Assembly: GCF_020532705.1 (NCBI RefSeq) | Contig: NZ_JAJAVD010000001.1 | Span: 744,001-808,000 of the forward strand | Origin: Methylobacillus caricis | GTDB taxonomy: Bacteria; Pseudomonadota; Gammaproteobacteria; Burkholderiales; Methylophilaceae | Direction: 5' to 3' | DNA: 64,000 bases | Part shown: positions 1 through 64,000 of the stretch, piece by piece | Numbering within the stretch: position 1 is the first letter of the stretch | How the letters are laid out: every line of letters starts with the position of its first letter | Position numbers and translations under genes: made by a program | The notes under the pieces: generated by a model | What the model saw: only the letters and a program-made list of their open reading frames with translations | Told to the model about the DNA's origin: nothing | Databases searched by the model: none

Positions 1-1
1 G

Positions 2-433
2 TTCAGCGATATCACCGGCAAGCTGGTGATCGACAAGGACAACTTGGCCAATTCCAGTGTTGATGCCAAGATCAACGTGCTAAGCGTTAACACTAGCAAT
101 GAGAAGCGCGATGAGCATATCAAGAAGGAAGAGTATCTGAATGCCGGGAAATTTGGCGAGATTCACTTTGTCAGCACCAAAATCGCAGCTACCACCGCCA
201 GCCAGGGCAATGTTACCGGCAAGCTCACCATTAATGGCGTGACCAAGGAAGTAACTTTCCCTTTTGCAGTGCTTGGTTTCGGCAAGGACCCATGGGGCGG
301 ATTGCGTACAGGGATTGAAGCCAAAACCATCATCAGGGCCTCTGATTTTGGATATGCCTGGGCAGCAAAGGCCGGTGCGCCAGTCGGCGATGATATTGAA
401 GTCACGCTGCTGATTGAGGGCGTAAAGAAGTAA
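2..433 (+). CDS. YceI-family periplasmic protein (5' end cut by window)
   Basis: The frame is open from base 2 and shows the C-terminal 143 residues of a YceI-like protein; the start and any signal peptide lie before the window. Visible family features are the strand-rich lipocalin-like pattern, the early segment with VDAKINVLSVNT, a central TGKLTINGVTKEVTF strand pair and the final DIEVTLLIEG strand. YceI proteins form a periplasmic beta barrel that binds polyisoprenoid or other amphiphilic lipids. Its partner here is unknown. The next gene begins 88 bp downstream on the same strand, so it is probably a separate unit. The family call is firm; the ligand is not. Confidence 0.85.
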   Translation, partial: FSDITGKLVIDKDNLANSSVDAKINVLSVNTSNEKRDEHIKKEEYLNAGKFGEIHFVSTKIAATTASQGNVTGKLTINGVTKEVTFPFAVLGFGKDPWGGLRTGIEAKTIIRASDFGYAWAAKAGAPVGDDIEVTLLIEGVKK

Positions 434-521
434 CCAGCCTTCCATAGTTTTCTAAAGGACGCTTCACCGGCCCTAAGGGCAAGGTGGAGCGTTTAATATT
501 TTCTCAAATGAGGAGCGTCAA

Positions 522-1601
522 ATGTCAGTGGATTTGTTCAGTCCTGCCAAGCTGGGAAGCATAGAGCTGCAAAATCGTATCGTCATGGCACCATTAACGC
601 GCAATCGCGCCGGGCAGGGCAATGTCCCCCAGCCCATCAATGCAGAATATTATGGCCAGCGTGCATCCGCCGGCCTGATCATTACCGAGGCAACACCTAT
701 TTCTGCCACAGCACATGGTTACCCTGCAACTCCTGGCATCCATGACAAGGCGCAGGTGGAAGGCTGGAAGCAGGTAACTGCCGCCGTGCATGCTAAAGGT
801 GGCAAGATTGCGCTGCAGCTATGGCATGTCGGGCGTATTTCCCATCCATCCTTGCAACCAGGCAATGCTTTGCCGGTTGCCCCATCTGCCATCAAGCCGG
901 CAGGCCAGGCATTCACTTATGAGGGCTTGCAGGATTTTGTCACGCCACGAGCGCTGGCGATAGAAGAGCTGCCTGGTATCGTGACTGATTATGTCAATGC
1001 CACCAAGAATGCCCTGGAAGCCGGTTTTGATGGCGTGGAAATCCATGCTGCAAACGGCTACCTGATTGACCAGTTCCTGCGGGACGGCACCAATAAGCGT
1101 ACTGACCAGTACGGCGGCAGCAAGGAAAACCGTACACGCCTGCTGCTGGAAGTGACCAAGGCTGTTGTTGCCGTTGCCGGGGCGGACCGTGTGGGCGTAC
1201 GTATTTCGCCGCTCAACCCGTTCAACGATATCAGTGATTCCGATCCCCAGGCCCTGTTCAATTACGTGGCTGACGCATTGAATCCATTCAAGCTGGCTTA
1301 TTTGCATGTGGTGGAAGGCGGCATGGGGGATGGCACTGCAACACCGGACTTTGATTTCAATCAATTGCGCCAGCATTTTACCGGTGGCTATATTGCCAAC
1401 CTTGCCTATGACAAGGCTAAAGGCAATGCCGCCATTGCATCCGGTCATGCCGATGCCATTGCCTATGGGGCACTTTACATTGCCAATCCTGATCTTGTGG
1501 AGCGCTTCAGGCAGGATGCACCATTAAACAACCCAGACCAGTCAACTTTTTATGGTGGCAGCGAAAAAGGCTACACCGACTATCCCACCCTACAAGGATA
1601 A
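522..1601 (+). CDS. Alkene reductase, Old Yellow Enzyme family
   Basis: 359 residues, full length for bacterial OYE (NemA-like) flavoenzymes, which use FMN and NAD(P)H to reduce activated C=C bonds or nitro/nitrate esters. The N-terminal LFSPAKLGSIELQNRIVMAP strand, the HVGRISHPS segment, the substrate-binding pair H175/N178 in EIHAANGYLIDQFL and the following KRTDQYGGS are all present, as is a C-terminal FYGGSEKGYTDYP. It probably acts in the cytosol. An ATG with the purine-rich tract gaggagcg about 7 bases upstream supports the start. A nitroreductase starts 4 bp after its stop, so the two flavoenzymes form a probable detoxification operon. The physiological substrate is unknown. Confidence 0.93.
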   Translation: MSVDLFSPAKLGSIELQNRIVMAPLTRNRAGQGNVPQPINAEYYGQRASAGLIITEATPISATAHGYPATPGIHDKAQVEGWKQVTAAVHAKGGKIALQLWHVGRISHPSLQPGNALPVAPSAIKPAGQAFTYEGLQDFVTPRALAIEELPGIVTDYVNATKNALEAGFDGVEIHAANGYLIDQFLRDGTNKRTDQYGGSKENRTRLLLEVTKAVVAVAGADRVGVRISPLNPFNDISDSDPQALFNYVADALNPFKLAYLHVVEGGMGDGTATPDFDFNQLRQHFTGGYIANLAYDKAKGNAAIASGHADAIAYGALYIANPDLVERFRQDAPLNNPDQSTFYGGSEKGYTDYPTLQG

Positions 1602-1605
1602 CAAT

Positions 1606-2205
1606 ATGAAGAAACCCGCCATTACCCGAGTGCCTGTTGAAAATACCATTGCAGCTCGCTGGAGCGGCCGTGCCTATGACACCAACAAGAGCGTGAGCGA
1701 AGAGCAGACCATCGCCTTGCTTGAAGCTGCCCGCTGGGCGCCATCCTGTTATGGCGACCAGCCATGGCGTTTCATTGTGTGGGACAAGAACAAGGATGTT
1801 GCATCGTGGCAGAAAGCGTTTGAGACATTGGTTGAATTCAACCAGGGCTGGGTCAAGGATTCGCCGCTGTTGTTCCTGATCGCTGCGGATACCCAGTTCC
1901 ATCACAACGGTAAACCTAATCGCTGGGCCGCCTATGATACTGGCGCTGCTGCCGAAAACTTGTGTTTACAGGCAACGGCACTTGGCCTGATGGCGCACCA
2001 GATGGCTGGTTTTGATGCAGACAAGGTACGCCAGGCATTTGCCATCCCTGAGCAGATCGAGATCATTGCCATGATTTCTGTCGGTTATGCCGCTGATGTG
2101 TCCACCTTGAGTGGCGAAGTGCTGGAGCGTGAAACCGCACCCCGTGCCCGCCGCGAACTTGGCGAGTTGTTCTTTAGCGGTGCTTGGGGTAAACCTGTGG
2201 TCTGA
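1606..2205 (+). CDS. Nitroreductase family protein
   Basis: 199 residues from the ATG at 1606; an upstream in-frame GTG would lie inside the OYE gene and lacks a ribosome site, while caaggataaca precedes 1606. The sequence is typical of FMN-dependent nitroreductases: an RWSGRAYD motif near the N-terminus for phosphate binding, EAARWAPSCYGDQPWRF, and the C-terminal half with NLCLQATALGLMAHQMAGFD. Such enzymes reduce nitroaromatics, quinones or other electrophiles with NAD(P)H. It lies 4 bp behind the OYE gene, so co-transcription is likely. A thioredoxin-like gene follows after 38 bp and may belong to the same unit. Confidence 0.9.
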   Translation: MKKPAITRVPVENTIAARWSGRAYDTNKSVSEEQTIALLEAARWAPSCYGDQPWRFIVWDKNKDVASWQKAFETLVEFNQGWVKDSPLLFLIAADTQFHHNGKPNRWAAYDTGAAAENLCLQATALGLMAHQMAGFDADKVRQAFAIPEQIEIIAMISVGYAADVSTLSGEVLERETAPRARRELGELFFSGAWGKPVV

Positions 2206-2243
2206 TATAATGAAAAATTCCATTCATTCACTGGGATTTGATC

Positions 2244-2618
2244 ATGCCGGTCTTGCAACTCAACAAAGCTAATTTCAAGGACACCATCGTCAACAATGAT
2301 TTTGTCATCGTTGATTTCTGGGCACCATGGTGTCAACCCTGTGTTGCATTTACTCCGATATTCGAAGCCGCTGCCGAAAAAAATCCTGATATTGTGTTTG
2401 GTATGGTGAACACGGAAGAGGACCCAGAAATCGGTGAATATTTTGAAGTGAGCAAGATTCCCGGTGTCCTTGTGATTCGCGAACAAGCCGGCATCCATGC
2501 ACAGGTGGGCGAGATTGGCGCACCGGCGCTGGAAAAGATTATTGAGTGGGCGCGCGCCTATGATATGTCCCAGGTGCATGAATATTATGCCCAACAGGAT
2601 GCCCAGGCAGCCAAGTAA
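2244..2618 (+). CDS. Thioredoxin-family protein with WCQPC active site
   Basis: 124 residues with a thioredoxin fold and the redox motif W29-C30-Q31-P32-C33, a variant of the usual WCGPC. The conserved cis-proline region appears as SKIPGVLVI. No signal peptide or membrane anchor is visible, so it should be cytosolic. The ATG at 2244 is preferred over a TTG six bases earlier. The Gln in the CxxC loop and the acidic C-terminal region differ from classical TrxA, so it may be a specialised thioredoxin rather than the main one. It follows two flavin reductases and ends just before a strong intrinsic terminator, which closes this group of redox genes. Confidence 0.88.
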   Translation: MPVLQLNKANFKDTIVNNDFVIVDFWAPWCQPCVAFTPIFEAAAEKNPDIVFGMVNTEEDPEIGEYFEVSKIPGVLVIREQAGIHAQVGEIGAPALEKIIEWARAYDMSQVHEYYAQQDAQAAK

Positions 2619-2637
2619 ACCAGAAGTAGATTTCAAT

Positions 2638-2664
2638 AAAAAGGATGACTTGGTCATCCTTTTT
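2638..2664 (+). terminator. Intrinsic terminator after the thioredoxin-like gene
   Basis: Twelve-base arms (aaaaaggatgac / gtcatccttttt) around a three-base loop with the 3' arm ending in a T run. The A-rich 5' side means it could also work on the opposite strand. Confidence 0.85.
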
Positions 2665-2714
2665 TATTGCTGAGAGTCGTGGCTTCAGCGGGTCAAGCCT
2701 ATGCCGGTGCGTAA

Positions 2715-3056
2715 TTAGAAACTGCCTGTGGTCAGCAGCCGATACAGGAAAAACCCGCCTATCCCCATCATGATGTAAAGCGGGATATCGCCGCGCCTGG
2801 TCAATTCTCCACGCCTGGGGGCTGTGAACCAGCGATTGGCAAGGTACATCAGCAGGATAATCACCGGGATGGCGATCATGCCGGCAGGGGAAGACAGGAG
2901 TTTTGAGAATGCCTGTTTGAGCCAGCCATCGTCACGGAACAGTTCTACCGCTATCCCTATGATGCCAAGCATCATCAACCCAAAGCGGCTAATGGCAAGC
3001 AGGGTGGCTGACAGGGAGTCTGGCTTGTCGTAAGGCTTGGTTTTAGGCTTACTCAC
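2715..3056 (-). CDS. Small membrane protein of unknown function
   Basis: 113 residues from a GTG start that has GAGGAG about eight bases upstream. Three hydrophobic segments are visible, around residues 17-40 (LLAISRFGLMMLGIIGIAVE), 58-72 (GMIAIPVIILLMYLA) and 92-108, with a basic loop TAPRRGELTRRGD. The N-terminus is soluble and Lys-rich. I do not recognise the family. It lies 32 bp downstream of nlpD on the same strand, the position where many proteobacteria carry rpoS, so it may be co-transcribed with surE-pcm-nlpD. A role in envelope stress is only a guess from position. Confidence 0.7.
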   Translation of the reverse strand: MSKPKTKPYDKPDSLSATLLAISRFGLMMLGIIGIAVELFRDDGWLKQAFSKLLSSPAGMIAIPVIILLMYLANRWFTAPRRGELTRRGDIPLYIMMGIGGFFLYRLLTTGSF

Positions 3057-3088
3057 TGTTTAACTCCTCAGTCGGTAGCGGGGCTGGA

Positions 3089-4117
3089 TCAGCCGGGACT
3101 GCCGGGCAAATATTTAGCAGGGTCTACCGACTTGCCCTGGCGGCGAATCTCAAAATGCAGTTTAACCTTGTCTGCATCGGTATTGCCCATTTCCGCGATT
3201 TTCTGTCCGCGGCTTACTTGCTGGCCTTCCTTGACCAGGATATTGCTGTTATGGGCATATACGGAGAGATAAGTGTTGTTGTGCTTGATGATGACCAGTT
3301 TGCCGTAACCGCGCAGGTCTGAGCCGCTGTAGATCACTTTGCCGGGAGCGGCGGCATTGATCGCTTGTCCCTGGGTGCCAGAGATATCCAGTCCTTTGGC
3401 GCTGGCGCTGTCGTTAAAATTGCCTATGACTTTGCCATTGGTAGGCCATGCCCATTGTATGCCGTCTTCTGTGTTGCTGGCAGCAGGACTGGCCGTCAGT
3501 GGCGCATCAGGCTGGCTGCCTGTGGCAACAGGCGTGACAGGAACAGTAGGAGCTGCAACCTGTGGTTTTGGTGAAGCGACTGGTGCGTTCATTGCTGCCA
3601 GGCTGTATGGCTCACGTACGGCCTTGGGTTCAACAACCAGCAGCGGCTGGCCGGGAGCTGGACTTTGCCCGGTGTCTGGCTGCCCGGGCTGTGCCACTGG
3701 CGGTGTGCTGCCATCCAGGTTGAGCGGGGTAATGATCACATCGCCATCGGCGATACTGGCGGGCTGGCCTGGGATAGGCGTTGCTGCAGCCGTAGTAGTG
3801 TCTGTAGCACGTGCCGGCAGTGTAAGCTGCTGACCGATGTGAATGGTAAATGCAGGGCCTGCGATATTATTGGCCTGGGCGATTTCCTTGTAATCGTAGC
3901 CGTATTCAAGGCCGATGCTATAGAGCGTATCGCCTTTTTTTACCGTATGGGTATTGGGGCGCCAGTCCGCGCCGGGAGATGCAGGCTTGACCTGGCTGCT
4001 CGCAGGTTTTTTTGCTGCCGGGGCACGGTCTATCACCGGAGCGTGATCGGTGGTACTACAGCCGATCAGCAACAGGCTGATCAACCATGATTTTTTAACT
4101 TGCTTGATAACGTGCAT
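3089..4117 (-). CDS. nlpD: NlpD-like lipoprotein: LysM plus degenerate LytM (M23) domain
   Basis: 342 residues. A lipobox (LLLIGCSTT) near residue 19 marks an outer-membrane lipoprotein; a LysM domain (NTHTVKKGDTLYSIG) at about 56-99 binds peptidoglycan; a long Pro/Ala-rich linker follows; a C-terminal LytM/M23 domain begins near WAWPTNGKVIGNF. The zinc ligands of active M23 peptidases are partly lost: the first HxxxD site reads AKGLD and the HxH site reads KLHFEIR. This fits NlpD/EnvC, which activate periplasmic amidases during cell separation rather than cut peptidoglycan. Its ATG overlaps the pcm stop (TAATG), indicating translational coupling. Confidence 0.92.
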   Translation of the reverse strand: MHVIKQVKKSWLISLLLIGCSTTDHAPVIDRAPAAKKPASSQVKPASPGADWRPNTHTVKKGDTLYSIGLEYGYDYKEIAQANNIAGPAFTIHIGQQLTLPARATDTTTAAATPIPGQPASIADGDVIITPLNLDGSTPPVAQPGQPDTGQSPAPGQPLLVVEPKAVREPYSLAAMNAPVASPKPQVAAPTVPVTPVATGSQPDAPLTASPAASNTEDGIQWAWPTNGKVIGNFNDSASAKGLDISGTQGQAINAAAPGKVIYSGSDLRGYGKLVIIKHNNTYLSVYAHNSNILVKEGQQVSRGQKIAEMGNTDADKVKLHFEIRRQGKSVDPAKYLPGSPG

Positions 4118-4785
4118 TAATTAGTTCCACCCAACAGCGGTACAAACTTGACCGCTTCCAGCTTGGTTTTTCTATATTCAGACCCCATTGCCGTTTTGAC
4201 ATGCTCAATGAGGTACAACGTCTGTTCATCGGTGCCTACCGGAATCACCATGCGGCCGCCAACAGCAAGCTGGGCCAACAGCTCTTCCGGGATATGGCGC
4301 GCAGCAGCTGTGACAATAATGCCGTCAAAAGGTGCAATTTCCGGTAAGCCCATGGTGCCGTCAGCATGCTTGAGCTTGATGTTGGCCAAGCGTAGTTCAC
4401 GCAAATGGCTGCGTGCCTTCATCAGCAACGGGCGTATGCGCTCAACTGAATAGACTTCCTTGGCCACTTTGGAGAGGACGGCGGTTTGATAGCCGCAGCC
4501 GGTGCCGATTTCTAGCACTTTCTCCAGTGGGTGGCCATTGCGCAGGATTTCGGTCATTCGCGCCACGATATAGGGCTGGGAGATGGTCTGGCCAAAGCCT
4601 ATGGGCAGCGAAACATCTTCATAAGCCCGGGATGAAAGTGCTTCATCTACAAATATATGGCGTGCGATCGAGCCCAGTGCCGCAAGTGTCACTTCATCCT
4701 TGATACCCTGTTCGCTCAAGCGCGACAGCATGCGTTCGCGCGTACGCTGTGAGGTCATGCCTATGCCGCGTAATACCGTGCTCAT
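4117..4785 (-). CDS. pcm: Protein-L-isoaspartate O-methyltransferase
   Basis: 222 residues. The SAM-binding motif I ([15 protein letters not shown]), the preceding [18 protein letters not shown] segment and the post-motif [10 protein letters not shown] are all typical of L-isoaspartyl methyltransferases, which start the repair of spontaneously damaged Asp/Asn residues in aged proteins. A short N-terminal extension rich in Arg precedes the core. The ATG follows the surE stop directly (TAA then ATG), and its own stop overlaps nlpD, so surE-pcm-nlpD is a tight operon. That order is classical in gamma- and betaproteobacteria. Confidence 0.95.
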
Positions 4786-5529
4786 TTATTGCGCAAGCCA
4801 GTTCTTGACCTGTTCGCGCTGTGCATACTGCGTGAGGTCTATCTGTAATGGGGTAATCGAGATGCGATTGTTGTTGACAGCATTGAAGTCAGTGCCTTCG
4901 CCGGAGTCCTGTGCACTGCCTGCCGGTCCTATCCAGTAGACAGTCTGGCCGCGGGGAGTGGTGGACTTGATGACGGGTTCAGCCTTGTGGCGCTTTCCAA
5001 GGCGGGTGACTTCCGTACCCTGCAATGCCTCATAGGGAACATCAGGTACATTGATGTTGAGCAATACGGGCGGCGGAAAACGGTCTTTTTCATAGCGTTG
5101 CACAATACTTACCATGAACTTGGCCGCAGTTTCGAAATACTTGACACCATGACGCGACATGGAGACGGCAAACGATGGGATGCCAAGCAGGAAACCCTCC
5201 GTGGCAGCCGCTACCGTGCCGGAGTAAATAGTGTCATCGCCCATGTTGGCGCCATCATTGATGCCGGAAATGATCATGTCCGGCAGCTGATCCAGCAAAC
5301 CGGTGACAGCCAAGTGCACACAGTCGGTGGGAGTGCCATTGACATAATAAAAGCCATTGCTGGCTTTGTGGACCGATAATGGCCTATCTAGCGTGAGGGA
5401 ATTGCTGGCACCGCTGCGGTCGCGCTCAGGCGCAACAACAACGATATCCGCGATTTTTGCCAGATGCTCGGCCAGGATATTCAGGCCAGGGGCAAAATAG
5501 CCATCGTCATTGGAAAGTAAGATACGCAT
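4786..5529 (-). CDS. surE: 5'-nucleotidase SurE
   Basis: 247 residues, normal for SurE, a metal-dependent nucleoside 5'/3'-monophosphate phosphatase linked to stationary-phase survival. The N-terminal [12 protein letters not shown] carries the paired metal-binding Asp residues; [17 protein letters not shown] and [10 protein letters not shown] are family signatures, and [19 protein letters not shown] completes the active site. It is the first gene of the surE-pcm-nlpD operon; the region upstream (5530-5618) separates it from wrbA. Function is assigned by family. Confidence 0.96.
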
Positions 5530-5618
5530 TTTTTTATTATAACCGAGTCACAACGCGCTTTTCATGCCTGTGTTGCAACAATGGTGTAAAAAATATTTAT
5601 CAAGAGCCTAGAGTGTGT

Positions 5619-7042
<1,424 letters not shown>

Positions 7043-7063
7043 GCTGGGCTCCTTCTCGGTAAA

Positions 7064-10000
7064 TTATTTGAATCTGAATGTATATAACACATCTACCGCG
7101 CTTTCAGAGCCGGCCTGAGAAACGATAGACCAGCGCTGTGTGAGGGTATAAGTGAGTTTTGCTACATTGAGCAGGCCGGTCAGGCTTTTCTCATAGCTCA
7201 GATAAAGCTTGGAGGAAAGCCGCTTACCGAAGTTGACGCTGGAGCTTTGTACATCACTGCCGCCTATGCTGAAGCTGTCGAGGCCGGCGGCGCGCGCCAT
7301 TCTGGTCTGCAAGGGGACAGATTGCCCTTGGGAGAGCAGGGCGCCCGCAGCCAGGGACAACATGGCAAACTCGTTCTTGCCCGCCTGGTCCATGCCATGG
7401 CCGAGCACCAGCCAGGAGAGTTTGTCGCTATCCGGGACAGTGGGGATTGATACCAGTTTGACAGTGGGGATCTGTACATTGCCGGTGATTTCAACCCCAG
7501 CCTGCACAGTCTGGTTCTGGCGCATGGCGATGATGTTGAGGCCAGGGTTGTCTACCGGGCCGCTGAAGTTGATGATGCCCTTGGTAATGTTGAGTAATTG
7601 CCCATAGGCCATGTAAGTGCCGCCGACCACGATGGAGCCTTCTGCACGCAAGTTGTTGGGTACGTTGCCAGAAAGCGTGAGTATGCCGGTGAGGTAGCCA
7701 TCCAGGCCGCGTCCGCGAAGGAGAAATTGCTTGCTGGGGTCCACGATGCCGATGACTTCATCTCCCAGGTTGATCTTGAGGCGGGAGATGTTGAATTGCA
7801 AGGGAGAGTCTTGTTCTTCGCGTTCACGTCCAATCACCACCACATCATCCCCCAGTTGCGGTGCCCCTTCTCCGGCCAGTTCTATCAGGCCACGCACCAC
7901 GCGTAAATCCCCGGAAATATCCAGTACATTGTCCTGCATAGTGGTGTTGGCTGTGCCCCTGAGCACAAGCAGGCGGTCAGTACGCTGGGCTGCGGTAAAG
8001 TTGTCCAGCACCCAGGCAATATTGACATTGGGTTTGCCCTGATTGAGTTTGATTTCTCCACTGGCACTGAGGCTGCCTTCGCCACCGGTAAAGCGTAGTT
8101 CGCTCAGTTGCAGTTTGTCTCCACTCAGGCTGGCATTAAGGCGGCCTTGGGCCAGGTTAACGCCTTCAGCGGGTAGGCTGAGGGTGAGGTTGTTGCCACG
8201 GATGTAGCCATTGAGGTCCGGATTGCCCACGCTGCCTGTGGCCTGGATTGCAATGTCCAATTGTCCGTTGGCCTGGACGTCTGGCAGGGGCAGCCATGAC
8301 AGTGTAGACAGTTGAGCCTTGATATCAGCTTGCAGGGGTGCGGTGGCGGCCAGTTCAAACCCCTGGTCTGTCTTGTTCAGGTTGGTACTGGCGTTGACAC
8401 TAAGCGTGCCCAGCTGGCTGCCAGCGAGGTCAGCCTGCAGGCGCAGCTGGTTTTGCTGCATGGTCAATCCCAGTTTTACTGTTTGCAAGCCCAGCGGCTT
8501 GTCTGGCTGGCCATCAGAGACCACTGCCAGGTCACCTGATTCTCGCCAGAGGGAGATTTCACCATTGATGGCATCCTCGGCACGGATATCCCAGTGACCG
8601 GAAAATACAGGATTACCCTTGAGGTTGGCGGGCAGGGAGAACATGGCAGGGGGAATGTCATCGAGGGCCAGTTGTTCAATGCGGCCACGAGTACTCAGTC
8701 CTTGTGCGTCACTGTGCAAGATGTCCAGCGTGATGCGGCCTTGCTTGAATTGCAGGCCAAGATTTTCAACCAGCAGCCCGTTGTCAGTGCTGTAAGCAAT
8801 AGGCGCAGGAGCTTGAAGACTGACGGGGGCGTCTGCCTTGTAATCCAGCTGGTTCAATTGCCCAGACCAGTTGCCGTTGGCATCAAAGCCACCAGTCAGC
8901 AGACTTTGCAATTCAAGCCCTGTACCGTTGGCCTGAATGGATAATTGGTGTTGCTGCCGGTTGCCACTCAACCGCAAGACGCCATCTATGAAACTGCCTT
9001 GTTGCAAACGTAACCCCTGGGCAGTAATGACAGCCTGCATGGTGCCAGCATCCTCAGCTTGCAGAACGCCGTTACCTTCCAGCTTGCGCGCACTGATGTT
9101 GCCGGGCAAGCGCAGGTTTTCCGCCAGCAACTGGAATTGGGTGGAAAGCGCATCAAGACTGCCATTGATGGTACCGTTTGCCGTGGCATTGCCAGCAAAT
9201 GCCGGGCCTAATATGCCAAGGTTTGCAAGGTTGGCTTGCCAGTTGAGTTTGCTGTCAGGCTTTCCAAGGCTTCCATCGGCGGAAATTGTGTTGCCATCCA
9301 GGTCAGCCTTGAGCTTGAGCTCGCTCAGCAAATTCCCCAGCACATGAATGCTTGCATTGGCGGTCAATGATTGTCCGCGCCAGCTGCTGTCGTGCGTATT
9401 GAACTGGAGTTGGAGGTCAGGCTCAGGCATGAGTTTTCCATCCAGGGCCAGGTCAAATCCCAGATTGGCCTTGATGGACTGGCCCAGTTGTTCCGGGTTG
9501 AGGTCTCTCAAGGCCACACGCAGCTTGAGGGGAAAGTCGCCCTCCAACCCCAGCTCGCCATGAATATCCAGACGGCCCGCAGCCTTCAGACCGCTATCGA
9601 GCGCTACCATGGCAGGCAAGCCTTGCTCCATGGCAAACAGGTTGGTCATGTCAAACCTGAGTGTCTGCAAATCGCCGGACAGTAGCGTAGTGAGGTCATA
9701 AGGCATGCTGCCCTGCGCCTGTTTGACATGGATATGGCCTGCCAAAGGGTAGGGTTTGCTATTGACCATGGATAACATGGCGTGGATATTGCCCCAAGGG
9801 GTTTCTGCACGGGACAGTTCCAGGTTGATGTTTTTCGAGTCGGCTTCCAGGTTCAGCGTGACGTGATTCAATACATGCCGTGTATTACCCGAGACAATGA
9901 TGATCTCGTCAATGGAGGCCTGCTCGACCCGGATCGGAAAAGGCAGGCTGATTTTATCCGGCAGGCCTGCACCAGCAAGGTTTTTTTCTGTGTCTGTGGC

Positions 10001-10254
10001 AGGAAGGGGAGAGACGTCCTGGGGTGTCGTATCGGACTTCATCGTAATCACCAGTCGCTGTGCGTGCAGGCGTTCTACCAGCACACGCCCATCCAGCGTG
10101 GGCAGCATGCGTACCCTGGAGTCGAATTGCTCCAGATTCAACTGCATGCTGCCTGTGTCGTAGCTCAGGTCCTGCAGGCTGGAATCCACCTGGACATCGG
10201 CCCATGCCGGCATGACCAGCCAAAACAGCACGATAAGGATGAGCCGCCGCAACA

Positions 10255-10255
<1 letters not shown>
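7064..10255 (-). CDS. tamB: Translocation and assembly module inner-membrane component TamB
   Basis: 1063 residues from the ATG at 10255, whose A is shared with the tamA stop (TGATG). A single N-terminal hydrophobic segment (LRRLILIVLFWLVMPAWA) works as signal anchor; the rest is a long repetitive beta-strand protein as expected of the AsmA-like TamB/DUF490 family. The C-terminal DUF490 part is recognisable by RAEGSIVVGGTYMAYGQLLN and ITGNVQIPTVKLVSIPTVPD. TamB spans the periplasm and, with TamA, takes part in outer-membrane protein insertion and phospholipid transport. It is somewhat shorter than the E. coli protein (about 1260). A longer upstream frame exists but lies inside tamA. Confidence 0.93.
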
Positions 10256-13513
<3,258 letters not shown>

Positions 13514-13571
13514 TCAAAAAAACGTAATTTTACCTGACATCTGCAATTGGCAAAATCAAGGATTTATGATT

Positions 13572-13589
13572 TGCACAAAATCTTGTGCA
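13572..13589. promoter_or_regulatory. Palindrome in the purB / EF-hand divergent region
   Basis: TGCACAA and TTGTGCA are separated by four bases in the 266-bp divergent intergenic region. Symmetry and position suggest a regulator site, but no regulator can be named and chance is possible. Confidence 0.3.
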
Positions 13590-13701
13590 TACGCGCCAAA
13601 CATGTGCGCCTCAAGCCACCATTTGGCGCATAATGGACTGCAGTTTTGTGCGGTAGTTGCCGGTAGCAGCCGGGTCTGGGTATTTATTAAGTGCAGAGAT
13701 C

Positions 13702-14004
13702 ATGACCAAGCCTCTAGGTACAAGGTTCAGTTTGAGTTGCTCAATACCCCGCTTGTGGGCGGTGATCATGATGTTTTGCGCGCCGTCGCTCGCGAATGCA
13801 GCCGATGCACCAGCTTACCCGACCGTGGAGCAGAATCTGCAAGCAATGGATACGGACCATGATGGCCAAGTGACAGTGTATGAGTTGCGGGCTTACCTTG
13901 AAGCCAGGCATGGCAAGGATTATCAGCAAGAAGTCATGGATAGCCTGGAGGCTTCAGCCAAGGGTAAAAGTTGCGGCACTCCATTTGCCAGATCATTCTA
14001 TTAA
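13702..14004 (+). CDS. Exported EF-hand domain protein
   Basis: 100 residues from the ATG at 13702 (gcagag upstream); a TTG further upstream is less likely. An N-terminal hydrophobic segment ends in PSLANAADAPAYP, a convincing signal peptidase site. One clear EF-hand loop, DTDHDGQVTVYEL, lies just after it with Asp at the first, third and fifth positions and Glu at the twelfth. The C-terminal part is short and includes one Cys. Similar small periplasmic calvin-like proteins occur in methylotrophs, where Ca or lanthanide binding to methanol dehydrogenase is relevant, but no such link is shown here. Metal binding is inferred from the loop only. Confidence 0.75.
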   Translation: MTKPLGTRFSLSCSIPRLWAVIMMFCAPSLANAADAPAYPTVEQNLQAMDTDHDGQVTVYELRAYLEARHGKDYQQEVMDSLEASAKGKSCGTPFARSFY

Positions 14005-14103
14005 CTATGGTAACAAGATTCATTCTCATAAATGCCTGTAATGACAGGCATATTCATTGCATGGCTCCTGTGTCTGGCGTTTTATAAGCCTGCTGCAAAG
14101 CTG

Positions 14104-14109
14104 TATAAT
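14104..14109 (+). promoter_or_regulatory. Candidate -10 element upstream of acnB
   Basis: A perfect TATAAT lies 117 bp before the acnB ATG; the matching -35 (TTTATA at 14081-14086) is poor. An 8-bp hairpin (ATGCCTGT/ACAGGCAT, 14032-14051) sits upstream. The implied 5' leader is about 110 nt; I see no known riboswitch in it. Confidence 0.4.
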
Positions 14110-14225
14110 TCAATCTTAAGGTGGTGTTGAAACATGGCGGTGAATGCATATCCACTATGCTCAGCCATAAATTGACCACAGCGGCTTTTTGCCCACCTAC
14201 CGTAATCAAGAACTGATGGAAAACC

Positions 14226-16793
14226 ATGCTAACTGCTTACCGAAATCATGTAGACGAGCGCGCTGCGCAAGGTCTGCCCCCACTCCCACTTGATGCAGAA
14301 CAAACTGCCTCCCTGATTGAACTCTTGAAAAATCCACCTGCTGGGGAAGAGGCCTATTTGGTGAATTTACTGGAAAACCGCATTCCTGCCGGCGTGGACC
14401 AGGCAGCCTATGTCAAGGCAGCTTTTCTTTCTGACGTTGCCAAGGGCGTGGCTGTTTCCCCATTAGTCTCTTCACAAAGGGCTGTTGAATTGCTGGGCAC
14501 CATGCTGGGCGGCTATAACGTACAGGCCCTGGTAGCCTTGCTTGATACGCCGCTGGCCGAGCATGTGGTCAAGGCACTGTCTCACACCATCCTTATGTTT
14601 GACGCGTTCCATGATGTTGCCGAGAAGATGAGGGCAGGCAATGCCTACGCCCGGCAGTTGATTGAATCATGGGCAGAGGGCGAGTGGTTTACCAACCGCC
14701 CTGTGTTGCCAGAGGAAATGCGCCTGGTAGTGTTCAAGGTGGAAGGTGAAACCAATACTGATGACTTGTCTCCTGCACAGGAAGCCTGGTCACGCCCCGA
14801 TATTCCGCTGCACGCCAAGGCCATGCTGGTCAACAAGATGCCTGATGGCCTTGCCATGATAGAAATCCTGAAACAAAAGGGTCTGCCATTGGCCTACGTA
14901 GGTGATGTAGTTGGTACCGGCTCTTCGCGCAAGTCTGCGATCAATTCCGTGCAATGGCACATGGGTAGCGATATTCCTTTTATCCCCAACAAGCGTACTG
15001 GCGGTGTAGTCCTGGGGGGCAAGATTGCGCCGATTTTCTTCAATACTGCGGAAGACTCTGGTGCCTTACCTATCCAGTGTGATGTGAGTGCCATGAATAC
15101 TGGTGACGTAATCATTGTGCGTCCTTATGAAGGCAAGGTGCTGAACGAGCAGGGAATCGAGATTTCCAGCTTTACGCTGGCACCTTTGACCATGCCGGAT
15201 GAAGTCCGTGCCGGGGGCCGTATTCCGCTGATCGTAGGGCGCGGGCTGACAACCAATGCCCGCCAGTTGCTGGGACTTGAGCCTTCCAGCCTGTTCATAC
15301 ATCCGATTGCTCCTGAAGATACTGGCAAGGGTTACACCTTGGCGCAAAAAATGGTGGGCCGTGCCTGTGGCTTGCCAGAAGGCAAGGGCGTGCGTCCCGG
15401 TACTTATTGCGAACCCAAGATCACCACCGTGGGTTCACAAGACACTACTGGCGCCATGACACGCGATGAATTAAAAGAATTGGCATGTCTCGGATTCTCA
15501 TCAGACCTGGTCATGCAGAGTTTCTGTCATACCGCAGCCTATCCCAAGCCAGTGGATATCAAGCTTCAGCACTCGTTGCCAGAATTCATTTCCAGCCGCG
15601 GCGGCGTCAGCCTGCGTCCTGGTGATGGTGTGATCCACTCCTGGCTCAACCGCCTGATCCTGCCGGATACCGTGGGTACCGGTGGCGATTCGCATACACG
15701 TTTCCCGATCGGCATTTCCTTCCCGGCCGGTTCCGGCCTGGTGGCGTTTGCCGCCGCGATGGGCGCGATGCCGCTGGATATGCCTGAGTCCGTACTGGTG
15801 CGCTTCAAGGGCGAAATGCAGCCCGGGATTACCTTGCGTGACCTGGTTAACGCCATTCCTTACGCAGCCATTCAGAAGGGTGAGCTGACTGTAGGCAAGC
15901 AGGGCAAGAAGAATATCTTCAATGGCCGCATTCTCGAAATTGAAGGTTTGCCTGACCTCAAGGTAGAACAGGCATTTGAGTTTGCCGATGCTTCTGCCGA
16001 GCGTTCCGCCAATGGATGTACCGTGCACCTCAACAAGGAACCGGTGATTGAATTCCTCAAGTCCAATATCGTGTTGATGCAGAACATGATAGACAATGGC
16101 TATGAGGATGCACGCACCTTGCAACGCCGCATCGAATCCATGGAAGCTTGGCTGGCTGATCCCCAGTTGCTGCAGCCGGATGCTGATGCCGAATATGCCT
16201 ATGTGCTGGAAATTGACCTGAATGAAGTGAAGGAACCATTGGTGGCTTGCCCCAATGATCCTGACGACATCAAGCCATTGTCAGCCGTGGTGGGTGACAA
16301 GATAGATGAAGTTTTCATTGGTAGCTGCATGACCAATATCGGTCATTATCGTGCTGCGGCCAAGGTGCTGGAAGGTGCTGGCGGTATCCCTACACGCCTG
16401 TGGATTGCCCCACCAACCCGCATGGATGAAAGCCAATTGCGTGACGAAGGTGTTTATTCCGTGTTCGGGGTTGCGGGAGCACGTACCGAAATACCGGGCT
16501 GCTCCTTGTGCATGGGCAACCAAGCGCGGGTGGCAGACAAGGCGACCGTGTTCTCTACCAGTACACGTAACTTTGACAACCGCATGGGCAAGGATGCTCG
16601 TGTCTACCTCGGTTCTGCCGAGCTGGCAGCCGTGTGTGCCCGTTTGGGGCGTATGCCTAGCCCAGCTGAGTACCTGGATACGGTAGGAGACAAACTCACC
16701 AAGAATTCAGAAAATATCTACAAATACCTGAATTTTGACCAGATGCCAGAGTATGCCAGGAAGGTCATCCCGATCGCCGAGGTGGCAAGCTGA
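14226..16793 (+). CDS. acnB: Bifunctional aconitate hydratase 2 / 2-methylisocitrate dehydratase
   Basis: 855 residues, full length for AcnB. The order is the AcnB-specific HEAT-like domain (residues about 1-160), the swivel domain (about 170-380) and the catalytic core. The 4Fe-4S ligands are C701 in [11 protein letters not shown] and C759/C762 in [29 protein letters not shown] and [14 protein letters not shown] are further signatures. It interconverts citrate and isocitrate and can act in the methylcitrate cycle. The gene stands alone, with its own likely promoter and a strong terminator. Confidence 0.97.
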
Positions 16794-16814
16794 CCTGGCG
16801 TTGCCGAGGGTATG

Positions 16815-16850
16815 AAACAAATAAGCCGCTTCATGCGGCTTATTTGTTTT
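16815..16850 (+). terminator. Intrinsic terminator of acnB
   Basis: Fifteen-base arms (aaacaaataagccgc / gcggcttatttgttt) around a five-base loop, with the 3' arm ending in a T tract. Confidence 0.9.
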
Positions 16851-16924
16851 TGGACGGACAACAATTTATGAGACCGCCCCTGGGTTAATTTTCGGTGGCT
16901 ACCGGATCATGGAATGGCAGATAG

Positions 16925-16949
16925 AAAAAAGTCCGGAATGTATCCGGAC
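16925..16949 (-). terminator. Intrinsic terminator of the minus-strand PEP-CTERM gene
   Basis: On the minus strand GTCCGGA and TCCGGAC flank a five-base loop and are followed by six T. It lies 42 bp past the stop at 16991. Confidence 0.85.
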
Positions 16950-16990
16950 CTGTGTTGGCTGCGAACTGTGAATAAAGCGGAAAAGGCGGG

Positions 16991-17839
16991 TTATGCAGCG
17001 GTACGCCTGCGCATGAATCCCAGCAACCCCAGCCCAGCCAGGAACATGGCATAGGCCGTTGGTTCAGGCACGGCGGCAATCGCCGAGAACTGCGAGGGAT
17101 TATCCCAGCTCATGGTCAGCGTGTGCGAGGCATCGACCGATGTGCCATTGATGGCCGTGGCTTCCACCGCCACCCATACATATACGACCTCGCCCGGGGC
17201 ATAGCCGCCCAGGTTCAAGCTGCCCGACACGGTCTGGTATGTGCCATCGTCGTAATAGTCCTTGCCGATGCCGCCATGCCAATAGTCGAGTATCGTATAA
17301 CGGCCGGTCTGCTCTGAAAACGCCAGTTCTCCTACGGTCCCCGCACTCAGAAAGGCAACGCGGGATAATTCATCGTCGGAACCGGAGGGGAGGCTGTCCT
17401 TGAAGACGAGAATGTCTGCCTCAACACGGCCATCCGCCTCACCGGAAAACGAGATATTCAGGATGTTGCTGCCGTGGGACAAGACATCGAACGCCTGGAA
17501 TGCATGTATCCAGACCCATCTGTAAGCATCGTCATTGGCAGCTGTCTTGACCTTGAGCGTGGGCAGGCTGCTGGGTCCACTGAGCGCAGCGGATGCTGCA
17601 GTGCCGCTACTGTTAGGGGTAAAGCTACCTTCATTGACGGCGCTGGCACTGATGCCGATGCCGCCATCACTATAGTAGTCCCCTCCTAGCTGCGCTGTAA
17701 AAACTTCTATGTTGGTTCCAGACACGGCGGCATGGGCGTTTTCCGCCAGGCCGACTGCGGCGAGCATGGCCATCATGGGTAGATAATATAGCCGGCGATA
17801 TGGCTTGGCAGGGGTATTACCAGCATCTTTGAACAACAT
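16991..17839 (-). CDS. PEP-CTERM sorting-domain exported protein
   Basis: 282 residues. A signal peptide (about residues 16-38, ending ENAHAAVSG) opens the protein and a PEP-CTERM anchor closes it: VPEPTAYAMFLAGLGLLGF followed by MRRRTAA. PEP-CTERM tails are recognised by an exosortase, which processes proteins for the cell surface or matrix in bacteria making exopolysaccharide; no exosortase is in this window. The middle is a beta-rich domain with Gly/Ser/Asp-rich segments and no family I recognise. It is a single-gene unit with its own terminator. Confidence 0.85.
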   Translation of the reverse strand: MLFKDAGNTPAKPYRRLYYLPMMAMLAAVGLAENAHAAVSGTNIEVFTAQLGGDYYSDGGIGISASAVNEGSFTPNSSGTAASAALSGPSSLPTLKVKTAANDDAYRWVWIHAFQAFDVLSHGSNILNISFSGEADGRVEADILVFKDSLPSGSDDELSRVAFLSAGTVGELAFSEQTGRYTILDYWHGGIGKDYYDDGTYQTVSGSLNLGGYAPGEVVYVWVAVEATAINGTSVDASHTLTMSWDNPSQFSAIAAVPEPTAYAMFLAGLGLLGFMRRRTAA

Positions 17840-18174
17840 GATCCTCTCCTTTTATAGTAGTCATGGCGTTGGATGAAAGTCTGGTGCAACTGCCTGGATT
17901 ATTGACTAAATCCGGGACGAATGAAATAGCAAAAAATGCTGATTGTGATATTGATAACAGAATGATTTGAAAACTGATTTTTGGTCTGGCATAGATCATT
18001 ATGTACGGCGTAATAACCAACGGGCATTGCACCTGCGAACATGATGAACATGTTGTTTAAAGATATGTATGTTTCCATTTTGTATGACATCTCTGAATGA
18101 AAGTGGAAAGCTGTTGTCAATTCACTTTATTCGCGTCATGTCTCTCTATAAAAAGCACGTCAAGGAGGCTGAAA
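17840..18174. other. Intergenic region between divergent genes
   Basis: 335 bp, AT-richer than the surroundings, separating a minus-strand PEP-CTERM gene and a plus-strand DUF3016 gene. It must hold both promoters. A TATAAA at 18147 is a possible -10, but no convincing -35 pair was found. No RNA or coding signal seen. Confidence 0.5.
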
Positions 18175-18681
18175 ATGAAATACGTGGTTTTCTTGCTTAT
18201 GTCGTTAGTATTGCTGCCAGCATCAGCGACAGAGTTGCCGAAACCGCCTGTCACGGTCGAGTATATCTCGCCGGAAAAATTCACGGATGTTTCCAGCATT
18301 GATCACGGCCCGCCCAATAGCAGTTATCTCGACCAGCTCAGCAAGCATGTAATGAAAAAGGCAGCGACTTACCTATCACAAGGCGAGCAGCTGACAATCT
18401 CTATCACGGATATTGATATGGCAGGCGGCTTTGAACCGTGGAGGACCCCTGGTAATGATATTCGCATGATTCGCCATATTTACCCGCCGCGTATCGAGCT
18501 TGCTTACCAGTTGTACGATGCTGGCGGCGAGCTGCTGAAAGAGGGTAAAGAACGCCTGATCAACCTTAATTATCAGCTTAATATGCTACCTGCCAGCACT
18601 GATACCATGCGCCACGAAAAAGCCTTGATGGATGATTGGCTGGCCAAGTTGTTTGCAGATGGCCAGGCTGTAAAAAAATGA
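18175..18681 (+). CDS. DUF3016 domain exported protein
   Basis: 168 residues from the ATG at 18175, which has a perfect AAGGAGG seven bases upstream. The N-terminal KYVVFLLMSLVLLPASATEL is a signal peptide. The rest matches the DUF3016 pattern as I know it: VTVEYISPEKFTDV near the start, LTISITDIDMAGGFEPW in the middle and RIELAYQLYDAGGELLKEG near the end. No catalytic residues are evident. DUF3016 proteins are periplasmic and of unknown function. Isolated gene; the next feature begins 123 bp later. Confidence 0.8.
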   Translation: MKYVVFLLMSLVLLPASATELPKPPVTVEYISPEKFTDVSSIDHGPPNSSYLDQLSKHVMKKAATYLSQGEQLTISITDIDMAGGFEPWRTPGNDIRMIRHIYPPRIELAYQLYDAGGELLKEGKERLINLNYQLNMLPASTDTMRHEKALMDDWLAKLFADGQAVKK

Positions 18682-18804
18682 TCAGGGGGTTTTGAATTTT
18701 CACCACGAGGTTGAGGGCCTGTGCGGCTTGTGACAGGTTGGCTGGCCCTGCAAGGCCGACCAAGATCGCTGAATGAGTCAGTTCTATATAAATGAAGAGG
18801 TCAC

Positions 18805-18978
18805 ATGAAGGCAAATGTAGGTGGTTTGGATCGTGTACTGCGCGCTGGATGGGCGGTCTTTTTCCAAAGGCCAGTGTGGGCATATATCAGGGCATTGCCA
18901 CCGTTAACCGGCTTGTTGTGCCGGTGCTCAGCATATACCCTGCTGGGTGTGCGGACTTGCAATAGCAGGGTGAAATGA
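18805..18978 (+). CDS. DUF2892 (YgaP-like) membrane protein, shortened and possibly degenerate
   Basis: 57 residues; ATG preceded by gaagagg. The start (MKANVGGLDRVLRAG) and end (LPPLTGLLCRCSAYTLLGV) match the DUF2892 inner-membrane domain found beside rhodanese and sulfur transport genes. Between them, where about 25 hydrophobic residues are expected, the sequence is short and carries polar and charged residues (FFQRPVWAYIRA). No frameshift restores a hydrophobic stretch. It overlaps the next gene (ATG at 18975 inside its stop region). Either it is a drifted pseudogene kept for translational coupling or a divergent small protein. Confidence 0.6.
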   Translation: MKANVGGLDRVLRAGWAVFFQRPVWAYIRALPPLTGLLCRCSAYTLLGVRTCNSRVK

Positions 18979-19400
18979 TGGTCGACTGGACACATGCAAC
19001 CCCGTTGAGTTCGCTGGCAGGTGGGGTGTTGATTGGCTTGGCTGCAGCGCTGCTGTTGGTTATGAACGGGCGAATTGCTGGCATCAGCGGCATTCTGGGA
19101 GGCCTGCTCAAGGCGTCATGGTCGGACAGCGCCTGGCGCATCTGCTTTCTGACCGGCCTGGTTGCTTCTCCATGGCTGTATTCGTTCTGGGCGCCCTTGC
19201 CAGGGATGGTAGCCACTAGCGATATAAACCTGTTAGTAGTAGCTGGCCTCTTGGTGGGTCTGGGAACACGCCTGGGATCGGGATGTACCAGCGGTCATGG
19301 GGTTTGCGGTATCGCCAGGCTTTCGCCACGGTCTATCGTGGCAACGTTGATCTTTATGCTTGCAGCGATGGCGACGGTCTATATCCGTCACCGGTTATGA
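18975..19400 (+). CDS. YeeE/YedE-family sulfur transporter, first half
   Basis: 141 residues with four to five membrane segments. The motif GTRLGSGCTSGHGVCGIARL, with its conserved cysteines, is the hallmark of the N-terminal half of YeeE/YedE (PmpA-like) transporters, which move thiosulfate or related sulfur compounds. The ATG at 18975 overlaps the stop of the DUF2892 gene, and a second ATG three bases later is possible. Its partner half is encoded 10 bp downstream. The two-gene format contrasts with the single-chain E. coli protein. Confidence 0.87.
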   Translation: MMVDWTHATPLSSLAGGVLIGLAAALLLVMNGRIAGISGILGGLLKASWSDSAWRICFLTGLVASPWLYSFWAPLPGMVATSDINLLVVAGLLVGLGTRLGSGCTSGHGVCGIARLSPRSIVATLIFMLAAMATVYIRHRL

Positions 19401-19410
19401 GGAGGCACGC

Positions 19411-19827
19411 ATGCACTTCATTACAGCATTGCTAGCAGGCCTCTTGTTTGGACTGGGACTGATCGTCTCCGGGATGACCAATCCACAGAAGGTACTCGCC
19501 TTTCTGGATATAACAGACCAATGGGATCCTTCCCTGGCATTTGTCATGCTGGGTGCCATCCCGGTCATGGCATTGGCTTACAGGCTGATGGGAACACGTC
19601 GTCACACTTGCTTGCAGCAGGAAATACATATTCCATCCAACCGGCAGCTTGATGCAAAGTTGGTAGCAGGTGCGGTCATATTTGGCATAGGCTGGGGGCT
19701 GGTCGGCTATTGTCCTGGTCCAGCGTTGGCAAGCCTATTGACTGGGCATGGCAGTCCTGTTGTATTCTCGCTGGCGATGGTGGCCGGCATGCTGCTCTAT
19801 AGGCTATTGTCCCGCTTTATGGACTGA
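19411..19827 (+). CDS. YeeE/YedE-family sulfur transporter, second half (DUF6691-like)
   Basis: 138 residues from the ATG at 19411 with gaggagg upstream. Four membrane segments; LLFGLGLIVSGMTNPQKVLAF and the later FGIGWGLVGYCPGPALASL are the typical motifs, the second supplying a conserved Cys. It complements the upstream half to form a complete YeeE/YedE transporter at the inner membrane. Its stop codon shares bases with the ATG of a 38-codon frame (19827-19943). The substrate is probably a reduced sulfur species, by family only. Confidence 0.87.
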   Translation: MHFITALLAGLLFGLGLIVSGMTNPQKVLAFLDITDQWDPSLAFVMLGAIPVMALAYRLMGTRRHTCLQQEIHIPSNRQLDAKLVAGAVIFGIGWGLVGYCPGPALASLLTGHGSPVVFSLAMVAGMLLYRLLSRFMD

Positions 19828-19943
19828 TGGCCATGGATGGTAATCCTTTTGGTATTGGGCTCGCATCGCCTTTTATCGCAGCTGCGGCAGCGGAATGCTA
19901 TATGGGCGGCATTTCACCAAACGCCTGTCTGCATCATCACTGA
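19827..19943 (+). CDS. Possible 38-residue microprotein coupled to the sulfur transporter
   Basis: The ATG overlaps the transporter stop as TGATG. The product would carry an Ala-rich segment (SPFIAAAAAECYMGG), two Cys and a His-His-His C-terminus. There is no independent ribosome site, so it could only be made by reinitiation. The composition is compatible with metal or sulfur binding, but chance is a real alternative for so short a frame. Confidence 0.25.
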   Translation: MAMDGNPFGIGLASPFIAAAAAECYMGGISPNACLHHH

Positions 19944-20025
19944 AGAAAAGCTTCGCGGTGGTGGTGCTATGGAGTGTGCAATCTCGTAACACTCATCCAG
20001 GCCTGTCACGCCTGGATGGATTGGC

Positions 20026-20553
20026 TTAATGCTGGTTGTTGCCGGAATGTGCCATGATGCGGTCTATCCAGGCAATGGAAACCGCAGAGGCAATGAAGGC
20101 CATATGGATGACCGTTTGCCAGATCAGTGTCTTGTCATCAAGGTTTTCCACATTGATGAATGTTTTCAACAGGTGAATTGAAGAGATGCCGATGATGGAC
20201 ATTGCCAGCTTGACCTTGAGCAGGTTGGCATTTACATGTGAAAGCCAGTCTGGTTCATCGGGATGGCCATTCAGGTTGAGGCGGGAAACGAAGGTTTCAT
20301 AACCGCCAATAATGACCATGATCAGCAAGTTGGAAATCATCACTACGTCAATCAGGCCCAGCACCATCAGCATGATGTCTGCTTCATGCAATTGTGGCAG
20401 TCTTTCAATCAGATGAAAGAGTTCTTTCATGAAGTGAATGACATAAACGATTTGGGCAATGATCAGCCCCAGGTAAAGCGGGAGTTGTAGCCAGCGGCTA
20501 CCAAACAAGATGGCGCTGAGAGGGCCCATTTTGCTGCTGGGTTGTTGTTGCAT
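20026..20553 (-). CDS. UPF0114 (YqhA-like) membrane protein
   Basis: 175 residues; ATG preceded by aggaagt. Three to four hydrophobic segments: LPLYLGLIIAQIVYVIHF, IMLMVLGLIDVVMISNLLIM, LAMSIIGISSIHLLKTFINV and a C-terminal one. The GGYETFVSRL stretch and the HLLKTF region are conserved in the UPF0114/YqhA family, inner-membrane proteins of unknown function. It is alone, convergent with the sulfur transporter genes and divergent from nothing; rlmJ lies further upstream on the same strand. A hairpin (CATCCAGGC/GCCTGGATG at 19994-20018) follows without a T run. Confidence 0.85.
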   Translation of the reverse strand: MQQQPSSKMGPLSAILFGSRWLQLPLYLGLIIAQIVYVIHFMKELFHLIERLPQLHEADIMLMVLGLIDVVMISNLLIMVIIGGYETFVSRLNLNGHPDEPDWLSHVNANLLKVKLAMSIIGISSIHLLKTFINVENLDDKTLIWQTVIHMAFIASAVSIAWIDRIMAHSGNNQH

Positions 20554-20618
20554 GTGTACTTCCTTTCTTGCTAAACGATCAAATTTAAATTCAGTTGATG
20601 ATATTCGCTGGTGGCTAG

Positions 20619-21464
20619 TCAGGGAATTTGGTGTTCCATACGAAAACTTGCTCCCTGATCCTGCCCAAGTTTTGCCACGAGAACAGGCAAAGTTTCTTTC
20701 AGGGTGGCAGGAAGATTCCAGGGAGGATTGACAATAAAGAGGCCACTACCGTGCATGCCGAACCCTTCAGGAGAGGGTGTATGCACGGTAAGGCTGACGT
20801 TTAGCCAGCTTTTGAGTTGCAGTTTGGCTAATTTATCCTGCATTTGTTGCGCCTCAGGGCGTTGCAGCAGCGGATACCAGATTATGTAGGTGCCGGTTGC
20901 AAACCTTACCAGGCTGTCCTTGAGCGCATCTACAACACGCTGGTAATCACGTTTTTCTTCATAAGGCGGATCAATCAGCACCACGGCGCGGCGTGGTGGG
21001 GGCGGTAGCATGGCCTTGAGGCCAGCGAAGCCATCTTCCTGTTCTACCATGACTTTGCGCCCCGCGGATTTGAAATGTTGACGCAGTAGCTTTGCATCGT
21101 TGGGATGCAGCTCAAACAGGCGCATACGATCATCAGACCGCAGCAAATCTTGCGCCACGCTAGGGGAACCAGGGTAATACCGTAGGTCTGGACTGCGGTT
21201 GTGCTGCTTGATTTGTGCGACAAATTCAGCCAGCGCTGATGGCAGGTTTGGTTCATCCCAAAGCCGGGCTATCCCTTCTGAAAATTCGGCATTTTGCGTG
21301 GCATAGCCTTTATCCAATGCATACATGCCAGCACCAGCATGGGTATCGATATACCAGTATGGCTTATCTTTCTGGCTAGCATAGGAAAGCACCTGGGACA
21401 GCACAAAATGCTTGAGGACATCGGCATGGTTGCCGGCATGAAAGGCGTGGCGATAACTGAGCAT
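20619..21464 (-). CDS. rlmJ: 23S rRNA (adenine2030-N6)-methyltransferase RlmJ
   Basis: 281 residues from the ATG at 21464 (MLSYRHAFHAGNHADVLKH), the canonical RlmJ start; an upstream in-frame ATG adds a non-conserved tail. WYIDTHAGAGMYAL is the SAM-binding region and VVLIDPPYEEKRDY carries the DPPY catalytic motif of N6-adenine methyltransferases. RlmJ modifies A2030 in domain V of 23S rRNA. Single gene, reading away from the divergent CDF exporter. Confidence 0.95.
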   Translation of the reverse strand: MLSYRHAFHAGNHADVLKHFVLSQVLSYASQKDKPYWYIDTHAGAGMYALDKGYATQNAEFSEGIARLWDEPNLPSALAEFVAQIKQHNRSPDLRYYPGSPSVAQDLLRSDDRMRLFELHPNDAKLLRQHFKSAGRKVMVEQEDGFAGLKAMLPPPPRRAVVLIDPPYEEKRDYQRVVDALKDSLVRFATGTYIIWYPLLQRPEAQQMQDKLAKLQLKSWLNVSLTVHTPSPEGFGMHGSGLFIVNPPWNLPATLKETLPVLVAKLGQDQGASFRMEHQIP

Positions 21465-21639
21465 GTGGACCAACTGACAATAAGTGCCGACATTATAAAT
21501 GCCTGGACAGTTGAATTTATGAATTTTCACTTGAAATTACCAATACTTGGCTGGGTTATGAGACTTTTCGCACAAGATTGACTGATATTTAGGTATCCAG
21601 CTTTTTAATTGTATGTAGGCCTGCTAGCATTACAACCCT

Positions 21640-22593
21640 ATGGGAACCCATCATCACGATCATAATCATTCTCACGGCAAGTCAAGTTCATTGCTGCTGC
21701 CCTTGCTGCTTGTTGCCGGATTTGCCATTGTTGAGGCAGTGGGGGGCTGGTGGACCGGCTCGCTGGCGCTATTGGGGGATGCTGGGCATATGGTGTCGGA
21801 TGCCCTGGCATTGTCACTTGCCTGGATAGGCAGTTGGGTTGCACGCAAGCCAGCCACGCATAGGCATAACTTTGGCTTGGTCAGGGCAGAGGTGATTGTG
21901 GCCTTGGTCAATGCTTTGCTCATGCTGGCAGTGATTGCAGGCATCGTTTACGAGGCAGCGCAGCGCCTGCATACACCACAGCCAGTGCAGGGTGCTGAAG
22001 TGATGTTGATTGCCTTTATTGGCATGCTGGTGAATATAGCGGTGGCCTGGATGCTGCACAAGGGTCATAGCAGCCTCAATAGCAGGGCTGCATTGCTGCA
22101 TGTGTTGGGCGACCTGCTGGGGTCGGTGGCGGCGATCGCAGCAGGTGCTGTGATCTACTTCACTGGCTGGATGCCAATTGACCCATTGCTCTCGATATTT
22201 ATTTCGCTGCTGATCCTGGTTTCCACGGTCAGGTTACTGCGGGAAGTGCTACATGTACTGATGGAGGGGGTGCCTCATCATATTGATATGAATGCGGTGC
22301 AGCAGGCATTGACGGCGACACAGAATGTCCGTGAAATACATCACCTGCATATCTGGTCCCTGTCTTCCGAAAAAACGGCACTTTCGGCTCACGTGGTGCT
22401 TGATGACATGCAGGACTGGCATCCTCTGCTCAGCAATCTCAAGCATATGCTGCACGAGCGCTTCAATATTGAGCATGTGACCCTGCAGCCGGAAACCACC
22501 GAGGCATTGCATAGCGGTTCAGCCAATTGCTGGCTGACCCAGAGACCAGCACAGGATCATGACCATCATGATCACGATCATCACACGCATTGA
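21640..22593 (+). CDS. Cation diffusion facilitator (Zn/Co/Cd exporter type)
   Basis: 317 residues with six membrane helices in the first 210. Both ends are His-rich (HHHDHNHSH at the start and HDHHDHDHH at the end), typical of ZitB/CzcD zinc exporters. The transport-site residues are visible as GDAGHMVSDALALSLAW (HxxxD in helix II) and HVLGDLLGSVAAI (HxxxD in helix V). The cytosolic C-terminal domain carries EIHHLHIWSL. It exports divalent cations by proton exchange. No metal regulator lies next to it. Confidence 0.93.
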   Translation: MGTHHHDHNHSHGKSSSLLLPLLLVAGFAIVEAVGGWWTGSLALLGDAGHMVSDALALSLAWIGSWVARKPATHRHNFGLVRAEVIVALVNALLMLAVIAGIVYEAAQRLHTPQPVQGAEVMLIAFIGMLVNIAVAWMLHKGHSSLNSRAALLHVLGDLLGSVAAIAAGAVIYFTGWMPIDPLLSIFISLLILVSTVRLLREVLHVLMEGVPHHIDMNAVQQALTATQNVREIHHLHIWSLSSEKTALSAHVVLDDMQDWHPLLSNLKHMLHERFNIEHVTLQPETTEALHSGSANCWLTQRPAQDHDHHDHDHHTH

Positions 22594-22645
22594 TGAGGCC
22601 TTGCTGCACAGGCAGCAAGCATGACTGAAACTTAAGGAGAACGAT

Positions 22646-22831
22646 ATGCCATACGTGAATATCAAAGTGGCTGGCGCCTTGACCCGCGAGCAGAAAGCCA
22701 AGATTGCCGAGGAAATTACCGATACCCTGGAGCGCATTGCCAAGAAGCCCAAGTCTTATACCTACATTACCTTTGATGAAGTGTCAGGGGAAAACTGGGC
22801 CGTGGCGGGTGAGTTGCTGGATAGTGATTGA
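22646..22831 (+). CDS. 4-Oxalocrotonate tautomerase family protein
   Basis: 61 residues, normal size for the family. After Met removal Pro-1 would be the catalytic base (MPYVNIKVAG), and an aaggagaacg ribosome site lies just upstream. The N-terminal strand, the helix EQKAKIAEEITDTLERI and the YTYITFDEV strand match 2-hydroxymuconate tautomerases. Such small enzymes often act on unknown keto-enol substrates; no aromatic degradation genes are nearby. It follows the CDF gene by 52 bp, after a small hairpin (CTTGCTGC/GCAGCAAG at 22600-22619). Confidence 0.87.
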   Translation: MPYVNIKVAGALTREQKAKIAEEITDTLERIAKKPKSYTYITFDEVSGENWAVAGELLDSD

Positions 22832-22878
22832 TTCCCAGCCTGTCTGTTGATGCCTGATTGTTTATTTTTTGACCGTGG

Positions 22879-24696
22879 ATGCGGTCAATGATGTCTATGT
22901 TCGACCCCAAGCCGATACTGAAAAACCTGCCTAACCTGCCTGGTGTTTATCGCATGATCAATGCCCAGGATGAGGTGATATATGTGGGCAAGGCACGCGA
23001 CCTCAAGAAGCGGGTGTCCTCCTATTTCCAGAAGAACCTGCCTTCGCCGCGCACGCGCATGATGGTCTCCAACATTGTGCGTATAGAAACCACAGTGACC
23101 CGTTCAGAGGCCGAAGCACTGTTGCTTGAGAACAACCTGATCAAGAGCTTCATGCCGAGGTATAACGTGTTGTTCCGGGATGACAAGTCCTATCCCTACA
23201 TTACCCTGACGGGTGACGAGTTTCCGCGCCTGGCCTTTCATCGTGGAGCGCAGCGCAAGGGCAACAGCTATTTTGGGCCATTCCCCAATGCGGTGGCGGT
23301 GCGTGAAAGCATACAGTTATTGCAGAAGGTCTTCCGCCTGCGTACTTGCGAGAATACGGTCTTTGCCAATCGTTCCCGTCCCTGCCTGTTGCACCAGATC
23401 GAACGCTGCACGGCACCCTGTGTTGGCTTTATCACGGAAGAGGATTATCGGCGTGATGTCATGCATGCGAGCCTGTTCCTGCAAGGCAAGGAACAGCAGG
23501 TCATGGATGAGCTGGGTATGAAAATGGGTGAGGCAGCAGAAAAGCAGGAATACGAGCAGGCGGCTGTTTACCGCGATCGCATCCAGAGCTTGCGCCAGGT
23601 ACAAGCCCGGCAATTCGTCAATGATTTCAATGTGTCAGATGCTGACGTGATTGCCTGTGCAGAATTGCAGGGCCATTGGTGTGTCAACCTGGTGATGATA
23701 CGAGGCGGCCATCACCTGGGGGATAAGAGCTTTTTCCCAAAGAATGCCGACGGGGCCGATATGGAAACGATGGTGGAGGCTTTTCTTGAGCAGCATTACA
23801 TGGCAAGTGCCATTCCACCGCTTTTGATTATTGGGGTGGCGATTGAGACCGAGGCCCTGGAGGAAGTGTTCAGCGAACAGGCAGGCAGAAAGGTCCGCAT
23901 CAATACCAATCCCATAGGGGATAAGCGGGTCTGGCTGAAAATGGCCCAGACCAATGCCGACCTTGCCCTGCAGCAACGCTCTGCGCAGCAGGCCAATCAG
24001 CAGGCGCGGCTGGTTTCCCTGCGTGAAGCCTTGATGCTTGCGGATACTACTGAGCGCATAGAATGTTTTGATATCAGCCATACCATGGGCGAGGCAACCG
24101 TGGCTTCCTGTGTGGTGTTTGATAAGGGTAATATGCAGAACTCCGAGTATCGCCGTTACAATATCACCGGCATTACCCCCGGGGATGACTATGCTGCGAT
24201 GCGGGATGTCCTGACCAGGCGCTACAAGAAAGTGGCGGCGGGAGAAGGCAAGCGGCCAGACCTGGTTTTTATCGATGGCGGTAAAGGCCAGCTTGGCGTG
24301 GCAGTGGAAGTGATGCATGAAGTTGGTTTGCCAGATATCCAGCTGGTAGGCATTGCCAAAGGCGAGGAACGTAAAGCGGGATTGGAGCAGATGTTCTTTC
24401 CCGAACGGGAAACCCCGATCGGTTTGCCCAAGGATCATCCCGGATTGCATTTGTTGCAGCAGATCCGCGATGAGGCACACCGCTTTGCCATTACCGGCCA
24501 TCGTGCCAAGCGAGGCAAGGCGCGCATGCATTCCAGCCTGGAAGATATCAGTGGTATAGGTGCCAAGCGCCGCAAAAGCCTGCTGGTGCGTTTTGGTGGG
24601 CTTGATGGCGTCAAGAATGCCAGTATTGATGAAATTGCCCAGGTTGATGGCATCAGCCTGGCATTGGCACAGAAAATTTACGAGGAGTTGCACTGA
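22879..24696 (+). CDS. uvrC: Excinuclease ABC subunit C
   Basis: 605 residues. UvrC makes both incisions in nucleotide excision repair. The GIY-YIG nuclease is at the start ([20 protein letters not shown]), the Cys-bearing [17 protein letters not shown] segment follows, then the UVR motif (about 200-235), the RNase H-like endonuclease with [20 protein letters not shown] and [10 protein letters not shown], and C-terminal helix-hairpin-helix motifs. Four in-frame ATG codons lie within 19 bases (22879, 22888, 22891, 22897), so the exact start is open. Its stop overlaps pgsA (TGATG), the usual uvrC-pgsA pair. Confidence 0.95.
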
Positions 24697-25262
24697 TGTT
24701 CTGGAATGTTCCCAATACGCTCACCGTGATGCGTATCTTATCTATCCCGGTGTTTGTCGGGATATTCTACTTTCCGGAAAGCACCTTGCCCCTGCATGAC
24801 AAGAATGTGCTGGCGACTTTCATTTTCGCCTTTGCGGCGATTACCGACTGGTTTGACGGCTACCTGGCACGTGTGCTGAACCAGACTTCTGCATTCGGTG
24901 CCTTTCTTGATCCCGTGGCTGACAAGTTGATGGTGGCGGCGGCATTGATCCTGTTGATTGAACTGGATCGTGTCGGTGCCGTTGTCGCCCTCATCATCAT
25001 CGGTCGCGAGATTGCCATTAGCGCATTGCGTGAGTGGATGGCCGGTGTCGGGGAAAAGGGCAGCGTTGCCGTCGCCTATATCGGCAAGATCAAGACGGCT
25101 GCACAGATGGCTGCCATTCTCTTTCTGCTGTATAACGATCCGCTTGGCCCCATGGATGTAAGATTTTTGGGGGATGTGTTAATTTATATCGCGGCATTTT
25201 TGACATTGCTGTCAATGGCTTATTATCTCAAGGCTGCATGGCCGCGCATGAAAGCCGGTTGA
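24696..25262 (+). CDS. pgsA: CDP-diacylglycerol-glycerol-3-phosphate 3-phosphatidyltransferase
   Basis: 188 residues, four to five membrane segments. The CDP-alcohol phosphotransferase motif D-G-x2-A-R-x8-G-x3-D-x3-D is present as DWFDGYLARVLNQTSAFGAF followed by LDPVADKLM. The enzyme makes phosphatidylglycerol phosphate, the first committed step to PG and cardiolipin, in the inner membrane. Its start is coupled to uvrC. A tRNA promoter begins 16 bp past the stop. Confidence 0.95.
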   Translation: MFWNVPNTLTVMRILSIPVFVGIFYFPESTLPLHDKNVLATFIFAFAAITDWFDGYLARVLNQTSAFGAFLDPVADKLMVAAALILLIELDRVGAVVALIIIGREIAISALREWMAGVGEKGSVAVAYIGKIKTAAQMAAILFLLYNDPLGPMDVRFLGDVLIYIAAFLTLLSMAYYLKAAWPRMKAG

Positions 25263-25278
25263 GGCGCCTGAATTAGGC

Positions 25279-25306
25279 TTGACACGGGTCTGAAAATCCT
25301 TAAAAT
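25279..25306 (+). promoter_or_regulatory. Sigma-70 promoter of the tRNA cluster
   Basis: TTGACA at 25279-25284, a 16-base spacer and TAAAAT at 25301-25306. The first tRNA starts at 25323, giving a short 5' leader. Confidence 0.8.
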
Positions 25307-25322
25307 GGCGCCTTCTTTCGAT

Positions 25323-25398
25323 GCGGGAATAGCTCAGTTGGTAGAGCGCAACCTTGCCAAGGTTGAGGTCGCGAGTTCGAGACTCGTTTCCCGCTCCA
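25323..25398 (+). tRNA. tRNA-Gly (GCC), copy 1
   Basis: 76 nt including an encoded CCA. Acceptor arms GCGGGAA / TTCCCGC, a T-arm with GTTCGAG and the anticodon loop CTTGCCAAG give a complete cloverleaf with anticodon GCC. An identical copy lies at 25572. Confidence 0.97.
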
Positions 25399-25403
25399 GA
25401 TTT

Positions 25404-25439
25404 AAAAAAGGAAAGCATAGCTAAGGCTTTCCTTTTTTT
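25404..25439 (+). terminator. Terminator-like hairpin between tRNA-Gly copy 1 and tRNA-Cys
   Basis: Arms aaaaaaggaaagc and gctttcctttttt around a nine-base loop, with a T-rich 3' end. Its position inside the cluster suggests partial termination or processing before tRNA-Cys. Confidence 0.75.
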
Positions 25440-25471
25440 ATCAGGCACATACGTGGTCTGATATTGGTTAT

Positions 25472-25545
25472 GGCGCGATAGCAAAGCGGTTATGCCGCGG
25501 CCTGCAAAGCCGTTTAGGCCGGTTCGACTCCGGCTCGCGCCTCCA
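25472..25545 (+). tRNA. tRNA-Cys (GCA)
   Basis: 74 nt with encoded CCA. Acceptor arms GGCGCGA / TCGCGCC, anticodon loop CCTGCAAAG with GCA, and T-loop GTTCGACTC. It lies between two identical tRNA-Gly genes. Confidence 0.96.
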
Positions 25546-25571
25546 GGTAAAATGGTTTGCTGTAAAGCAGT

Positions 25572-25647
25572 GCGGGAATAGCTCAGTTGGTAGAGCGCAA
25601 CCTTGCCAAGGTTGAGGTCGCGAGTTCGAGACTCGTTTCCCGCTCCA
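25572..25647 (+). tRNA. tRNA-Gly (GCC), copy 2
   Basis: Identical over 76 nt to the copy at 25323, and the match extends into the downstream bases (gatttaaaaa), which points to a tandem duplication around tRNA-Cys. Confidence 0.97.
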
Positions 25648-25652
25648 GATTT

Positions 25653-25685
25653 AAAAAGGGAAAGCATCATTGCTTTCCCTTTTTT
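25653..25685 (+). terminator. Intrinsic terminator of the tRNA cluster
   Basis: Arms aaaaagggaaagc / gctttcccttttt around a six-base loop, ending in a T run. It resembles the hairpin after tRNA-Gly copy 1, with the G-C pair change matched on both arms. Confidence 0.85.
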
Positions 25686-25794
25686 GTTGCCTGTCCTCAT
25701 GCGATTGCCTGCATTGGCCCACCTGTTTTTTTGATTTCCCGCTTTAGGCAAAGTCTTTCATAATGGTGTGTCTTCAAGTCATAAAGGAATTGGA

Positions 25795-26340
25795 ATGTCC
25801 TACTCCTTCAAGCTGATTGATACGCCTGTGGGCCAGTTAAAGCTGGTCGCTGGTACATCAGGCTTGGCAGGCGTCCTGTGGGTGCCTGACAAGGCAGGCA
25901 GGGTTAGGTTGGATCCCCTCAGGGAGGATAGGGACAATCCTGTATTGATTGACGCCCAGGGGCAGTTGCAAGCCTACTTCGCAGGTAAGCGCACCGGTTT
26001 TGAGTTGAGCCTGGAGTTTAATGGCACCCCTTTCCAGAAAATGGTCTGGCATGCCTTACTCACCATTCCTTACGGTGAAACGCGGACGTATCGGGATATT
26101 GCAATCCAGATTGGTCATCCTGCCGCAATGCGTGCAGTAGGGGCTGCGAACGGGCGTAACCCTATCTCCATCATAGCGCCATGCCATCGCGTGATTGGCG
26201 CTTCTGGAGCCTTAACTGGTTTTGCCGGCGGATTGCAGGTCAAGCAGCAGTTATTGTCGCTGGAGGGATGGCGGTCTGGTTTGAAGCATTTGCCAAATCC
26301 TGAACCCGACCGGTTCCAGCCCGCTTTATTCAGTGATTGA
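25795..26340 (+). CDS. ogt: Methylated-DNA-protein cysteine S-methyltransferase
   Basis: 181 residues from the ATG at 25795 (aaaggaattgg upstream); an earlier frame opening has no ribosome site. The C-terminal domain has the acceptor motif IIAPCHRVIG, with the suicide Cys, plus the DNA-binding segment YGETRTYRDIA and AVGAANGRNPI. It transfers O6-methylguanine adducts to itself. There is no AraC-like N-terminal Ada domain, so it is the Ogt type. Its last 15 bp overlap the convergent GGDEF-EAL gene. Confidence 0.94.
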   Translation: MSYSFKLIDTPVGQLKLVAGTSGLAGVLWVPDKAGRVRLDPLREDRDNPVLIDAQGQLQAYFAGKRTGFELSLEFNGTPFQKMVWHALLTIPYGETRTYRDIAIQIGHPAAMRAVGAANGRNPISIIAPCHRVIGASGALTGFAGGLQVKQQLLSLEGWRSGLKHLPNPEPDRFQPALFSD

Positions 26341-28296
26341 CAGGCGATGCTCAATCCATTGCCGTGTTGCGGCTTCCGGGATCGGTGTTGAGTATATATA
26401 GCCTTGCACCATAGTCCCGCCAATTTCCCTGATGACCGCCATTTCCTCCGGGGTTTCGACACCTTCAATGATGCAATCCAGCTCCATGTCCCGACTGAGC
26501 GCCAGCAGGGATTTGACAATCTTGAGGCTGGCCGGATTTCTCTCAATGTTGGTGACAAAGCTGCGGTCTATCTTGATCTTGCTCAGGGATAAGGCATGCA
26601 GTTGGCTGAGGCTTGAGTAGCCTGTGCCGAAGTCATCCAGCGTAATACCGCAGCCTAGCTGCCTGATCTGGTCTGTGGCCCATCTTACTTGCTCTATATC
26701 GTGCATTACGGCAGTCTCGGTAATTTCCAGATCCAGGCGGCGAGAATCAAAGCCGGCCTGGGCTATGATTTTTACGATGCGCTGTACGATGTCGGGCGAG
26801 CTGAGATCATGCGTCGATAGGTTAAAGGATAAGCGGATATGGTCAGGCCATTTTGCAGCAGCAGCGAGTGCTTTTGCCAGCAGTATGCGGGTTTGCTGGT
26901 TGATGATGCCGGTGCGTTCTGCCACCGGAATGAACTGTGCAGGAGATACTGATCCGAGTACTGGACTTTTCCAGCGTGCGAGGGCTTCAAAAGCCACGAT
27001 CTGTTGAGTTTTGATATTGATGATAGGCTGAAAATACACCTCCAGCTCCTGATCAAAATCTGCTTTTCGCAATGCCTGTTCAATCTTGGCATCAAGATGG
27101 ATCTTGTTGCTATGACTGGTGGAAAACACGCTGACCATGCTGCGGTTGGTACGTTTTCCGTGATAAAGCGCATAGTCGGCATGCTCAAACAAATCGGTGG
27201 CATTGGCAGCCATGTCGGGGTAGGTGACCAAGCCCATGGAAGCTGCAATCTGGATAGTGGTGTCTCCAATCAGGAAGGGCTGGCGCAAAGCCTCGCACAG
27301 GATGGTACCGAAGGCCAATAATTGCTTGTCATCCCTTGCATGCATGATAATCAGCGCAAACTCGTCGCCTCCAAGCCGTGCCAGGTGCGTATCTTCATCG
27401 CACAAGTTCTGCAGGCGCTGGCCTGCCGCAAACAGTAATTTATCCCCCACGCTATGGCCATAGAGGTCATTAACCGGCTTGAAGCCATCCAGATCCAGTA
27501 TCCCTACGGCAAAACGACTGCCTTCATTTTGTGCCTTCTGGCAGCATGCATGGAGTTGGGTAAAGAATTTACGCCGATTGGGCAGCATGGTCAGGCTATC
27601 AATATTGGCCAGACGCAGGTTTTCGTTACTGAGCGTCTCGGCATGCACCTGAGCGTCTACAAGCCGTGTGAAGTCGCGATAATAGACATGCAGGATCATC
27701 AGCATAATGGATGAGACCAGCCCGACATTCAGCGCGGTTGCAATAAATGTTGGTTTTCCGGTGGACGCAAAGAAGATGACGAAACTGATATTCACAACGG
27801 CCGCCGTGGTGAGTGCCGCGGGCCGCAGGTGCATCAGGCAGAAAATACAGCCAATGACGGTGATTCCCATATAGAAGGCAACATGGGATTGGGCATAAGC
27901 ATCGCCGTAAGGAAACAGCATGATGGCCCAGATGGTAAAACTCAGTGATATAGGGCCTGCAATCAGGTTGGTGCGATTAAGTGCCCGCCTGGTGGATTCA
28001 ATACTGGGTTCAATATTGCGGGTGCGTAACCAGAACGAAAAGCGTATGGCGCAAACCACTGTCAGGGCGATTGGGTAATCCAGGGTAAGCCAGCGAGGAG
28101 CACTGGATATGTGTGTGGCACTTAATATCCAGCTGTTGATCAACAAGATGACATACATCAATGGCAGTTGTTTGGAGAAGGCTTTATATTGCGCCTTGAG
28201 TAGCTGGGGCTTGTCCGTTTCAATGGAAAAGCTCCGGCGCAGGTTATTCAAGAATTCCGCATTCCATGCCATTCTGATCCCCATCAATACTCGCAT
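26326..28296 (-). CDS. Membrane-bound GGDEF-EAL cyclic-di-GMP enzyme
   Basis: 656 residues. Residues about 45-205 hold five to seven membrane segments of unassigned sensory type. The GGDEF domain (about 225-390) has an intact signature at 309-313 (ARLGGDEFALI), but no RxxD inhibitory site is visible five residues before it. The EAL domain (about 405-650) has EAL at 437-439, LEITETAVM and TLDDFGTGYSSL, so the catalytic residues of a phosphodiesterase are present. The protein may make or break c-di-GMP; the balance cannot be read from sequence. Single gene, 3' end overlapping ogt. Confidence 0.92.
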   Translation of the reverse strand: MRVLMGIRMAWNAEFLNNLRRSFSIETDKPQLLKAQYKAFSKQLPLMYVILLINSWILSATHISSAPRWLTLDYPIALTVVCAIRFSFWLRTRNIEPSIESTRRALNRTNLIAGPISLSFTIWAIMLFPYGDAYAQSHVAFYMGITVIGCIFCLMHLRPAALTTAAVVNISFVIFFASTGKPTFIATALNVGLVSSIMLMILHVYYRDFTRLVDAQVHAETLSNENLRLANIDSLTMLPNRRKFFTQLHACCQKAQNEGSRFAVGILDLDGFKPVNDLYGHSVGDKLLFAAGQRLQNLCDEDTHLARLGGDEFALIIMHARDDKQLLAFGTILCEALRQPFLIGDTTIQIAASMGLVTYPDMAANATDLFEHADYALYHGKRTNRSMVSVFSTSHSNKIHLDAKIEQALRKADFDQELEVYFQPIINIKTQQIVAFEALARWKSPVLGSVSPAQFIPVAERTGIINQQTRILLAKALAAAAKWPDHIRLSFNLSTHDLSSPDIVQRIVKIIAQAGFDSRRLDLEITETAVMHDIEQVRWATDQIRQLGCGITLDDFGTGYSSLSQLHALSLSKIKIDRSFVTNIERNPASLKIVKSLLALSRDMELDCIIEGVETPEEMAVIREIGGTMVQGYIYSTPIPEAATRQWIEHRLSITE

Positions 28297-28531
28297 TTAT
28301 GATTTTTATTTATTTGCAGCGTTATTATTTAAGGACATTATTGACTAATAACGCATGAACAGTAAATGGTTTATATGATGTAGCAACTGAATAGCTTGAA
28401 TAGCTAGTTGGCGTGGAAAAGCCTGGTATTTATAGCGCTGGAAACCGGAGGCTGGAGAAAGTGATTCCTGCACTATTCATGGGAGTTCGGGGAATTGTGA
28501 GCTGGCCAAGGAGAAATGGCAAGGATAGGTG

Positions 28532-28765
28532 TTATGTCGCAGATAATGGCTTGATCACGATGTGCGGCAATCTCATGATCTTGTCTATTGCCAGCCTGGC
28601 AAGTGCCCATGCACGTTCTTCACGCATGAGGGCTTTTTCATGCTCGGTATAGGGCAGAAACTGGCCGCCAAAAGTCAGGGAATGCCGCACAGAGGCATTC
28701 TCGTTCATATAAGCTCTGACTACATCTTTCACACGGTCTTCGCGGCTCAGGTATAACGAGGGCAT
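28532..28765 (-). CDS. Hypothetical small protein
   Basis: 77 residues from the ATG at 28765, chosen because AGGAAGG lies seven bases before it; an ATG six bases earlier sits too close to that site. The protein is charged with an EHEKALMREERAWALARLAI helix in the middle. No membrane segment, no signal peptide, no family recognised. It is isolated between two non-coding stretches. Confidence 0.55.
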   Translation of the reverse strand: MPSLYLSREDRVKDVVRAYMNENASVRHSLTFGGQFLPYTEHEKALMREERAWALARLAIDKIMRLPHIVIKPLSAT

Positions 28766-28877
28766 TACCATTCCTTCCTATCTATATTGCCAAGCATCCC
28801 TATTTATCTTACATGGCCTTGCTCAGCCCGCGCTAGGACTTTTGTCATACTTTACCGTGCAGAGAACTGGATATGAC

Positions 28878-28901
28878 GGAAGCGGTGAGATTCGAACCCA
28901 C
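28878..28901 (-). pseudogene. tRNA 3'-end remnant (T-arm plus acceptor half)
   Basis: On the minus strand GTGGG-TTCGAAT-CTCAC forms a perfect tRNA T-arm (with one G-U pair) joined directly to a 7-base acceptor half CGCTTCC, then G and TCA instead of CCA. The complementary 5' acceptor GGAAGCG is absent from the next 110 bases, so no intact tRNA can be folded. Most like the 3' end of a tRNA-Ser. Confidence 0.5.
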
Positions 28902-29022
28902 GATCCCTGACAAATTGTCGGTCAATTCTGACATGACAGTCAGAGAGGCCCTGCTGTTAGCGATCTGTATTGGCGATTATTATTTTATCGATTGTATTGA
29001 CGATAGATAATAGGAGGTCTTC

Positions 29023-29349
29023 ATGCAATTGATCAATCGGATTCTGCTATTGCTAGTTCTTATCCTTCCAGTACCGGTCTGGGCGGAAGACACTGAGTCC
29101 TTGATGAATTATGCAGATGACTCGGCGACCACTGGCAAGGTGAAGGCAGCTTTGGCTAAGGATACGACGCTGAGCGCGCTGGATATCAAGGTGAAGTCGG
29201 ATGATCTGGGAGCAGTGCATCTGAGCGGTACTGCCAGATCGCAGGCTGAAGTCAGCCAGGCAGGGATAGTGGCAAAAAGCGTAAGTGGGGTGGTTTCCGT
29301 ACAAAATGATATCGTGGTTGATGTATCGGATTCGGTTAAAACCAGGTGA
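29023..29349 (+). CDS. Periplasmic BON-domain protein
   Basis: 108 residues with a signal peptide (LLLLVLILPVPVWAEDTE) and a single BON domain: DDSATTGKVKAALAKDTTLS, then IKVKSDDLGAVHLSGTARSQ and a final VVSVQNDIVV strand. BON domains bind phospholipid and occur in OsmY and related envelope-stress proteins. A strong taggagg ribosome site lies ten bases upstream. A candidate small RNA begins 57 bp after its stop. Confidence 0.87.
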   Translation: MQLINRILLLLVLILPVPVWAEDTESLMNYADDSATTGKVKAALAKDTTLSALDIKVKSDDLGAVHLSGTARSQAEVSQAGIVAKSVSGVVSVQNDIVVDVSDSVKTR

Positions 29350-29394
29350 TATTCCTTACCTTTAAAGCGGTGCTGGTACAGGCTCCGGGTGGGA

Positions 29395-29400
29395 TATAAT
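29395..29400 (+). promoter_or_regulatory. -10 element of the candidate small RNA
   Basis: Perfect TATAAT placed seven bases before the predicted RNA 5' end at 29407. The -35 is weak (CTGGTA region), as often seen with regulated promoters. Confidence 0.55.
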
Positions 29401-29406
29401 GAAGTC

Positions 29407-29548
29407 GTTAGTGCAGTGAATAAGGTAGTAAGCCTGCTTGCAGGCCGATGAGCCGTCATTGACCCAGTGTGACTCTGCCGATATGGATTGGGCGCACTAA
29501 CACCTTATAAAAAAACAGGCCATGCAAAATGCATGGCCTGTTTTGTTT
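29407..29548 (+). ncRNA. Candidate small RNA, about 140 nt
   Basis: No open frame is present. A TATAAT sits just upstream, the predicted 5' end GTTAGTGC (29407-29414) pairs perfectly with GCACTAAC (29494-29501) to close an 88-95 nt domain, an internal hairpin GCCTG-CTTG-CAGGC lies at 29432-29445, and a strong intrinsic terminator follows at 29512-29544. I could not match it to 6S, SRP, tmRNA, RNase P or a known riboswitch class. Confidence 0.55.
29512..29546. terminator. Bidirectional intrinsic terminator
   Basis: Fifteen-base perfect arms (AAAACAGGCCATGCA / TGCATGGCCTGTTTT) around AAA. It can end the small RNA on the plus strand and the RND efflux operon on the minus strand, whose last stop is at 29559. 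Confidence 0.9.
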
Positions 29549-29558
29549 TGGCTGTTGC

Positions 29559-31034
29559 CTATTGCTGCAGGGCGACCGGTGTTCCTGCTCCAACGGGCTG
29601 TTGCCAGCTGCCGCCCAGGGCACGAATCAGGTTGACCGTGGCGCGCGCACGTTCTCCATCCAGTTGCAGGGTCACGCGTTTTTGAAGAAGCAAAGTGCGG
29701 TCTGCATCTATCACTTCCAGGTAACTCACCAAGCCCTCGCGGTAACGGCTTTGGGCAAGGTTGCTGGCCCGTAATGAAGATGTGACGGCGCTATCCTGCA
29801 CTTCGGATTGGTTATCCAGGATGCGCAGGCTGGCAAGATTGTCCTCGACCTCGCCGAACGCATTGAGCACGGTCTGGCGGTATCTGGCCACATCTTCTTC
29901 ATAGGCTGCCCGTGCGCGTTCCAGGCCGGCTTCACGGCGGCCGCCGTCAAAGATGGGCATGGAGAGCATGGTGCCGATCAAGGGGCCGAGCAGGAATGTG
30001 CGGTTGGACCACTCGAACAGGCTGCCCAGTTCGGAGGATTCATAGCCAAGCGCGCCGGTGATGTTGAGGCGCGGAAAGTAAGCTGCCTTGGCTACGCCAA
30101 TGCGTGCGTTGGCCGCAGCCATGGCACGTTCGGCTGCCGCAATGTCCGGCCTGCGTTCCAGCAGGGATGACGGCAATCCAGGCGCCACGCTGATGCTGAT
30201 ACGCTGCAGCGGGTTGGCCGCCAGGCTGAATTCCGAGGGTGATTTGCCCAGCAGGATAGCCAGTGCATGTTCAGCCATGGCACGACGGCGGGACACGCCC
30301 AGTTCCTCAGACTGCGCGGCCGCCAGCTCGGTCTTGGCGCGGGCCAGTTCCAGTTCGCTAATGTCGCCTGCATCATAGCGGTGCTGCGTCAATTGCACAG
30401 TCTGCTCGCGCAGCTTTACCGTGTTCTGGTAGATCTCCCGCTCGGCATCCAGTTCGCGGATCGTGAAGTATTGCTGTGCCACGTCGGCCTGCAATGAGAG
30501 CTGCACCGAGCGCAGCAGCGCGGCGCTCTGCTCGGCATCAGCCTGGGCAGCGTTCACCAACGAGGAGACACGGCCGAACAGGTCAGCCTCATAGGCTACC
30601 TGGGCCTGGGCGCGCCACAGGGTTTGTTCGCTGCCGTTCTCGGTGCGCTGGGCATCCGGCGATACACGCTGGTGGCCAGGGCTTATTCCGCCGCTGATCT
30701 GCGGATAGCGTGCGGAACGCTCATCCTTGAACAACGCACGTGATTGCGCAAGCCTTGCTGCCGCAGCCTGCAGGTTCTGGTTGGCGGTTAGCGCCTGGTC
30801 CTCCAGGTTGTCCAATGTGGCATCGTTGAATACCTGCCACCATTGGCCGCGGTGGTCTGTTTCGGCCGGTTCTGCCGTTTTCCACTGGCTGGCCTGCTCG
30901 CCGGCCTGGGGGGCGCTGGCCTCCTTGAATTGCGTGGGCACTGCCACGCTGGGTTTATCATATACCGGCGCTACCGAGCACGCTGCCAGCAGTAGCGTAG
31001 CGGTGAGCAGGGACAATGTCTTGATTGGTTTCAT
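29559..31034 (-). CDS. RND efflux outer-membrane factor (OprM/NodT type lipoprotein)
   Basis: 491 residues. The lipobox LLLAACSVAP near residue 19 anchors it to the outer membrane. Two outer-membrane efflux protein repeats follow, with the expected long helices (LAQSRALFKDERSARYPQIS; ELARAKTELAAAQSEE) and LLERRPDIAAAERAMAAANA, which is a signature of the NodT/OprM group. It is the TolC-like exit duct for the RND pump encoded 10 bp upstream. Last gene of a four-gene operon. Confidence 0.95.
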   Translation of the reverse strand: MKPIKTLSLLTATLLLAACSVAPVYDKPSVAVPTQFKEASAPQAGEQASQWKTAEPAETDHRGQWWQVFNDATLDNLEDQALTANQNLQAAAARLAQSRALFKDERSARYPQISGGISPGHQRVSPDAQRTENGSEQTLWRAQAQVAYEADLFGRVSSLVNAAQADAEQSAALLRSVQLSLQADVAQQYFTIRELDAEREIYQNTVKLREQTVQLTQHRYDAGDISELELARAKTELAAAQSEELGVSRRRAMAEHALAILLGKSPSEFSLAANPLQRISISVAPGLPSSLLERRPDIAAAERAMAAANARIGVAKAAYFPRLNITGALGYESSELGSLFEWSNRTFLLGPLIGTMLSMPIFDGGRREAGLERARAAYEEDVARYRQTVLNAFGEVEDNLASLRILDNQSEVQDSAVTSSLRASNLAQSRYREGLVSYLEVIDADRTLLLQKRVTLQLDGERARATVNLIRALGGSWQQPVGAGTPVALQQ

Positions 31035-31044
31035 GATGTTATTC

Positions 31045-34000
31045 CTATATCAAATGGCTGGCAGTCGAGCCGGATACATGAGGCTTATGCTCGGTGGCTG
31101 AATGCAATGGGTGGCCACCACTCAGTGTGCGCAGCAGTACATAGAACACAGGGGTCAGGAACAGGCCGAACAGGGTCACGCCCAACATGCCGAAGAAGAC
31201 GGCGATACCCATGGCATAACGCATCTCTGACCCCGCACCGCTGGAGGTAACCAGCGGCACCACACCCATGATGAAGGCGATGGAGGTCATGAGGATAGGG
31301 CGCAAACGCAAGCGGCTGGCTTCGATGGCCGCCTTGACGATGCTGCTGCCTTGCAGCTCCAGCTCACGGGCAAACTCCACGATCAGGATGGCATTCTTCG
31401 CCGACAGGCCGACCAGCACCATGAGGCCGATCTGGGTGAAGATGTTGTTGTCGCCCTTGGTCAGCCATACGCCCGTGAGTGCCGCCAATATGCTCATGGG
31501 CACGATCAGGATCACGGCCAGCGGCAGGGTCAGGCTCTCATACAGCGCCGCCAGCACCAGGAACACCAGCAGCACGCTGATCGGGAATACCCAGATGCCT
31601 GCATTGCCTGCGATGATTTGCTGGTAGGTCAGATCTGTCCACTCAAACTTGATGCCAGGCGGCAAAGTCTTGGCGGCAATCTTTTCTACCACGGCCTGGG
31701 CTTGTCCTGACGAATAACCGGGTGCAGGCCCGCCATTGATGTCAGCTGCGGTATAGCCGTTGTAACGCACGACCATTTCCGGGCCGTAAGTTGGCGTCAC
31801 CTTGACCAGGGAGGACAGCGGCACCATGTCGCCCGCATTGTTTCGGGTTTTCAGTTGCAGGATGTCCTCCGCCCTGGCACGGTAAGGCGCATCGGCTTGT
31901 GCACGCACCTGGAATACACGACCAAAACGGTTGAAGTCATTGACATACAGGGAGCCCAGATAGATCTGCATGGTGTCGAACACTTCCGTCACCGGTACCC
32001 CTAGCTGTTTTGCCTTGGCACGGTCCAGGTCCACATTCAGCTGAGGCACATTGATCTGGTAATTGGTGAACATGGGGCCAAGTTCCGGTGCCTTGGAAGC
32101 CTCGGCGATAAAGGCATTCACTGCACTGTCCAGCTCGGCATAACCCAGTGCGCCCCTATCTTCAATCTGCAACTTGAAGCCACCTATGGTGCCCAGGCCC
32201 ATGACGGGAGGTGGCGGGAACACGGCGATATAGGCATCCTGTATCTGGCCGAATTTCTCATTCAGGGATTGCGCAATCGCGGCGGCGGATAGTTCCTTGC
32301 CTTTGCGTTCATTGAACGGCTTCAGCGGGGTGAATACGATGCCTGCACTGGAGCTGTTGGTAAAGCCGTTGATGGAAAGGCCGGGGAAGGCTACCGCGTT
32401 TTCCACGCCTGGCTGCTGCAGCGCGATTTCGCTCATGCGGCGGATGACTTCTTCCGTACGCTCCAGTGATGCGCCACTAGGCAGTTGGGCAAAGCCCACC
32501 AGGTACTGCTTATCTTGCGCCGGTACAAAGCCACCGGGTACGATGAGCGAAATACCCACGGTCAATCCCAGCAATACTGCATACACCCCCATGGCCGAAG
32601 CCTTGCGGTTGATGATGCCTTTGACGCCCTGGCCGTATTTGTCGGAGGCCCTGCTGAACAGCTTGTTGAACCCGGCAAAGAAGCCACCTAACCAGCGATC
32701 CATGAAACGTGTCAGCCAGTCCTTCTTGTCATGATGACCCTTGAGCAGCAAAGCGGATAGCGCTGGCGACAAGGTGAGTGAGTTGAAAGCCGAGATCACG
32801 GTGGAAATGGCGATGGTCATGGCAAACTGCTTGTAGAACTGGCCGGTGAGGCCGGTCATGAAGGCCAGAGGTACAAACACGGCAATCAGGGTCAGCGCAA
32901 TGGCGATGATCGGGCCACTGACTTCACGCATGGCCTGGTAGGTGGCATCGCGCGGGCTGAGGCCAGCGGCAATGTTACGTTCTACGTTTTCCACCACCAC
33001 AATGGCATCATCCACCACGATCCCAATCGCCAGCACCATGCCGAACAGAGACAGGGCATTGATCGAGTAGCCAAATGCCAGCATCAAGGAGAAAGTGCCG
33101 ATGATGGACACAGGCACTGCCAGCAAGGGGATGATGGAAGCGCGCCAGGTTTGCAGGAACAGAATAACGACCAGCACGACCAGCGCAATCGCTTCCAGCA
33201 ATGTGGTGACCACAGCATGGATGCTGGAACGTACAAACTGCGTGGGGTCGTAGACAATATGATATTCAATAGACTCGGGGAAATCGGTAGCCAGCTCTTC
33301 CATGGCTGCACGTACTGCATCTGAAATTGCCAGCGCATTGGCACCTGGTGCCTGAAAGATTGGGATGGCCACAGCGGGTTTGTTATCCAGCAATGAACGC
33401 AGGCCGTATTCAGAGGCTGCCAGTTCGATACGGGCGACGTCTGAGAGGTGAGTGATAGCACCATCGGACGAGGTTTTGAGAATAATGGAGGCAAATTCTT
33501 CCTCAGTTTTAAGACGGCCTTGCGCATTGACTGAAAGTTGCAGCGGCACGCTCTTGGCATTGGGCGAGGCGCCGATCACGCCAGCAGCAACTTGCACGTT
33601 CTGCTCGCGAATGGCCTGTACCACATCAGATGCGGTCATGCCGCGTTGCGCCACTTTCTGCGGATCGAGCCAGACGCGCATGGCGTAGTTGCCAGAACCG
33701 AACAGGCCGACTTCGCCCACCCCTTGTATGCGCGCCAGCCTATCCTTGACGTTGATCACGGCATAGTTGCGCAGATAAGTCATGTCATAGCGGTTGTCCG
33801 GCGATGCCAGGTGGACCACCATGGTCAGCGTCGGCGAGCTTTTCAGCGTGGTCAGCCCCAGGCGCTGCACGTCTGGCGGCAGCCGTGGCAGGGCCTGGTT
33901 GACGCGGTTCTGCACCAGTTGCTGCGCCTTGTCCGGGTCCACGCCCAGCTTGAAGTTGACAGTGATGGTGAGGTTGCCGTCACTGTTGGCTTGCGACTGC

Positions 34001-34239
34001 ATGTAGATCATGTCTTCCACGCCGTTGATGGATTCCTCCAGCGGCGAGGCCACGGTTTCTGCAATCACCTTGGGGTTGGCGCCGGGGTATTGCGCACGGA
34101 CCACCACTGAGGGCGGCACTACTTCGGGATATTCCGAGATGGGCAGCTGGAACATGGCCAAAGCGCCACCCAGCAGGATCAACATGGATAGCACACCCGC
34201 AAAGATCGGGCGGTCTATGAAAAATTTTGAGATATTCAT
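31045..34239 (-). CDS. RND-type efflux transporter, inner-membrane pump (HAE1 family)
   Basis: 1064 residues, full length for AcrB/MexF-type proton-driven drug pumps. Start FFIDRPIFAGVLSMLILLGG and the helix IV region ALSLFGMVLAIGIVVDDAIV, with the two Asp residues of proton relay, are intact. Two large periplasmic loops and 12 membrane segments are expected. QIGLMVLVGLSAKNAILIVE is the second-half hallmark. The sequence is closest in style to MexF/BpeF. Its adaptor lies 22 bp upstream and its outer-membrane factor 10 bp downstream. Confidence 0.96.
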   Translation of the reverse strand: MNISKFFIDRPIFAGVLSMLILLGGALAMFQLPISEYPEVVPPSVVVRAQYPGANPKVIAETVASPLEESINGVEDMIYMQSQANSDGNLTITVNFKLGVDPDKAQQLVQNRVNQALPRLPPDVQRLGLTTLKSSPTLTMVVHLASPDNRYDMTYLRNYAVINVKDRLARIQGVGEVGLFGSGNYAMRVWLDPQKVAQRGMTASDVVQAIREQNVQVAAGVIGASPNAKSVPLQLSVNAQGRLKTEEEFASIILKTSSDGAITHLSDVARIELAASEYGLRSLLDNKPAVAIPIFQAPGANALAISDAVRAAMEELATDFPESIEYHIVYDPTQFVRSSIHAVVTTLLEAIALVVLVVILFLQTWRASIIPLLAVPVSIIGTFSLMLAFGYSINALSLFGMVLAIGIVVDDAIVVVENVERNIAAGLSPRDATYQAMREVSGPIIAIALTLIAVFVPLAFMTGLTGQFYKQFAMTIAISTVISAFNSLTLSPALSALLLKGHHDKKDWLTRFMDRWLGGFFAGFNKLFSRASDKYGQGVKGIINRKASAMGVYAVLLGLTVGISLIVPGGFVPAQDKQYLVGFAQLPSGASLERTEEVIRRMSEIALQQPGVENAVAFPGLSINGFTNSSSAGIVFTPLKPFNERKGKELSAAAIAQSLNEKFGQIQDAYIAVFPPPPVMGLGTIGGFKLQIEDRGALGYAELDSAVNAFIAEASKAPELGPMFTNYQINVPQLNVDLDRAKAKQLGVPVTEVFDTMQIYLGSLYVNDFNRFGRVFQVRAQADAPYRARAEDILQLKTRNNAGDMVPLSSLVKVTPTYGPEMVVRYNGYTAADINGGPAPGYSSGQAQAVVEKIAAKTLPPGIKFEWTDLTYQQIIAGNAGIWVFPISVLLVFLVLAALYESLTLPLAVILIVPMSILAALTGVWLTKGDNNIFTQIGLMVLVGLSAKNAILIVEFARELELQGSSIVKAAIEASRLRLRPILMTSIAFIMGVVPLVTSSGAGSEMRYAMGIAVFFGMLGVTLFGLFLTPVFYVLLRTLSGGHPLHSATEHKPHVSGSTASHLI

Positions 34240-34261
34240 TTTAAGTTCTCCCTGACTGGGT

Positions 34262-35527
34262 TCAAGCGTTCACGGCCTTGCCACCCTTGGACGGCAGAGT
34301 ACGGGCAGCGGCCGTGATACCGCTGGGTTGGCCAGCGGCGGGTGTTGTAAGCCGGGCGGCAGTTTGCTCGCTGCCAGGCATGACAACAATGTGCGGACTG
34401 ACCTGGCTGCCTGGACGTACGCGTTGCAGTCCGTTGACGACAATGCGCTCGCCGGCCTTGAGCCCGTTTTCCACGATGCGCAGATTGCCTTGCGGCGCAC
34501 CCATTTGGACCTCGCGGTAATTGGCTTGCCCCTTGTCATCCACCACCAGGACAAAGCGCTTGTCCTGATCGGTACCGACAGCCTTCTCGTCAATCAACAA
34601 GGCTTCGCGTTGTGAGCCGCTGCCGATGCGCACCCGGGCATAGAGGCCTGGCAATAGCTGGCCATTGCCGTTTTCAAATACGGCGCGGACGCGGATAGTG
34701 CCCGATGCCGGATCCAGGCGGTTGTCCACCGAGCCTATATGGCCCTGTCGGCTGAATCCTTCTTCATTGGCCAGTCCCAGCAGCACCTTGATCGCTTTGG
34801 AGTTGCTTGATTGCTCGGGGCTGATGAACTTGAGGTAGCTCTGTTCATCGACTTCGATGGCAGCGTAGATATTGGCGGTGGAAACCAGAGTGGTGAGCGG
34901 CACCGAGTTGGCGCCCGCGGAAACGATATTGCCCAGGGTGACTTCCGCGCGGGAGATCCTGCCGGTGACTGGGGCAGTAATGTGGCTATATTCCAGGTTG
35001 AGACGCGCGGTCTGCAGCGAGGCCTGGGCGGCAAGCAGGGCGGCCTTGGCCTCCAGCGCAGCGTTGCGCTTCTCTTCATAATCGCGGCGCGCGATCGCGT
35101 TATCGCCGATCAGGCGTTCGGCGCGTTCCAGGTCGTGGCTGGTATAGTCCAGCCTGGCTTCTGAACTGCTCACCTGCGCCTGGGCTCTGGCAACTTCAGC
35201 TTCAAACGGGCGTGGGTCTATGGTGAATAGCGTATCGCCTTTTTTCACCAGGTCGCCATCCTTGAAATGGATCTTGGTCAGCGTGCCGGAAACCAGCGGG
35301 CGGATTTCTACCCGCTCCACCGCTTCCAGGCGGCCGGAGTAATCCTGCCAGTCTGTGACCTGACGGCTTTCCACCACGGCCACGTCTACACTTGCCGCCT
35401 GTACTGCGGCGGGCTGGTCGGCGTGGGCCTGGTTGCCGGATTGCGACAAAAGCACGCCGCCGCTCCCGATCAACAGGGCAGCAGCGATCATGGCAGCTAT
35501 TTTTTTCTGGCGTATTGAATTAGGCAT
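34262..35527 (-). CDS. RND efflux periplasmic adaptor (membrane fusion protein)
   Basis: 421 residues from the ATG at 35527; an upstream in-frame start would lie in the esterase gene. A signal-anchor (KKIAAMIAAALLIGSGGVLL) is followed by the barrel-sandwich region (VEIRPLVSGTLTKIHFKDGD), a coiled-coil hairpin (about 110-180) and the beta-barrel part. This is the MexE/AcrA type. The start overlaps the preceding esterase-like gene by eight bases. It links the pump and the outer-membrane factor across the periplasm. Confidence 0.95.
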   Translation of the reverse strand: MPNSIRQKKIAAMIAAALLIGSGGVLLSQSGNQAHADQPAAVQAASVDVAVVESRQVTDWQDYSGRLEAVERVEIRPLVSGTLTKIHFKDGDLVKKGDTLFTIDPRPFEAEVARAQAQVSSSEARLDYTSHDLERAERLIGDNAIARRDYEEKRNAALEAKAALLAAQASLQTARLNLEYSHITAPVTGRISRAEVTLGNIVSAGANSVPLTTLVSTANIYAAIEVDEQSYLKFISPEQSSNSKAIKVLLGLANEEGFSRQGHIGSVDNRLDPASGTIRVRAVFENGNGQLLPGLYARVRIGSGSQREALLIDEKAVGTDQDKRFVLVVDDKGQANYREVQMGAPQGNLRIVENGLKAGERIVVNGLQRVRPGSQVSPHIVVMPGSEQTAARLTTPAAGQPSGITAAARTLPSKGGKAVNA

Positions 35528-36365
35528 GATGATCCTCGTCTTGAATATTGAAATTGAAATCTGGGTGTTGGGTTTGCCTGCGCAGGAAGTCGACAATTTC
35601 GCGCAGCACCGGCGCATGGGTATGCAATTCGGCATGCTTCACGCCTGCAAAGCGTGAAACTTGGGTGGGTACGCCAGCGCTGATCAGGGCAGCGGCGTAT
35701 TTCTCGGCTTCTATATGCAGTACATCGCATTCCGCCGTGGCGATCATGGCGGCAGGCAATCCTGCCAGGCGCAGGCATTCCAATGGGGCGGCGTAAGGAT
35801 GCATGCGCTGCATGCTTTTTGGCAGGTATTGCTGATAGCGTTTTGCGCATTGTTCCGCAGTGAGGTCGGACTTGAGTTTTGCTGCATCACCAAGGCGTGT
35901 CATGCTTGGGTCCAGCATGGGGCCGATCAGCACTTGGGCTGTAATTGCTACCTCTGCGCGGTCACGTGCCATCAAGGCCAAGCTGGCAGCAATATTGCCG
36001 CCGGCATCATCCCCAGCTACCATTAATAATTCAGGAAGCGCTCTAAGGCGTTTGGCATTGCGGGCAGCCCAGGTGGCAGCCGCATAAGCTTCTTCTGGAG
36101 CAGCAGGGAAAGGATGCAAAGGAGCCAGCGAATAGCCGACGGCAAGCACCAGGGCCGGGCAATGACTGGCTATGAAACGGGCAGGATATTCGGCATCATC
36201 CAGACAGCCACCGCTGAATCCTCCACCATGGAAGTAAAGCACCAAAGGCAATTTTTGACTGTTTGTTCCTGGCCGGTAAAGGCGCACGGGTATCGCGCCC
36301 GTGGGGCCGGGAATAATGAATTCTTCGGCGGAAAATGCTGGAGCCTTGTTTAATATGGTGTCCAA
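35520..36365 (-). CDS. Esterase-like alpha/beta hydrolase with Asp at the nucleophile position
   Basis: 281 residues from a TTG at 36365 (no better start is available). The oxyanion motif YFHGGGFSGG places it in the hormone-sensitive-lipase group, which normally has a GDSAGG nucleophile elbow. Here the elbow reads VAGDDAGGN (GAT GAT GCC in the DNA), so Ser is replaced by Asp. The acid/His partners appear in the C-terminal half (ATAECDVLHIEAEKYA; VKHAELHTHAPV). It is the first gene of the efflux operon and overlaps the adaptor. It may act as an Asp-nucleophile hydrolase or be non-catalytic. Confidence 0.85.
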   Translation of the reverse strand: MDTILNKAPAFSAEEFIIPGPTGAIPVRLYRPGTNSQKLPLVLYFHGGGFSGGCLDDAEYPARFIASHCPALVLAVGYSLAPLHPFPAAPEEAYAAATWAARNAKRLRALPELLMVAGDDAGGNIAASLALMARDRAEVAITAQVLIGPMLDPSMTRLGDAAKLKSDLTAEQCAKRYQQYLPKSMQRMHPYAAPLECLRLAGLPAAMIATAECDVLHIEAEKYAAALISAGVPTQVSRFAGVKHAELHTHAPVLREIVDFLRRQTQHPDFNFNIQDEDHHA

Positions 36366-36379
36366 AATGCTATGGCAGG

Positions 36380-36390
36380 GTTAAGTTAAC
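36380..36390. promoter_or_regulatory. Palindrome in the LysR / efflux divergent region
   Basis: GTTAA-G-TTAAC is symmetric around one base in the 145-bp divergent promoter region. A LysR operator is a reasonable reading, but the T-N11-A core is not clear. Confidence 0.3.
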
Positions 36391-36510
36391 GTTGCCTATT
36401 GTGATGCTTGCAGTGAAATAGATAATCACCTATATTTCAGCAACACTATTCCGATTTAACGAACAATCGATTTTTTTAATGGGTATAGCTTCACAAGACA
36501 GGATGAAATG

Positions 36511-37524
36511 ATGGACAGATTCCAGGCAATGCAGGTGTTTACCCGGGTGGTGGATGCCAACAGTTTTACACGGGCAGCGGACAGCCTGGGATTGCCTCGT
36601 ACCACGGTGACGACGACAATACAGGGGCTGGAAAGCCTGTTGCAGGTGAGGTTGCTGAACCGCACCACACGCAGGCTGAGTGTCACGCCCGATGGTGCTG
36701 CCTATTACGAACGCTGCATGCGCATCCTGGCCGAAGTGGATGAAACCGAGGCATTGTTCCGCCACGTGACGCGTGGCCCTAAAGGGCGCTTGAGGATAGA
36801 TGTACCACCATCTATCGGCCGCCTGATCATTATCCCCAAGCTCTGTGATTTTTATTCCCGCTATCCGGATGTGGAACTGGTGATCGGCATGAGCGACCGA
36901 CCGGTGGACATGGTGCAGGAAGCGGTGGACTGTGTCGTGCGTGTTGGAGAGTTGCAGGATTCCAGCATGGTGGCGCGCCGAATAGGCGCTTTCCAGATTG
37001 TGACTTGTGCGGCACCACTATACCTGCAGCAGCATGGCGAGCCCGGGACCATAGAGGACTTGCAGCATCACCAAGCCGTACATTATTTTTCCAGCCGTAC
37101 TGGCCGCAATATGGATTGGGATTTTGTGGTGGACGGCGAGGTGAGGGAAGTGCAGGTGGCAGGCAAGGTGGCGGTCAACGACGCTGAAGCCTATGTGGCT
37201 TGTGCGCTGCAAGGGTTCGGCCTGATCCAGGCTGCCAGATACATGGTGTTGCCGCATTTGGAATCGGGTGAGTTGCGGGAGGTTTTGCCGCAATGGAGCC
37301 CATCTACCCATCCGATTTCAGTGGTGTATCTGCATAACCGCCACTTGTCCCCCAAGGTGCGTGCCTTTGTGGACTGGATTGCTGAGCTGTTTGGCAATTG
37401 CCCATTGCTGGGTGGTTGCAGCAAGGATATGGCGGAAAGCGAGTGCAGGTTTGCCAGCCATGAAAAGGGTAATACCATGCGCGAGATCATTGATCGCACC
37501 AATACGGCAGAAGCTATTTTTTAG
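36511..37524 (+). CDS. LysR-family transcriptional regulator
   Basis: 337 residues from the second of two adjacent ATG codons (aggatgaa upstream). The winged helix-turn-helix (MDRFQAMQVFTRVVDANSFT ... LGLPRTTVTTTIQGLE) is at the N-terminus, and the substrate domain begins near GRLRIDVPPSIGRLIIIPKL. It resembles the CrgA/AphB-like group. The C-terminus is about 35 residues longer than usual (after AELFGNCPLLG). It reads away from the esterase-RND operon and is the likely regulator of it. Confidence 0.93.
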   Translation: MDRFQAMQVFTRVVDANSFTRAADSLGLPRTTVTTTIQGLESLLQVRLLNRTTRRLSVTPDGAAYYERCMRILAEVDETEALFRHVTRGPKGRLRIDVPPSIGRLIIIPKLCDFYSRYPDVELVIGMSDRPVDMVQEAVDCVVRVGELQDSSMVARRIGAFQIVTCAAPLYLQQHGEPGTIEDLQHHQAVHYFSSRTGRNMDWDFVVDGEVREVQVAGKVAVNDAEAYVACALQGFGLIQAARYMVLPHLESGELREVLPQWSPSTHPISVVYLHNRHLSPKVRAFVDWIAELFGNCPLLGGCSKDMAESECRFASHEKGNTMREIIDRTNTAEAIF

Positions 37525-37536
37525 CGAGATAACGAT

Positions 37537-38253
37537 TCAGAAAGCACGAGGGGGGAAGAGTTTTTCATATTCCCTGCGTACTACTTGATAACACTCGCAG
37601 CTTTTGAGTTCCAGGCCAGCCCTGTCCAGTATCTTGATATGTCCCCGGCTGTAGCGTATCAGCCCTTGCTTTTGCAGTTTCCCCGCTGCCTCGGTGACGC
37701 CTTCTCGACGCACCCCCAGCATATTGGCAATCAGTTCCTGGGTCATGGTCAGCTCTGTACATTCCAACCTGTCCAGGCTCAACAGTAGCCAGCGGCAAAG
37801 TTGTTGCTCCAGCACGCAGTGGCGGTTGCAGACAGCTGTCTGGGTAATTTGGGTGATCAGGGCCTGGGTATAGCGCAGCAGAAGGGATGCAATGCTGGGG
37901 CGGGTCTTGAATTCCTGTTTCAGCAGGCTGGCCCGGATGCGAAAGCCATAGCCAGCGCTTTGAGTCACGGCGCGGCACGAAGATGTCTCACTACCCATGA
38001 TGATAGGGGTGCCAACCATGCCTTCATTGCCGACGACCGCAATTTCTGCAGATGCGCCATTTGCCATGACATATAGCAATGACACGATCGCGTTTACAGG
38101 AAAATACGCGTATCGCAGAACTTGCCCAGGCTCATACAAAACATCGCCCAAAGGCATGGCAACAGGCTCAAGATGGGATATCAACCTGAGCCACTCCTCC
38201 ATAGGTAATGCACCAATCAACGCATTTTTTCTCGGGCTATACGGAATGTCCAT
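37537..38253 (-). CDS. Crp/Fnr-family transcriptional regulator
   Basis: 238 residues. A cyclic-nucleotide-binding-like fold (about 15-130; VLYEPGQVLRYAYFPVNAIV) precedes a helix-turn-helix (TMTQELIANMLGVRREGVTE). The usual Fnr Fe-S cysteines and the Crp cAMP contacts are not evident, so the effector is unknown. This subtype, with SLLYVMANGASAEIAVVGNEGMVG, is common in proteobacteria and often responds to stress. Convergent with the LysR gene; the two stops are only 12 bp apart. Confidence 0.9.
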   Translation of the reverse strand: MDIPYSPRKNALIGALPMEEWLRLISHLEPVAMPLGDVLYEPGQVLRYAYFPVNAIVSLLYVMANGASAEIAVVGNEGMVGTPIIMGSETSSCRAVTQSAGYGFRIRASLLKQEFKTRPSIASLLLRYTQALITQITQTAVCNRHCVLEQQLCRWLLLSLDRLECTELTMTQELIANMLGVRREGVTEAAGKLQKQGLIRYSRGHIKILDRAGLELKSCECYQVVRREYEKLFPPRAF

Positions 38254-38476
38254 GTCGCCTTCATGCGGTATTTAATGTGCTTCAGTATATTCTCATTGCG
38301 ATCGCTTGATATTTGTTTCCTTAATCATTAGTCCGTTTGGGCTAATTCCTCTATCAATCAGTATCTTATGTGGGATAGCGCACAGTGGGGCGGGATTGAA
38401 GCGCGCATCCTCCTTTTGCCTGGTGTTTATAGCCGGGAGAGGAGATGTTTCTAGGAGTACTTTAATAAAGGAAACG

Positions 38477-39118
38477 ATGATGAATAAACTATCTTTAGCA
38501 TTTTGTGGAGTATTGCTAGCTGCAAGCAATGGGGTGAGTGCAGCACCTAATATCGTTGTGAATGGTGGGTTTGAAGCAGACGCTATTTCTGGTGCCTATG
38601 AGCAACTGGTGGCAGTGACTGGCTGGAGTTCTGACGGCATCTTCGAGATTCAAAAAGGAAGCGATACGGGAGGTTGGCCCCAATTCAATACTACATATGA
38701 AGGTCAGCAATATCTTGAAATCAACTCCACGCAGCTGACTTCTGTCTGGCAGGACCTGAGCACCACTGCGGGTGAACTCTACAACTTGAGCTTTGCCTAT
38801 TCTGGCCGCCTGGATACGCCCAATCAGCTTAATAGTGCGCTGGAAGTCTACTGGGGTACAAGTCAAGTGGTTGCCACTTCAGTGACCAATCACAGTGGTT
38901 GGGTAGTGTACAACTTCACCAACCTATTGGCAGAAAGCAACCTCACCACGCTGAAATTCACTTCAACGGATCCTCAAGGTGCGCCATCTTATGGCTCTTA
39001 TCTTGATGCGGTTGTGGTCACTGCCGTGCCGGAACCAAGTACTTATGGCATGTTGGCACTGGGGATTGCCATCGTTGGATTCATCAGCAGGCGTGATCGC
39101 CAACATCTTTTGAGCTAG
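38477..39118 (+). CDS. PEP-CTERM sorting-domain exported protein (second)
   Basis: 213 residues from the ATG at 38477, with aaagga just upstream. The signal peptide ends near GVSAAPNIVVNGGFEADA, a start typical of secreted DUF642/galactose-binding-like domains (NGGFE motif). The middle is a beta-sandwich with VWQDLSTTAGELYNLSFAYS. The C-terminus is a PEP-CTERM anchor: VPEPSTYGMLALGIAIVGF then ISRRDR. It would be an exosortase substrate on the cell surface, possibly carbohydrate-binding. Ends at its own terminator. Confidence 0.85.
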   Translation: MMNKLSLAFCGVLLAASNGVSAAPNIVVNGGFEADAISGAYEQLVAVTGWSSDGIFEIQKGSDTGGWPQFNTTYEGQQYLEINSTQLTSVWQDLSTTAGELYNLSFAYSGRLDTPNQLNSALEVYWGTSQVVATSVTNHSGWVVYNFTNLLAESNLTTLKFTSTDPQGAPSYGSYLDAVVVTAVPEPSTYGMLALGIAIVGFISRRDRQHLLS

Positions 39119-39142
39119 CAGGGATATGGGTCTAAAGGGGAG

Positions 39143-39168
39143 AGCCAGGCATCATGCTTGGCTTTTTT
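39143..39168 (+). terminator. Intrinsic terminator after the second PEP-CTERM gene
   Basis: Arms AGCCAGGC and GCTTGGCT (one G-U pair) with a short loop, followed by six T. The convergent monooxygenase stop lies at its end. Confidence 0.8.
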
Positions 39169-40171
39169 ACTTCATCAAGTCAGAGAGTGTGCGATGAATT
39201 TCCATGACGGCCTCATATGAGCGCAACCTCACTGATTGGTCATGGATATGCCCGGTAATCATCAACTCATCTGGTTGCAGATCATTAATCAGGTTTTCCA
39301 ACCCAGTGGCTACCCGGTCAGCCGAGCCGATATATGAACATGCCAACATACGCTCTACGCCCAGTTTTTCACTCGGTGTCCAGTAACTCTCAATGTCATC
39401 AATTGGCGGCGGCAATTGCCCAGGTGTACCCCGATGCAGGTTGGTAAATGCCTGTTGTTGTGAGCTGAACCAATAACGCGCCTCTTCATCGGTGTCTGCT
39501 ACCAGCACATTGACGGTCAGCATGGCGTAAGGCTTGTCCAGTTGCGCAGAAGGCATGAAGTTGCGCCTGTAGGTGTCAAGTGCCTGTATCAGGAAGGTGG
39601 GCGCAAAGTGGGCGGCAAACGCAAATGGCAAGCCATTGGCTGCTGCAAATTGCGCCCCAAACAGGCTTGATCCCAATATCCAGAGCGGGATATTGAGTCC
39701 CGCACCTGGGACGGCACGGATATTCTGGCCAGGTTTGACCTCATCAAAATAATGCCTGAGTTCTGCCACCTGGTCAGGGAAATCATCCCCGTTCAATCCC
39801 ATGCCCCGGCGCAATGCGCGCGCAGTTGAGATATCGCTGCCGGGAGCACGCCCCAGCCCCAAGTCTATACGGCCTGGATGCAATGACTCCAGTGTGCCGA
39901 ATTGCTCTGCGATGGCTAATGGCGCATGGTTGGGCAGCATGATGCCGCCTGCTCCTATGCGAATGTGGCTGGTGCCGGCTGCTACGTGAGCAATCACGAC
40001 AGAGGTTGCTGCACTGGCGATGCCAGGCATATTGTGATGCTCCGCCAGCCAGAAGCGATTGAATCCCAGTTTTTCACCAAGCTGCGCCAGCTGCAGTGAA
40101 TTGCGAAAGGCATCGGCCGGGCTTGCTCCACGAACGATAGGACAGAGGTCGAGAATTGAGAAAGGGATCAT
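39167..40171 (-). CDS. Luciferase-like flavin-dependent monooxygenase (LLM class)
   Basis: 334 residues. Bacterial-luciferase fold; [20 protein letters not shown] near residue 37 and [20 protein letters not shown] are strongly conserved in the MsnO8/YhbW-like branch, and [13 protein letters not shown] follows. It should use reduced FMN or F420-like cofactor to oxygenate an unknown substrate; no flavin reductase is adjacent. The start ATG has aaaggga upstream when read on the minus strand only weakly. Single gene, convergent with the PEP-CTERM gene. Confidence 0.9.
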
Positions 40172-40475
40172 GGCATATTCATATCAAGGAGTGATTTTGG
40201 GACAGGAAAAGTGTGTGCACGTTCATCATTCGCTATTCATGGCTGGATTGCACAATTTCTGTGGGTAACCTTGTGGGCATGATGCGTATTGTTGGGCTAA
40301 GTGGCTGTTTTGTTATGCATGGATGAAAAGTGCTCATTATCTGACCATTGGCAGGTGCGGGAAGTGCGCGGTTAAAAAACACAATGATACACAGAGAACA
40401 TACAATCAATAGAACTGTCATTACTTAATATCCCTTGAAAATTGAACTTAATTCCAGGACTCACCGCTGAAGACT
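40172..40475. other. Intergenic region before selO
   Basis: 304 bp between the divergent monooxygenase and selO genes. It becomes AT-rich toward selO and must contain both promoters, but I found no clear -35/-10 pair, no hairpin and no credible small gene. Confidence 0.5.
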
Positions 40476-42032
40476 ATGCTTACATTTGATAATCGTTTCT
40501 TACAGGAGTTGCCGGGCGATCCGGAAACCGGCAACCAATTACGCCAGGTGTTCCGTGCCTGTTGGTCGCACGTGGCGCCCACCCCTGTTTCTGCCCCGAC
40601 ACTGCTGGCTTACTCCCGCGAAATGATGGAGACGCTGGGTTTGAGTGATGCAGCTATCCAGTCTTCTGAATGGGTGAATGCCCTGTCGGGCAATGGCCTC
40701 ATTCCTGGCATGCAACCCTATGCCATGTGCTATGGCGGACACCAGTTTGGCAATTGGGCTGGACAACTGGGAGATGGCCGGGCCATCAGCCTGGGGGAGG
40801 TCGTCAATAGCAAGGGTGAGCGCTGGGAGCTGCAATTAAAGGGGGCTGGCGTGACACCTTATTCCCGCATGGCTGATGGCCGCGCGGTGTTGCGTTCCTC
40901 GGTGCGTGAGTTCCTGTGCAGCGAGGCCATGCATCATCTGGGTATTCCCACCACACGGGCCTTGAGCTTGGTGCAGACTGGCGATGTTGTAATCCGGGAT
41001 ATGTTCTACAACGGTAATCCACAGGCAGAGAAAGGGGCGATTGTCTGTCGCGTGTCGCCTTCATTCATCCGGTTCGGGAATTTCGAAATTTATGCGATGC
41101 GTGAGGACAGGGAGACTTTGCAGACCCTTGTGGACTTTACCATCAACCGTGATTTCCCGGAGCTGGCAAGTTATCCGGAGGAAGAGCGGTTTGCCGAGTG
41201 GTTTGCGATTGTCTGTGTGCGTACTGCGCGCCTGATGGCGCAATGGATGCGCGTCGGGTTTGTGCACGGCGTGATGAATACCGACAATATGTCGATATTA
41301 GGCCTCACCATCGACTATGGTCCTTATGGCTGGGTGGACAATTTCGACCCAGGCTGGACACCCAATACCACGGATGCAGCCGGACGACGCTATTGTTTTG
41401 GTCGCCAGCCTGATATTGCACGCTGGAACTTGGAACGCCTCGCGCAAGCGCTCTATAGCCTGCGCCCAGAACGTGAAATTTACGATGAAGGCCTGATGCT
41501 CTATGACCAGGCCTACAACAAGGAGTGGGGGGCGGTATTGACCGCCAAGTTCGGGTTTGCTGTTTGGCGCGATGAGTATGAGCCGCTCATCAATGAAATA
41601 TTCGACCTGATGTACCATGCCGAGATCGACATGACTGAGTTTTTCCGCAAGCTTGCCTTGGTGGATGCCGCTCAGCCTGATTTGGCGCTGCTTGAAAGCG
41701 CGGCCTACAGCCCTGCATTGTGGGATACCTTCAAGCCAAGATTGGCCGAATGGCTCAAACAATACGCCCATGTCTGCCAGACAGAGGGCCGTGTTCCAGC
41801 AGAGCGCCGAAAGGCCATGAATAGCGTCAATCCTCGCTATGTATTGCGCAACTATCTTGCCCAGCAGGCAATTGACCTGGCAGACCAAGGCGATGTCAGC
41901 ATGATAGAAGAGCTGCTGGACGTGTTGCGCAAACCTTATGACGAGCAACTGGGCAGGGAACGCTTTGCTGCCCTGCGTCCTGACTGGGCCAGGCACAAGG
42001 CAGGGTGCTCGATGCTTTCGTGCAGCTCATGA
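40476..42032 (+). CDS. selO: Protein adenylyltransferase SelO (YdiU family)
   Basis: 518 residues, normal length. A pseudokinase fold that transfers AMP to Ser/Thr/Tyr of target proteins, linked to redox stress in E. coli and yeast. Family motifs: YGGHQFGNWAGQLGDGRA, ELQLKGAGVTPYSRMADGRA, the catalytic-loop segment GVMNTDNMSILGLTIDYGPY and the C-terminal CSMLSCSS with the conserved cysteines that regulate activity. No neighbours of related function. A 10-bp hairpin overlaps its stop codon. Confidence 0.95.
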   Translation: MLTFDNRFLQELPGDPETGNQLRQVFRACWSHVAPTPVSAPTLLAYSREMMETLGLSDAAIQSSEWVNALSGNGLIPGMQPYAMCYGGHQFGNWAGQLGDGRAISLGEVVNSKGERWELQLKGAGVTPYSRMADGRAVLRSSVREFLCSEAMHHLGIPTTRALSLVQTGDVVIRDMFYNGNPQAEKGAIVCRVSPSFIRFGNFEIYAMREDRETLQTLVDFTINRDFPELASYPEEERFAEWFAIVCVRTARLMAQWMRVGFVHGVMNTDNMSILGLTIDYGPYGWVDNFDPGWTPNTTDAAGRRYCFGRQPDIARWNLERLAQALYSLRPEREIYDEGLMLYDQAYNKEWGAVLTAKFGFAVWRDEYEPLINEIFDLMYHAEIDMTEFFRKLALVDAAQPDLALLESAAYSPALWDTFKPRLAEWLKQYAHVCQTEGRVPAERRKAMNSVNPRYVLRNYLAQQAIDLADQGDVSMIEELLDVLRKPYDEQLGRERFAALRPDWARHKAGCSMLSCSS

Positions 42033-42045
42033 GTGCATGAGCTGC
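42022..42045 (+). repeat. Perfect hairpin across the selO stop codon
   Basis: GCAGCTCATG and CATGAGCTGC flank AGTG. The TGA stop is within the structure. A T-rich stretch appears only about 20 bases later (ttcttctctt), so it is a weak terminator at most. Confidence 0.5.
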
Positions 42046-42252
42046 CAATACCTGGCCGGTAGAGCATTTTTCTTCTCTTAGGTTCTTTTGTTCGACGGAG
42101 TGTCAACGCTGCGGATTACAGAGCTCCGGTTGTCGATCTGGAACATGACAAACTCTGATTGACCTGCCTTTCAGGAATATATTCTGGAATCCAGATTCAT
42201 ACCGACTGCCTCTTCGGAATTCCATTGATGTTGAGTTTTAGAAGACAGGCAT

Positions 42253-42281
42253 TGACTTTTTGTACATTCGTACAGTAAATT
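42253..42281 (+). promoter_or_regulatory. Promoter and operator of the LexA-like gene
   Basis: TTGACT (42253-42258), a 17-base spacer and TAAATT (42276-42281). The spacer holds the perfect inverted repeat TGTAC-ATTC-GTACA at 42261-42274. A repressor bound here would block RNA polymerase. The predicted start of transcription coincides with the ATG at 42289. Confidence 0.75.
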
Positions 42282-42288
42282 CATGGTT

Positions 42289-42873
42289 ATGGGACAAGAC
42301 AAAGACTTTGAGTACCTGGGCAAGATCCAGGACTATTTCGCAGAACACAGGACATTGCCTACGTTCAGCCATGTGGCACAACTGCTCGGCTTCAAGTCAA
42401 AGAATGCCGTGACTTCGTTCGTGGCGCGCTTGAAGCTGCAAGGCTTCATCGATTACGCGCCGGACAAGCGGCTCAAGCCTGGCAGGCGTTTCTTTGAGCG
42501 CATCATTGCCGAGAGCACAGTGCAGGCAGGGTTTGCCACGCCTGCTTATGGCGATAGCCTGGATACCTTGGGCATCGATGACTACTTGATTGAGAAGCCT
42601 TCACAAACCGTTTTGATCACGGTGCGTGGCGACTCCATGAAGGATGCGGGTATCTTCAATGGCGATGTGGTCATCGTGGAGAAGCGTGCTTTTGCCAACC
42701 TTGGCGATATCGTCGTGGCCATACTCAATAATGAATTCACCCTGAAAACCCTGGGTAAGGAAGATGGCCGTTTCATCCTGATTCCTGCCAACAAGGAGTT
42801 CCCGGTCATCAAGCCCAAGGATGATTTTGAGATATTCGGCGTGGTGGTAGGGCAGTTCCGTAAATACGAATAA
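42289..42873 (+). CDS. lexA: LexA-like self-cleaving repressor (S24 family)
   Basis: 194 residues from the ATG at 42289; an ATG six bases upstream also exists. The N-terminal winged helix (FEYLGKIQDYFAEHRTLPTF ... LLGFKSKNAVTSFVARL) is of the short LexA type. The cleavage site A80-G81 (VQAGFATP), catalytic Ser116 (VRGDSMKDAG) and Lys153 (FTLKTLG) are all present, so RecA-stimulated autocleavage is plausible. A TGTAC-N4-GTACA operator lies between its own -35 and -10. It may be the SOS repressor or a second LexA paralogue; no recA or umuDC is in the window. Confidence 0.87.
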   Translation: MGQDKDFEYLGKIQDYFAEHRTLPTFSHVAQLLGFKSKNAVTSFVARLKLQGFIDYAPDKRLKPGRRFFERIIAESTVQAGFATPAYGDSLDTLGIDDYLIEKPSQTVLITVRGDSMKDAGIFNGDVVIVEKRAFANLGDIVVAILNNEFTLKTLGKEDGRFILIPANKEFPVIKPKDDFEIFGVVVGQFRKYE

Positions 42874-42879
42874 TGCCTG

Positions 42880-42907
42880 ATCGCGCACAAAAGCGTTTGT
42901 GCGCGAT
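42880..42907. repeat. Perfect hairpin after the LexA-like gene
   Basis: ATCGCGCACAAA and TTTGTGCGCGAT flank AGCG. There is no T run next to it on the plus strand, so it is not a classical terminator. A second small inverted repeat (CCCACA/TGTGGG) is at 42982-42998. Confidence 0.55.
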
Positions 42908-43023
42908 TCATAAGCACTTTTGCTTTCACCAAGCATAGTCAAACGCTTAGCTATCCAATCCCCAGACTGCCCACATACTTACCCACAGATTTTGTGGGCA
43001 TTATGATTGGTCTTTTCTTGTTT

Positions 43024-43581
43024 TTATTCGCCTTGGGCCTGCAGCGCCTTCCAGCCCAGGTCCTTCATGCAAAGCAGCAGGCCGCGCGTTGCCTTGGCGG
43101 TTTTGCCTGACATATCAGGCTGATGTTCTGGGCCCAGTCTGGTCACACATTCGTTAATATCAGCTTTCAACGCATCTGCCCCTCTGCCGGTTTTCCACCA
43201 GGAACTGACAATGAATATATCCATGGGGTCGGCGGTTTTCTTGGGTACTTTCGCCACCTCAGGTTTTCCTGCGGTTAAAGCGACTGGCACAGCTTCTTCT
43301 GCCGCTGTTCCGGTATCACGGTAATCATTCTTGAAAGATGCCTTGATCACTGGGTCTGCATCCTCGCTATCGCCCGCATAATTCTGGAATACCCAGCCGC
43401 TGTCTTCCATACATTTGGCAAACGCTTGTCCCTCATTGCCACTTGCCTGACAGGCCTTTCTTGCCTGATCCAGGTCATTGACGCCCGCGCCGCGCTTATA
43501 GGCGAATTCACCACCGCATCCCGCTATTAACACGCTGCTGGCGAGCACTATATATAGGGCTTTAATTACCGTTTTTTTCAT
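43024..43581 (-). CDS. Hypothetical lipoprotein
   Basis: 185 residues from the ATG at 43581, with GGAGGCTGA about ten bases upstream; a longer frame upstream is not supported. The lipobox reads LASSVLIAGCGGEF (Cys about residue 22). The mature part has four more Cys that could form disulfides (ACQASGNEGQAFAKCMEDSG; INECVTRLGPEH; LLLCMKDLGW), in a repeated C-x9-C-M-x-D-G/L-W pattern, suggesting two copies of a small domain. No family recognised. Single gene, divergent from the amide porin gene. Confidence 0.7.
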   Translation of the reverse strand: MKKTVIKALYIVLASSVLIAGCGGEFAYKRGAGVNDLDQARKACQASGNEGQAFAKCMEDSGWVFQNYAGDSEDADPVIKASFKNDYRDTGTAAEEAVPVALTAGKPEVAKVPKKTADPMDIFIVSSWWKTGRGADALKADINECVTRLGPEHQPDMSGKTAKATRGLLLCMKDLGWKALQAQGE

Positions 43582-43782
43582 GATGTTCAGCCTCCAGGCT
43601 TCTGCCTGCCTGTTGATAAGACACGGCCAAATTAACACGACCCCTCCAAACGTCATGTACGCAATATGACGTATTTAAGCAAAGTCCCTCTCTGGCTAAT
43701 CTAGCAACACGAAAGATTTGACGGGTATTTCCTCCGTTCGGGTTTGCAGTGTTTAGTGAAACTTAAATAAAGGGGTCTGGAA

Positions 43783-44961
43783 ATGAAATTCAAGATAAAG
43801 AAGTGTGCGCTGTTGGTGGCACTGGCAACTTCTGCCGCACTGCCATCGATGAGCTCGCAAGCGGCAGGCACTATTACTTTTGGTGAAGACAAGTCCATCA
43901 GCATCGGCCTGGGTCTCCGTACTGCGTTTACCAGTACTGAGGATGCAGCACCGAACGGTAACTCGCGTTCCAAGGACTTTGATGTGGATGATGCCCGTAT
44001 CTATATCAACGCATCTTTAAACAAGTACATCAAGGGTACTTTCAATACCTTCACCACCACCAATGCTACTGATGGCCAGGACAGCATTCGTACCCTGGAT
44101 GCTTACGTCCAGTTCGAGTTCATGGATGAATTCAATATCTGGATGGGCCAACTGTTGCCTCCAACAGACCGTGCCAACCTGGATGGCCCGTTCTACCTCA
44201 ATGCCTGGTCCTATCCCGGTGTGGCTTCGCGCTACCAGAACAAGTTTGTTGGCCGTGATATCGGTGTGACTGTCTGGGGCAAGCTGTTCGACAAGCGTTT
44301 GGTGTATTCCGTGGGTGCATTCGAGGGTAACCGGGTTTCCAGCTTCAACAGCAACAGCGCGCTCAATCCCAACCGCTCCGACAACCTGATGTTCAGCGGT
44401 CGTCTGCAATATGACTTCCTTGATGCAGGCAATGACCCTGCCTACTACACCAGCAGCGTCTACTACGGCAAGGATGTCCTCTCCGTTGCCCTCGTCGGTA
44501 TGTTCCAGAAGGATGCAGTGGGTGTCGCCGGTGCCAGCGATGACTACAAGGCTTACAACATCGATGCCGTTTTCGAGAAGAAATTCTCTGCCGGTGTGCT
44601 GAACCTCGAGGGTGCCGCCTACAAGTACAACTTCAGTGATTCCGCCGTGGCAGCCGATGCTGCAGCCGTGGTGGCCGGTGGCGGCAGCTTTGCTGGTGCA
44701 GTGCCGGGCAAGGCTTACCTGGGCGTGGCTTCCTGGATGTTCGGCGATACCGTGGGCTGGGGCAAGTTCCAGCCTTACGCTCGCTACCAGAAGTTTGACG
44801 TCGACGGCAACATCGGCGCCGACCAGAAGGAATATGACATTGGCCTGAACTACATCATCGATGGCCACAATGCGCGTATCAGCACCGTTTACACCAAGAC
44901 CAAGACGCAGGGCATCAGCGATATCGACAGATTCACCGTTGGCTTGCAGTTGCAATTCTAG
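43783..44961 (+). CDS. fmdC: Outer-membrane porin of the amide/urea cluster (FmdC-like)
   Basis: 392 residues: signal peptide (CALLVALATSAALPSMSSQA) and a beta-barrel pattern throughout, ending in LQLQF with the terminal Phe needed for outer-membrane insertion. The segment FDVDDARIYINASLNKYIKG and MGQLLPPTDRANLDGPFYL are typical of this porin group. In Methylophilus methylotrophus a porin, FmdC, is induced by short-chain amides and urea and lies with formamidase; synteny supports the same role here, and the symbol is based on it. Sequence identity to FmdC was not tested. A 12-bp hairpin separates it from fmdA. Confidence 0.85.
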   Translation: MKFKIKKCALLVALATSAALPSMSSQAAGTITFGEDKSISIGLGLRTAFTSTEDAAPNGNSRSKDFDVDDARIYINASLNKYIKGTFNTFTTTNATDGQDSIRTLDAYVQFEFMDEFNIWMGQLLPPTDRANLDGPFYLNAWSYPGVASRYQNKFVGRDIGVTVWGKLFDKRLVYSVGAFEGNRVSSFNSNSALNPNRSDNLMFSGRLQYDFLDAGNDPAYYTSSVYYGKDVLSVALVGMFQKDAVGVAGASDDYKAYNIDAVFEKKFSAGVLNLEGAAYKYNFSDSAVAADAAAVVAGGGSFAGAVPGKAYLGVASWMFGDTVGWGKFQPYARYQKFDVDGNIGADQKEYDIGLNYIIDGHNARISTVYTKTKTQGISDIDRFTVGLQLQF

Positions 44962-44968
44962 TTGGGTG

Positions 44969-44996
44969 ACAGCCGTCACCTGGCGGTGGCGGCTGT
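44969..44996 (+). repeat. Intercistronic hairpin between porin and formamidase genes
   Basis: ACAGCCGTCACC pairs with GGTGGCGGCTGT (one G-U) around TGGC. No T run follows, so it more likely stabilises or segments the mRNA than ends it. Confidence 0.6.
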
Positions 44997-45030
44997 TGAA
45001 AGTTGTGTTTAAGGGTAAGGAGACATATAG

Positions 45031-46254
45031 ATGAAAACCTTGATTAAGCTGGATTTTGAAAAGCCTGCCTGGGAGCAGGATGGTCAGATTCATAATCGCT
45101 GGCACCCTGATCTGCCGATGGTGGCGATGGTGAAGCCTGGCGATGAGTTCCGTGTCGAGTGTATGGACTGGACTGGTGGACAGATCGGCAATAACGATAG
45201 CGCCAACGATATCCGGGATGTGGATTTATTGCAGGTGCATTACCTGAGCGGCCCTATCGGGGTTGAAGGGGCAGAGCCGGGTGATCTGATGGTGGTGGAT
45301 ATCCTGGATGTAGGCACCATGCAGGATCAGCAGTGGGGCTTCAATGGCCTGTTCGACAAGAACAATGGCGGCGGTTTCCTGACCGACCATTATCCTGAGG
45401 CATCCAAGACCATCTGGGATTTCCATGGCATCTATACTACTTCCCGCCATGTACCCAATGTGAAATTCGCCGGCATCATGCACCCAGGTTTGATTGGCTG
45501 CCTGCCTTCCCGCGACTTGCTGGAAAAGTGGAACAAGCGTGAAGCAGACCTGATTGCCACGGATCCTGACCGTGTTCCTGCGTTGGCCCTGCCGCCCAAT
45601 GAGAAAGCTGCAGTAATGGGCCGCCTGCAGGGTGATGCAGCAACAGCTGCTGCCAAGGAAGGCGCCCGTACCGTACCCCCACGTGACCATGGCGGTAACT
45701 GCGATATCAAGAACCTGACCAAGGGCTCCCGTATTTTCTTCCCGGTCTATGTCAAGGACGGCGGTCTTTCCATGGGCGACCTGCACTTCTCGCAAGGAGA
45801 CGGTGAAATCACTTTCTGCGGCGCGATCGAGATGGCGGGCTACCTGGATATCAAGGTGGCGTTGATCAAGGATGGTGTCAAGAAGTACGGCATCAAGAAC
45901 CCATTGTTCCAGCCTAGTCCATTGACCCCTAACTACCGTGATTACCTGATCTTTGAAGGCATCTCTGTAGATGAACAAGGCAAGCAGCATTACCTCGATG
46001 TACATGTGGCTTATCGCCAGGCTTGCCTGAATGCCATTGAGTACCTCAAGAAGTTTGGGTACAGCGGCGAGCAAGCCGTATCCATTCTGGGTACGGCACC
46101 GGTGGAAGGGCATATCAGCGGCATTGTCGATATCCCGAATGCCTGCGCCACCTTGTGGTTGCCGACAGAGATCTTTGATTTCGACCTGAAGCCAAATGCG
46201 AATGGACCGATCAAGGTCGTTACCGGCGAGATTGATGTAGCCAAGACTTCTTAA
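45031..46254 (+). CDS. fmdA: Formamidase / acetamidase
   Basis: 407 residues, matching FmdA formamidases of Methylophilus and relatives, which hydrolyse formamide (and less well other short amides) to ammonia and the acid. Conserved segments are the N-terminal ECMDWTGGQIGNNDSANDI, FAGIMHPGLIGCLPS, HGGNCDIKNL and MGDLHFSQGDGEITFCGAIE, the last including metal-binding residues. A ggtaagga ribosome site lies nine bases upstream. fmdB follows after 29 bp. With the porin and Urt transporter it gives amide nitrogen assimilation. Confidence 0.96.
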   Translation: MKTLIKLDFEKPAWEQDGQIHNRWHPDLPMVAMVKPGDEFRVECMDWTGGQIGNNDSANDIRDVDLLQVHYLSGPIGVEGAEPGDLMVVDILDVGTMQDQQWGFNGLFDKNNGGGFLTDHYPEASKTIWDFHGIYTTSRHVPNVKFAGIMHPGLIGCLPSRDLLEKWNKREADLIATDPDRVPALALPPNEKAAVMGRLQGDAATAAAKEGARTVPPRDHGGNCDIKNLTKGSRIFFPVYVKDGGLSMGDLHFSQGDGEITFCGAIEMAGYLDIKVALIKDGVKKYGIKNPLFQPSPLTPNYRDYLIFEGISVDEQGKQHYLDVHVAYRQACLNAIEYLKKFGYSGEQAVSILGTAPVEGHISGIVDIPNACATLWLPTEIFDFDLKPNANGPIKVVTGEIDVAKTS

Positions 46255-46283
46255 ACCAGGTTCTTAAGCAAGGGGAGTTAGCC

Positions 46284-46643
46284 ATGCCAATGTATGAATA
46301 CAGATGTGATGAATGCGGTGTGTTTGCCGCCATGGGAAAAATGAGCGAGTCGAGCTCACCGACAATCTGTCCGGATTGTGGGGAGTTGAGCGAGCGCATT
46401 CTCTCTGTGCCGCGTCTGGCCATTCTTGGCAAGGCTCAGCGAAGCGCGCACGAACGCAACGAGAAATCTGCCAATGAGCCCAGGTCCACCCGCCGCTCCA
46501 GTTGCGGATGTGCCGGGACTCATACGTGTAGTTCGTCCAGCGCCAAATCCAGTTCCGCTCAGGGAGCCAATGCAAAAGAGAAAGGAAGCCTATTGCAGAT
46601 GCAGACGAAGAAAACGGCCCGTCCCTGGATGTTGGGACATTGA
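46284..46643 (+). CDS. fmdB: FmdB-type zinc-ribbon protein
   Basis: 119 residues. The N-terminal half is the FmdB zinc ribbon: MPMYEYRCDECGVFAAMGKM then TICPDCGELSERIL, giving two CxxC pairs. The C-terminal half is Ser/Ala/Lys-rich with another Cys cluster (SSCGCAGTHTC) and is probably disordered. FmdB was named as a possible regulator of formamidase expression in Methylophilus; a DNA- or protein-binding role is not proven. A long palindromic repeat starts at its stop codon. Confidence 0.9.
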   Translation: MPMYEYRCDECGVFAAMGKMSESSSPTICPDCGELSERILSVPRLAILGKAQRSAHERNEKSANEPRSTRRSSCGCAGTHTCSSSSAKSSSAQGANAKEKGSLLQMQTKKTARPWMLGH

Positions 46644-46744
46644 GAATGCACAGCATCATGCGATAGCGGCGTTGCGCCTCCTTGCCGTACTGGGTTGTAC
46701 TGTCTTCGTCGGCGCGCCTTGCTCTCACATGATGATGCATATTC
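46644..46744. repeat. Long palindromic element U1 (after fmdB)
   Basis: Begins directly behind the fmdB stop. Outer arms at 46644-46660 and 46728-46744 pair at 13 of 17 positions; the core contains CTTGCCGTACT, GTACTGTC and GGCGCGCCTTGC, shared with elements U2-U4. No T run. Confidence 0.75.
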
Positions 46745-46800
46745 CCAAGAGTTTTTGAATACCTTAATTTTTTGCAGTTTTTAATTTCAGGAGAAATCTG

Positions 46801-48045
46801 ATGAGTAACAATACTAGACGCCATTTCATCACGAAAACCGGCGCCCTTATGGGAGCCTTGCTTGCCGCAGGCATGATTTCCGGCAGCGCTTTTGCGGCTG
46901 ATTTCCCCACTGCCAAGGTCAACACCACCAAGCTGGCAGTGACTGACACGACAGTCAAGGTCGGTATCCTGCACTCATCCACCGGCACCATGGCGATCAG
47001 TGAAACCGGTTCCATCCAGGCCGAGAAACTGGCGATTGCCCAGATCAATGCCATGGGTGGCGTGCTGGGCCGCAAGATCGAGGTCATCCAGGAAGACGGC
47101 GCCAGTGACTGGCCGACTTTCGCTGAAAAATCCAAGAAATTGCTGGTGAACGACAAGGTAGCCACGGTATTCGGCTGCTGGACATCTGCTTCACGCAAGG
47201 CGGTATTGCCCGTATTCGAGAAAGAAAATGGCCTGCTGTTCTACCCGACTTTCTATGAAGGCTTGGAGCAATCCAAGAACGTGTTTTACACCGGCCAGGA
47301 AGCGACCCAGCAGATTCTTGCAGGCCTGGACTGGATAGCCAAGGAAAAGAAGGCAAAAACTTTCTACCTGATTGGTTCCGACTATATCTGGCCACGCACT
47401 TCCATGAAGATTGCCCGTAAGCACATCGAGCAGAAGCTTGGCGGCAAGGTAGTGGGTGAAGAGTACATCGCACTTGGTGATACCCAGTTTGGTTCCGTCA
47501 TCAACAAGATCAAGCTGAAGAAGCCTGATGTGATTTATGCGGCAGTGGTAGGTGGCAGTAACGTGGCCTGGTTCAAGCAACTCAATGCAGCTGGTCTCAA
47601 CTCCAAGAAGCAGAACATGCTGACCATTTCCGTGACCGAGGATGAAGTGCTGGGTATCGGCGGTGAAAACCTGGAAGGCTTCTACTCTGCGATGAAGTAC
47701 TTCCAATCATTGAAGAACCCAAACAACGAGAAGTTCGTTGCCGAGTTCAAGAAAATGTGGGGACCCAAGTCTGTCATTGGCGACGTGACGCAAGCTGCCT
47801 ACCTCGGCCCATGGCTGTGGAAAGCTGCGGTTGAGCGCGCAGGGAGCTTTGATGTAGATAAGGCAGCTGCAGCATTGCCTGGCTACGAGTTGAAAACAGC
47901 GCCTGAAGGGTATGTGAAGGTTGATCCTAACCATCACCTGGAAAGCAAGCTGCGTGTAGGTAAATGGCTGGCTAACGGCCAGGCTGAGGTGGTCTACGAG
48001 TCTGACCTGATCAAGCCTGATCCATTCCCAAAGGGTTATCAATAA
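46801..48045 (+). CDS. urtA: Urea ABC transporter substrate-binding protein
   Basis: 414 residues. A long twin-Arg-free signal peptide (HFITKTGALMGALLAAGMIS ... SAFAADF) leads to a periplasmic binding domain of the branched-chain amino-acid/urea type: VKVGILHSSTGTMAISETG and VFGCWTSASRKAVLPVFE are UrtA hallmarks. It captures urea (and in Methylophilus, as FmdD, short-chain amides). The long 5' gap from fmdB holds palindrome U1, and a hairpin follows before urtB. Confidence 0.95.
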   Translation: MSNNTRRHFITKTGALMGALLAAGMISGSAFAADFPTAKVNTTKLAVTDTTVKVGILHSSTGTMAISETGSIQAEKLAIAQINAMGGVLGRKIEVIQEDGASDWPTFAEKSKKLLVNDKVATVFGCWTSASRKAVLPVFEKENGLLFYPTFYEGLEQSKNVFYTGQEATQQILAGLDWIAKEKKAKTFYLIGSDYIWPRTSMKIARKHIEQKLGGKVVGEEYIALGDTQFGSVINKIKLKKPDVIYAAVVGGSNVAWFKQLNAAGLNSKKQNMLTISVTEDEVLGIGGENLEGFYSAMKYFQSLKNPNNEKFVAEFKKMWGPKSVIGDVTQAAYLGPWLWKAAVERAGSFDVDKAAAALPGYELKTAPEGYVKVDPNHHLESKLRVGKWLANGQAEVVYESDLIKPDPFPKGYQ

Positions 48046-48072
48046 GCGTTTAGCAGTTCATTAAGTGAAATC

Positions 48073-48102
48073 CCACAGCAGCCCCGCAAGGGGTTGTTGT
48101 GG
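48073..48102 (+). repeat. Hairpin with GCAA tetraloop between urtA and urtB
   Basis: CCACAGCAGCCCC pairs with GGGGTTGTTGTGG (two G-U pairs) around a GNRA loop. No T run. Such structures commonly protect the binding-protein message and lower downstream expression. Confidence 0.65.
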
Positions 48103-48171
48103 CGAGTAACAGAAGATTCATAGAAGCATGGATTCATCTTCGTAAGTAAGAAAAAAGGCTGGAGGCCGATT

Positions 48172-49089
48172 ATGTTTGATTATTCAATGGCAGAGATAGG
48201 CAATATCGTTGTCATGCAGGCTTTCTCGGGGTTAAGCCTGTTCAGCGTTCTTCTCCTGATGGCACTTGGCCTAGCGATCATCTTCGGGCAAATGGGCGTG
48301 ATCAATATGGCCCATGGCGAATTCATGGCCATAGGCGCCTACACCACGGTGTTTCTTTCCAAGGTTGCCGAAACTTACGGAATTGTTAACTACTACTTCC
48401 TGTTTGCGATTGTGATCGCATTCATCATCGCATTCATCATTGGCTATATCATCGAGTTTGCCCTGATACGGCATCTCTACAAGCGGCCGCTTGATACCTT
48501 GCTTGCCACCTGGGGGTTGAGCTTGGTGATGCAGCAGATTTTCCGTTCCACCTTTGGCGCCAAGGAAGTCAGCGCCGTGTTGCCAGAATGGCTCATGGGC
48601 TCTTTCCAGCCGACGCCGGACATCGATATCCCGATCAACGGGGTGTTTGTGCTGGCGCTTGCATTGGTGGTGACTGTCGGTGTCTATATATTCATGTTCC
48701 GCTCCCGCTGGGGCCTGCGTGTGCGTGCCACGGTGCAGAACCGTGTGATGGCTGGTGCTGTTGGCATCAATACCAAGAAGGTTGACCGTGTCACTTTCGC
48801 GCTGGGCTGCGGTATCGCCGGCGTGGCTGGTGCTGCTTTCACCACGATTGCCTCGACTGGCCCGACCACGGGTTCGCTCTACATCGTCGACAGCTTCATG
48901 GTCGTCGTGTTCGGTGGCGCAGCCAGCATATTGGGTACCATTGCCTCCGCATTCGGCATTGCCCAGGCGCAATCCATCCTGCAATTCTTCATGACCAGCT
49001 CCATGGGCAAGGTCGCGACACTGATGGTGATCGTCGGCATCCTCATGATGCGTCCTGAAGGCCTGTTTGCATCCAAAGTACGTAAGTAA
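48172..49089 (+). CDS. urtB: Urea ABC transporter permease UrtB
   Basis: 305 residues, eight or so membrane segments, LivH type. ALGLAIIFGQMGVINMAHGE is the conserved start of the permease fold, and RVTFALGCGIAGVAGAAFTT carries the EAA-like coupling region. A ggctggagg ribosome site precedes the ATG. UrtB and UrtC form the inner-membrane channel for urea. It lacks the extra N-terminal domain that some UrtB proteins have. Confidence 0.94.
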   Translation: MFDYSMAEIGNIVVMQAFSGLSLFSVLLLMALGLAIIFGQMGVINMAHGEFMAIGAYTTVFLSKVAETYGIVNYYFLFAIVIAFIIAFIIGYIIEFALIRHLYKRPLDTLLATWGLSLVMQQIFRSTFGAKEVSAVLPEWLMGSFQPTPDIDIPINGVFVLALALVVTVGVYIFMFRSRWGLRVRATVQNRVMAGAVGINTKKVDRVTFALGCGIAGVAGAAFTTIASTGPTTGSLYIVDSFMVVVFGGAASILGTIASAFGIAQAQSILQFFMTSSMGKVATLMVIVGILMMRPEGLFASKVRK

Positions 49090-49101
49090 GGGGAATCGGA
49101 C

Positions 49102-50271
49102 ATGAATGAAACATTAAGCAAAATACTGGGCGGAAAGCAGGGGGCCATCGGCCTTGCCATCCTCGCCGCCTTTATCATGATCGTGCTGCCGCTGGGCCTG
49201 GATCCTTTCCGCCTGGGCCTGATCGGCAAGTACCTCACTTACGCCTTTGTCGCTGTCAGTCTGGTGCTGTTGTGGGGTAACGGCGGCATCCTGAGCCTGG
49301 GCCAAGGCATCTTCTTCGGGCTTGGCGGCTACGGCATGGCGATGTTCCTCAAGCTGGAAGCCTCTGACCCTGTCAGTACCGCCATCCAATCCACACCCGG
49401 CATCCCGGACTTCATGGACTGGAACCAGCTGACCGCGCTCCCATGGTTCTGGGAGCCGTTCAAGAGCTTGCCCCTGACGATTCTGGCGATCTTGGTGGTA
49501 CCGACCATCTTCGCCTTCCTGATCGGCTATGCCATGTTCAAGCGCAGGGTGGGCGGGGTATATTTCGCCATCATCACCCAGGCGATCGCGCTGATCCTGA
49601 GCATTCTGATTGTCGGCCAGCAAGGCTATACCGGCGGCGTGAACGGCATTACCGACCTCAAGACGTTGTTGGGCTGGGATATCCGCAGCGATAGCGCCAA
49701 GTATGTGCTGTATTACGTCAATGCCGGTCTGCTGATCGCCTGCATCCTGCTCTCTCGTTATGTCTTGAGCAGCAAGTTCGGCATGCTGCTGCTGGCGATG
49801 CGCGACAAGGAAGAGCGCGTGCGCTTCTCTGGCTACGACGTGTCCAACTTCAAGATATTCATCTTCTGCCTGGCTGCCATGATCTCGGCCATTGGCGGTG
49901 CGATGTTCACCCTGCAGGTTGGCTTCATGTCGCCTACCTTCATCGGTATCGTACCTTCGATCGAGATGGTGATCTTCGCGGCAGTCGGCGGGCGTATGTC
50001 GCTGATCGGCGCGGTATATGGCACCTTGTTGGTCAATTTCGGCAAGACCATGTTCTCCGAGACCTATCCTGAGTTGTGGCTGTTCCTCATGGGTGGCTTG
50101 TTCATTGCAGTGGTGATGTTCTTCCCTAACGGTATCGCTGGAATCTACGACAAATACGCCAAGAAAGTACCTTTCCTGCGCAAGTTGTCTGAAGAAACAC
50201 CAAAGGCCAAAAAAGCTGAAGCCATACCAGCAGCACCGGTTGAAACCAAGGAAGCGGGGGTAAAAGCATGA
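49102..50271 (+). CDS. urtC: Urea ABC transporter permease UrtC
   Basis: 389 residues, LivM type with about ten membrane segments. WGNGGILSLGQGIFFGLGGY is the family signature and AMRDKEERVRFSGYDVSNFK the coupling loop. The C-terminal 30 residues (ETPKAKKAEAIPAAPVETKE) form a Lys/Ala/Pro-rich cytosolic tail not needed for the fold. It starts 12 bp after urtB and overlaps urtD by four bases (ATGA). Confidence 0.95.
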   Translation: MNETLSKILGGKQGAIGLAILAAFIMIVLPLGLDPFRLGLIGKYLTYAFVAVSLVLLWGNGGILSLGQGIFFGLGGYGMAMFLKLEASDPVSTAIQSTPGIPDFMDWNQLTALPWFWEPFKSLPLTILAILVVPTIFAFLIGYAMFKRRVGGVYFAIITQAIALILSILIVGQQGYTGGVNGITDLKTLLGWDIRSDSAKYVLYYVNAGLLIACILLSRYVLSSKFGMLLLAMRDKEERVRFSGYDVSNFKIFIFCLAAMISAIGGAMFTLQVGFMSPTFIGIVPSIEMVIFAAVGGRMSLIGAVYGTLLVNFGKTMFSETYPELWLFLMGGLFIAVVMFFPNGIAGIYDKYAKKVPFLRKLSEETPKAKKAEAIPAAPVETKEAGVKA

Positions 50272-51011
50272 GTAACACCGATTTTGTACTGGCAGTGGAA
50301 GACCTGACTGTTTCGTTCGATGGCTTCAAGGCGGTGGACAAGCTCAATATGTACATCGACAAGAACGAGCTTCGCGTTGTGATTGGTCCTAACGGGGCTG
50401 GCAAGACGACGGTGCTGGACCTGATCTGCGGCAAGACCAAGTCTACGGCCGGCTCCATCAAGTTCAAGAACCGCGAGCTCACCAAGCTCTCGGAACACGA
50501 AATCGTGCGGGCCGGGGTGGGACGCAAGTTCCAGACGCCATCGATCTACGAGAACCTCTCGGTCTACCAGAACCTTGAAGTTTCCTACCCCAAGGGGCGC
50601 GGCGTCTTCGGCAGCCTGTTCTTCAAGCGCAGCGATGAAGTCATGGCGCAGGTATACAAGATTGCCAAGGAGATCATGATGGAGGACATCCTGCATACCG
50701 AGGCGGCATTGTTGAGCCACGGCCAGAAGCAATGGCTGGAAATCGGCATGCTGCTGATGCAGGAGCCCGAGCTGTTGATGCTGGACGAACCTGTAGCAGG
50801 CATGAGCGCGAAGGAGCGCGACCAGACGGCCGAACTGTTGAACCGTATCTGCCAGAACCGTTCCGTGATCGTGATCGAGCATGATATGGAGTTCGTCAAG
50901 AAGATTGCGCACAAGGTCACCGTGCTGCACCAGGGCAAGATTCTGGCGGAAGGCGCCATGGATAAAGTACAAGCCAACGAAAAGGTCATTGAGGTTTATC
51001 TGGGCCATTAA
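50268..51011 (+). CDS. urtD: Urea ABC transporter ATPase UrtD
   Basis: 247 residues, LivG type. Walker A GPNGAGKTT, ABC signature region LLSHGQKQWLEIGMLL and Walker B ELLMLDEPVAGMS are intact, with the H-loop in VIVIEHDMEF. The signature departs from the usual LSGGQ (LSHGQ), as is common in UrtD. It powers the UrtBC channel together with UrtE. Coupled to urtC by overlap. Confidence 0.95.
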   Translation: MSNTDFVLAVEDLTVSFDGFKAVDKLNMYIDKNELRVVIGPNGAGKTTVLDLICGKTKSTAGSIKFKNRELTKLSEHEIVRAGVGRKFQTPSIYENLSVYQNLEVSYPKGRGVFGSLFFKRSDEVMAQVYKIAKEIMMEDILHTEAALLSHGQKQWLEIGMLLMQEPELLMLDEPVAGMSAKERDQTAELLNRICQNRSVIVIEHDMEFVKKIAHKVTVLHQGKILAEGAMDKVQANEKVIEVYLGH

Positions 51012-51069
51012 GACGTGCGGTGTTTAAAAGCACCGCCAGCCCAGAACCACTCATAGAAAGGATAGCAAA

Positions 51070-51759
51070 ATGATAGAGATTGAAGACCTGACAGTGAGCT
51101 ACGGCCAGAGTGAAGTTATTCACGGCATCAGTTTCAAGGCGGAAAAAAACGAAACACTTGCCATCATGGGCCGCAACGGCATGGGCAAGACCACCCTGTT
51201 CAAGTCCCTGATGGGCATCCTGCCGAGCAAGAGTAAGAAAGCGGCTGTGGATGGGGTGGATTTTGGTGGTAACGAAACTTTCCAGCGCGTGCAGAAAGGC
51301 CTGGCCTACGTGCCGCAGGGGCGTATGATCTTCCCGACCATGACCGTGCAGGAAAACATCGAGACCGGCCTGGAGAAATCCAAGTCGCGCCAGATTCCAG
51401 AAGATATCTACGCCTTGTTCCCGGTGCTTTACGACATGCGCAACCGCAAGGGCGGCAACCTCTCGGGCGGTCAGCAGCAGCAATTGGCGATTGCCCGTGC
51501 ACTGGTGACCGATCCCAAGGTGCTGTTACTGGATGAGCCGACTGAAGGTATCCAGCCGTCCATCATCAAGGATATCGCCAAGGTGCTGAATGAAATCCGC
51601 AAAATGCGTGAAATCACCATCATCGTGTCTGAACAGGTGTTGAGCTTCACCATGGAAATTGCCGATCGTATTATCGTGATCGACAAGGGTAATTTCATCC
51701 ATGAAAACAAGCGTAGCGAGGTGGATGCGGCCAAGATCAAAGGCTATTTGTCCGTATAA
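51070..51759 (+). CDS. urtE: Urea ABC transporter ATPase UrtE
   Basis: 229 residues, LivF type. Walker A GRNGMGKTT, signature NLSGGQQQQLAIARALV and Walker B VLLLDEPTEGIQPS are present. It is the second ATPase of the urea importer and follows urtD by 58 bp, with agaaaggatag upstream. It ends the transporter genes; palindrome U2 starts 19 bp after its stop. Confidence 0.95.
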   Translation: MIEIEDLTVSYGQSEVIHGISFKAEKNETLAIMGRNGMGKTTLFKSLMGILPSKSKKAAVDGVDFGGNETFQRVQKGLAYVPQGRMIFPTMTVQENIETGLEKSKSRQIPEDIYALFPVLYDMRNRKGGNLSGGQQQQLAIARALVTDPKVLLLDEPTEGIQPSIIKDIAKVLNEIRKMREITIIVSEQVLSFTMEIADRIIVIDKGNFIHENKRSEVDAAKIKGYLSV

Positions 51760-51777
51760 AAAACAAACAAAAGAGCC

Positions 51778-51835
51778 TGCTGGCGGCGTTGCGCTCACTT
51801 AATATACTGTCTGCGTGTCGCGCGCCTTGCCAGCA
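51778..51835. repeat. Palindromic element U2 (after urtE)
   Basis: Outer arms TGCTGGC (51778-51784) and GCCAGCA (51829-51835) are perfect; the core shares GGCGTTGCGC, TACTGTCTGCG and CGCGCCTTGC with the other copies. It lies between urtE and ureD. Confidence 0.75.
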
Positions 51836-51934
51836 CCAATTTCACTGGCCGTTAGATTGTTTTTAAGGTGGGGAAAACCAGATAATCCATGATTGAGTGC
51901 TAGATGCAGGTGTTTTTATGGCAGGATGCTGCCC

Positions 51935-52792
51935 ATGGATGATGTTGAATCAAGCACGATGACAAGGTTGGACAAACGCTGGTTTGCCTCGCTGGCGCTG
52001 GATTTTTCGCTGCGGCAGGATAGAACGACCTTGGTGGGCAAGCGACATAAAGGTCCATTGGTCGTGCAAAAAATGCTCTACCCGGAAGGGGATGAAGTCT
52101 GCCATGGCATCATTATCCACCCGCCGGGCGGTGTAGCTGGCGGTGATCAGTTGTTGCTGCAAACCAGCCTGGAACAGGGCGCACATGCTTTGCTGACAAC
52201 ACCTGGCGCAGGCAAGTGGTACAAGGCCAACGGCCAGGCGGCCAGCCAGCAGCTCAAGTTCGACTTGGAGCCGAGTGCCAGTCTGGAATGGTTGCCACAG
52301 GAGAACATCCTGTTTGATGGTTCCAGTGTTGGGTTTTCTGCGGAGATCGCATTGCAGGGTAATGCGGTGTTCTGTGGTTGGGATATCCTGTGTTTTGGCC
52401 GTCAGGCGCGTGGTGAAACATGGACTGAAGGTGAGTTGCAGCAAGGGTTGAGCATCAGGCGTGATCAGCGCCTGATCTGGAATGAACGCATGTTTCTGCA
52501 TCCTGAAAGTCGCGTTTTAAAATCGGTAGCCGGTTTGCGAGGTTTTCCTGTGAGTGCTAGCCTAGTGGTGGCTGCAGGGGCAATGCCAGCCGATGTGCTG
52601 GAGGCTTGTCGCATGGTCGAGGCAGACCAAGGGGCACAATATGGCGTTACTGCCTTGCCTGAGATATTTTCAGCGCGGTATATAGGCAACTCTTCAGAGG
52701 CTGCCAAGCAGTATTTCGAGCGTCTATGGCAATTGCTGAGGCCTTGGTATGCCGGGCGTGCCGCAGTCAGGCCGCGTATCTGGAACACCTGA
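51935..52792 (+). CDS. ureD: Urease accessory protein UreD
   Basis: 285 residues from the ATG at 51935; an upstream frame opening is not supported. UreD-family segments: LVVQKMLYPEGDEVCHGIII, HPPGGVAGGDQLLLQTSLE and TTPGAGKWYKANGQAASQQL. UreD is the scaffold that binds apo-urease and carries UreF and UreG during nickel insertion. It opens the urease operon here, as in many betaproteobacteria, and is followed 42 bp later by ureA. Confidence 0.95.
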   Translation: MDDVESSTMTRLDKRWFASLALDFSLRQDRTTLVGKRHKGPLVVQKMLYPEGDEVCHGIIIHPPGGVAGGDQLLLQTSLEQGAHALLTTPGAGKWYKANGQAASQQLKFDLEPSASLEWLPQENILFDGSSVGFSAEIALQGNAVFCGWDILCFGRQARGETWTEGELQQGLSIRRDQRLIWNERMFLHPESRVLKSVAGLRGFPVSASLVVAAGAMPADVLEACRMVEADQGAQYGVTALPEIFSARYIGNSSEAAKQYFERLWQLLRPWYAGRAAVRPRIWNT

Positions 52793-52834
52793 GTTTTCGT
52801 CCAAGATTGAGATAACCCATTTAAGAATGTAGCC

Positions 52835-53137
52835 ATGGAATTAACCCCAAGAGAAAAAGACAAGCTGCTGATTTTTACTGCGGCACTAGTGGCGGAGCGG
52901 CGCAAGGCGCGTGGCCTCAAGCTCAATTATCCTGAATCGATTGCCTATATCTCCGCCGCCATTATGGAAGGCGCGCGCGACGGCCAGACCGTGGCTGAGC
53001 TGATGGGATATGGCGCTACCTTGCTGACGCGCGATGATGTGATGGAAGGCGTGCCGGAGATGATTCCCGAGATACAGGTGGAGGCGACTTTTCCGGATGG
53101 GACTAAGTTGGTCACCGTCCACCAACCGATTCCTTAA
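52835..53137 (+). CDS. ureA: Urease subunit gamma
   Basis: 100 residues, the standard length. [20 protein letters not shown] and [20 protein letters not shown] are near-invariant UreA segments. It is the smallest urease subunit, contacting UreC. A palindromic repeat (U3) separates it from ureB, which is unusual since ureA and ureB are normally close. Confidence 0.97.
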
Positions 53138-53145
53138 ACGTGGCC

Positions 53146-53232
53146 CACAATCCATCGCTAGCTGCGTTGCGCCTCCTTGCCGTACTCATCTGTACTGTCT
53201 GCGTCGGCGCGCCTTGCTATCAATGGCTTGTG
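53146..53232. repeat. Palindromic element U3 (between ureA and ureB)
   Basis: Outer arms at 53146-53162 and 53216-53232 pair at 14 of 17 positions and are unrelated in sequence to those of U1. The core is nearly identical to that of U1. Confidence 0.75.
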
Positions 53233-53295
53233 AACCACTCGAGTAATGCTAATGGGAATGACATTACAAACTGAATACGTATTGGAATAACCAAC

Positions 53296-53604
53296 ATGAT
53301 CCCAGGTGAAATGAAGATAGACGCAGGCGACATCCTGCTCAACGACGGGCGCGAGACGGTGACGCTGGAAGTGGCCAATACAGGTGACCGGCCGATTCAA
53401 GTGGGCTCGCATTATCATTTTTATGAAACCAATGAGGCTTTGTCCTTTGATCGGCAAATGGCCTATGGTTTCCGGCTGGATATTGCGGCTGGCACGGCTG
53501 TGCGTTTTGAGCCAGGCCAGACCCGCACGGTGCAACTGGTGGCGCTGGCGGGGCTACGCAGGGTGTATGGGTTTGCTGGCAAGGTGATGGGAGCATTGGA
53601 ATGA
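53296..53604 (+). CDS. ureB: Urease subunit beta
   Basis: 102 residues. [20 protein letters not shown] and [20 protein letters not shown] are conserved UreB segments. The ATG follows a weak ribosome site. The stop overlaps ureC by four bases (ATGA). The gap of 158 bp from ureA is filled largely by repeat U3, so ureB-ureC may be translated at a different level from ureA. Confidence 0.97.
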
Positions 53605-55304
53605 GCGTCAAGATAGACAAGCAGGCCTATGCCGAAATGTTCGGCCCCACCGTGGGAGATCGCATCCGTCTGGCAGACACTGAGCTTTGGGCTGAGGTGG
53701 AAAAAGACTACACCCTCTATGGTGAGGAAGTGAAATTCGGCGGCGGCAAGGTGATCCGTGATGGCATGGGGCAAGGACAAGGGCTGGCGAGCGAGGTAGC
53801 TGATACCGTGATCACCAATGCCCTGATCATTGACCACTGGGGCATCGTCAAGGCCGACATCGGCATCAAGGGTGGCTATATTTCAGCCATTGGCAAGGCG
53901 GGTAACCCTGATATACAACCCGGGGTGGATATCCCCGTGGGTGCCGGGACTGAAGTGATTGCCGGTGAAGGCATGATTGTGACGGCTGGCGGTATCGATA
54001 CGCACATCCACTTTATTTGCCCTCAGCAGATAGAAGAAGCGCTCATGTCAGGCGTCACCACCATGATAGGGGGCGGCACTGGTCCCGCGACTGGCACTTT
54101 TGCCACTACCTGTACGCCCGGTCCATGGCATATCCACCGTATGCTGCAATCGGCGGATGCCTTCCCAATGAACCTGGGCTTCCTCGGCAAGGGCAACGCC
54201 AGCCTGCCGCAGCCGTTGCGCGAGCAGGTGAATGCAGGCGTGGTCGGCCTCAAGTTGCATGAAGACTGGGGCACAACGCCAGCAGCGATTGATAATTGCC
54301 TAAGCATTGCCGAGGAAATGGACGTACAGGTGGCCATCCACTCCGACACGCTCAATGAGTCCGGCTTTGTCGAAACCACGATAGATGCCTTCAAGGGCAG
54401 GACCATCCACACCTTCCATACCGAAGGTGCAGGCGGCGGGCATGCGCCCGACATCATCAAGGCCGCAGGCTATGCCAATGTTCTGCCGTCTTCCACCAAT
54501 CCGACCCGCCCATTTACCATCAATACCATTGATGAACACCTGGATATGCTCATGGTCTGCCATCACCTGGATCCTGCCATTGCAGAGGATGTGGCTTTTG
54601 CCGAAAGCCGTATACGCCGCGAGACTATCGCCGCGGAAGACATCCTGCACGACCTGGGCGCATTTGCGATGATGTCCTCGGACTCGCAGGCCATGGGGCG
54701 CGTGGGCGAGGTGGTGATCCGTACTTGGCAGACCGCGCACAAGATGAAGGTGCAGCGCGGCCCGCTGGAACAGGATAGCGAGCGCAACGACAATTTCCGC
54801 ATCAAGCGTTATATCGCCAAATACACGATCAACCCTGCATTGACGCATGGCATTGCCCACGTCGTCGGTTCGATTGAAATCGGCAAGCTGGCCGACCTCG
54901 TGCTCTGGCGTCCGGCATTTTTCGGGGTCAAGCCTTCCACCATCCTCAAGGGCGGCATGATCGCGGCTGCCGTGATGGGCGATGCCAATGCCTCGATTCC
55001 GACGCCGCAGCCCGTGCATTATCGCCCGATGTTCGGTTCATATGGCGGGGCATTGCAGACTTCGGTGACTTTCGTTTCGCAAGCAGCATTGAATAACCCT
55101 GAAGTCGCGGCGCTCAACCTCAAGAAGCCACTGGTGGCGGTCAAGGGGACACGTGGCGTCAGGAAGCCGGATATGGTGCATAACGGCTGGATGCCGGAGA
55201 TCGACGTGGATCCGGAAACTTATGAAGTGCGTGCCGATGGCATGGTGCTGAGCTGTGAGCCGGCGGAAATACTCCCCCTAGCCCAACGCTACTTCCTTTT
55301 TTGA
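53601..55304 (+). CDS. ureC: Urease subunit alpha (catalytic)
   Basis: 567 residues. All active-site features are visible: H135/H137 in [14 protein letters not shown], the carbamylated Lys at 218 in [12 protein letters not shown], the His in [13 protein letters not shown] and [14 protein letters not shown], and the mobile flap Cys-His in [20 protein letters not shown]. With UreA and UreB it forms the nickel urease that splits urea into ammonia and carbamate. Translationally coupled to ureB. Palindrome U4 follows. Confidence 0.98.
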
Positions 55305-55310
55305 TGCGCA

Positions 55311-55398
55311 CAGACTAGCGTCCCTGGCGGCGTTGCTTTAGCTTGCCGTACTAAGCGTACTGTCTGCGCTAAAGCGCCTTGCCAGGAACGCCAGTCTG
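55311..55398. repeat. Palindromic element U4 (after ureC)
   Basis: The best-paired copy: outer arms 55311-55328 and 55381-55398 match at 16 of 18 positions, inner arms GCTTTAGC (55335-55342) and GCTAAAGC (55368-55375) are perfect, and two GTAC flank the centre. Confidence 0.8.
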
Positions 55399-55429
55399 CA
55401 CGCTCAAGTAAGAGTTGAGGGTATTGAAG

Positions 55430-55452
55430 TGTACGTCTGCGGCAAAGCGCCT
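55430..55452. repeat. Possible half copy of the palindromic element
   Basis: GTACGTCTGCGGCAAAGCGCC resembles the right half of U4 (GTACTGTCTGCG...AAAGCGCC), without a left partner. It lies between U4 and ureE. Confidence 0.35.
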
Positions 55453-55514
55453 AGTCAGAATCGCTTTCTTGAGCGCTTGTGGTGTGACCATTTTGGAGAG
55501 TTTGAAGACTGAGC

Positions 55515-56009
55515 ATGTTAGGAATCAGCAAGAAAATAGAAAGCGCCAGCCAGGTGGACGATCAACTGGTGCTGCCGTTCGACCGCAGGCAGAAGAGCCG
55601 TTTGCGCGTGGAGCTGGCTTCGGGCACCGAGGCAGCCTTGCTGCTGGAGCGCGGCACGGTGTTACGCGGCGGCGATTTGCTGCAGGCCGAGGACGGGCGC
55701 GTGGTGCAGGTGATAGCGGCGGATGAGCCGGTATTGCGGGTGACGGCAGCGACGCCGCGCGAGCTGGCACGGGCGGCATACCACCTGGGCAACCGCCATG
55801 TGCCGCTTGAAGTCGGCGATGGCTGGCTGCGCCTGGAGCAGGACCATGTATTGCAGGAAATGCTGCTCGGGCTGGGCGTACAGGTAGAAGGGCAGATGGC
55901 CCCGTTCGAGCCAGAGGCCGGCGCATATGGCGGCGGACACCGACACCACGACGATGACGGGCATGCGCCTTCGATCCGCCAGCCGGCGCGCTTGAGGACG
56001 CATGAATAA
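55515..56009 (+). CDS. ureE: Urease accessory protein UreE (nickel chaperone)
   Basis: 164 residues. The N-terminal domain ([20 protein letters not shown]) and the metal-binding domain ([13 protein letters not shown]) are typical; GNRHVPLE carries the conserved His. A His/Asp-rich C-terminal tail ([15 protein letters not shown]) can bind extra nickel. UreE delivers Ni to the UreDFG complex. Its end overlaps ureF by eight bases. It lies 210 bp after ureC because of repeat U4. Confidence 0.94.
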
Positions 56010-56685
56010 GTCCAAGTCGCTGGTACGCCTGCTGCAATTGGCGAGCCCGATGCTGCCGGTGGGGGCCTATAGCTATTCGCAGGGGCTGGAGTGGGGTATC
56101 GAGTCCGGCGAAGTGCATGACCTGGCAAGCGCACAGGCCTGGATAGGCGATGTATTGCAGGTTTACCAGGGCAGTTTCGAGCTGCCTGTGCTGAGCCGGT
56201 TTTACCGTGCGTGGCAGCGTGGCGACGGCGAGGCATTGAACGAATGGAATGCATTTTACCTGGCCGGACGCGACAACGCCGAGGCCTTGGCCGAGAGCAG
56301 GCAGATGGGGTATTCGCTCAAGCGCTTGTTGCTGGAATTTGATGATTTGCCTGATGCCTGGACGGTCATGATGGAGGCTTTGCCAACGGCCTCATTCCCT
56401 GCATTGTATGCCGGCATCAGCCAGGCATGGGATATAGAGGAACAGGATGCCTTGCAGGCGTATGCCTGGTCGTGGCTGGAGAACCAGGCCAGCGCGGCGA
56501 TGAAGGCGGTGCCGCTGGGACAGGTGGCGGGACAGAAGATATTGCTGGGTGTGGCGGACAGGATTCCTGCATTGGTGGAGGAGGCGATGCGTATGCCGGA
56601 TTTTATGATCAGTAATTTTTGTCCGGCGTTGACCATTGCGGGGTGTAGGCATGAGACGCAATACAGCCGGTTGTTCAGGTCTTAG
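56002..56685 (+). CDS. ureF: Urease accessory protein UreF
   Basis: 227 residues, all-helical. [20 protein letters not shown] is the diagnostic start, and the C-terminal half ends in [12 protein letters not shown]. UreF binds UreD and gates the GTPase UreG during activation of urease. It overlaps ureE. The expected next gene, ureG, is 334 bp away, with a structured repeat in between. Confidence 0.94.
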
Positions 56686-57019
56686 GTGACTCAGCAATAT
56701 TGTTGGTAATGAGATGTCGCCTTTCGCTTGCCAGCGAGTTCCTTTATTTTGCTTCGCCAAAATAAAGGAACCAAACAAAAGGCGACCCCGATTGTCTGCG
56801 TCCCGGAGCTTGGCTCCGGGCAACCTGCGTTGCTCGTGCCGGATGGGTGCTTGCTGAACTCGCTGCGCTCAGACAGACGCAAGCCCTGATCCATCCGTCA
56901 CTTGCGCTACTCGGCGCAGCCAGAGGGGGAGGATTGGGTGCGTGGCCAGCCTTTTGCTTGTAGTGAGTGACAGTGTTGAACTGTTGTGGTGAAGTAATTT
57001 TTGATATTGGACCAAAGTA
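56686..57019. other. Non-coding gap between ureF and ureG
   Basis: 334 bp filled mostly by repeat copy A (see 56718). No credible gene on either strand. Because ureF and ureG normally adjoin, the repeat has probably been inserted. A promoter for ureG could lie near 56950-57000 but none is clear. Confidence 0.7.
56718..56935. repeat. Structured intergenic repeat, copy A
   Basis: Contains a 14-bp perfect hairpin (GTTCCTTTATTTTG / CAAAATAAAGGAAC, loop CTTCGC, 56738-56771), a second hairpin CCCGGAGC-TTG-GCTCCGGG (56802-56820) and the later CTCGGCGCAGCCAGA. The architecture recurs in copy B (62952-63165) and in inverted fragment C (62792-62833). Confidence 0.75.
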
Positions 57020-57631
57020 ATGCAGATTAAAGAACCTTTACGTGTCGGTATCGGCGGCCCTGTCGGGTCGGGCAAGACGGCGCTCACATTGGCCTTGTGC
57101 CAGCGCTTGCGCGATGTGTACAACATCGCGGTGGTGACGAACGACATCTATACGCGGGAGGACGCCGAGTTCCTCACGCGCAATGAGGCATTGGCGCCCG
57201 AGCGCATCATCGGGGTGGAGACGGGCGGCTGCCCGCACACGGCGATCCGCGAGGATGCCTCGATGAACCTCGAGGCGGTGGCGCAATTGAGCGAGCGCTT
57301 CAACCCGCTGGACATCGTGTTTGTCGAAAGCGGTGGCGATAACCTGGCGGCAACATTTAGCCCGGAGTTGTCCGACCTGACGATCTATGTGATCGACGTC
57401 GCGGCGGGCGAGAAGATTCCGCGCAAGGGCGGGCCGGGCATTACCAAATCCGACCTGCTGGTGATCAACAAGATCGACCTGGCGCCCATGGTTGGCGCCT
57501 CTTTGGAGGTGATGGACAGGGATGCGCGCAAGATGCGGGGAGAGCGGCCTTTCATTTTTACCAACCTGAAAACCGGACAGGGCCTGGAAGAGATTGTCAG
57601 TTTTATAGAAAAACAGGGGCTTATGCTGTAA
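57020..57631 (+). CDS. ureG: Urease accessory GTPase UreG
   Basis: 203 residues. P-loop [11 protein letters not shown], the metal-binding Cys-Pro-His in [17 protein letters not shown], the switch region [14 protein letters not shown] and the guanine motif [11 protein letters not shown] are intact. UreG hydrolyses GTP to drive nickel insertion. The gene stands 334 bp from ureF, but its function with UreDEF is not in doubt. HupE/UreJ follows after 73 bp. Confidence 0.96.
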
Positions 57632-57704
57632 TGCATTCAGCAGGGTAGTTGCTTGAATGCCGATCATATTGAATATCTGGAACAACCCAAAAGGAATCAC
57701 CACC

Positions 57705-58265
57705 ATGAAAACCTCCTATTTCTCAGCCTTGGGCCTGCTGGCATTTTCTTCTCTTGCCATGGCGCATCCCGGACACGAGGTACAAAGTACCTATGCCGGA
57801 TTCATGCATCCCCTCACCGGTCTTGACCACTTGCTGGTGATGCTGGCAGTAGGGTTGTGGGCTGGCAAGATCGGTGGTAACGCTCGCTGGCAGTTGCCCC
57901 TGACTTTTGTCCTGGTGATGGCAGCGGGGGCAGTGTCGGGTATGGGTGGCTATGTCATCAGCGGCGTGGAAACTGCCATTGCTGCCAGCGTGATGGCATT
58001 GGGCGTGCTGCTGGTGATCAGCCTGCCTTTGTCTCGCGGGCTCCAGATCGGGCTGGTTGCCTTGTTTGCCATGTTCCATGGGATGGCGCATGGGACTGAG
58101 CTGGCAGTACAGAATGGTATGGCGGTCATGCTGGGCATGCTGGTTGCAACCGCATTGCTGCATGCTGCGGGGTTGATGCTTTCGTCCTTACGTTTGCCGA
58201 AAGCAGTGCATACGCTTTTCGGATGCACCATGGTGGTGCTGGGTGCCTATATCATGGTGACGTGA
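57705..58265 (+). CDS. ureJ: HupE/UreJ-family nickel permease
   Basis: 186 residues from the ATG at 57705 (aaggaatcacc upstream). A signal-like first helix ends in SLAMAHPGHEV, and HPGH supplies a metal-binding His motif; HPLTGLDHLLVMLAVGLWAG is the family signature and MFHGMAHGTEL another His-bearing segment. About six membrane helices. HupE/UreJ proteins import nickel or cobalt, so this completes the urease set. ureJ is the usual name beside urease genes. Confidence 0.9.
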   Translation: MKTSYFSALGLLAFSSLAMAHPGHEVQSTYAGFMHPLTGLDHLLVMLAVGLWAGKIGGNARWQLPLTFVLVMAAGAVSGMGGYVISGVETAIAASVMALGVLLVISLPLSRGLQIGLVALFAMFHGMAHGTELAVQNGMAVMLGMLVATALLHAAGLMLSSLRLPKAVHTLFGCTMVVLGAYIMVT

Positions 58266-58359
58266 CGCTAGCTTGCATTGATGCTTCATTTTCTCTAGTG
58301 GCTTGGTTTACATGGGGGTTGGATCCCAATAGTAGGCCTGCATTGTTTTAGTGCGTATC

Positions 58360-58375
58360 TGGCTCGAAACTTGCT
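58360..58375 (+). promoter_or_regulatory. Sigma-54 (RpoN) promoter of the transporter-kinase gene
   Basis: TGGCTCGAAACTTGCT matches the sigma-54 consensus (TGGCACG-N4-TTGCW) at all but one fixed position. The -24 GG and -12 GC are exactly ten bases apart. It lies 47 bp before the ATG at 58423, leaving a short leader. Confidence 0.75.
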
Positions 58376-58422
58376 GAAAGCAAGGTGATAAAGCAAAACC
58401 GGAATACGTATGATGAGGCTGC

Positions 58423-61400
58423 ATGAGCGTCCTGGCCAACAACTATAAAGAGCTGAGTGAACCCGCCGAGGTGATGGAGCCGACGCAGCGTATTGTCAAG
58501 GTGCGCCGTGACTACAATACCTGGGTCGTCAACGAAACACTGGAAGATTATGCCTTGCGGTTTACCCCGCGCTCTTTCCGCAAGTGGTCCATCTTTCGCG
58601 TTTCCAATACTGCATTTGGCGCCATCTCCTTCCTGGTGCTGGAGGCCATAGGCGGCACTTTGGCCGTCAATTACGGCTTTACCAATGCGCTGTGGGCAAT
58701 CATGGCGATTGCTCTGGTGATTTTCCTGACCGGTTTGCCCATTAGCTACTACGCCGCCAAGTTCGGTCTGGACATGGATCTGCTCACGCGCGGCGCTGGT
58801 TTTGGTTACATAGGCTCCACCATTTCTTCTTTTGTCTATGCTTCGTTTACCTTCATCCTGTTTGCGCTGGAGGCTGCCATCATGGCCTATGCGCTGGAGC
58901 TTTACTTCAACCTGCCGCTATATGCAGGCTATCTGGTGAGCGCGCTGGTGATTGTGCCCCTGGTCACGCATGGCGTGACATTGGTCAGCCGCATCCAGAT
59001 GATCACCCAGCCGATCTGGCTTGTGTTGCTGGCATTGCCCTATATCTTCATTATCTACAAGGATCCGGGCGTGATAGACCGCCTGACTGCTTTCGCCGGC
59101 AAGTCGGGATATGACAATGAATTCAATTGGTTGATGTTCGGTACCGCCATGGCGGTGGGCATGGCGTTGATTCCGCAGATAGGCGAGCAGGTGGATTTCC
59201 TGCGGTTCATGCCGGAGAAAACCCGGGAAAACCGCTTTCGCTGGCATTTCGGCGTGATTGTTGCCGGACCGGGTTGGATATCCCTGGGTATGCTGAAGAT
59301 GCTGGGAGGTGCCTTGCTGGCATACCTGGCGTTTGAAGGCATGCAGTCATTTGAGCAGGTGGTCAATCCAAACCAGATGTACCTTGCCGGTTTCGGGCAG
59401 GTGTTCTCCAACCCGCAAGTTGTCTTGGCTGTGACCGTGCTGTTCGTGGTGATTTCCCAGATGAAGGTCAACATGACCAATGCCTATGCCGGCTCGCTGG
59501 CTTGGTCCAACTTCTTTGCCCGCCTAACACATAGCCACCCTGGCCGTGTCGTCTGGGTGGTGTTCAATGCCATGATTGCGATCATCCTCATGGAAATGGA
59601 TGTGTTCCAGGCGCTGGAACAAGTGCTGGGTTTGTATTCCAACATAGCGATCTCCTGGATCACTGCCGTGGTGGCAGACCTTGTCATCAACAAGCCGCTT
59701 GGCCTGAGTCCCAAGGGCATAGAGTTCCGCCGTGCCTATCTTTATGACATCAACCCGGTAGGGGTGGGGGCCATGGTGATTGCCTCCATGCTCTCGGTCG
59801 CAGCATTTTTTGGATTGTTCGGCATAGAGGCGGAGGCTTTTTCCGCTTTTATTGCACTGGGCACAGCCCTGGTGGTGTCGCCATTGATTGCATGGCTGAC
59901 CAAGGGCAAGTACTACATTGCCCGTAAGCCAGTGAGCTACAAGCCCGTCAGCGGCGTGCAGCGTTGCAGTATCTGCGAGCGGGATTATGAAGTGGATGAT
60001 ATGGCGCATTGCCCGGCTTACCAAGGGGCGATTTGCTCCCTGTGCTGTTCGCTGGATGCCCGCTGCAACGATGTCTGCAAGCCTCATGGGCGCATAGAGA
60101 ACCAGTGGCAGGGCATCATGCGGCGGGTTCTGCCCGATGCCTGGACCGAGGTATTGCAGAACGGCCTGGGACATTACCTGTTGCTGATGGCAGTCACCCT
60201 CGCGTTCCTGAGTGCATTGTTTGGCCTGATCTATTTCCATGAGTCGCTCACCATGACGGGTGAAAAGGAGGCCTTGTTACCAGAACTGCGCCTTGGGTAT
60301 CTCAAGATATTTGCTGCGCTGGCATTCGCCAGTGGCATCATTGCATGGTGGATTGTGCTGACCTCGGAAAGCCGTCGCGTTGCGCAGGAAGAGTCCAACC
60401 GCCAGACCAACCTGCTGCAGCGCGAAATCGTGCTGCACCGGCAGACCGATGCCGAACTGCAACGCGCGCGACAGGTGGCGGAACAGGCCAACCAGGCCAA
60501 GAGCCGCTATATCACAGGGATCAGCCATGAGCTGAGAACGCCGCTCAACAGCATATTGGGCTATGCCCAATTGCTGGACAACGACCCGACCATCCCGGAA
60601 AACCGGCACCAGTCCATACGCGTGATCCGCCGCAGCGGCGAGCACCTGTTGTCGCTGATCGAAGGCACGCTGGATATTGCCCGTATAGAAAGCGGCAAGC
60701 TGACTTTCGACCTGCGCCTCGTGCGTTTCCCGGAATTCATCCAGCAGCTGGTGAGCATGTTCGAGCTGCAGGCGCGCAACAAGGGCATCAGTTTTCATTA
60801 TGAACTGCATGGCGAGTTGCCCAAGGTGGTGCGTATCGACCAGAAGCGCTTGAGCCAGATACTTATCAATATCCTCGGCAATGCCGTGAAATTTACACGC
60901 CACGGGGGAGTCTCGTTCAAGCTGCACTATGCGCGCGAGATGCTTAACATCAGCATAGAGGACACCGGCCCCGGCATTGCGCCGGATGAGATCGACAAGG
61001 TTTTCGAGCCGTTTGCGCGCGGTACTGCCGCAGCCAACAGCAATATCGGCGGCACCGGCCTTGGGCTCACCATCAGCAAAATGCTGACCGAGCTCATGGG
61101 CGGTCAACTCACGTTAAGCAGCACGCCAGGGCTGGGCAGCAAGTTCAATATCCGTTTGTTCCTTTCCCAGGTCAGGGTGGCGGAGGATATCGAGACCGCT
61201 TCCATGCCCATGCCCGTGGCATACAAGGGGCCGCGCCGCAGGGTACTGGTGGTGGACAACGAGCAGGTGGACCGTGAGCTGCTCAAGAGCATCCTGCAAC
61301 CACTGGGCTTCGAGGTGGCCGAGGCTGCCAATGGTCGCGAGTGCCTGCAGGTCTATACCGAGTTCAAGCCCAATGTGATTCTCATGGACCTCGCCATGCC

Positions 61401-61866
61401 GGACATGGATGGCTGGGAGGCCAGCTACATGATACGCAAGGTGCACCAGTCCGACGTGCCGATTGCGATTGTCTCGGCCAATGCCTTTGACAAGGGGTTG
61501 GAGAATACCGCGGGTATCCCGGCCAGCGATTTTATCGTCAAGCCGGTCAACGTGATGGAATTGCTCGCCTGGATAGGCGAACAGCTCAAGCTGGAGTGGG
61601 TCACCGAGATCATTGCGCCTGCCGTGGGTTTCTCGTCCGTGGATATGTTGGAGAATACAAAGCTGGTATTGCCTGAGCAGGCACAGCTGGATGAGTTGAT
61701 GGCCTTGGTGAAAGTTGGATATGTGCGTGGTATTTCACGAAAACTGGATGAAATTGGCCATGATCAGCGCTACGAGTTGTTTGTGGCTGCCATGAAGAAA
61801 TTGTCACGGCAGTTTGAGCTGGATGCCATGAAAAAAATGCTGGAAGAAGTGAATGATGGAGACTAG
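58423..61866 (+). CDS. NCS1 transporter-hybrid histidine kinase fusion, probable urea/ureide sensor
   Basis: 1147 residues in one frame. Residues about 50-500 form a complete NCS1 (nucleobase:cation symporter, CodB-like) domain with about 12 membrane segments; LLTRGAGFGYIGSTISSF is a family hallmark. A Cys-rich segment (515-552; CSICERDYEVDDMAHCPAYQ then CSLCCSLDARCNDVC) follows, then two membrane helices (about 582-606, 626-648). The kinase has H702 in SHELRTPLNSILGY, the ATP-binding N820 region, DTGPGIAPDE and GGTGLGLTIS. A receiver domain has phospho-acceptor D989, and about 100 unassigned residues end the chain. Inferred to sense a urea-like solute by its transporter domain. Confidence 0.92.
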   Translation: MSVLANNYKELSEPAEVMEPTQRIVKVRRDYNTWVVNETLEDYALRFTPRSFRKWSIFRVSNTAFGAISFLVLEAIGGTLAVNYGFTNALWAIMAIALVIFLTGLPISYYAAKFGLDMDLLTRGAGFGYIGSTISSFVYASFTFILFALEAAIMAYALELYFNLPLYAGYLVSALVIVPLVTHGVTLVSRIQMITQPIWLVLLALPYIFIIYKDPGVIDRLTAFAGKSGYDNEFNWLMFGTAMAVGMALIPQIGEQVDFLRFMPEKTRENRFRWHFGVIVAGPGWISLGMLKMLGGALLAYLAFEGMQSFEQVVNPNQMYLAGFGQVFSNPQVVLAVTVLFVVISQMKVNMTNAYAGSLAWSNFFARLTHSHPGRVVWVVFNAMIAIILMEMDVFQALEQVLGLYSNIAISWITAVVADLVINKPLGLSPKGIEFRRAYLYDINPVGVGAMVIASMLSVAAFFGLFGIEAEAFSAFIALGTALVVSPLIAWLTKGKYYIARKPVSYKPVSGVQRCSICERDYEVDDMAHCPAYQGAICSLCCSLDARCNDVCKPHGRIENQWQGIMRRVLPDAWTEVLQNGLGHYLLLMAVTLAFLSALFGLIYFHESLTMTGEKEALLPELRLGYLKIFAALAFASGIIAWWIVLTSESRRVAQEESNRQTNLLQREIVLHRQTDAELQRARQVAEQANQAKSRYITGISHELRTPLNSILGYAQLLDNDPTIPENRHQSIRVIRRSGEHLLSLIEGTLDIARIESGKLTFDLRLVRFPEFIQQLVSMFELQARNKGISFHYELHGELPKVVRIDQKRLSQILINILGNAVKFTRHGGVSFKLHYAREMLNISIEDTGPGIAPDEIDKVFEPFARGTAAANSNIGGTGLGLTISKMLTELMGGQLTLSSTPGLGSKFNIRLFLSQVRVAEDIETASMPMPVAYKGPRRRVLVVDNEQVDRELLKSILQPLGFEVAEAANGRECLQVYTEFKPNVILMDLAMPDMDGWEASYMIRKVHQSDVPIAIVSANAFDKGLENTAGIPASDFIVKPVNVMELLAWIGEQLKLEWVTEIIAPAVGFSSVDMLENTKLVLPEQAQLDELMALVKVGYVRGISRKLDEIGHDQRYELFVAAMKKLSRQFELDAMKKMLEEVNDGD

Positions 61867-62791
61867 AAAAGAAACAGCGGTTGTCCTGATTGTGGATGAT
61901 GTGCCTGATAATCTGGCCGTACTGCATGATGCGCTGGACGAGTCAGGTTACATGGTACTGGTAGCCAATAATGGCGAAGCTGCCTTGTCACGCGCAGAGG
62001 AGGCGCGGCCCGATATTATCCTGCTGGATGCCATCATGCCCGGGATAGATGGCTTTGAGGTGTGCGCACGCCTTAAAGCCAATCTCAATACGCGCCATAT
62101 CCCGGTGATTTTTATGACGGGGCTGACCGAGTCTGAACATGTGGTAGCGGGATTTGCTGCAGGCGGCACCGATTACGTCACCAAGCCTATCCGGACAGTG
62201 GAGGTGCTGGCGCGGATCACTACTCACCTCCAGGCCTCAAAACAGATGCACCAGACCCGTGGCGCACTGGATGCATTTGGTCAGGCGGCGATCGCCATCC
62301 TGCCGGTTTCGGGCCGTATCGTCTGGCAGACACCCTTGGCAAGGAGCTGGATGCAGCGATATTTCACTGACGCAGAAATAGATCCGCAGACCCATACGCC
62401 AAGTCCCTTGTTGAAATGGCTGGCCGGATTACCGCTGGACAGCCATGCGGATGCCAATCCGCTGGTGATTGTGCAAGGCAGCGGGCGGCTGATTTTCTCA
62501 GCGGGCGACCTGAATGCCGAAGAGCAATGGATTATCCTGTTGCGCGAGGAATCTGATGCCGCACAGATCGAGGCATTGATGAGCACTTTCGGCCTGACCC
62601 AGCGTGAATCTGAAGTGCTGTACTGGGCAATCAAGGGCAAGACCAACCGCGATATCGGCGACATTCTCGGCACCAGTCCGCGCACAGTGAACAAACATAT
62701 GGAGCATGTGTTTGCCAAGCTGGGTGTGGAAACCCGTACGGCCGCCGCAGCGCTGGCGACGAGCAAGATGAGGAACTTGAAGGCTGGATAG
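61853..62791 (+). CDS. Response regulator, REC plus LuxR-type HTH
   Basis: 312 residues (ATG at 61853, a second ATG three bases later). Receiver domain about 10-130 with phospho-Asp 59 (DIILLDAIMPGIDGFEV) and TKPI Lys. A 110-residue middle region of no recognised family resembles a PAS-like input (FGQAAIAILPVSGRIVWQT). The C-terminal LuxR/GerE HTH (LTQRESEVLYWAIKGKTNRD ... VNKHMEHVFAKLGVETR) binds DNA. It overlaps the transporter-kinase gene by 14 bp, so it is its cognate output. Targets are probably the amide/urea genes, by position. Confidence 0.92.
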   Translation: MMETRKETAVVLIVDDVPDNLAVLHDALDESGYMVLVANNGEAALSRAEEARPDIILLDAIMPGIDGFEVCARLKANLNTRHIPVIFMTGLTESEHVVAGFAAGGTDYVTKPIRTVEVLARITTHLQASKQMHQTRGALDAFGQAAIAILPVSGRIVWQTPLARSWMQRYFTDAEIDPQTHTPSPLLKWLAGLPLDSHADANPLVIVQGSGRLIFSAGDLNAEEQWIILLREESDAAQIEALMSTFGLTQRESEVLYWAIKGKTNRDIGDILGTSPRTVNKHMEHVFAKLGVETRTAAAALATSKMRNLKAG

Positions 62792-62833
62792 CTGGCGAAG
62801 CAAAATAAAGATACTCGCTGGCAAGCGAAAAGC
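62792..62833 (-). repeat. Structured repeat, inverted fragment C
   Basis: Read on the minus strand it matches the first 40 bases of copy A (CTTGCCAGCGAGT ... TTTATTTTGCTTCGCCA) at nearly every position, but stops at the hairpin loop. It starts at the response regulator stop and faces copy B. Confidence 0.7.
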
Positions 62834-62951
62834 GTCCTCACGCAGTTACAACCATTACTTTTACCGGATTGCTTAACCAAATTATTTTGGGTGTATCCCT
62901 GACTGCACTTTAAATTTACTCAGGCTATATCTCTACTGCGAGAAGATGGAT

Positions 62952-63165
62952 TTCGCCTTGCCGGGCGAGTCCGTTTCTTTTGTCTCGCCAAAAGAAACGG
63001 AACCAAATAAAACGAAGTTTCGGTGAAGCCAAAAGGCGACCCAGCTGTCCGCGACATCCCCTGTGCTGCTCACTTTCAGCGGGCCTTGCAGAACTCGTTA
63101 TCGCTGAGACATGCTGCAAGGCTTTCTCCGCTAAAAGCTCCGCTGCTCGGCGCAGTCAGATGGGA
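62952..63165. repeat. Structured intergenic repeat, copy B
   Basis: A 13-bp perfect hairpin (TCCGTTTCTTTTG / CAAAAGAAACGGA, loop TCTCGC, 62970-63001) occupies the same place as the copy A hairpin, but with different stem bases that still pair. AAAAGGCGACCC, GAACTCG and CTCGGCGCAGTCAGA are shared with copy A. Confidence 0.7.
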
Positions 63166-63233
63166 GCCATGGCTAGGCTCGCTCGGTTAGTTGGTCATTG
63201 TGTTCTATCCCTACAAGTTCACAACGGGCCGAT

Positions 63234-63998
63234 TCAGGCTGCCTCTTCCAGTAGATCATCCTCTCTATTTTCAATCACATGCCCGGTTGCGCTTCGCGCA
63301 TTGATTTGCTGGACAGCATCGCTGATACGGGTGATCAGGTTGACGGCTGAAAGCAGGATCAGCAGGTTTTCGCCATTATCCGTCATGACTTTGGCAATAC
63401 CTTCTGCCGGAATGTTGACGGTGGCGAACAGGGATGAAAGCGATTCTATATCGGCAGGGGCAATCGCCGGAATTTCTCCCAGTGCGCTCACCATCAGGCC
63501 GAACTTGGGCAGCTTGGGGCCGGCCTGGACAATGACGATCTGCTTGTCCTGCTCGGGCGGCTGGAAGTCTATGCCGGTAAGCCGGGCAAGGTTGAGCACT
63601 GGCACGACGTTGTCCTCGTGCTTGAGCATGCCTTCCAGCACCGATGACGTATCGGGCAACGGCTTGATGTTGTTGGCCTGGACCGCCTCGACAATGTGCG
63701 AGGCGGGCAGGCCGAGCCAGTGCTTGCCGATGTAGAACGTGGCGTATTCTTCGGCATCTGCCGCGGCGGCCTGGTTGCTTGCCGGCTTGAACTGGTTTTG
63801 CTGCAGCAGGTTTTCCGAATCTATCATGGCATTGATGTCGGCGGCCTTGCCCAGCGGGATGAAGATCAGCGCGGTCACGTGGTTCTCGTAGCTGTCGCCG
63901 GCACCCTTGTATTCGCGGTACCCGGCCGATGCGCGCGCCCCCACGGCATAGTAGTTGCCGTTGTAGAGCGCGATATCGAAGCCGGTGCTTCCCGGCGC
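63234..63998 (-). CDS. CheW-domain chemotaxis protein (5' end beyond window)
   Basis: The frame is open to the right edge, so the gene starts outside the window; 254 residues are visible. The C-terminal 165 residues form a CheW domain: EEYATFYIGKHWLGLPASHI, VPVLNLARLTGI and IVQAGPKLPKFGLMVSALGE. The part before it (GFDIALYNGNYYAVGARASA ... HVTALIFIPLGK) looks like the end of a ligand-binding or GAF-like domain. CheW domains couple receptors to CheA, so the protein probably brings an extra sensory input to the array. Convergent with the response regulator gene. Confidence 0.8.
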   Translation of the reverse strand, partial: APGSTGFDIALYNGNYYAVGARASAGYREYKGAGDSYENHVTALIFIPLGKAADINAMIDSENLLQQNQFKPASNQAAAADAEEYATFYIGKHWLGLPASHIVEAVQANNIKPLPDTSSVLEGMLKHEDNVVPVLNLARLTGIDFQPPEQDKQIVIVQAGPKLPKFGLMVSALGEIPAIAPADIESLSSLFATVNIPAEGIAKVMTDNGENLLILLSAVNLITRISDAVQQINARSATGHVIENREDDLLEEAA

Positions 63999-64000
63999 CA

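Follow-up and report, generated by a model that had tools for sequence, protein, structure and literature searches.

A transporter-fused histidine kinase and its LuxR-type partner, encoded within a 64,000-nucleotide stretch of Methylobacillus caricis DNA (hereafter the window), probably form a two-component system in which an NCS1-type carrier that once transported urea or short amides now acts as the sensor, and the response regulator acts through a palindrome on uptake genes. We assign this reading a probability of about 0.7. Comparisons across genomes suggest that in many proteobacteria the kinase and regulator switch on genes by which urea and small amides are taken up and broken down. With this fusion, NCS1 joins SLC5 as a second family of carriers found in transporter-kinases. 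The two genes and their parts are arranged as follows.

58423-61866, + strand: NCS1 transporter-fused hybrid histidine kinase, AmsS-type (1147 aa, uninterrupted ORF)
58543-59922, + strand: NCS1-type transporter module, residues about 41-500 (12 helices in the AlphaFold model)
59950-60081, + strand: 8-cysteine module, residues about 510-553 (invariant Cys)
60163-60492, + strand: residues about 581-690, two additional helices plus the long helical linker that leads into the kinase (AlphaFold model)
60496-61164, + strand: HisKA (692-758, H702 invariant) and HATPase (806-914) domains (Pfam, alignment)
61243-61569, + strand: receiver domain, residues 941-1049, D989 and K1040 invariant (Pfam, alignment)
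61576-61863, + strand: 96 residues at the C-terminus, modelled with moderate confidence as four short helices (model, consensus)
61853-62791, + strand: partner response regulator, receiver - linker - LuxR/GerE HTH, 312 aa (Pfam)

The initial annotation had described one frame joining an NCS1 fold, a Cys-rich linker, two helices, HisKA/HATPase and a receiver, and overlapping a REC-LuxR regulator gene. Both descriptions are accurate, and the overlap between the two ORFs measures 14 bp. Within the regulator, Pfam places the receiver at residues 11-122 and the GerE/LuxR domain at 248-302. The pair carries the hallmarks of a hybrid histidine kinase and a NarL/LuxR response regulator, including the HisKA histidine, the N and G boxes, the receiver Asp and Lys, the regulator Asp and the HTH. 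Residues H702, N816, N820, D989 and K1040 of the kinase show no variation across 26 aligned rows, and D59 and K111 of the regulator are kept in 107 of 107. Phosphate would pass from the kinase to its LuxR-type partner. A C-terminal Hpt phosphorelay domain is unsupported, given that three kinase C-termini yielded no relevant Pfam match and the consensus holds no conserved histidine. Chance or artefact as the origin of the fusion was rejected, because 139 ORFs longer than 800 aa carry this sensor in 138 of the 140 loci fetched, and 137 of these ORFs exceed 1100 aa.

The transporter module has a predicted fold of NCS1 type. An AlphaFold model of the sensor, built from a 57-row alignment, reached a pLDDT of 88 and a pTM of 0.88, and its top PDB fold matches are CodB (TM 0.80) and Mhp1 (TM 0.65, both by target length), NCS1 transporters that share the fold but carry no kinase fusion. 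The model adopts the NCS1/LeuT fold, and its TM1 and TM6 are each broken (helices 57-69/71-84 and 236-249/252-260). Residues 41-229 match the NCBIfam cytosine permease model at 6.9e-7, with 28 bits that lie far below the cut-off of 326, and a profile search of the PDB with the sensor yielded a pair of weak hits of zinc-finger type (E 2.5 and 4.7) and nothing else. The transporter part has no Pfam match at E<=1, PF02133 included, whereas a 43%-identical Klebsiella pneumoniae permease scores 38.1 bits against the PF02133 cut-off of 23.5; eight further homologous standalone permeases that were scanned gave no PF02133 match. The SLC5 family is likewise absent among the Pfam matches of the window protein at E<=1, and SLC5 membership was rejected on the fold ranking, in which the best matches are NCS1.

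The putative binding site differs from that of CodB in ways that bear on the ligand. An aromatic pair that sandwiches the substrate (W108 and F204 in CodB) is described as conserved across the NCS1 family (PMC9379551). When the sequences are aligned with CodB, to which they are about 20% identical, the W108 position holds F (43) or L (14) in 57 sensors and the F204 position holds L in 55 of 57, and the aromatic sandwich is not kept in these 57 rows. The Na2 sodium-coupling threonines are also replaced, T278 by K348 in 57/57 sensors and T279 by V or I in a 19-row alignment, while the equivalent of N280 is retained. Because proton-coupled NCS1 members exist (PMC13390362), loss of the sodium-site threonines is no bar to NCS1 membership. 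With the stacking Trp and Phe and the sodium-site Thr of CodB replaced, a small non-aromatic ligand would fit. Ureides and nucleobases are less likely than urea and short-chain amides, because the aromatic sandwich is not kept. The annotation had proposed sensing of urea, amides or ureides; the tie to urea and amides gains from gene neighbourhood, and the ureide part loses ground with the aromatic sandwich.

Known NCS1 substrates do include cytosine, hydantoins and allantoin, as well as non-ring metformin, which is carried by MetT (PMC13390362), a member compared here by its published description only. The module could accordingly sense some other small solute whose breakdown yields urea, such as a ureide, cytosine, hydantoin or a guanidine-type compound. 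We consider this quite unlikely, given the lost sandwich and given neighbours that encode formamidase, aliphatic amidase, urease and urea/amide importers. In addition, no allantoinase, hydantoinase or cytosine deaminase product name occurs in the annotated regions opened, whose gene tables are incomplete. Our literature search found no report of urea or a short amide as a substrate of any NCS1 member, and open PMC titles yielded no NCS1-fused kinase or NCS1 urea carrier. The present analysis suggests urea and small amides as NCS1 substrates.

The nearest functional parallels are CbrA and CrbS, SLC5-STAC transporter kinases termed ‘transceptors’, which likewise join a LeuT-fold carrier to a kinase (PMC5715377, PMC13022988). 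CrbS, like the window kinase, also carries a C-terminal receiver (PMC5715377). However, CbrA and CrbS have an SLC5 module with 13 TM helices and a STAC linker, whereas the window sensor combines an NCS1 module with a Cys module and two extra helices. CrbS/R governs acetate use, and CbrA binds histidine and takes it up (PMC13022988). The latter observation raises the rather unlikely alternative that the window protein is mainly a working urea/amide transporter whose signal follows flux, not occupancy. Eight putative site residues (T143, Q252, E255, Q256, D258, R261, K348 and N350) are invariant in 57/57 sensors and are also present in standalone permeases. Against a flux signal, CbrA/CrbS chimeras were taken to argue against transport dependence (PMC5715377), and many kinase loci possess a dedicated ABC importer as well. 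In the two-component reading that we favour, the 12-helix module would sense by ligand occupancy (or by its transport cycle).

From there the signal would pass through the 8-cysteine module, placed in the cytosol by the modelled topology, and then through the two extra helices and the long linker (helices 581-610 and 613-689, which follow the Cys-rich stretch) to the kinase. The eight cysteines (515, 518, 530, 538, 541, 542, 548 and 552) are each invariant in 57/57 rows, and the module probably binds metal. The K. pneumoniae and Acinetobacter permeases end in a partial form of this module, and the Methylovirgula permease ends in a more complete one. These features could indicate that the Cys module is the real sensor (of redox state or of a metal, for instance nickel or zinc) and that the carrier is a relic anchor. 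Such an arrangement is very unlikely, in that many transporter-core residues are equally invariant and the module is reduced or degenerate in actinobacterial permeases, which fits an accessory part.

Standalone permeases 40-54% identical to the sensor link this carrier type to urea and amides. Urease, formamidase or aliphatic amidase genes adjoin them in 6 of 9 loci: urease in K. pneumoniae and A. ursingii, formamidase in Moraxella, Tsukamurella and Methylovirgula, and aliphatic amidase in Arthrobacter U41 and Methylovirgula. No enzyme for amides or urea was seen at the other three (Streptomyces, Arthrobacter StoSoilB13 and A. baumannii). Further permease hits in Acinetobacter lwoffii (two), A. 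johnsonii, Acinetobacter NEB149, A. baumannii (two more records), Streptomyces chartreusis and Arthrobacter NicSoilB11 fall outside this set of nine. In a tree whose outgroup branches are very long, the nine permeases form one clade at 100/99; the hybrid-kinase sensors require 2 changes, and one fusion origin appears in 38% of bootstrap trees. We lean slightly towards the existence of a clade of NCS1 urea/short-amide carriers, occurring standalone and as the input of AmsSR-type kinases with a shared operator, across Pseudomonadota and conjugative plasmids. If this is true, the standalone form is used at urease, formamidase and amidase loci, including the urease loci of K. pneumoniae and Acinetobacter ursingii.

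The kinase gene itself follows a urea/amide island in the window.

43657-43674, no strand assigned: predicted operator GTACGCAATATGACGTAT (23.0 bits, 109 bp 5ʹ of fmdC)
43783-44961, + strand: outer-membrane porin, fmdC (Pfam Porin_O_P above cut-off, ExtI match below cut-off; named by Methylophilus analogy)
45031-46254, + strand: fmdA formamidase (above cut-off)
46284-46643, + strand: fmdB-like zinc-ribbon protein, 119 aa
46801-48045, + strand: fmdD/urtA urea-amide binding protein (above UrtA cut-off)
48172-50271, + strand: pair of ABC permease genes of fmdE/F, urtB/C type (BPD_transp_2; more specific names from gene position)
50268-51759, + strand: pair of ABC ATPase genes of urtD/E type (ABC_tran; more specific names from gene position)
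51893-57631, + strand: urease cluster
51893-52792, + strand: ureD
53601-55304, + strand: ureC (UreC above cut-off)
55515-56009, + strand: ureE
56002-56685, + strand: ureF
57020-57631, + strand: ureG
57657-58265, + strand: HupE/UreJ-family protein

The initial annotation would have been undermined by kinase neighbourhoods in other genomes that showed no tie to urea or amide genes. Instead, among the 112 distinct loci whose flanks extend for at least 6 kb in each direction, 99 contain urtA/fmdD, fmdA or ureC, and urtA, fmdA or ureC was found in 113 of all 138 distinct kinase loci (urtA matches at >=35% identity). A regulator match lies directly 3ʹ of the kinase in 130/138. Two duplicates among the 140 fetched loci (L079 = L192, L069 = L194) were removed from these three counts. 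The remaining 13 of the 112 well-flanked loci lack a urea/amide gene in the examined stretch, although L184, one of these 13, has urtA and ureC just beyond that stretch, and ten proteins from five of the 13 revealed no amide link. The position of the kinase gene varies, being 3ʹ of urease in Methylophilaceae and divergent from fmdD or 5ʹ of urtA elsewhere. Hitch-hiking neighbours were rejected as the cause of linkage, because the arrangement varies while the link to urea/amide genes persists.

Co-occurrence leads to the same association. A kinase match, counting fragments and one broken copy, is present in 50 of 150 Methylophilaceae genomes. Kinase and UrtA occur together in 47, kinase only in 3, UrtA only in 1 and neither in 99 (Fisher 4e-34, a statistic that ignores phylogeny); the corresponding numbers for UreC are 46, 4, 0 and 100. 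At the phylum level, 64 genomes gave matches, of which 12 were left out as kinases (eight weak transporter-like, four short or fragmentary) and 52 remain. FmdD-type UrtA (>=70% identity) was found in 38 of 398 phylum genomes, and all 38 carry the kinase.

A shared palindrome is the likely operator of this system. Its consensus, ATACGTCA-N2-TGACGTAT, was discovered de novo in kinase/fmdD intergenic regions; 5 of 32 divergent regions, those longer than 900 bp, were excluded from training, the matrix was rebuilt from 20 of 27 sites, and the training set has no Methylophilaceae member. A site of at least 19.9 bits occurs in 24 of the 27 training regions (in sample), and the motif log-likelihood is 253 versus 30-32 in three shuffles. 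Scanning 141 loci, which for the palindrome counts still contain the duplicate pairs L079 = L192 and L069 = L194, recovered 98 sites of at least 15 bits, 94 of them within 450 bp 5ʹ of urtA, fmdA, fmdC, kinase or an x43 match. By comparison, 20 column-shuffled matrices gave a mean of 5.3 (0-15) in the same scan. Outside the training intervals there are 71 sites, 67 of which are upstream of named genes.

The palindrome also tracks the kinase. It is present in all five named kinase loci, and is absent from 34 urtA upstream stretches of kinase-less genomes (best 8.0 bits) and from eight standalone-permease stretches (7 distinct genes). Sites of at least 15 bits precede 48 of 135 kinase genes and 8 of 30 fmdA genes, all 8 in loci that also supplied training intervals, and 60 of 141 loci have no such site. 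A direct operator at ureC or at the regulator gene was rejected (0/60 and 0/136 upstream regions). Probable control of the island by the pair, as the annotation had envisaged, is supported: the operator occurs at promoters of urea/amide genes in kinase loci and is missing from the 34 urtA stretches of genomes that lack the kinase. No site precedes ureC in the 60 loci tested.

In the window, the sole perfect core match is the fmdC site (0.07 expected; at least one in 6 of 100 shuffles), and the promoter at the head of the cluster is the predicted direct target. A looser operator pattern shows no enrichment (12 matches versus 11.9 expected). Genome-wide, the core pattern occurs at 6 places versus 27 for a reversed control. 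Among the five that were scored, three have at least 15 bits: fmdC at 23.0, a place directly 5ʹ of an MFS gene at 19.9, and one inside an ORF at 16.5. The sixth can have at most 19.1 bits, given best flanks. We propose that the LuxR-type partner binds the palindrome 5ʹ of amide/urea uptake genes; in the window this would activate fmdC together with the genes that follow it (formamidase and the FmdD-type ABC importer), and urease possibly by read-through. The Methylophilus methylotrophus fmdCABDEF cluster equals positions 43783-50271 in gene content and order. According to a review passage, it is induced by formamide and urea, and the regulator that the passage names is a putative positive one, with no mention of a transporter-kinase pair (PMC10781810). 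Our analysis supplies a candidate amide/urea-responsive regulator and a likely operator for the fmd cluster.

A member of the same family is already known as AmsSR or StkSR of Acinetobacter baumannii (ABUW_2427/2426), described with 14 predicted TM helices, a hybrid kinase, a LuxR-type regulator and a 4-bp overlap (PMC10112286). Four of five published AmsSR primer sequences match a locus in our collection (L212) exactly, around kinase and regulator; the A. baumannii kinase has full-length relatives within the window kinase family, and the sensor parts are 56% and the regulators 45% identical to those of the window. Published accounts (PMC10112286, PMC9146086) connect AmsSR/StkSR with energy metabolism and with colistin phenotypes and make no link to urea. 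The AmsSR main text (PMC10112286) contains none of the terms NCS1, permease, urea, allantoin, nucleobase or cytosine, and the StkSR main text none of permease, urea or allantoin. The AmsSR locus is divergent from a standalone permease, and no urea/amide enzyme was found among ten nearby ORFs examined.

These reports raise an unlikely alternative in which the system controls urea/amide genes but its module senses membrane energy or internal nitrogen/energy status. Among compounds tried, only CCCP induced the AmsSR promoter, and AmsSR mutants were altered in membrane potential and metabolism (PMC10112286); K348, which replaces the sodium-site Thr, would permit proton coupling. However, DNP, another protonophore, did not induce the promoter (PMC10112286), and the flanking genes, the operator sites and the standalone permeases all favour urea and short amides. 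Sensing of urea or short amides by a former carrier also gives the cryptic AmsSR system a hypothetical ligand.

An ST307 plasmid locus of K. pneumoniae (L210) holds urtA-E and formamidase with the kinase divergent and the palindrome between them. We infer that it is the CG307 UTS cluster (UrtABC/AmiF), for which the preprint main text includes neither ‘histidine kinase’ nor ‘two-component’ (PMC13060141). In a collection that includes a few chromosome-sized records, Klebsiella accounts for 342 of 534 matching plasmid records, and in the Klebsiella plasmid case that was opened the kinase adjoins urea uptake genes.

The initial annotation described an NCS1 transporter fold and a hybrid histidine kinase in one uninterrupted frame that overlaps a REC-LuxR regulator gene, and the frame, the fold and the overlap (14 bp) are all borne out. 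The two genes are as follows.

58423-61866, + strand: kinase gene, encoding 1147 amino acids with HisKA, HATPase and receiver domains (Pfam)
61853-62791: response regulator gene, with a receiver and a LuxR-type HTH (Pfam)

Sensor residues 41-500 have no Pfam match, and the NCBIfam cytosine permease model matches residues 41-229 weakly (6.9e-7), far under its cut-off. A structure model built from a 57-row alignment (A2) is confident (pLDDT 88, pTM 0.88), and its top PDB matches are the NCS1 transporters CodB and Mhp1. Twelve helices are followed by an eight-cysteine stretch in which every cysteine is invariant in 57 of 57 rows, and in the model two long helices connect this stretch to the kinase domains. 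Residues H702, N816, N820, D989 and K1040 are also invariant (26 rows). Because an Hpt domain was looked for in the kinase and none was found, the route of phosphate to the response regulator can only be inferred.

The proposed tie to urea and amide genes holds in other genomes. Window genes were compared with 140 loci (18 from Methylophilaceae, 42 from the phylum and 80 from named relatives), of which two were duplicates of others and were removed. Among the resulting 138 loci, urtA, fmdA or ureC lies within reach in 113, and the regulator match is directly 3ʹ of the kinase in 130. When at least 6 kb flanks both sides, one of these genes is present in 99 of 112 loci, and every phylum locus (42/42) carries at least one. 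In Methylophilaceae the kinase stands behind urease; at many other loci it is divergent from fmdD with formamidase behind, and at further loci it adjoins a canonical urtA or a divergent urease. Annotated plasmids of Burkholderia vietnamiensis, Sinorhizobium medicae, Klebsiella pneumoniae and Methylovirgula agree with this linkage. Across 150 Methylophilaceae genomes, kinase and UrtA occur together in 47, kinase only in 3 (two of which are 75% and 82% complete), UrtA only in 1 and neither in 99; the counts for UreC are 46, 4, 0 and 100, respectively, and the p-values for both pairs ignore phylogeny. Of the 398 sampled phylum genomes, 38 have an FmdD-type UrtA (at least 70% identity), and each of them carries the kinase.

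The kinase gene matches a single place in the genome it comes from, and matches occur in 50 of 150 Methylophilaceae genomes and in 64 of the 398 phylum genomes (E<=1e-3; 52 counted as strong). The best 80 of 595 named relatives are 54-71% identical and include Methylotenera, Methylophilus, Duganella, Azonexus, Variovorax and a Methylophaga MAG, and full-length identity to the window protein across 55 further loci is 47-93%. Matches were also found in 534 plasmid-collection records, some of them chromosome-sized and a few representing standalone permeases; 342 are from Klebsiella. At two loci (L177 6901-10847 and L197 6349-10156), the same sensor module is part of a shorter, non-hybrid kinase; a receiver-HisKA-HATPase protein comes after it, and formamidase is close by. 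In one same-genus genome (G062, contig C26, 209385-211391) the kinase is in four pieces with internal stops, which reflects either decay or sequencing error. On a K. pneumoniae IncF plasmid (L210, 5930-15402), formamidase and urtA-E are divergent from the kinase with the palindrome described below in between, and resistance genes and insertion elements are near this region.

The intergenic regions that separate the kinase from a divergent fmdD/urtA have a palindrome in common, ATACGTCA-N2-TGACGTAT. Training used the 27 of 32 such regions shorter than 900 bp, none from Methylophilaceae; 24 score at least 19.9 bits (in sample), and the others 11.9, 11.0 and 1.9. The log-likelihood is 253, versus 30-32 in three mononucleotide shuffles, each run with fewer starts. 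With a matrix made from 20 of the 27 training sites, 81 of 141 loci (2.85 Mb) contain a total of 98 places of at least 15 bits; leaving out the window and two duplicates, 78 of 138 loci contain 94. A first-order Markov draw gave 2 places, and twenty column-shuffled matrices gave a mean of 5.3 (range 0-15). Nearly all sites (94/98) are at most 450 bp upstream of where a match to urtA, fmdA, fmdC, the kinase or x43, a lipoprotein-like ORF, begins, as are 67 of the 71 outside the training intervals. The palindrome precedes urtA in 49 of 68 cases (25/41 in loci not trained on), fmdC in 8 of 9 (none trained on), the kinase in 48 of 135 (25/108) and fmdA in 8 of 30 (0/6). It is found in none of the 60 ureC and 136 regulator upstream regions.

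This predicted operator also tracks the kinase. It is absent from the ~1 kb 5ʹ of urtA in all 34 genomes without a kinase match (best 8.0 bits), and it precedes a second, distant urtA in 1 of 6 kinase-bearing genomes. All five named kinase loci of the plasmid collection carry it; in Methylovirgula it precedes an aliphatic amidase, and in A. baumannii it lies between the kinase and a permease. The window has one mismatch-free core (0.07 expected; at least one in 6 of 100 shuffles).

43024-43656, - strand: x43, with no Pfam match
43658-43673: palindrome core, between x43 and fmdC

A looser pattern is not enriched in the window and the core occurs at 6 places genome-wide versus 27 for a reversed control, so the signal is positional. 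x43 recurs next to an fmdC-type porin in L067, L079 (= L192), L184 and L193 with the operator in between, and may belong to the regulon. A second strong operator-like site (19.9 bits; L222 1500-1517, contig C1 near 679698 of the same genome) lies just 5ʹ of an MFS transporter gene, a possible distant regulon member.

Standalone permease homologues, found via the plasmid collection, share 40-54% identity with the sensor module; several are automatically annotated as cytosine or allantoin permeases. Amide or urea enzymes adjoin them in 6 of 9 distinct loci opened: urease in K. pneumoniae and Acinetobacter ursingii, formamidase in Moraxella osloensis, Tsukamurella and Methylovirgula (the last also with an aliphatic amidase), and, in Arthrobacter U41, an aliphatic amidase accompanied by acetate-CoA ligase. 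No such enzyme was found at the Streptomyces or Arthrobacter StoSoilB13 permease (six neighbours scanned in the latter), and the A. baumannii permease locus has the kinase pair only. The palindrome is absent from all eight standalone-permease stretches (seven distinct genes), which were taken irrespective of a kinase elsewhere in the host. Proteobacterial permeases retain part of the cysteine module, which is reduced or degenerate in actinobacterial ones (L211, L215, L217, L218). The gene after the K. pneumoniae urease cluster (L209 8944-10551, L219 8001-9608), annotated as a cytosine permease and ~43% identical to the sensor module, may encode a urea carrier. A possible parallel comes from M. 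smegmatis, where msmeg_3402, a putative cytosine permease, and msmeg_3403, a formamidase, are neighbours by number and appear in one nitrogen-starvation list in PMC4222082.

Sensors and permeases were jointly aligned with E. coli CodB at ~20% identity, using residue roles given in PMC9379551 with numbering from another species. The stacking residue W108 of CodB becomes F or L and F204 becomes L, the sodium-site T278 is replaced by an invariant lysine, and N280 is retained; a TM6 stretch, QI[G/A]EQxDxLRF, is largely common to kinase sensors and permeases. With stacking and sodium-site residues replaced, the putative site would suit a ligand that is small and non-aromatic. In the most likely mechanism, the carrier site would be occupied from the periplasm by urea or a short amide, and the resulting change would pass through the cytosolic cysteine module and the extra helices to the kinase. 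The LuxR-type partner would then bind the palindrome and activate the uptake genes.

Among studied systems, AmsSR (also StkSR) of A. baumannii comes closest; of the five primers published for it, four fall exactly at the expected places in the A. baumannii kinase locus, and the fifth has no match within two mismatches. PMC10112286 reports a hybrid kinase that has 14 TM helices and lacks an Hpt of its own, a promoter that CCCP induces and DNP does not, and altered metabolism in mutants; the words NCS1, permease and urea are absent from its main text, as are permease, urea and allantoin from the main text of the StkSR paper (PMC9146086). CbrA and CrbS, built on SLC5 and STAC, come nearest in working principle (PMC5715377, PMC13022988). 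Two genome papers (PMC2907700; PMC13296017) note a kinase with a regulator next to urt genes, without analysing them at that point; these probably belong to the same family as the window pair. Elsewhere in the window, a tRNA gene cluster (Gly-Cys-Gly) occupies 25323-25647.
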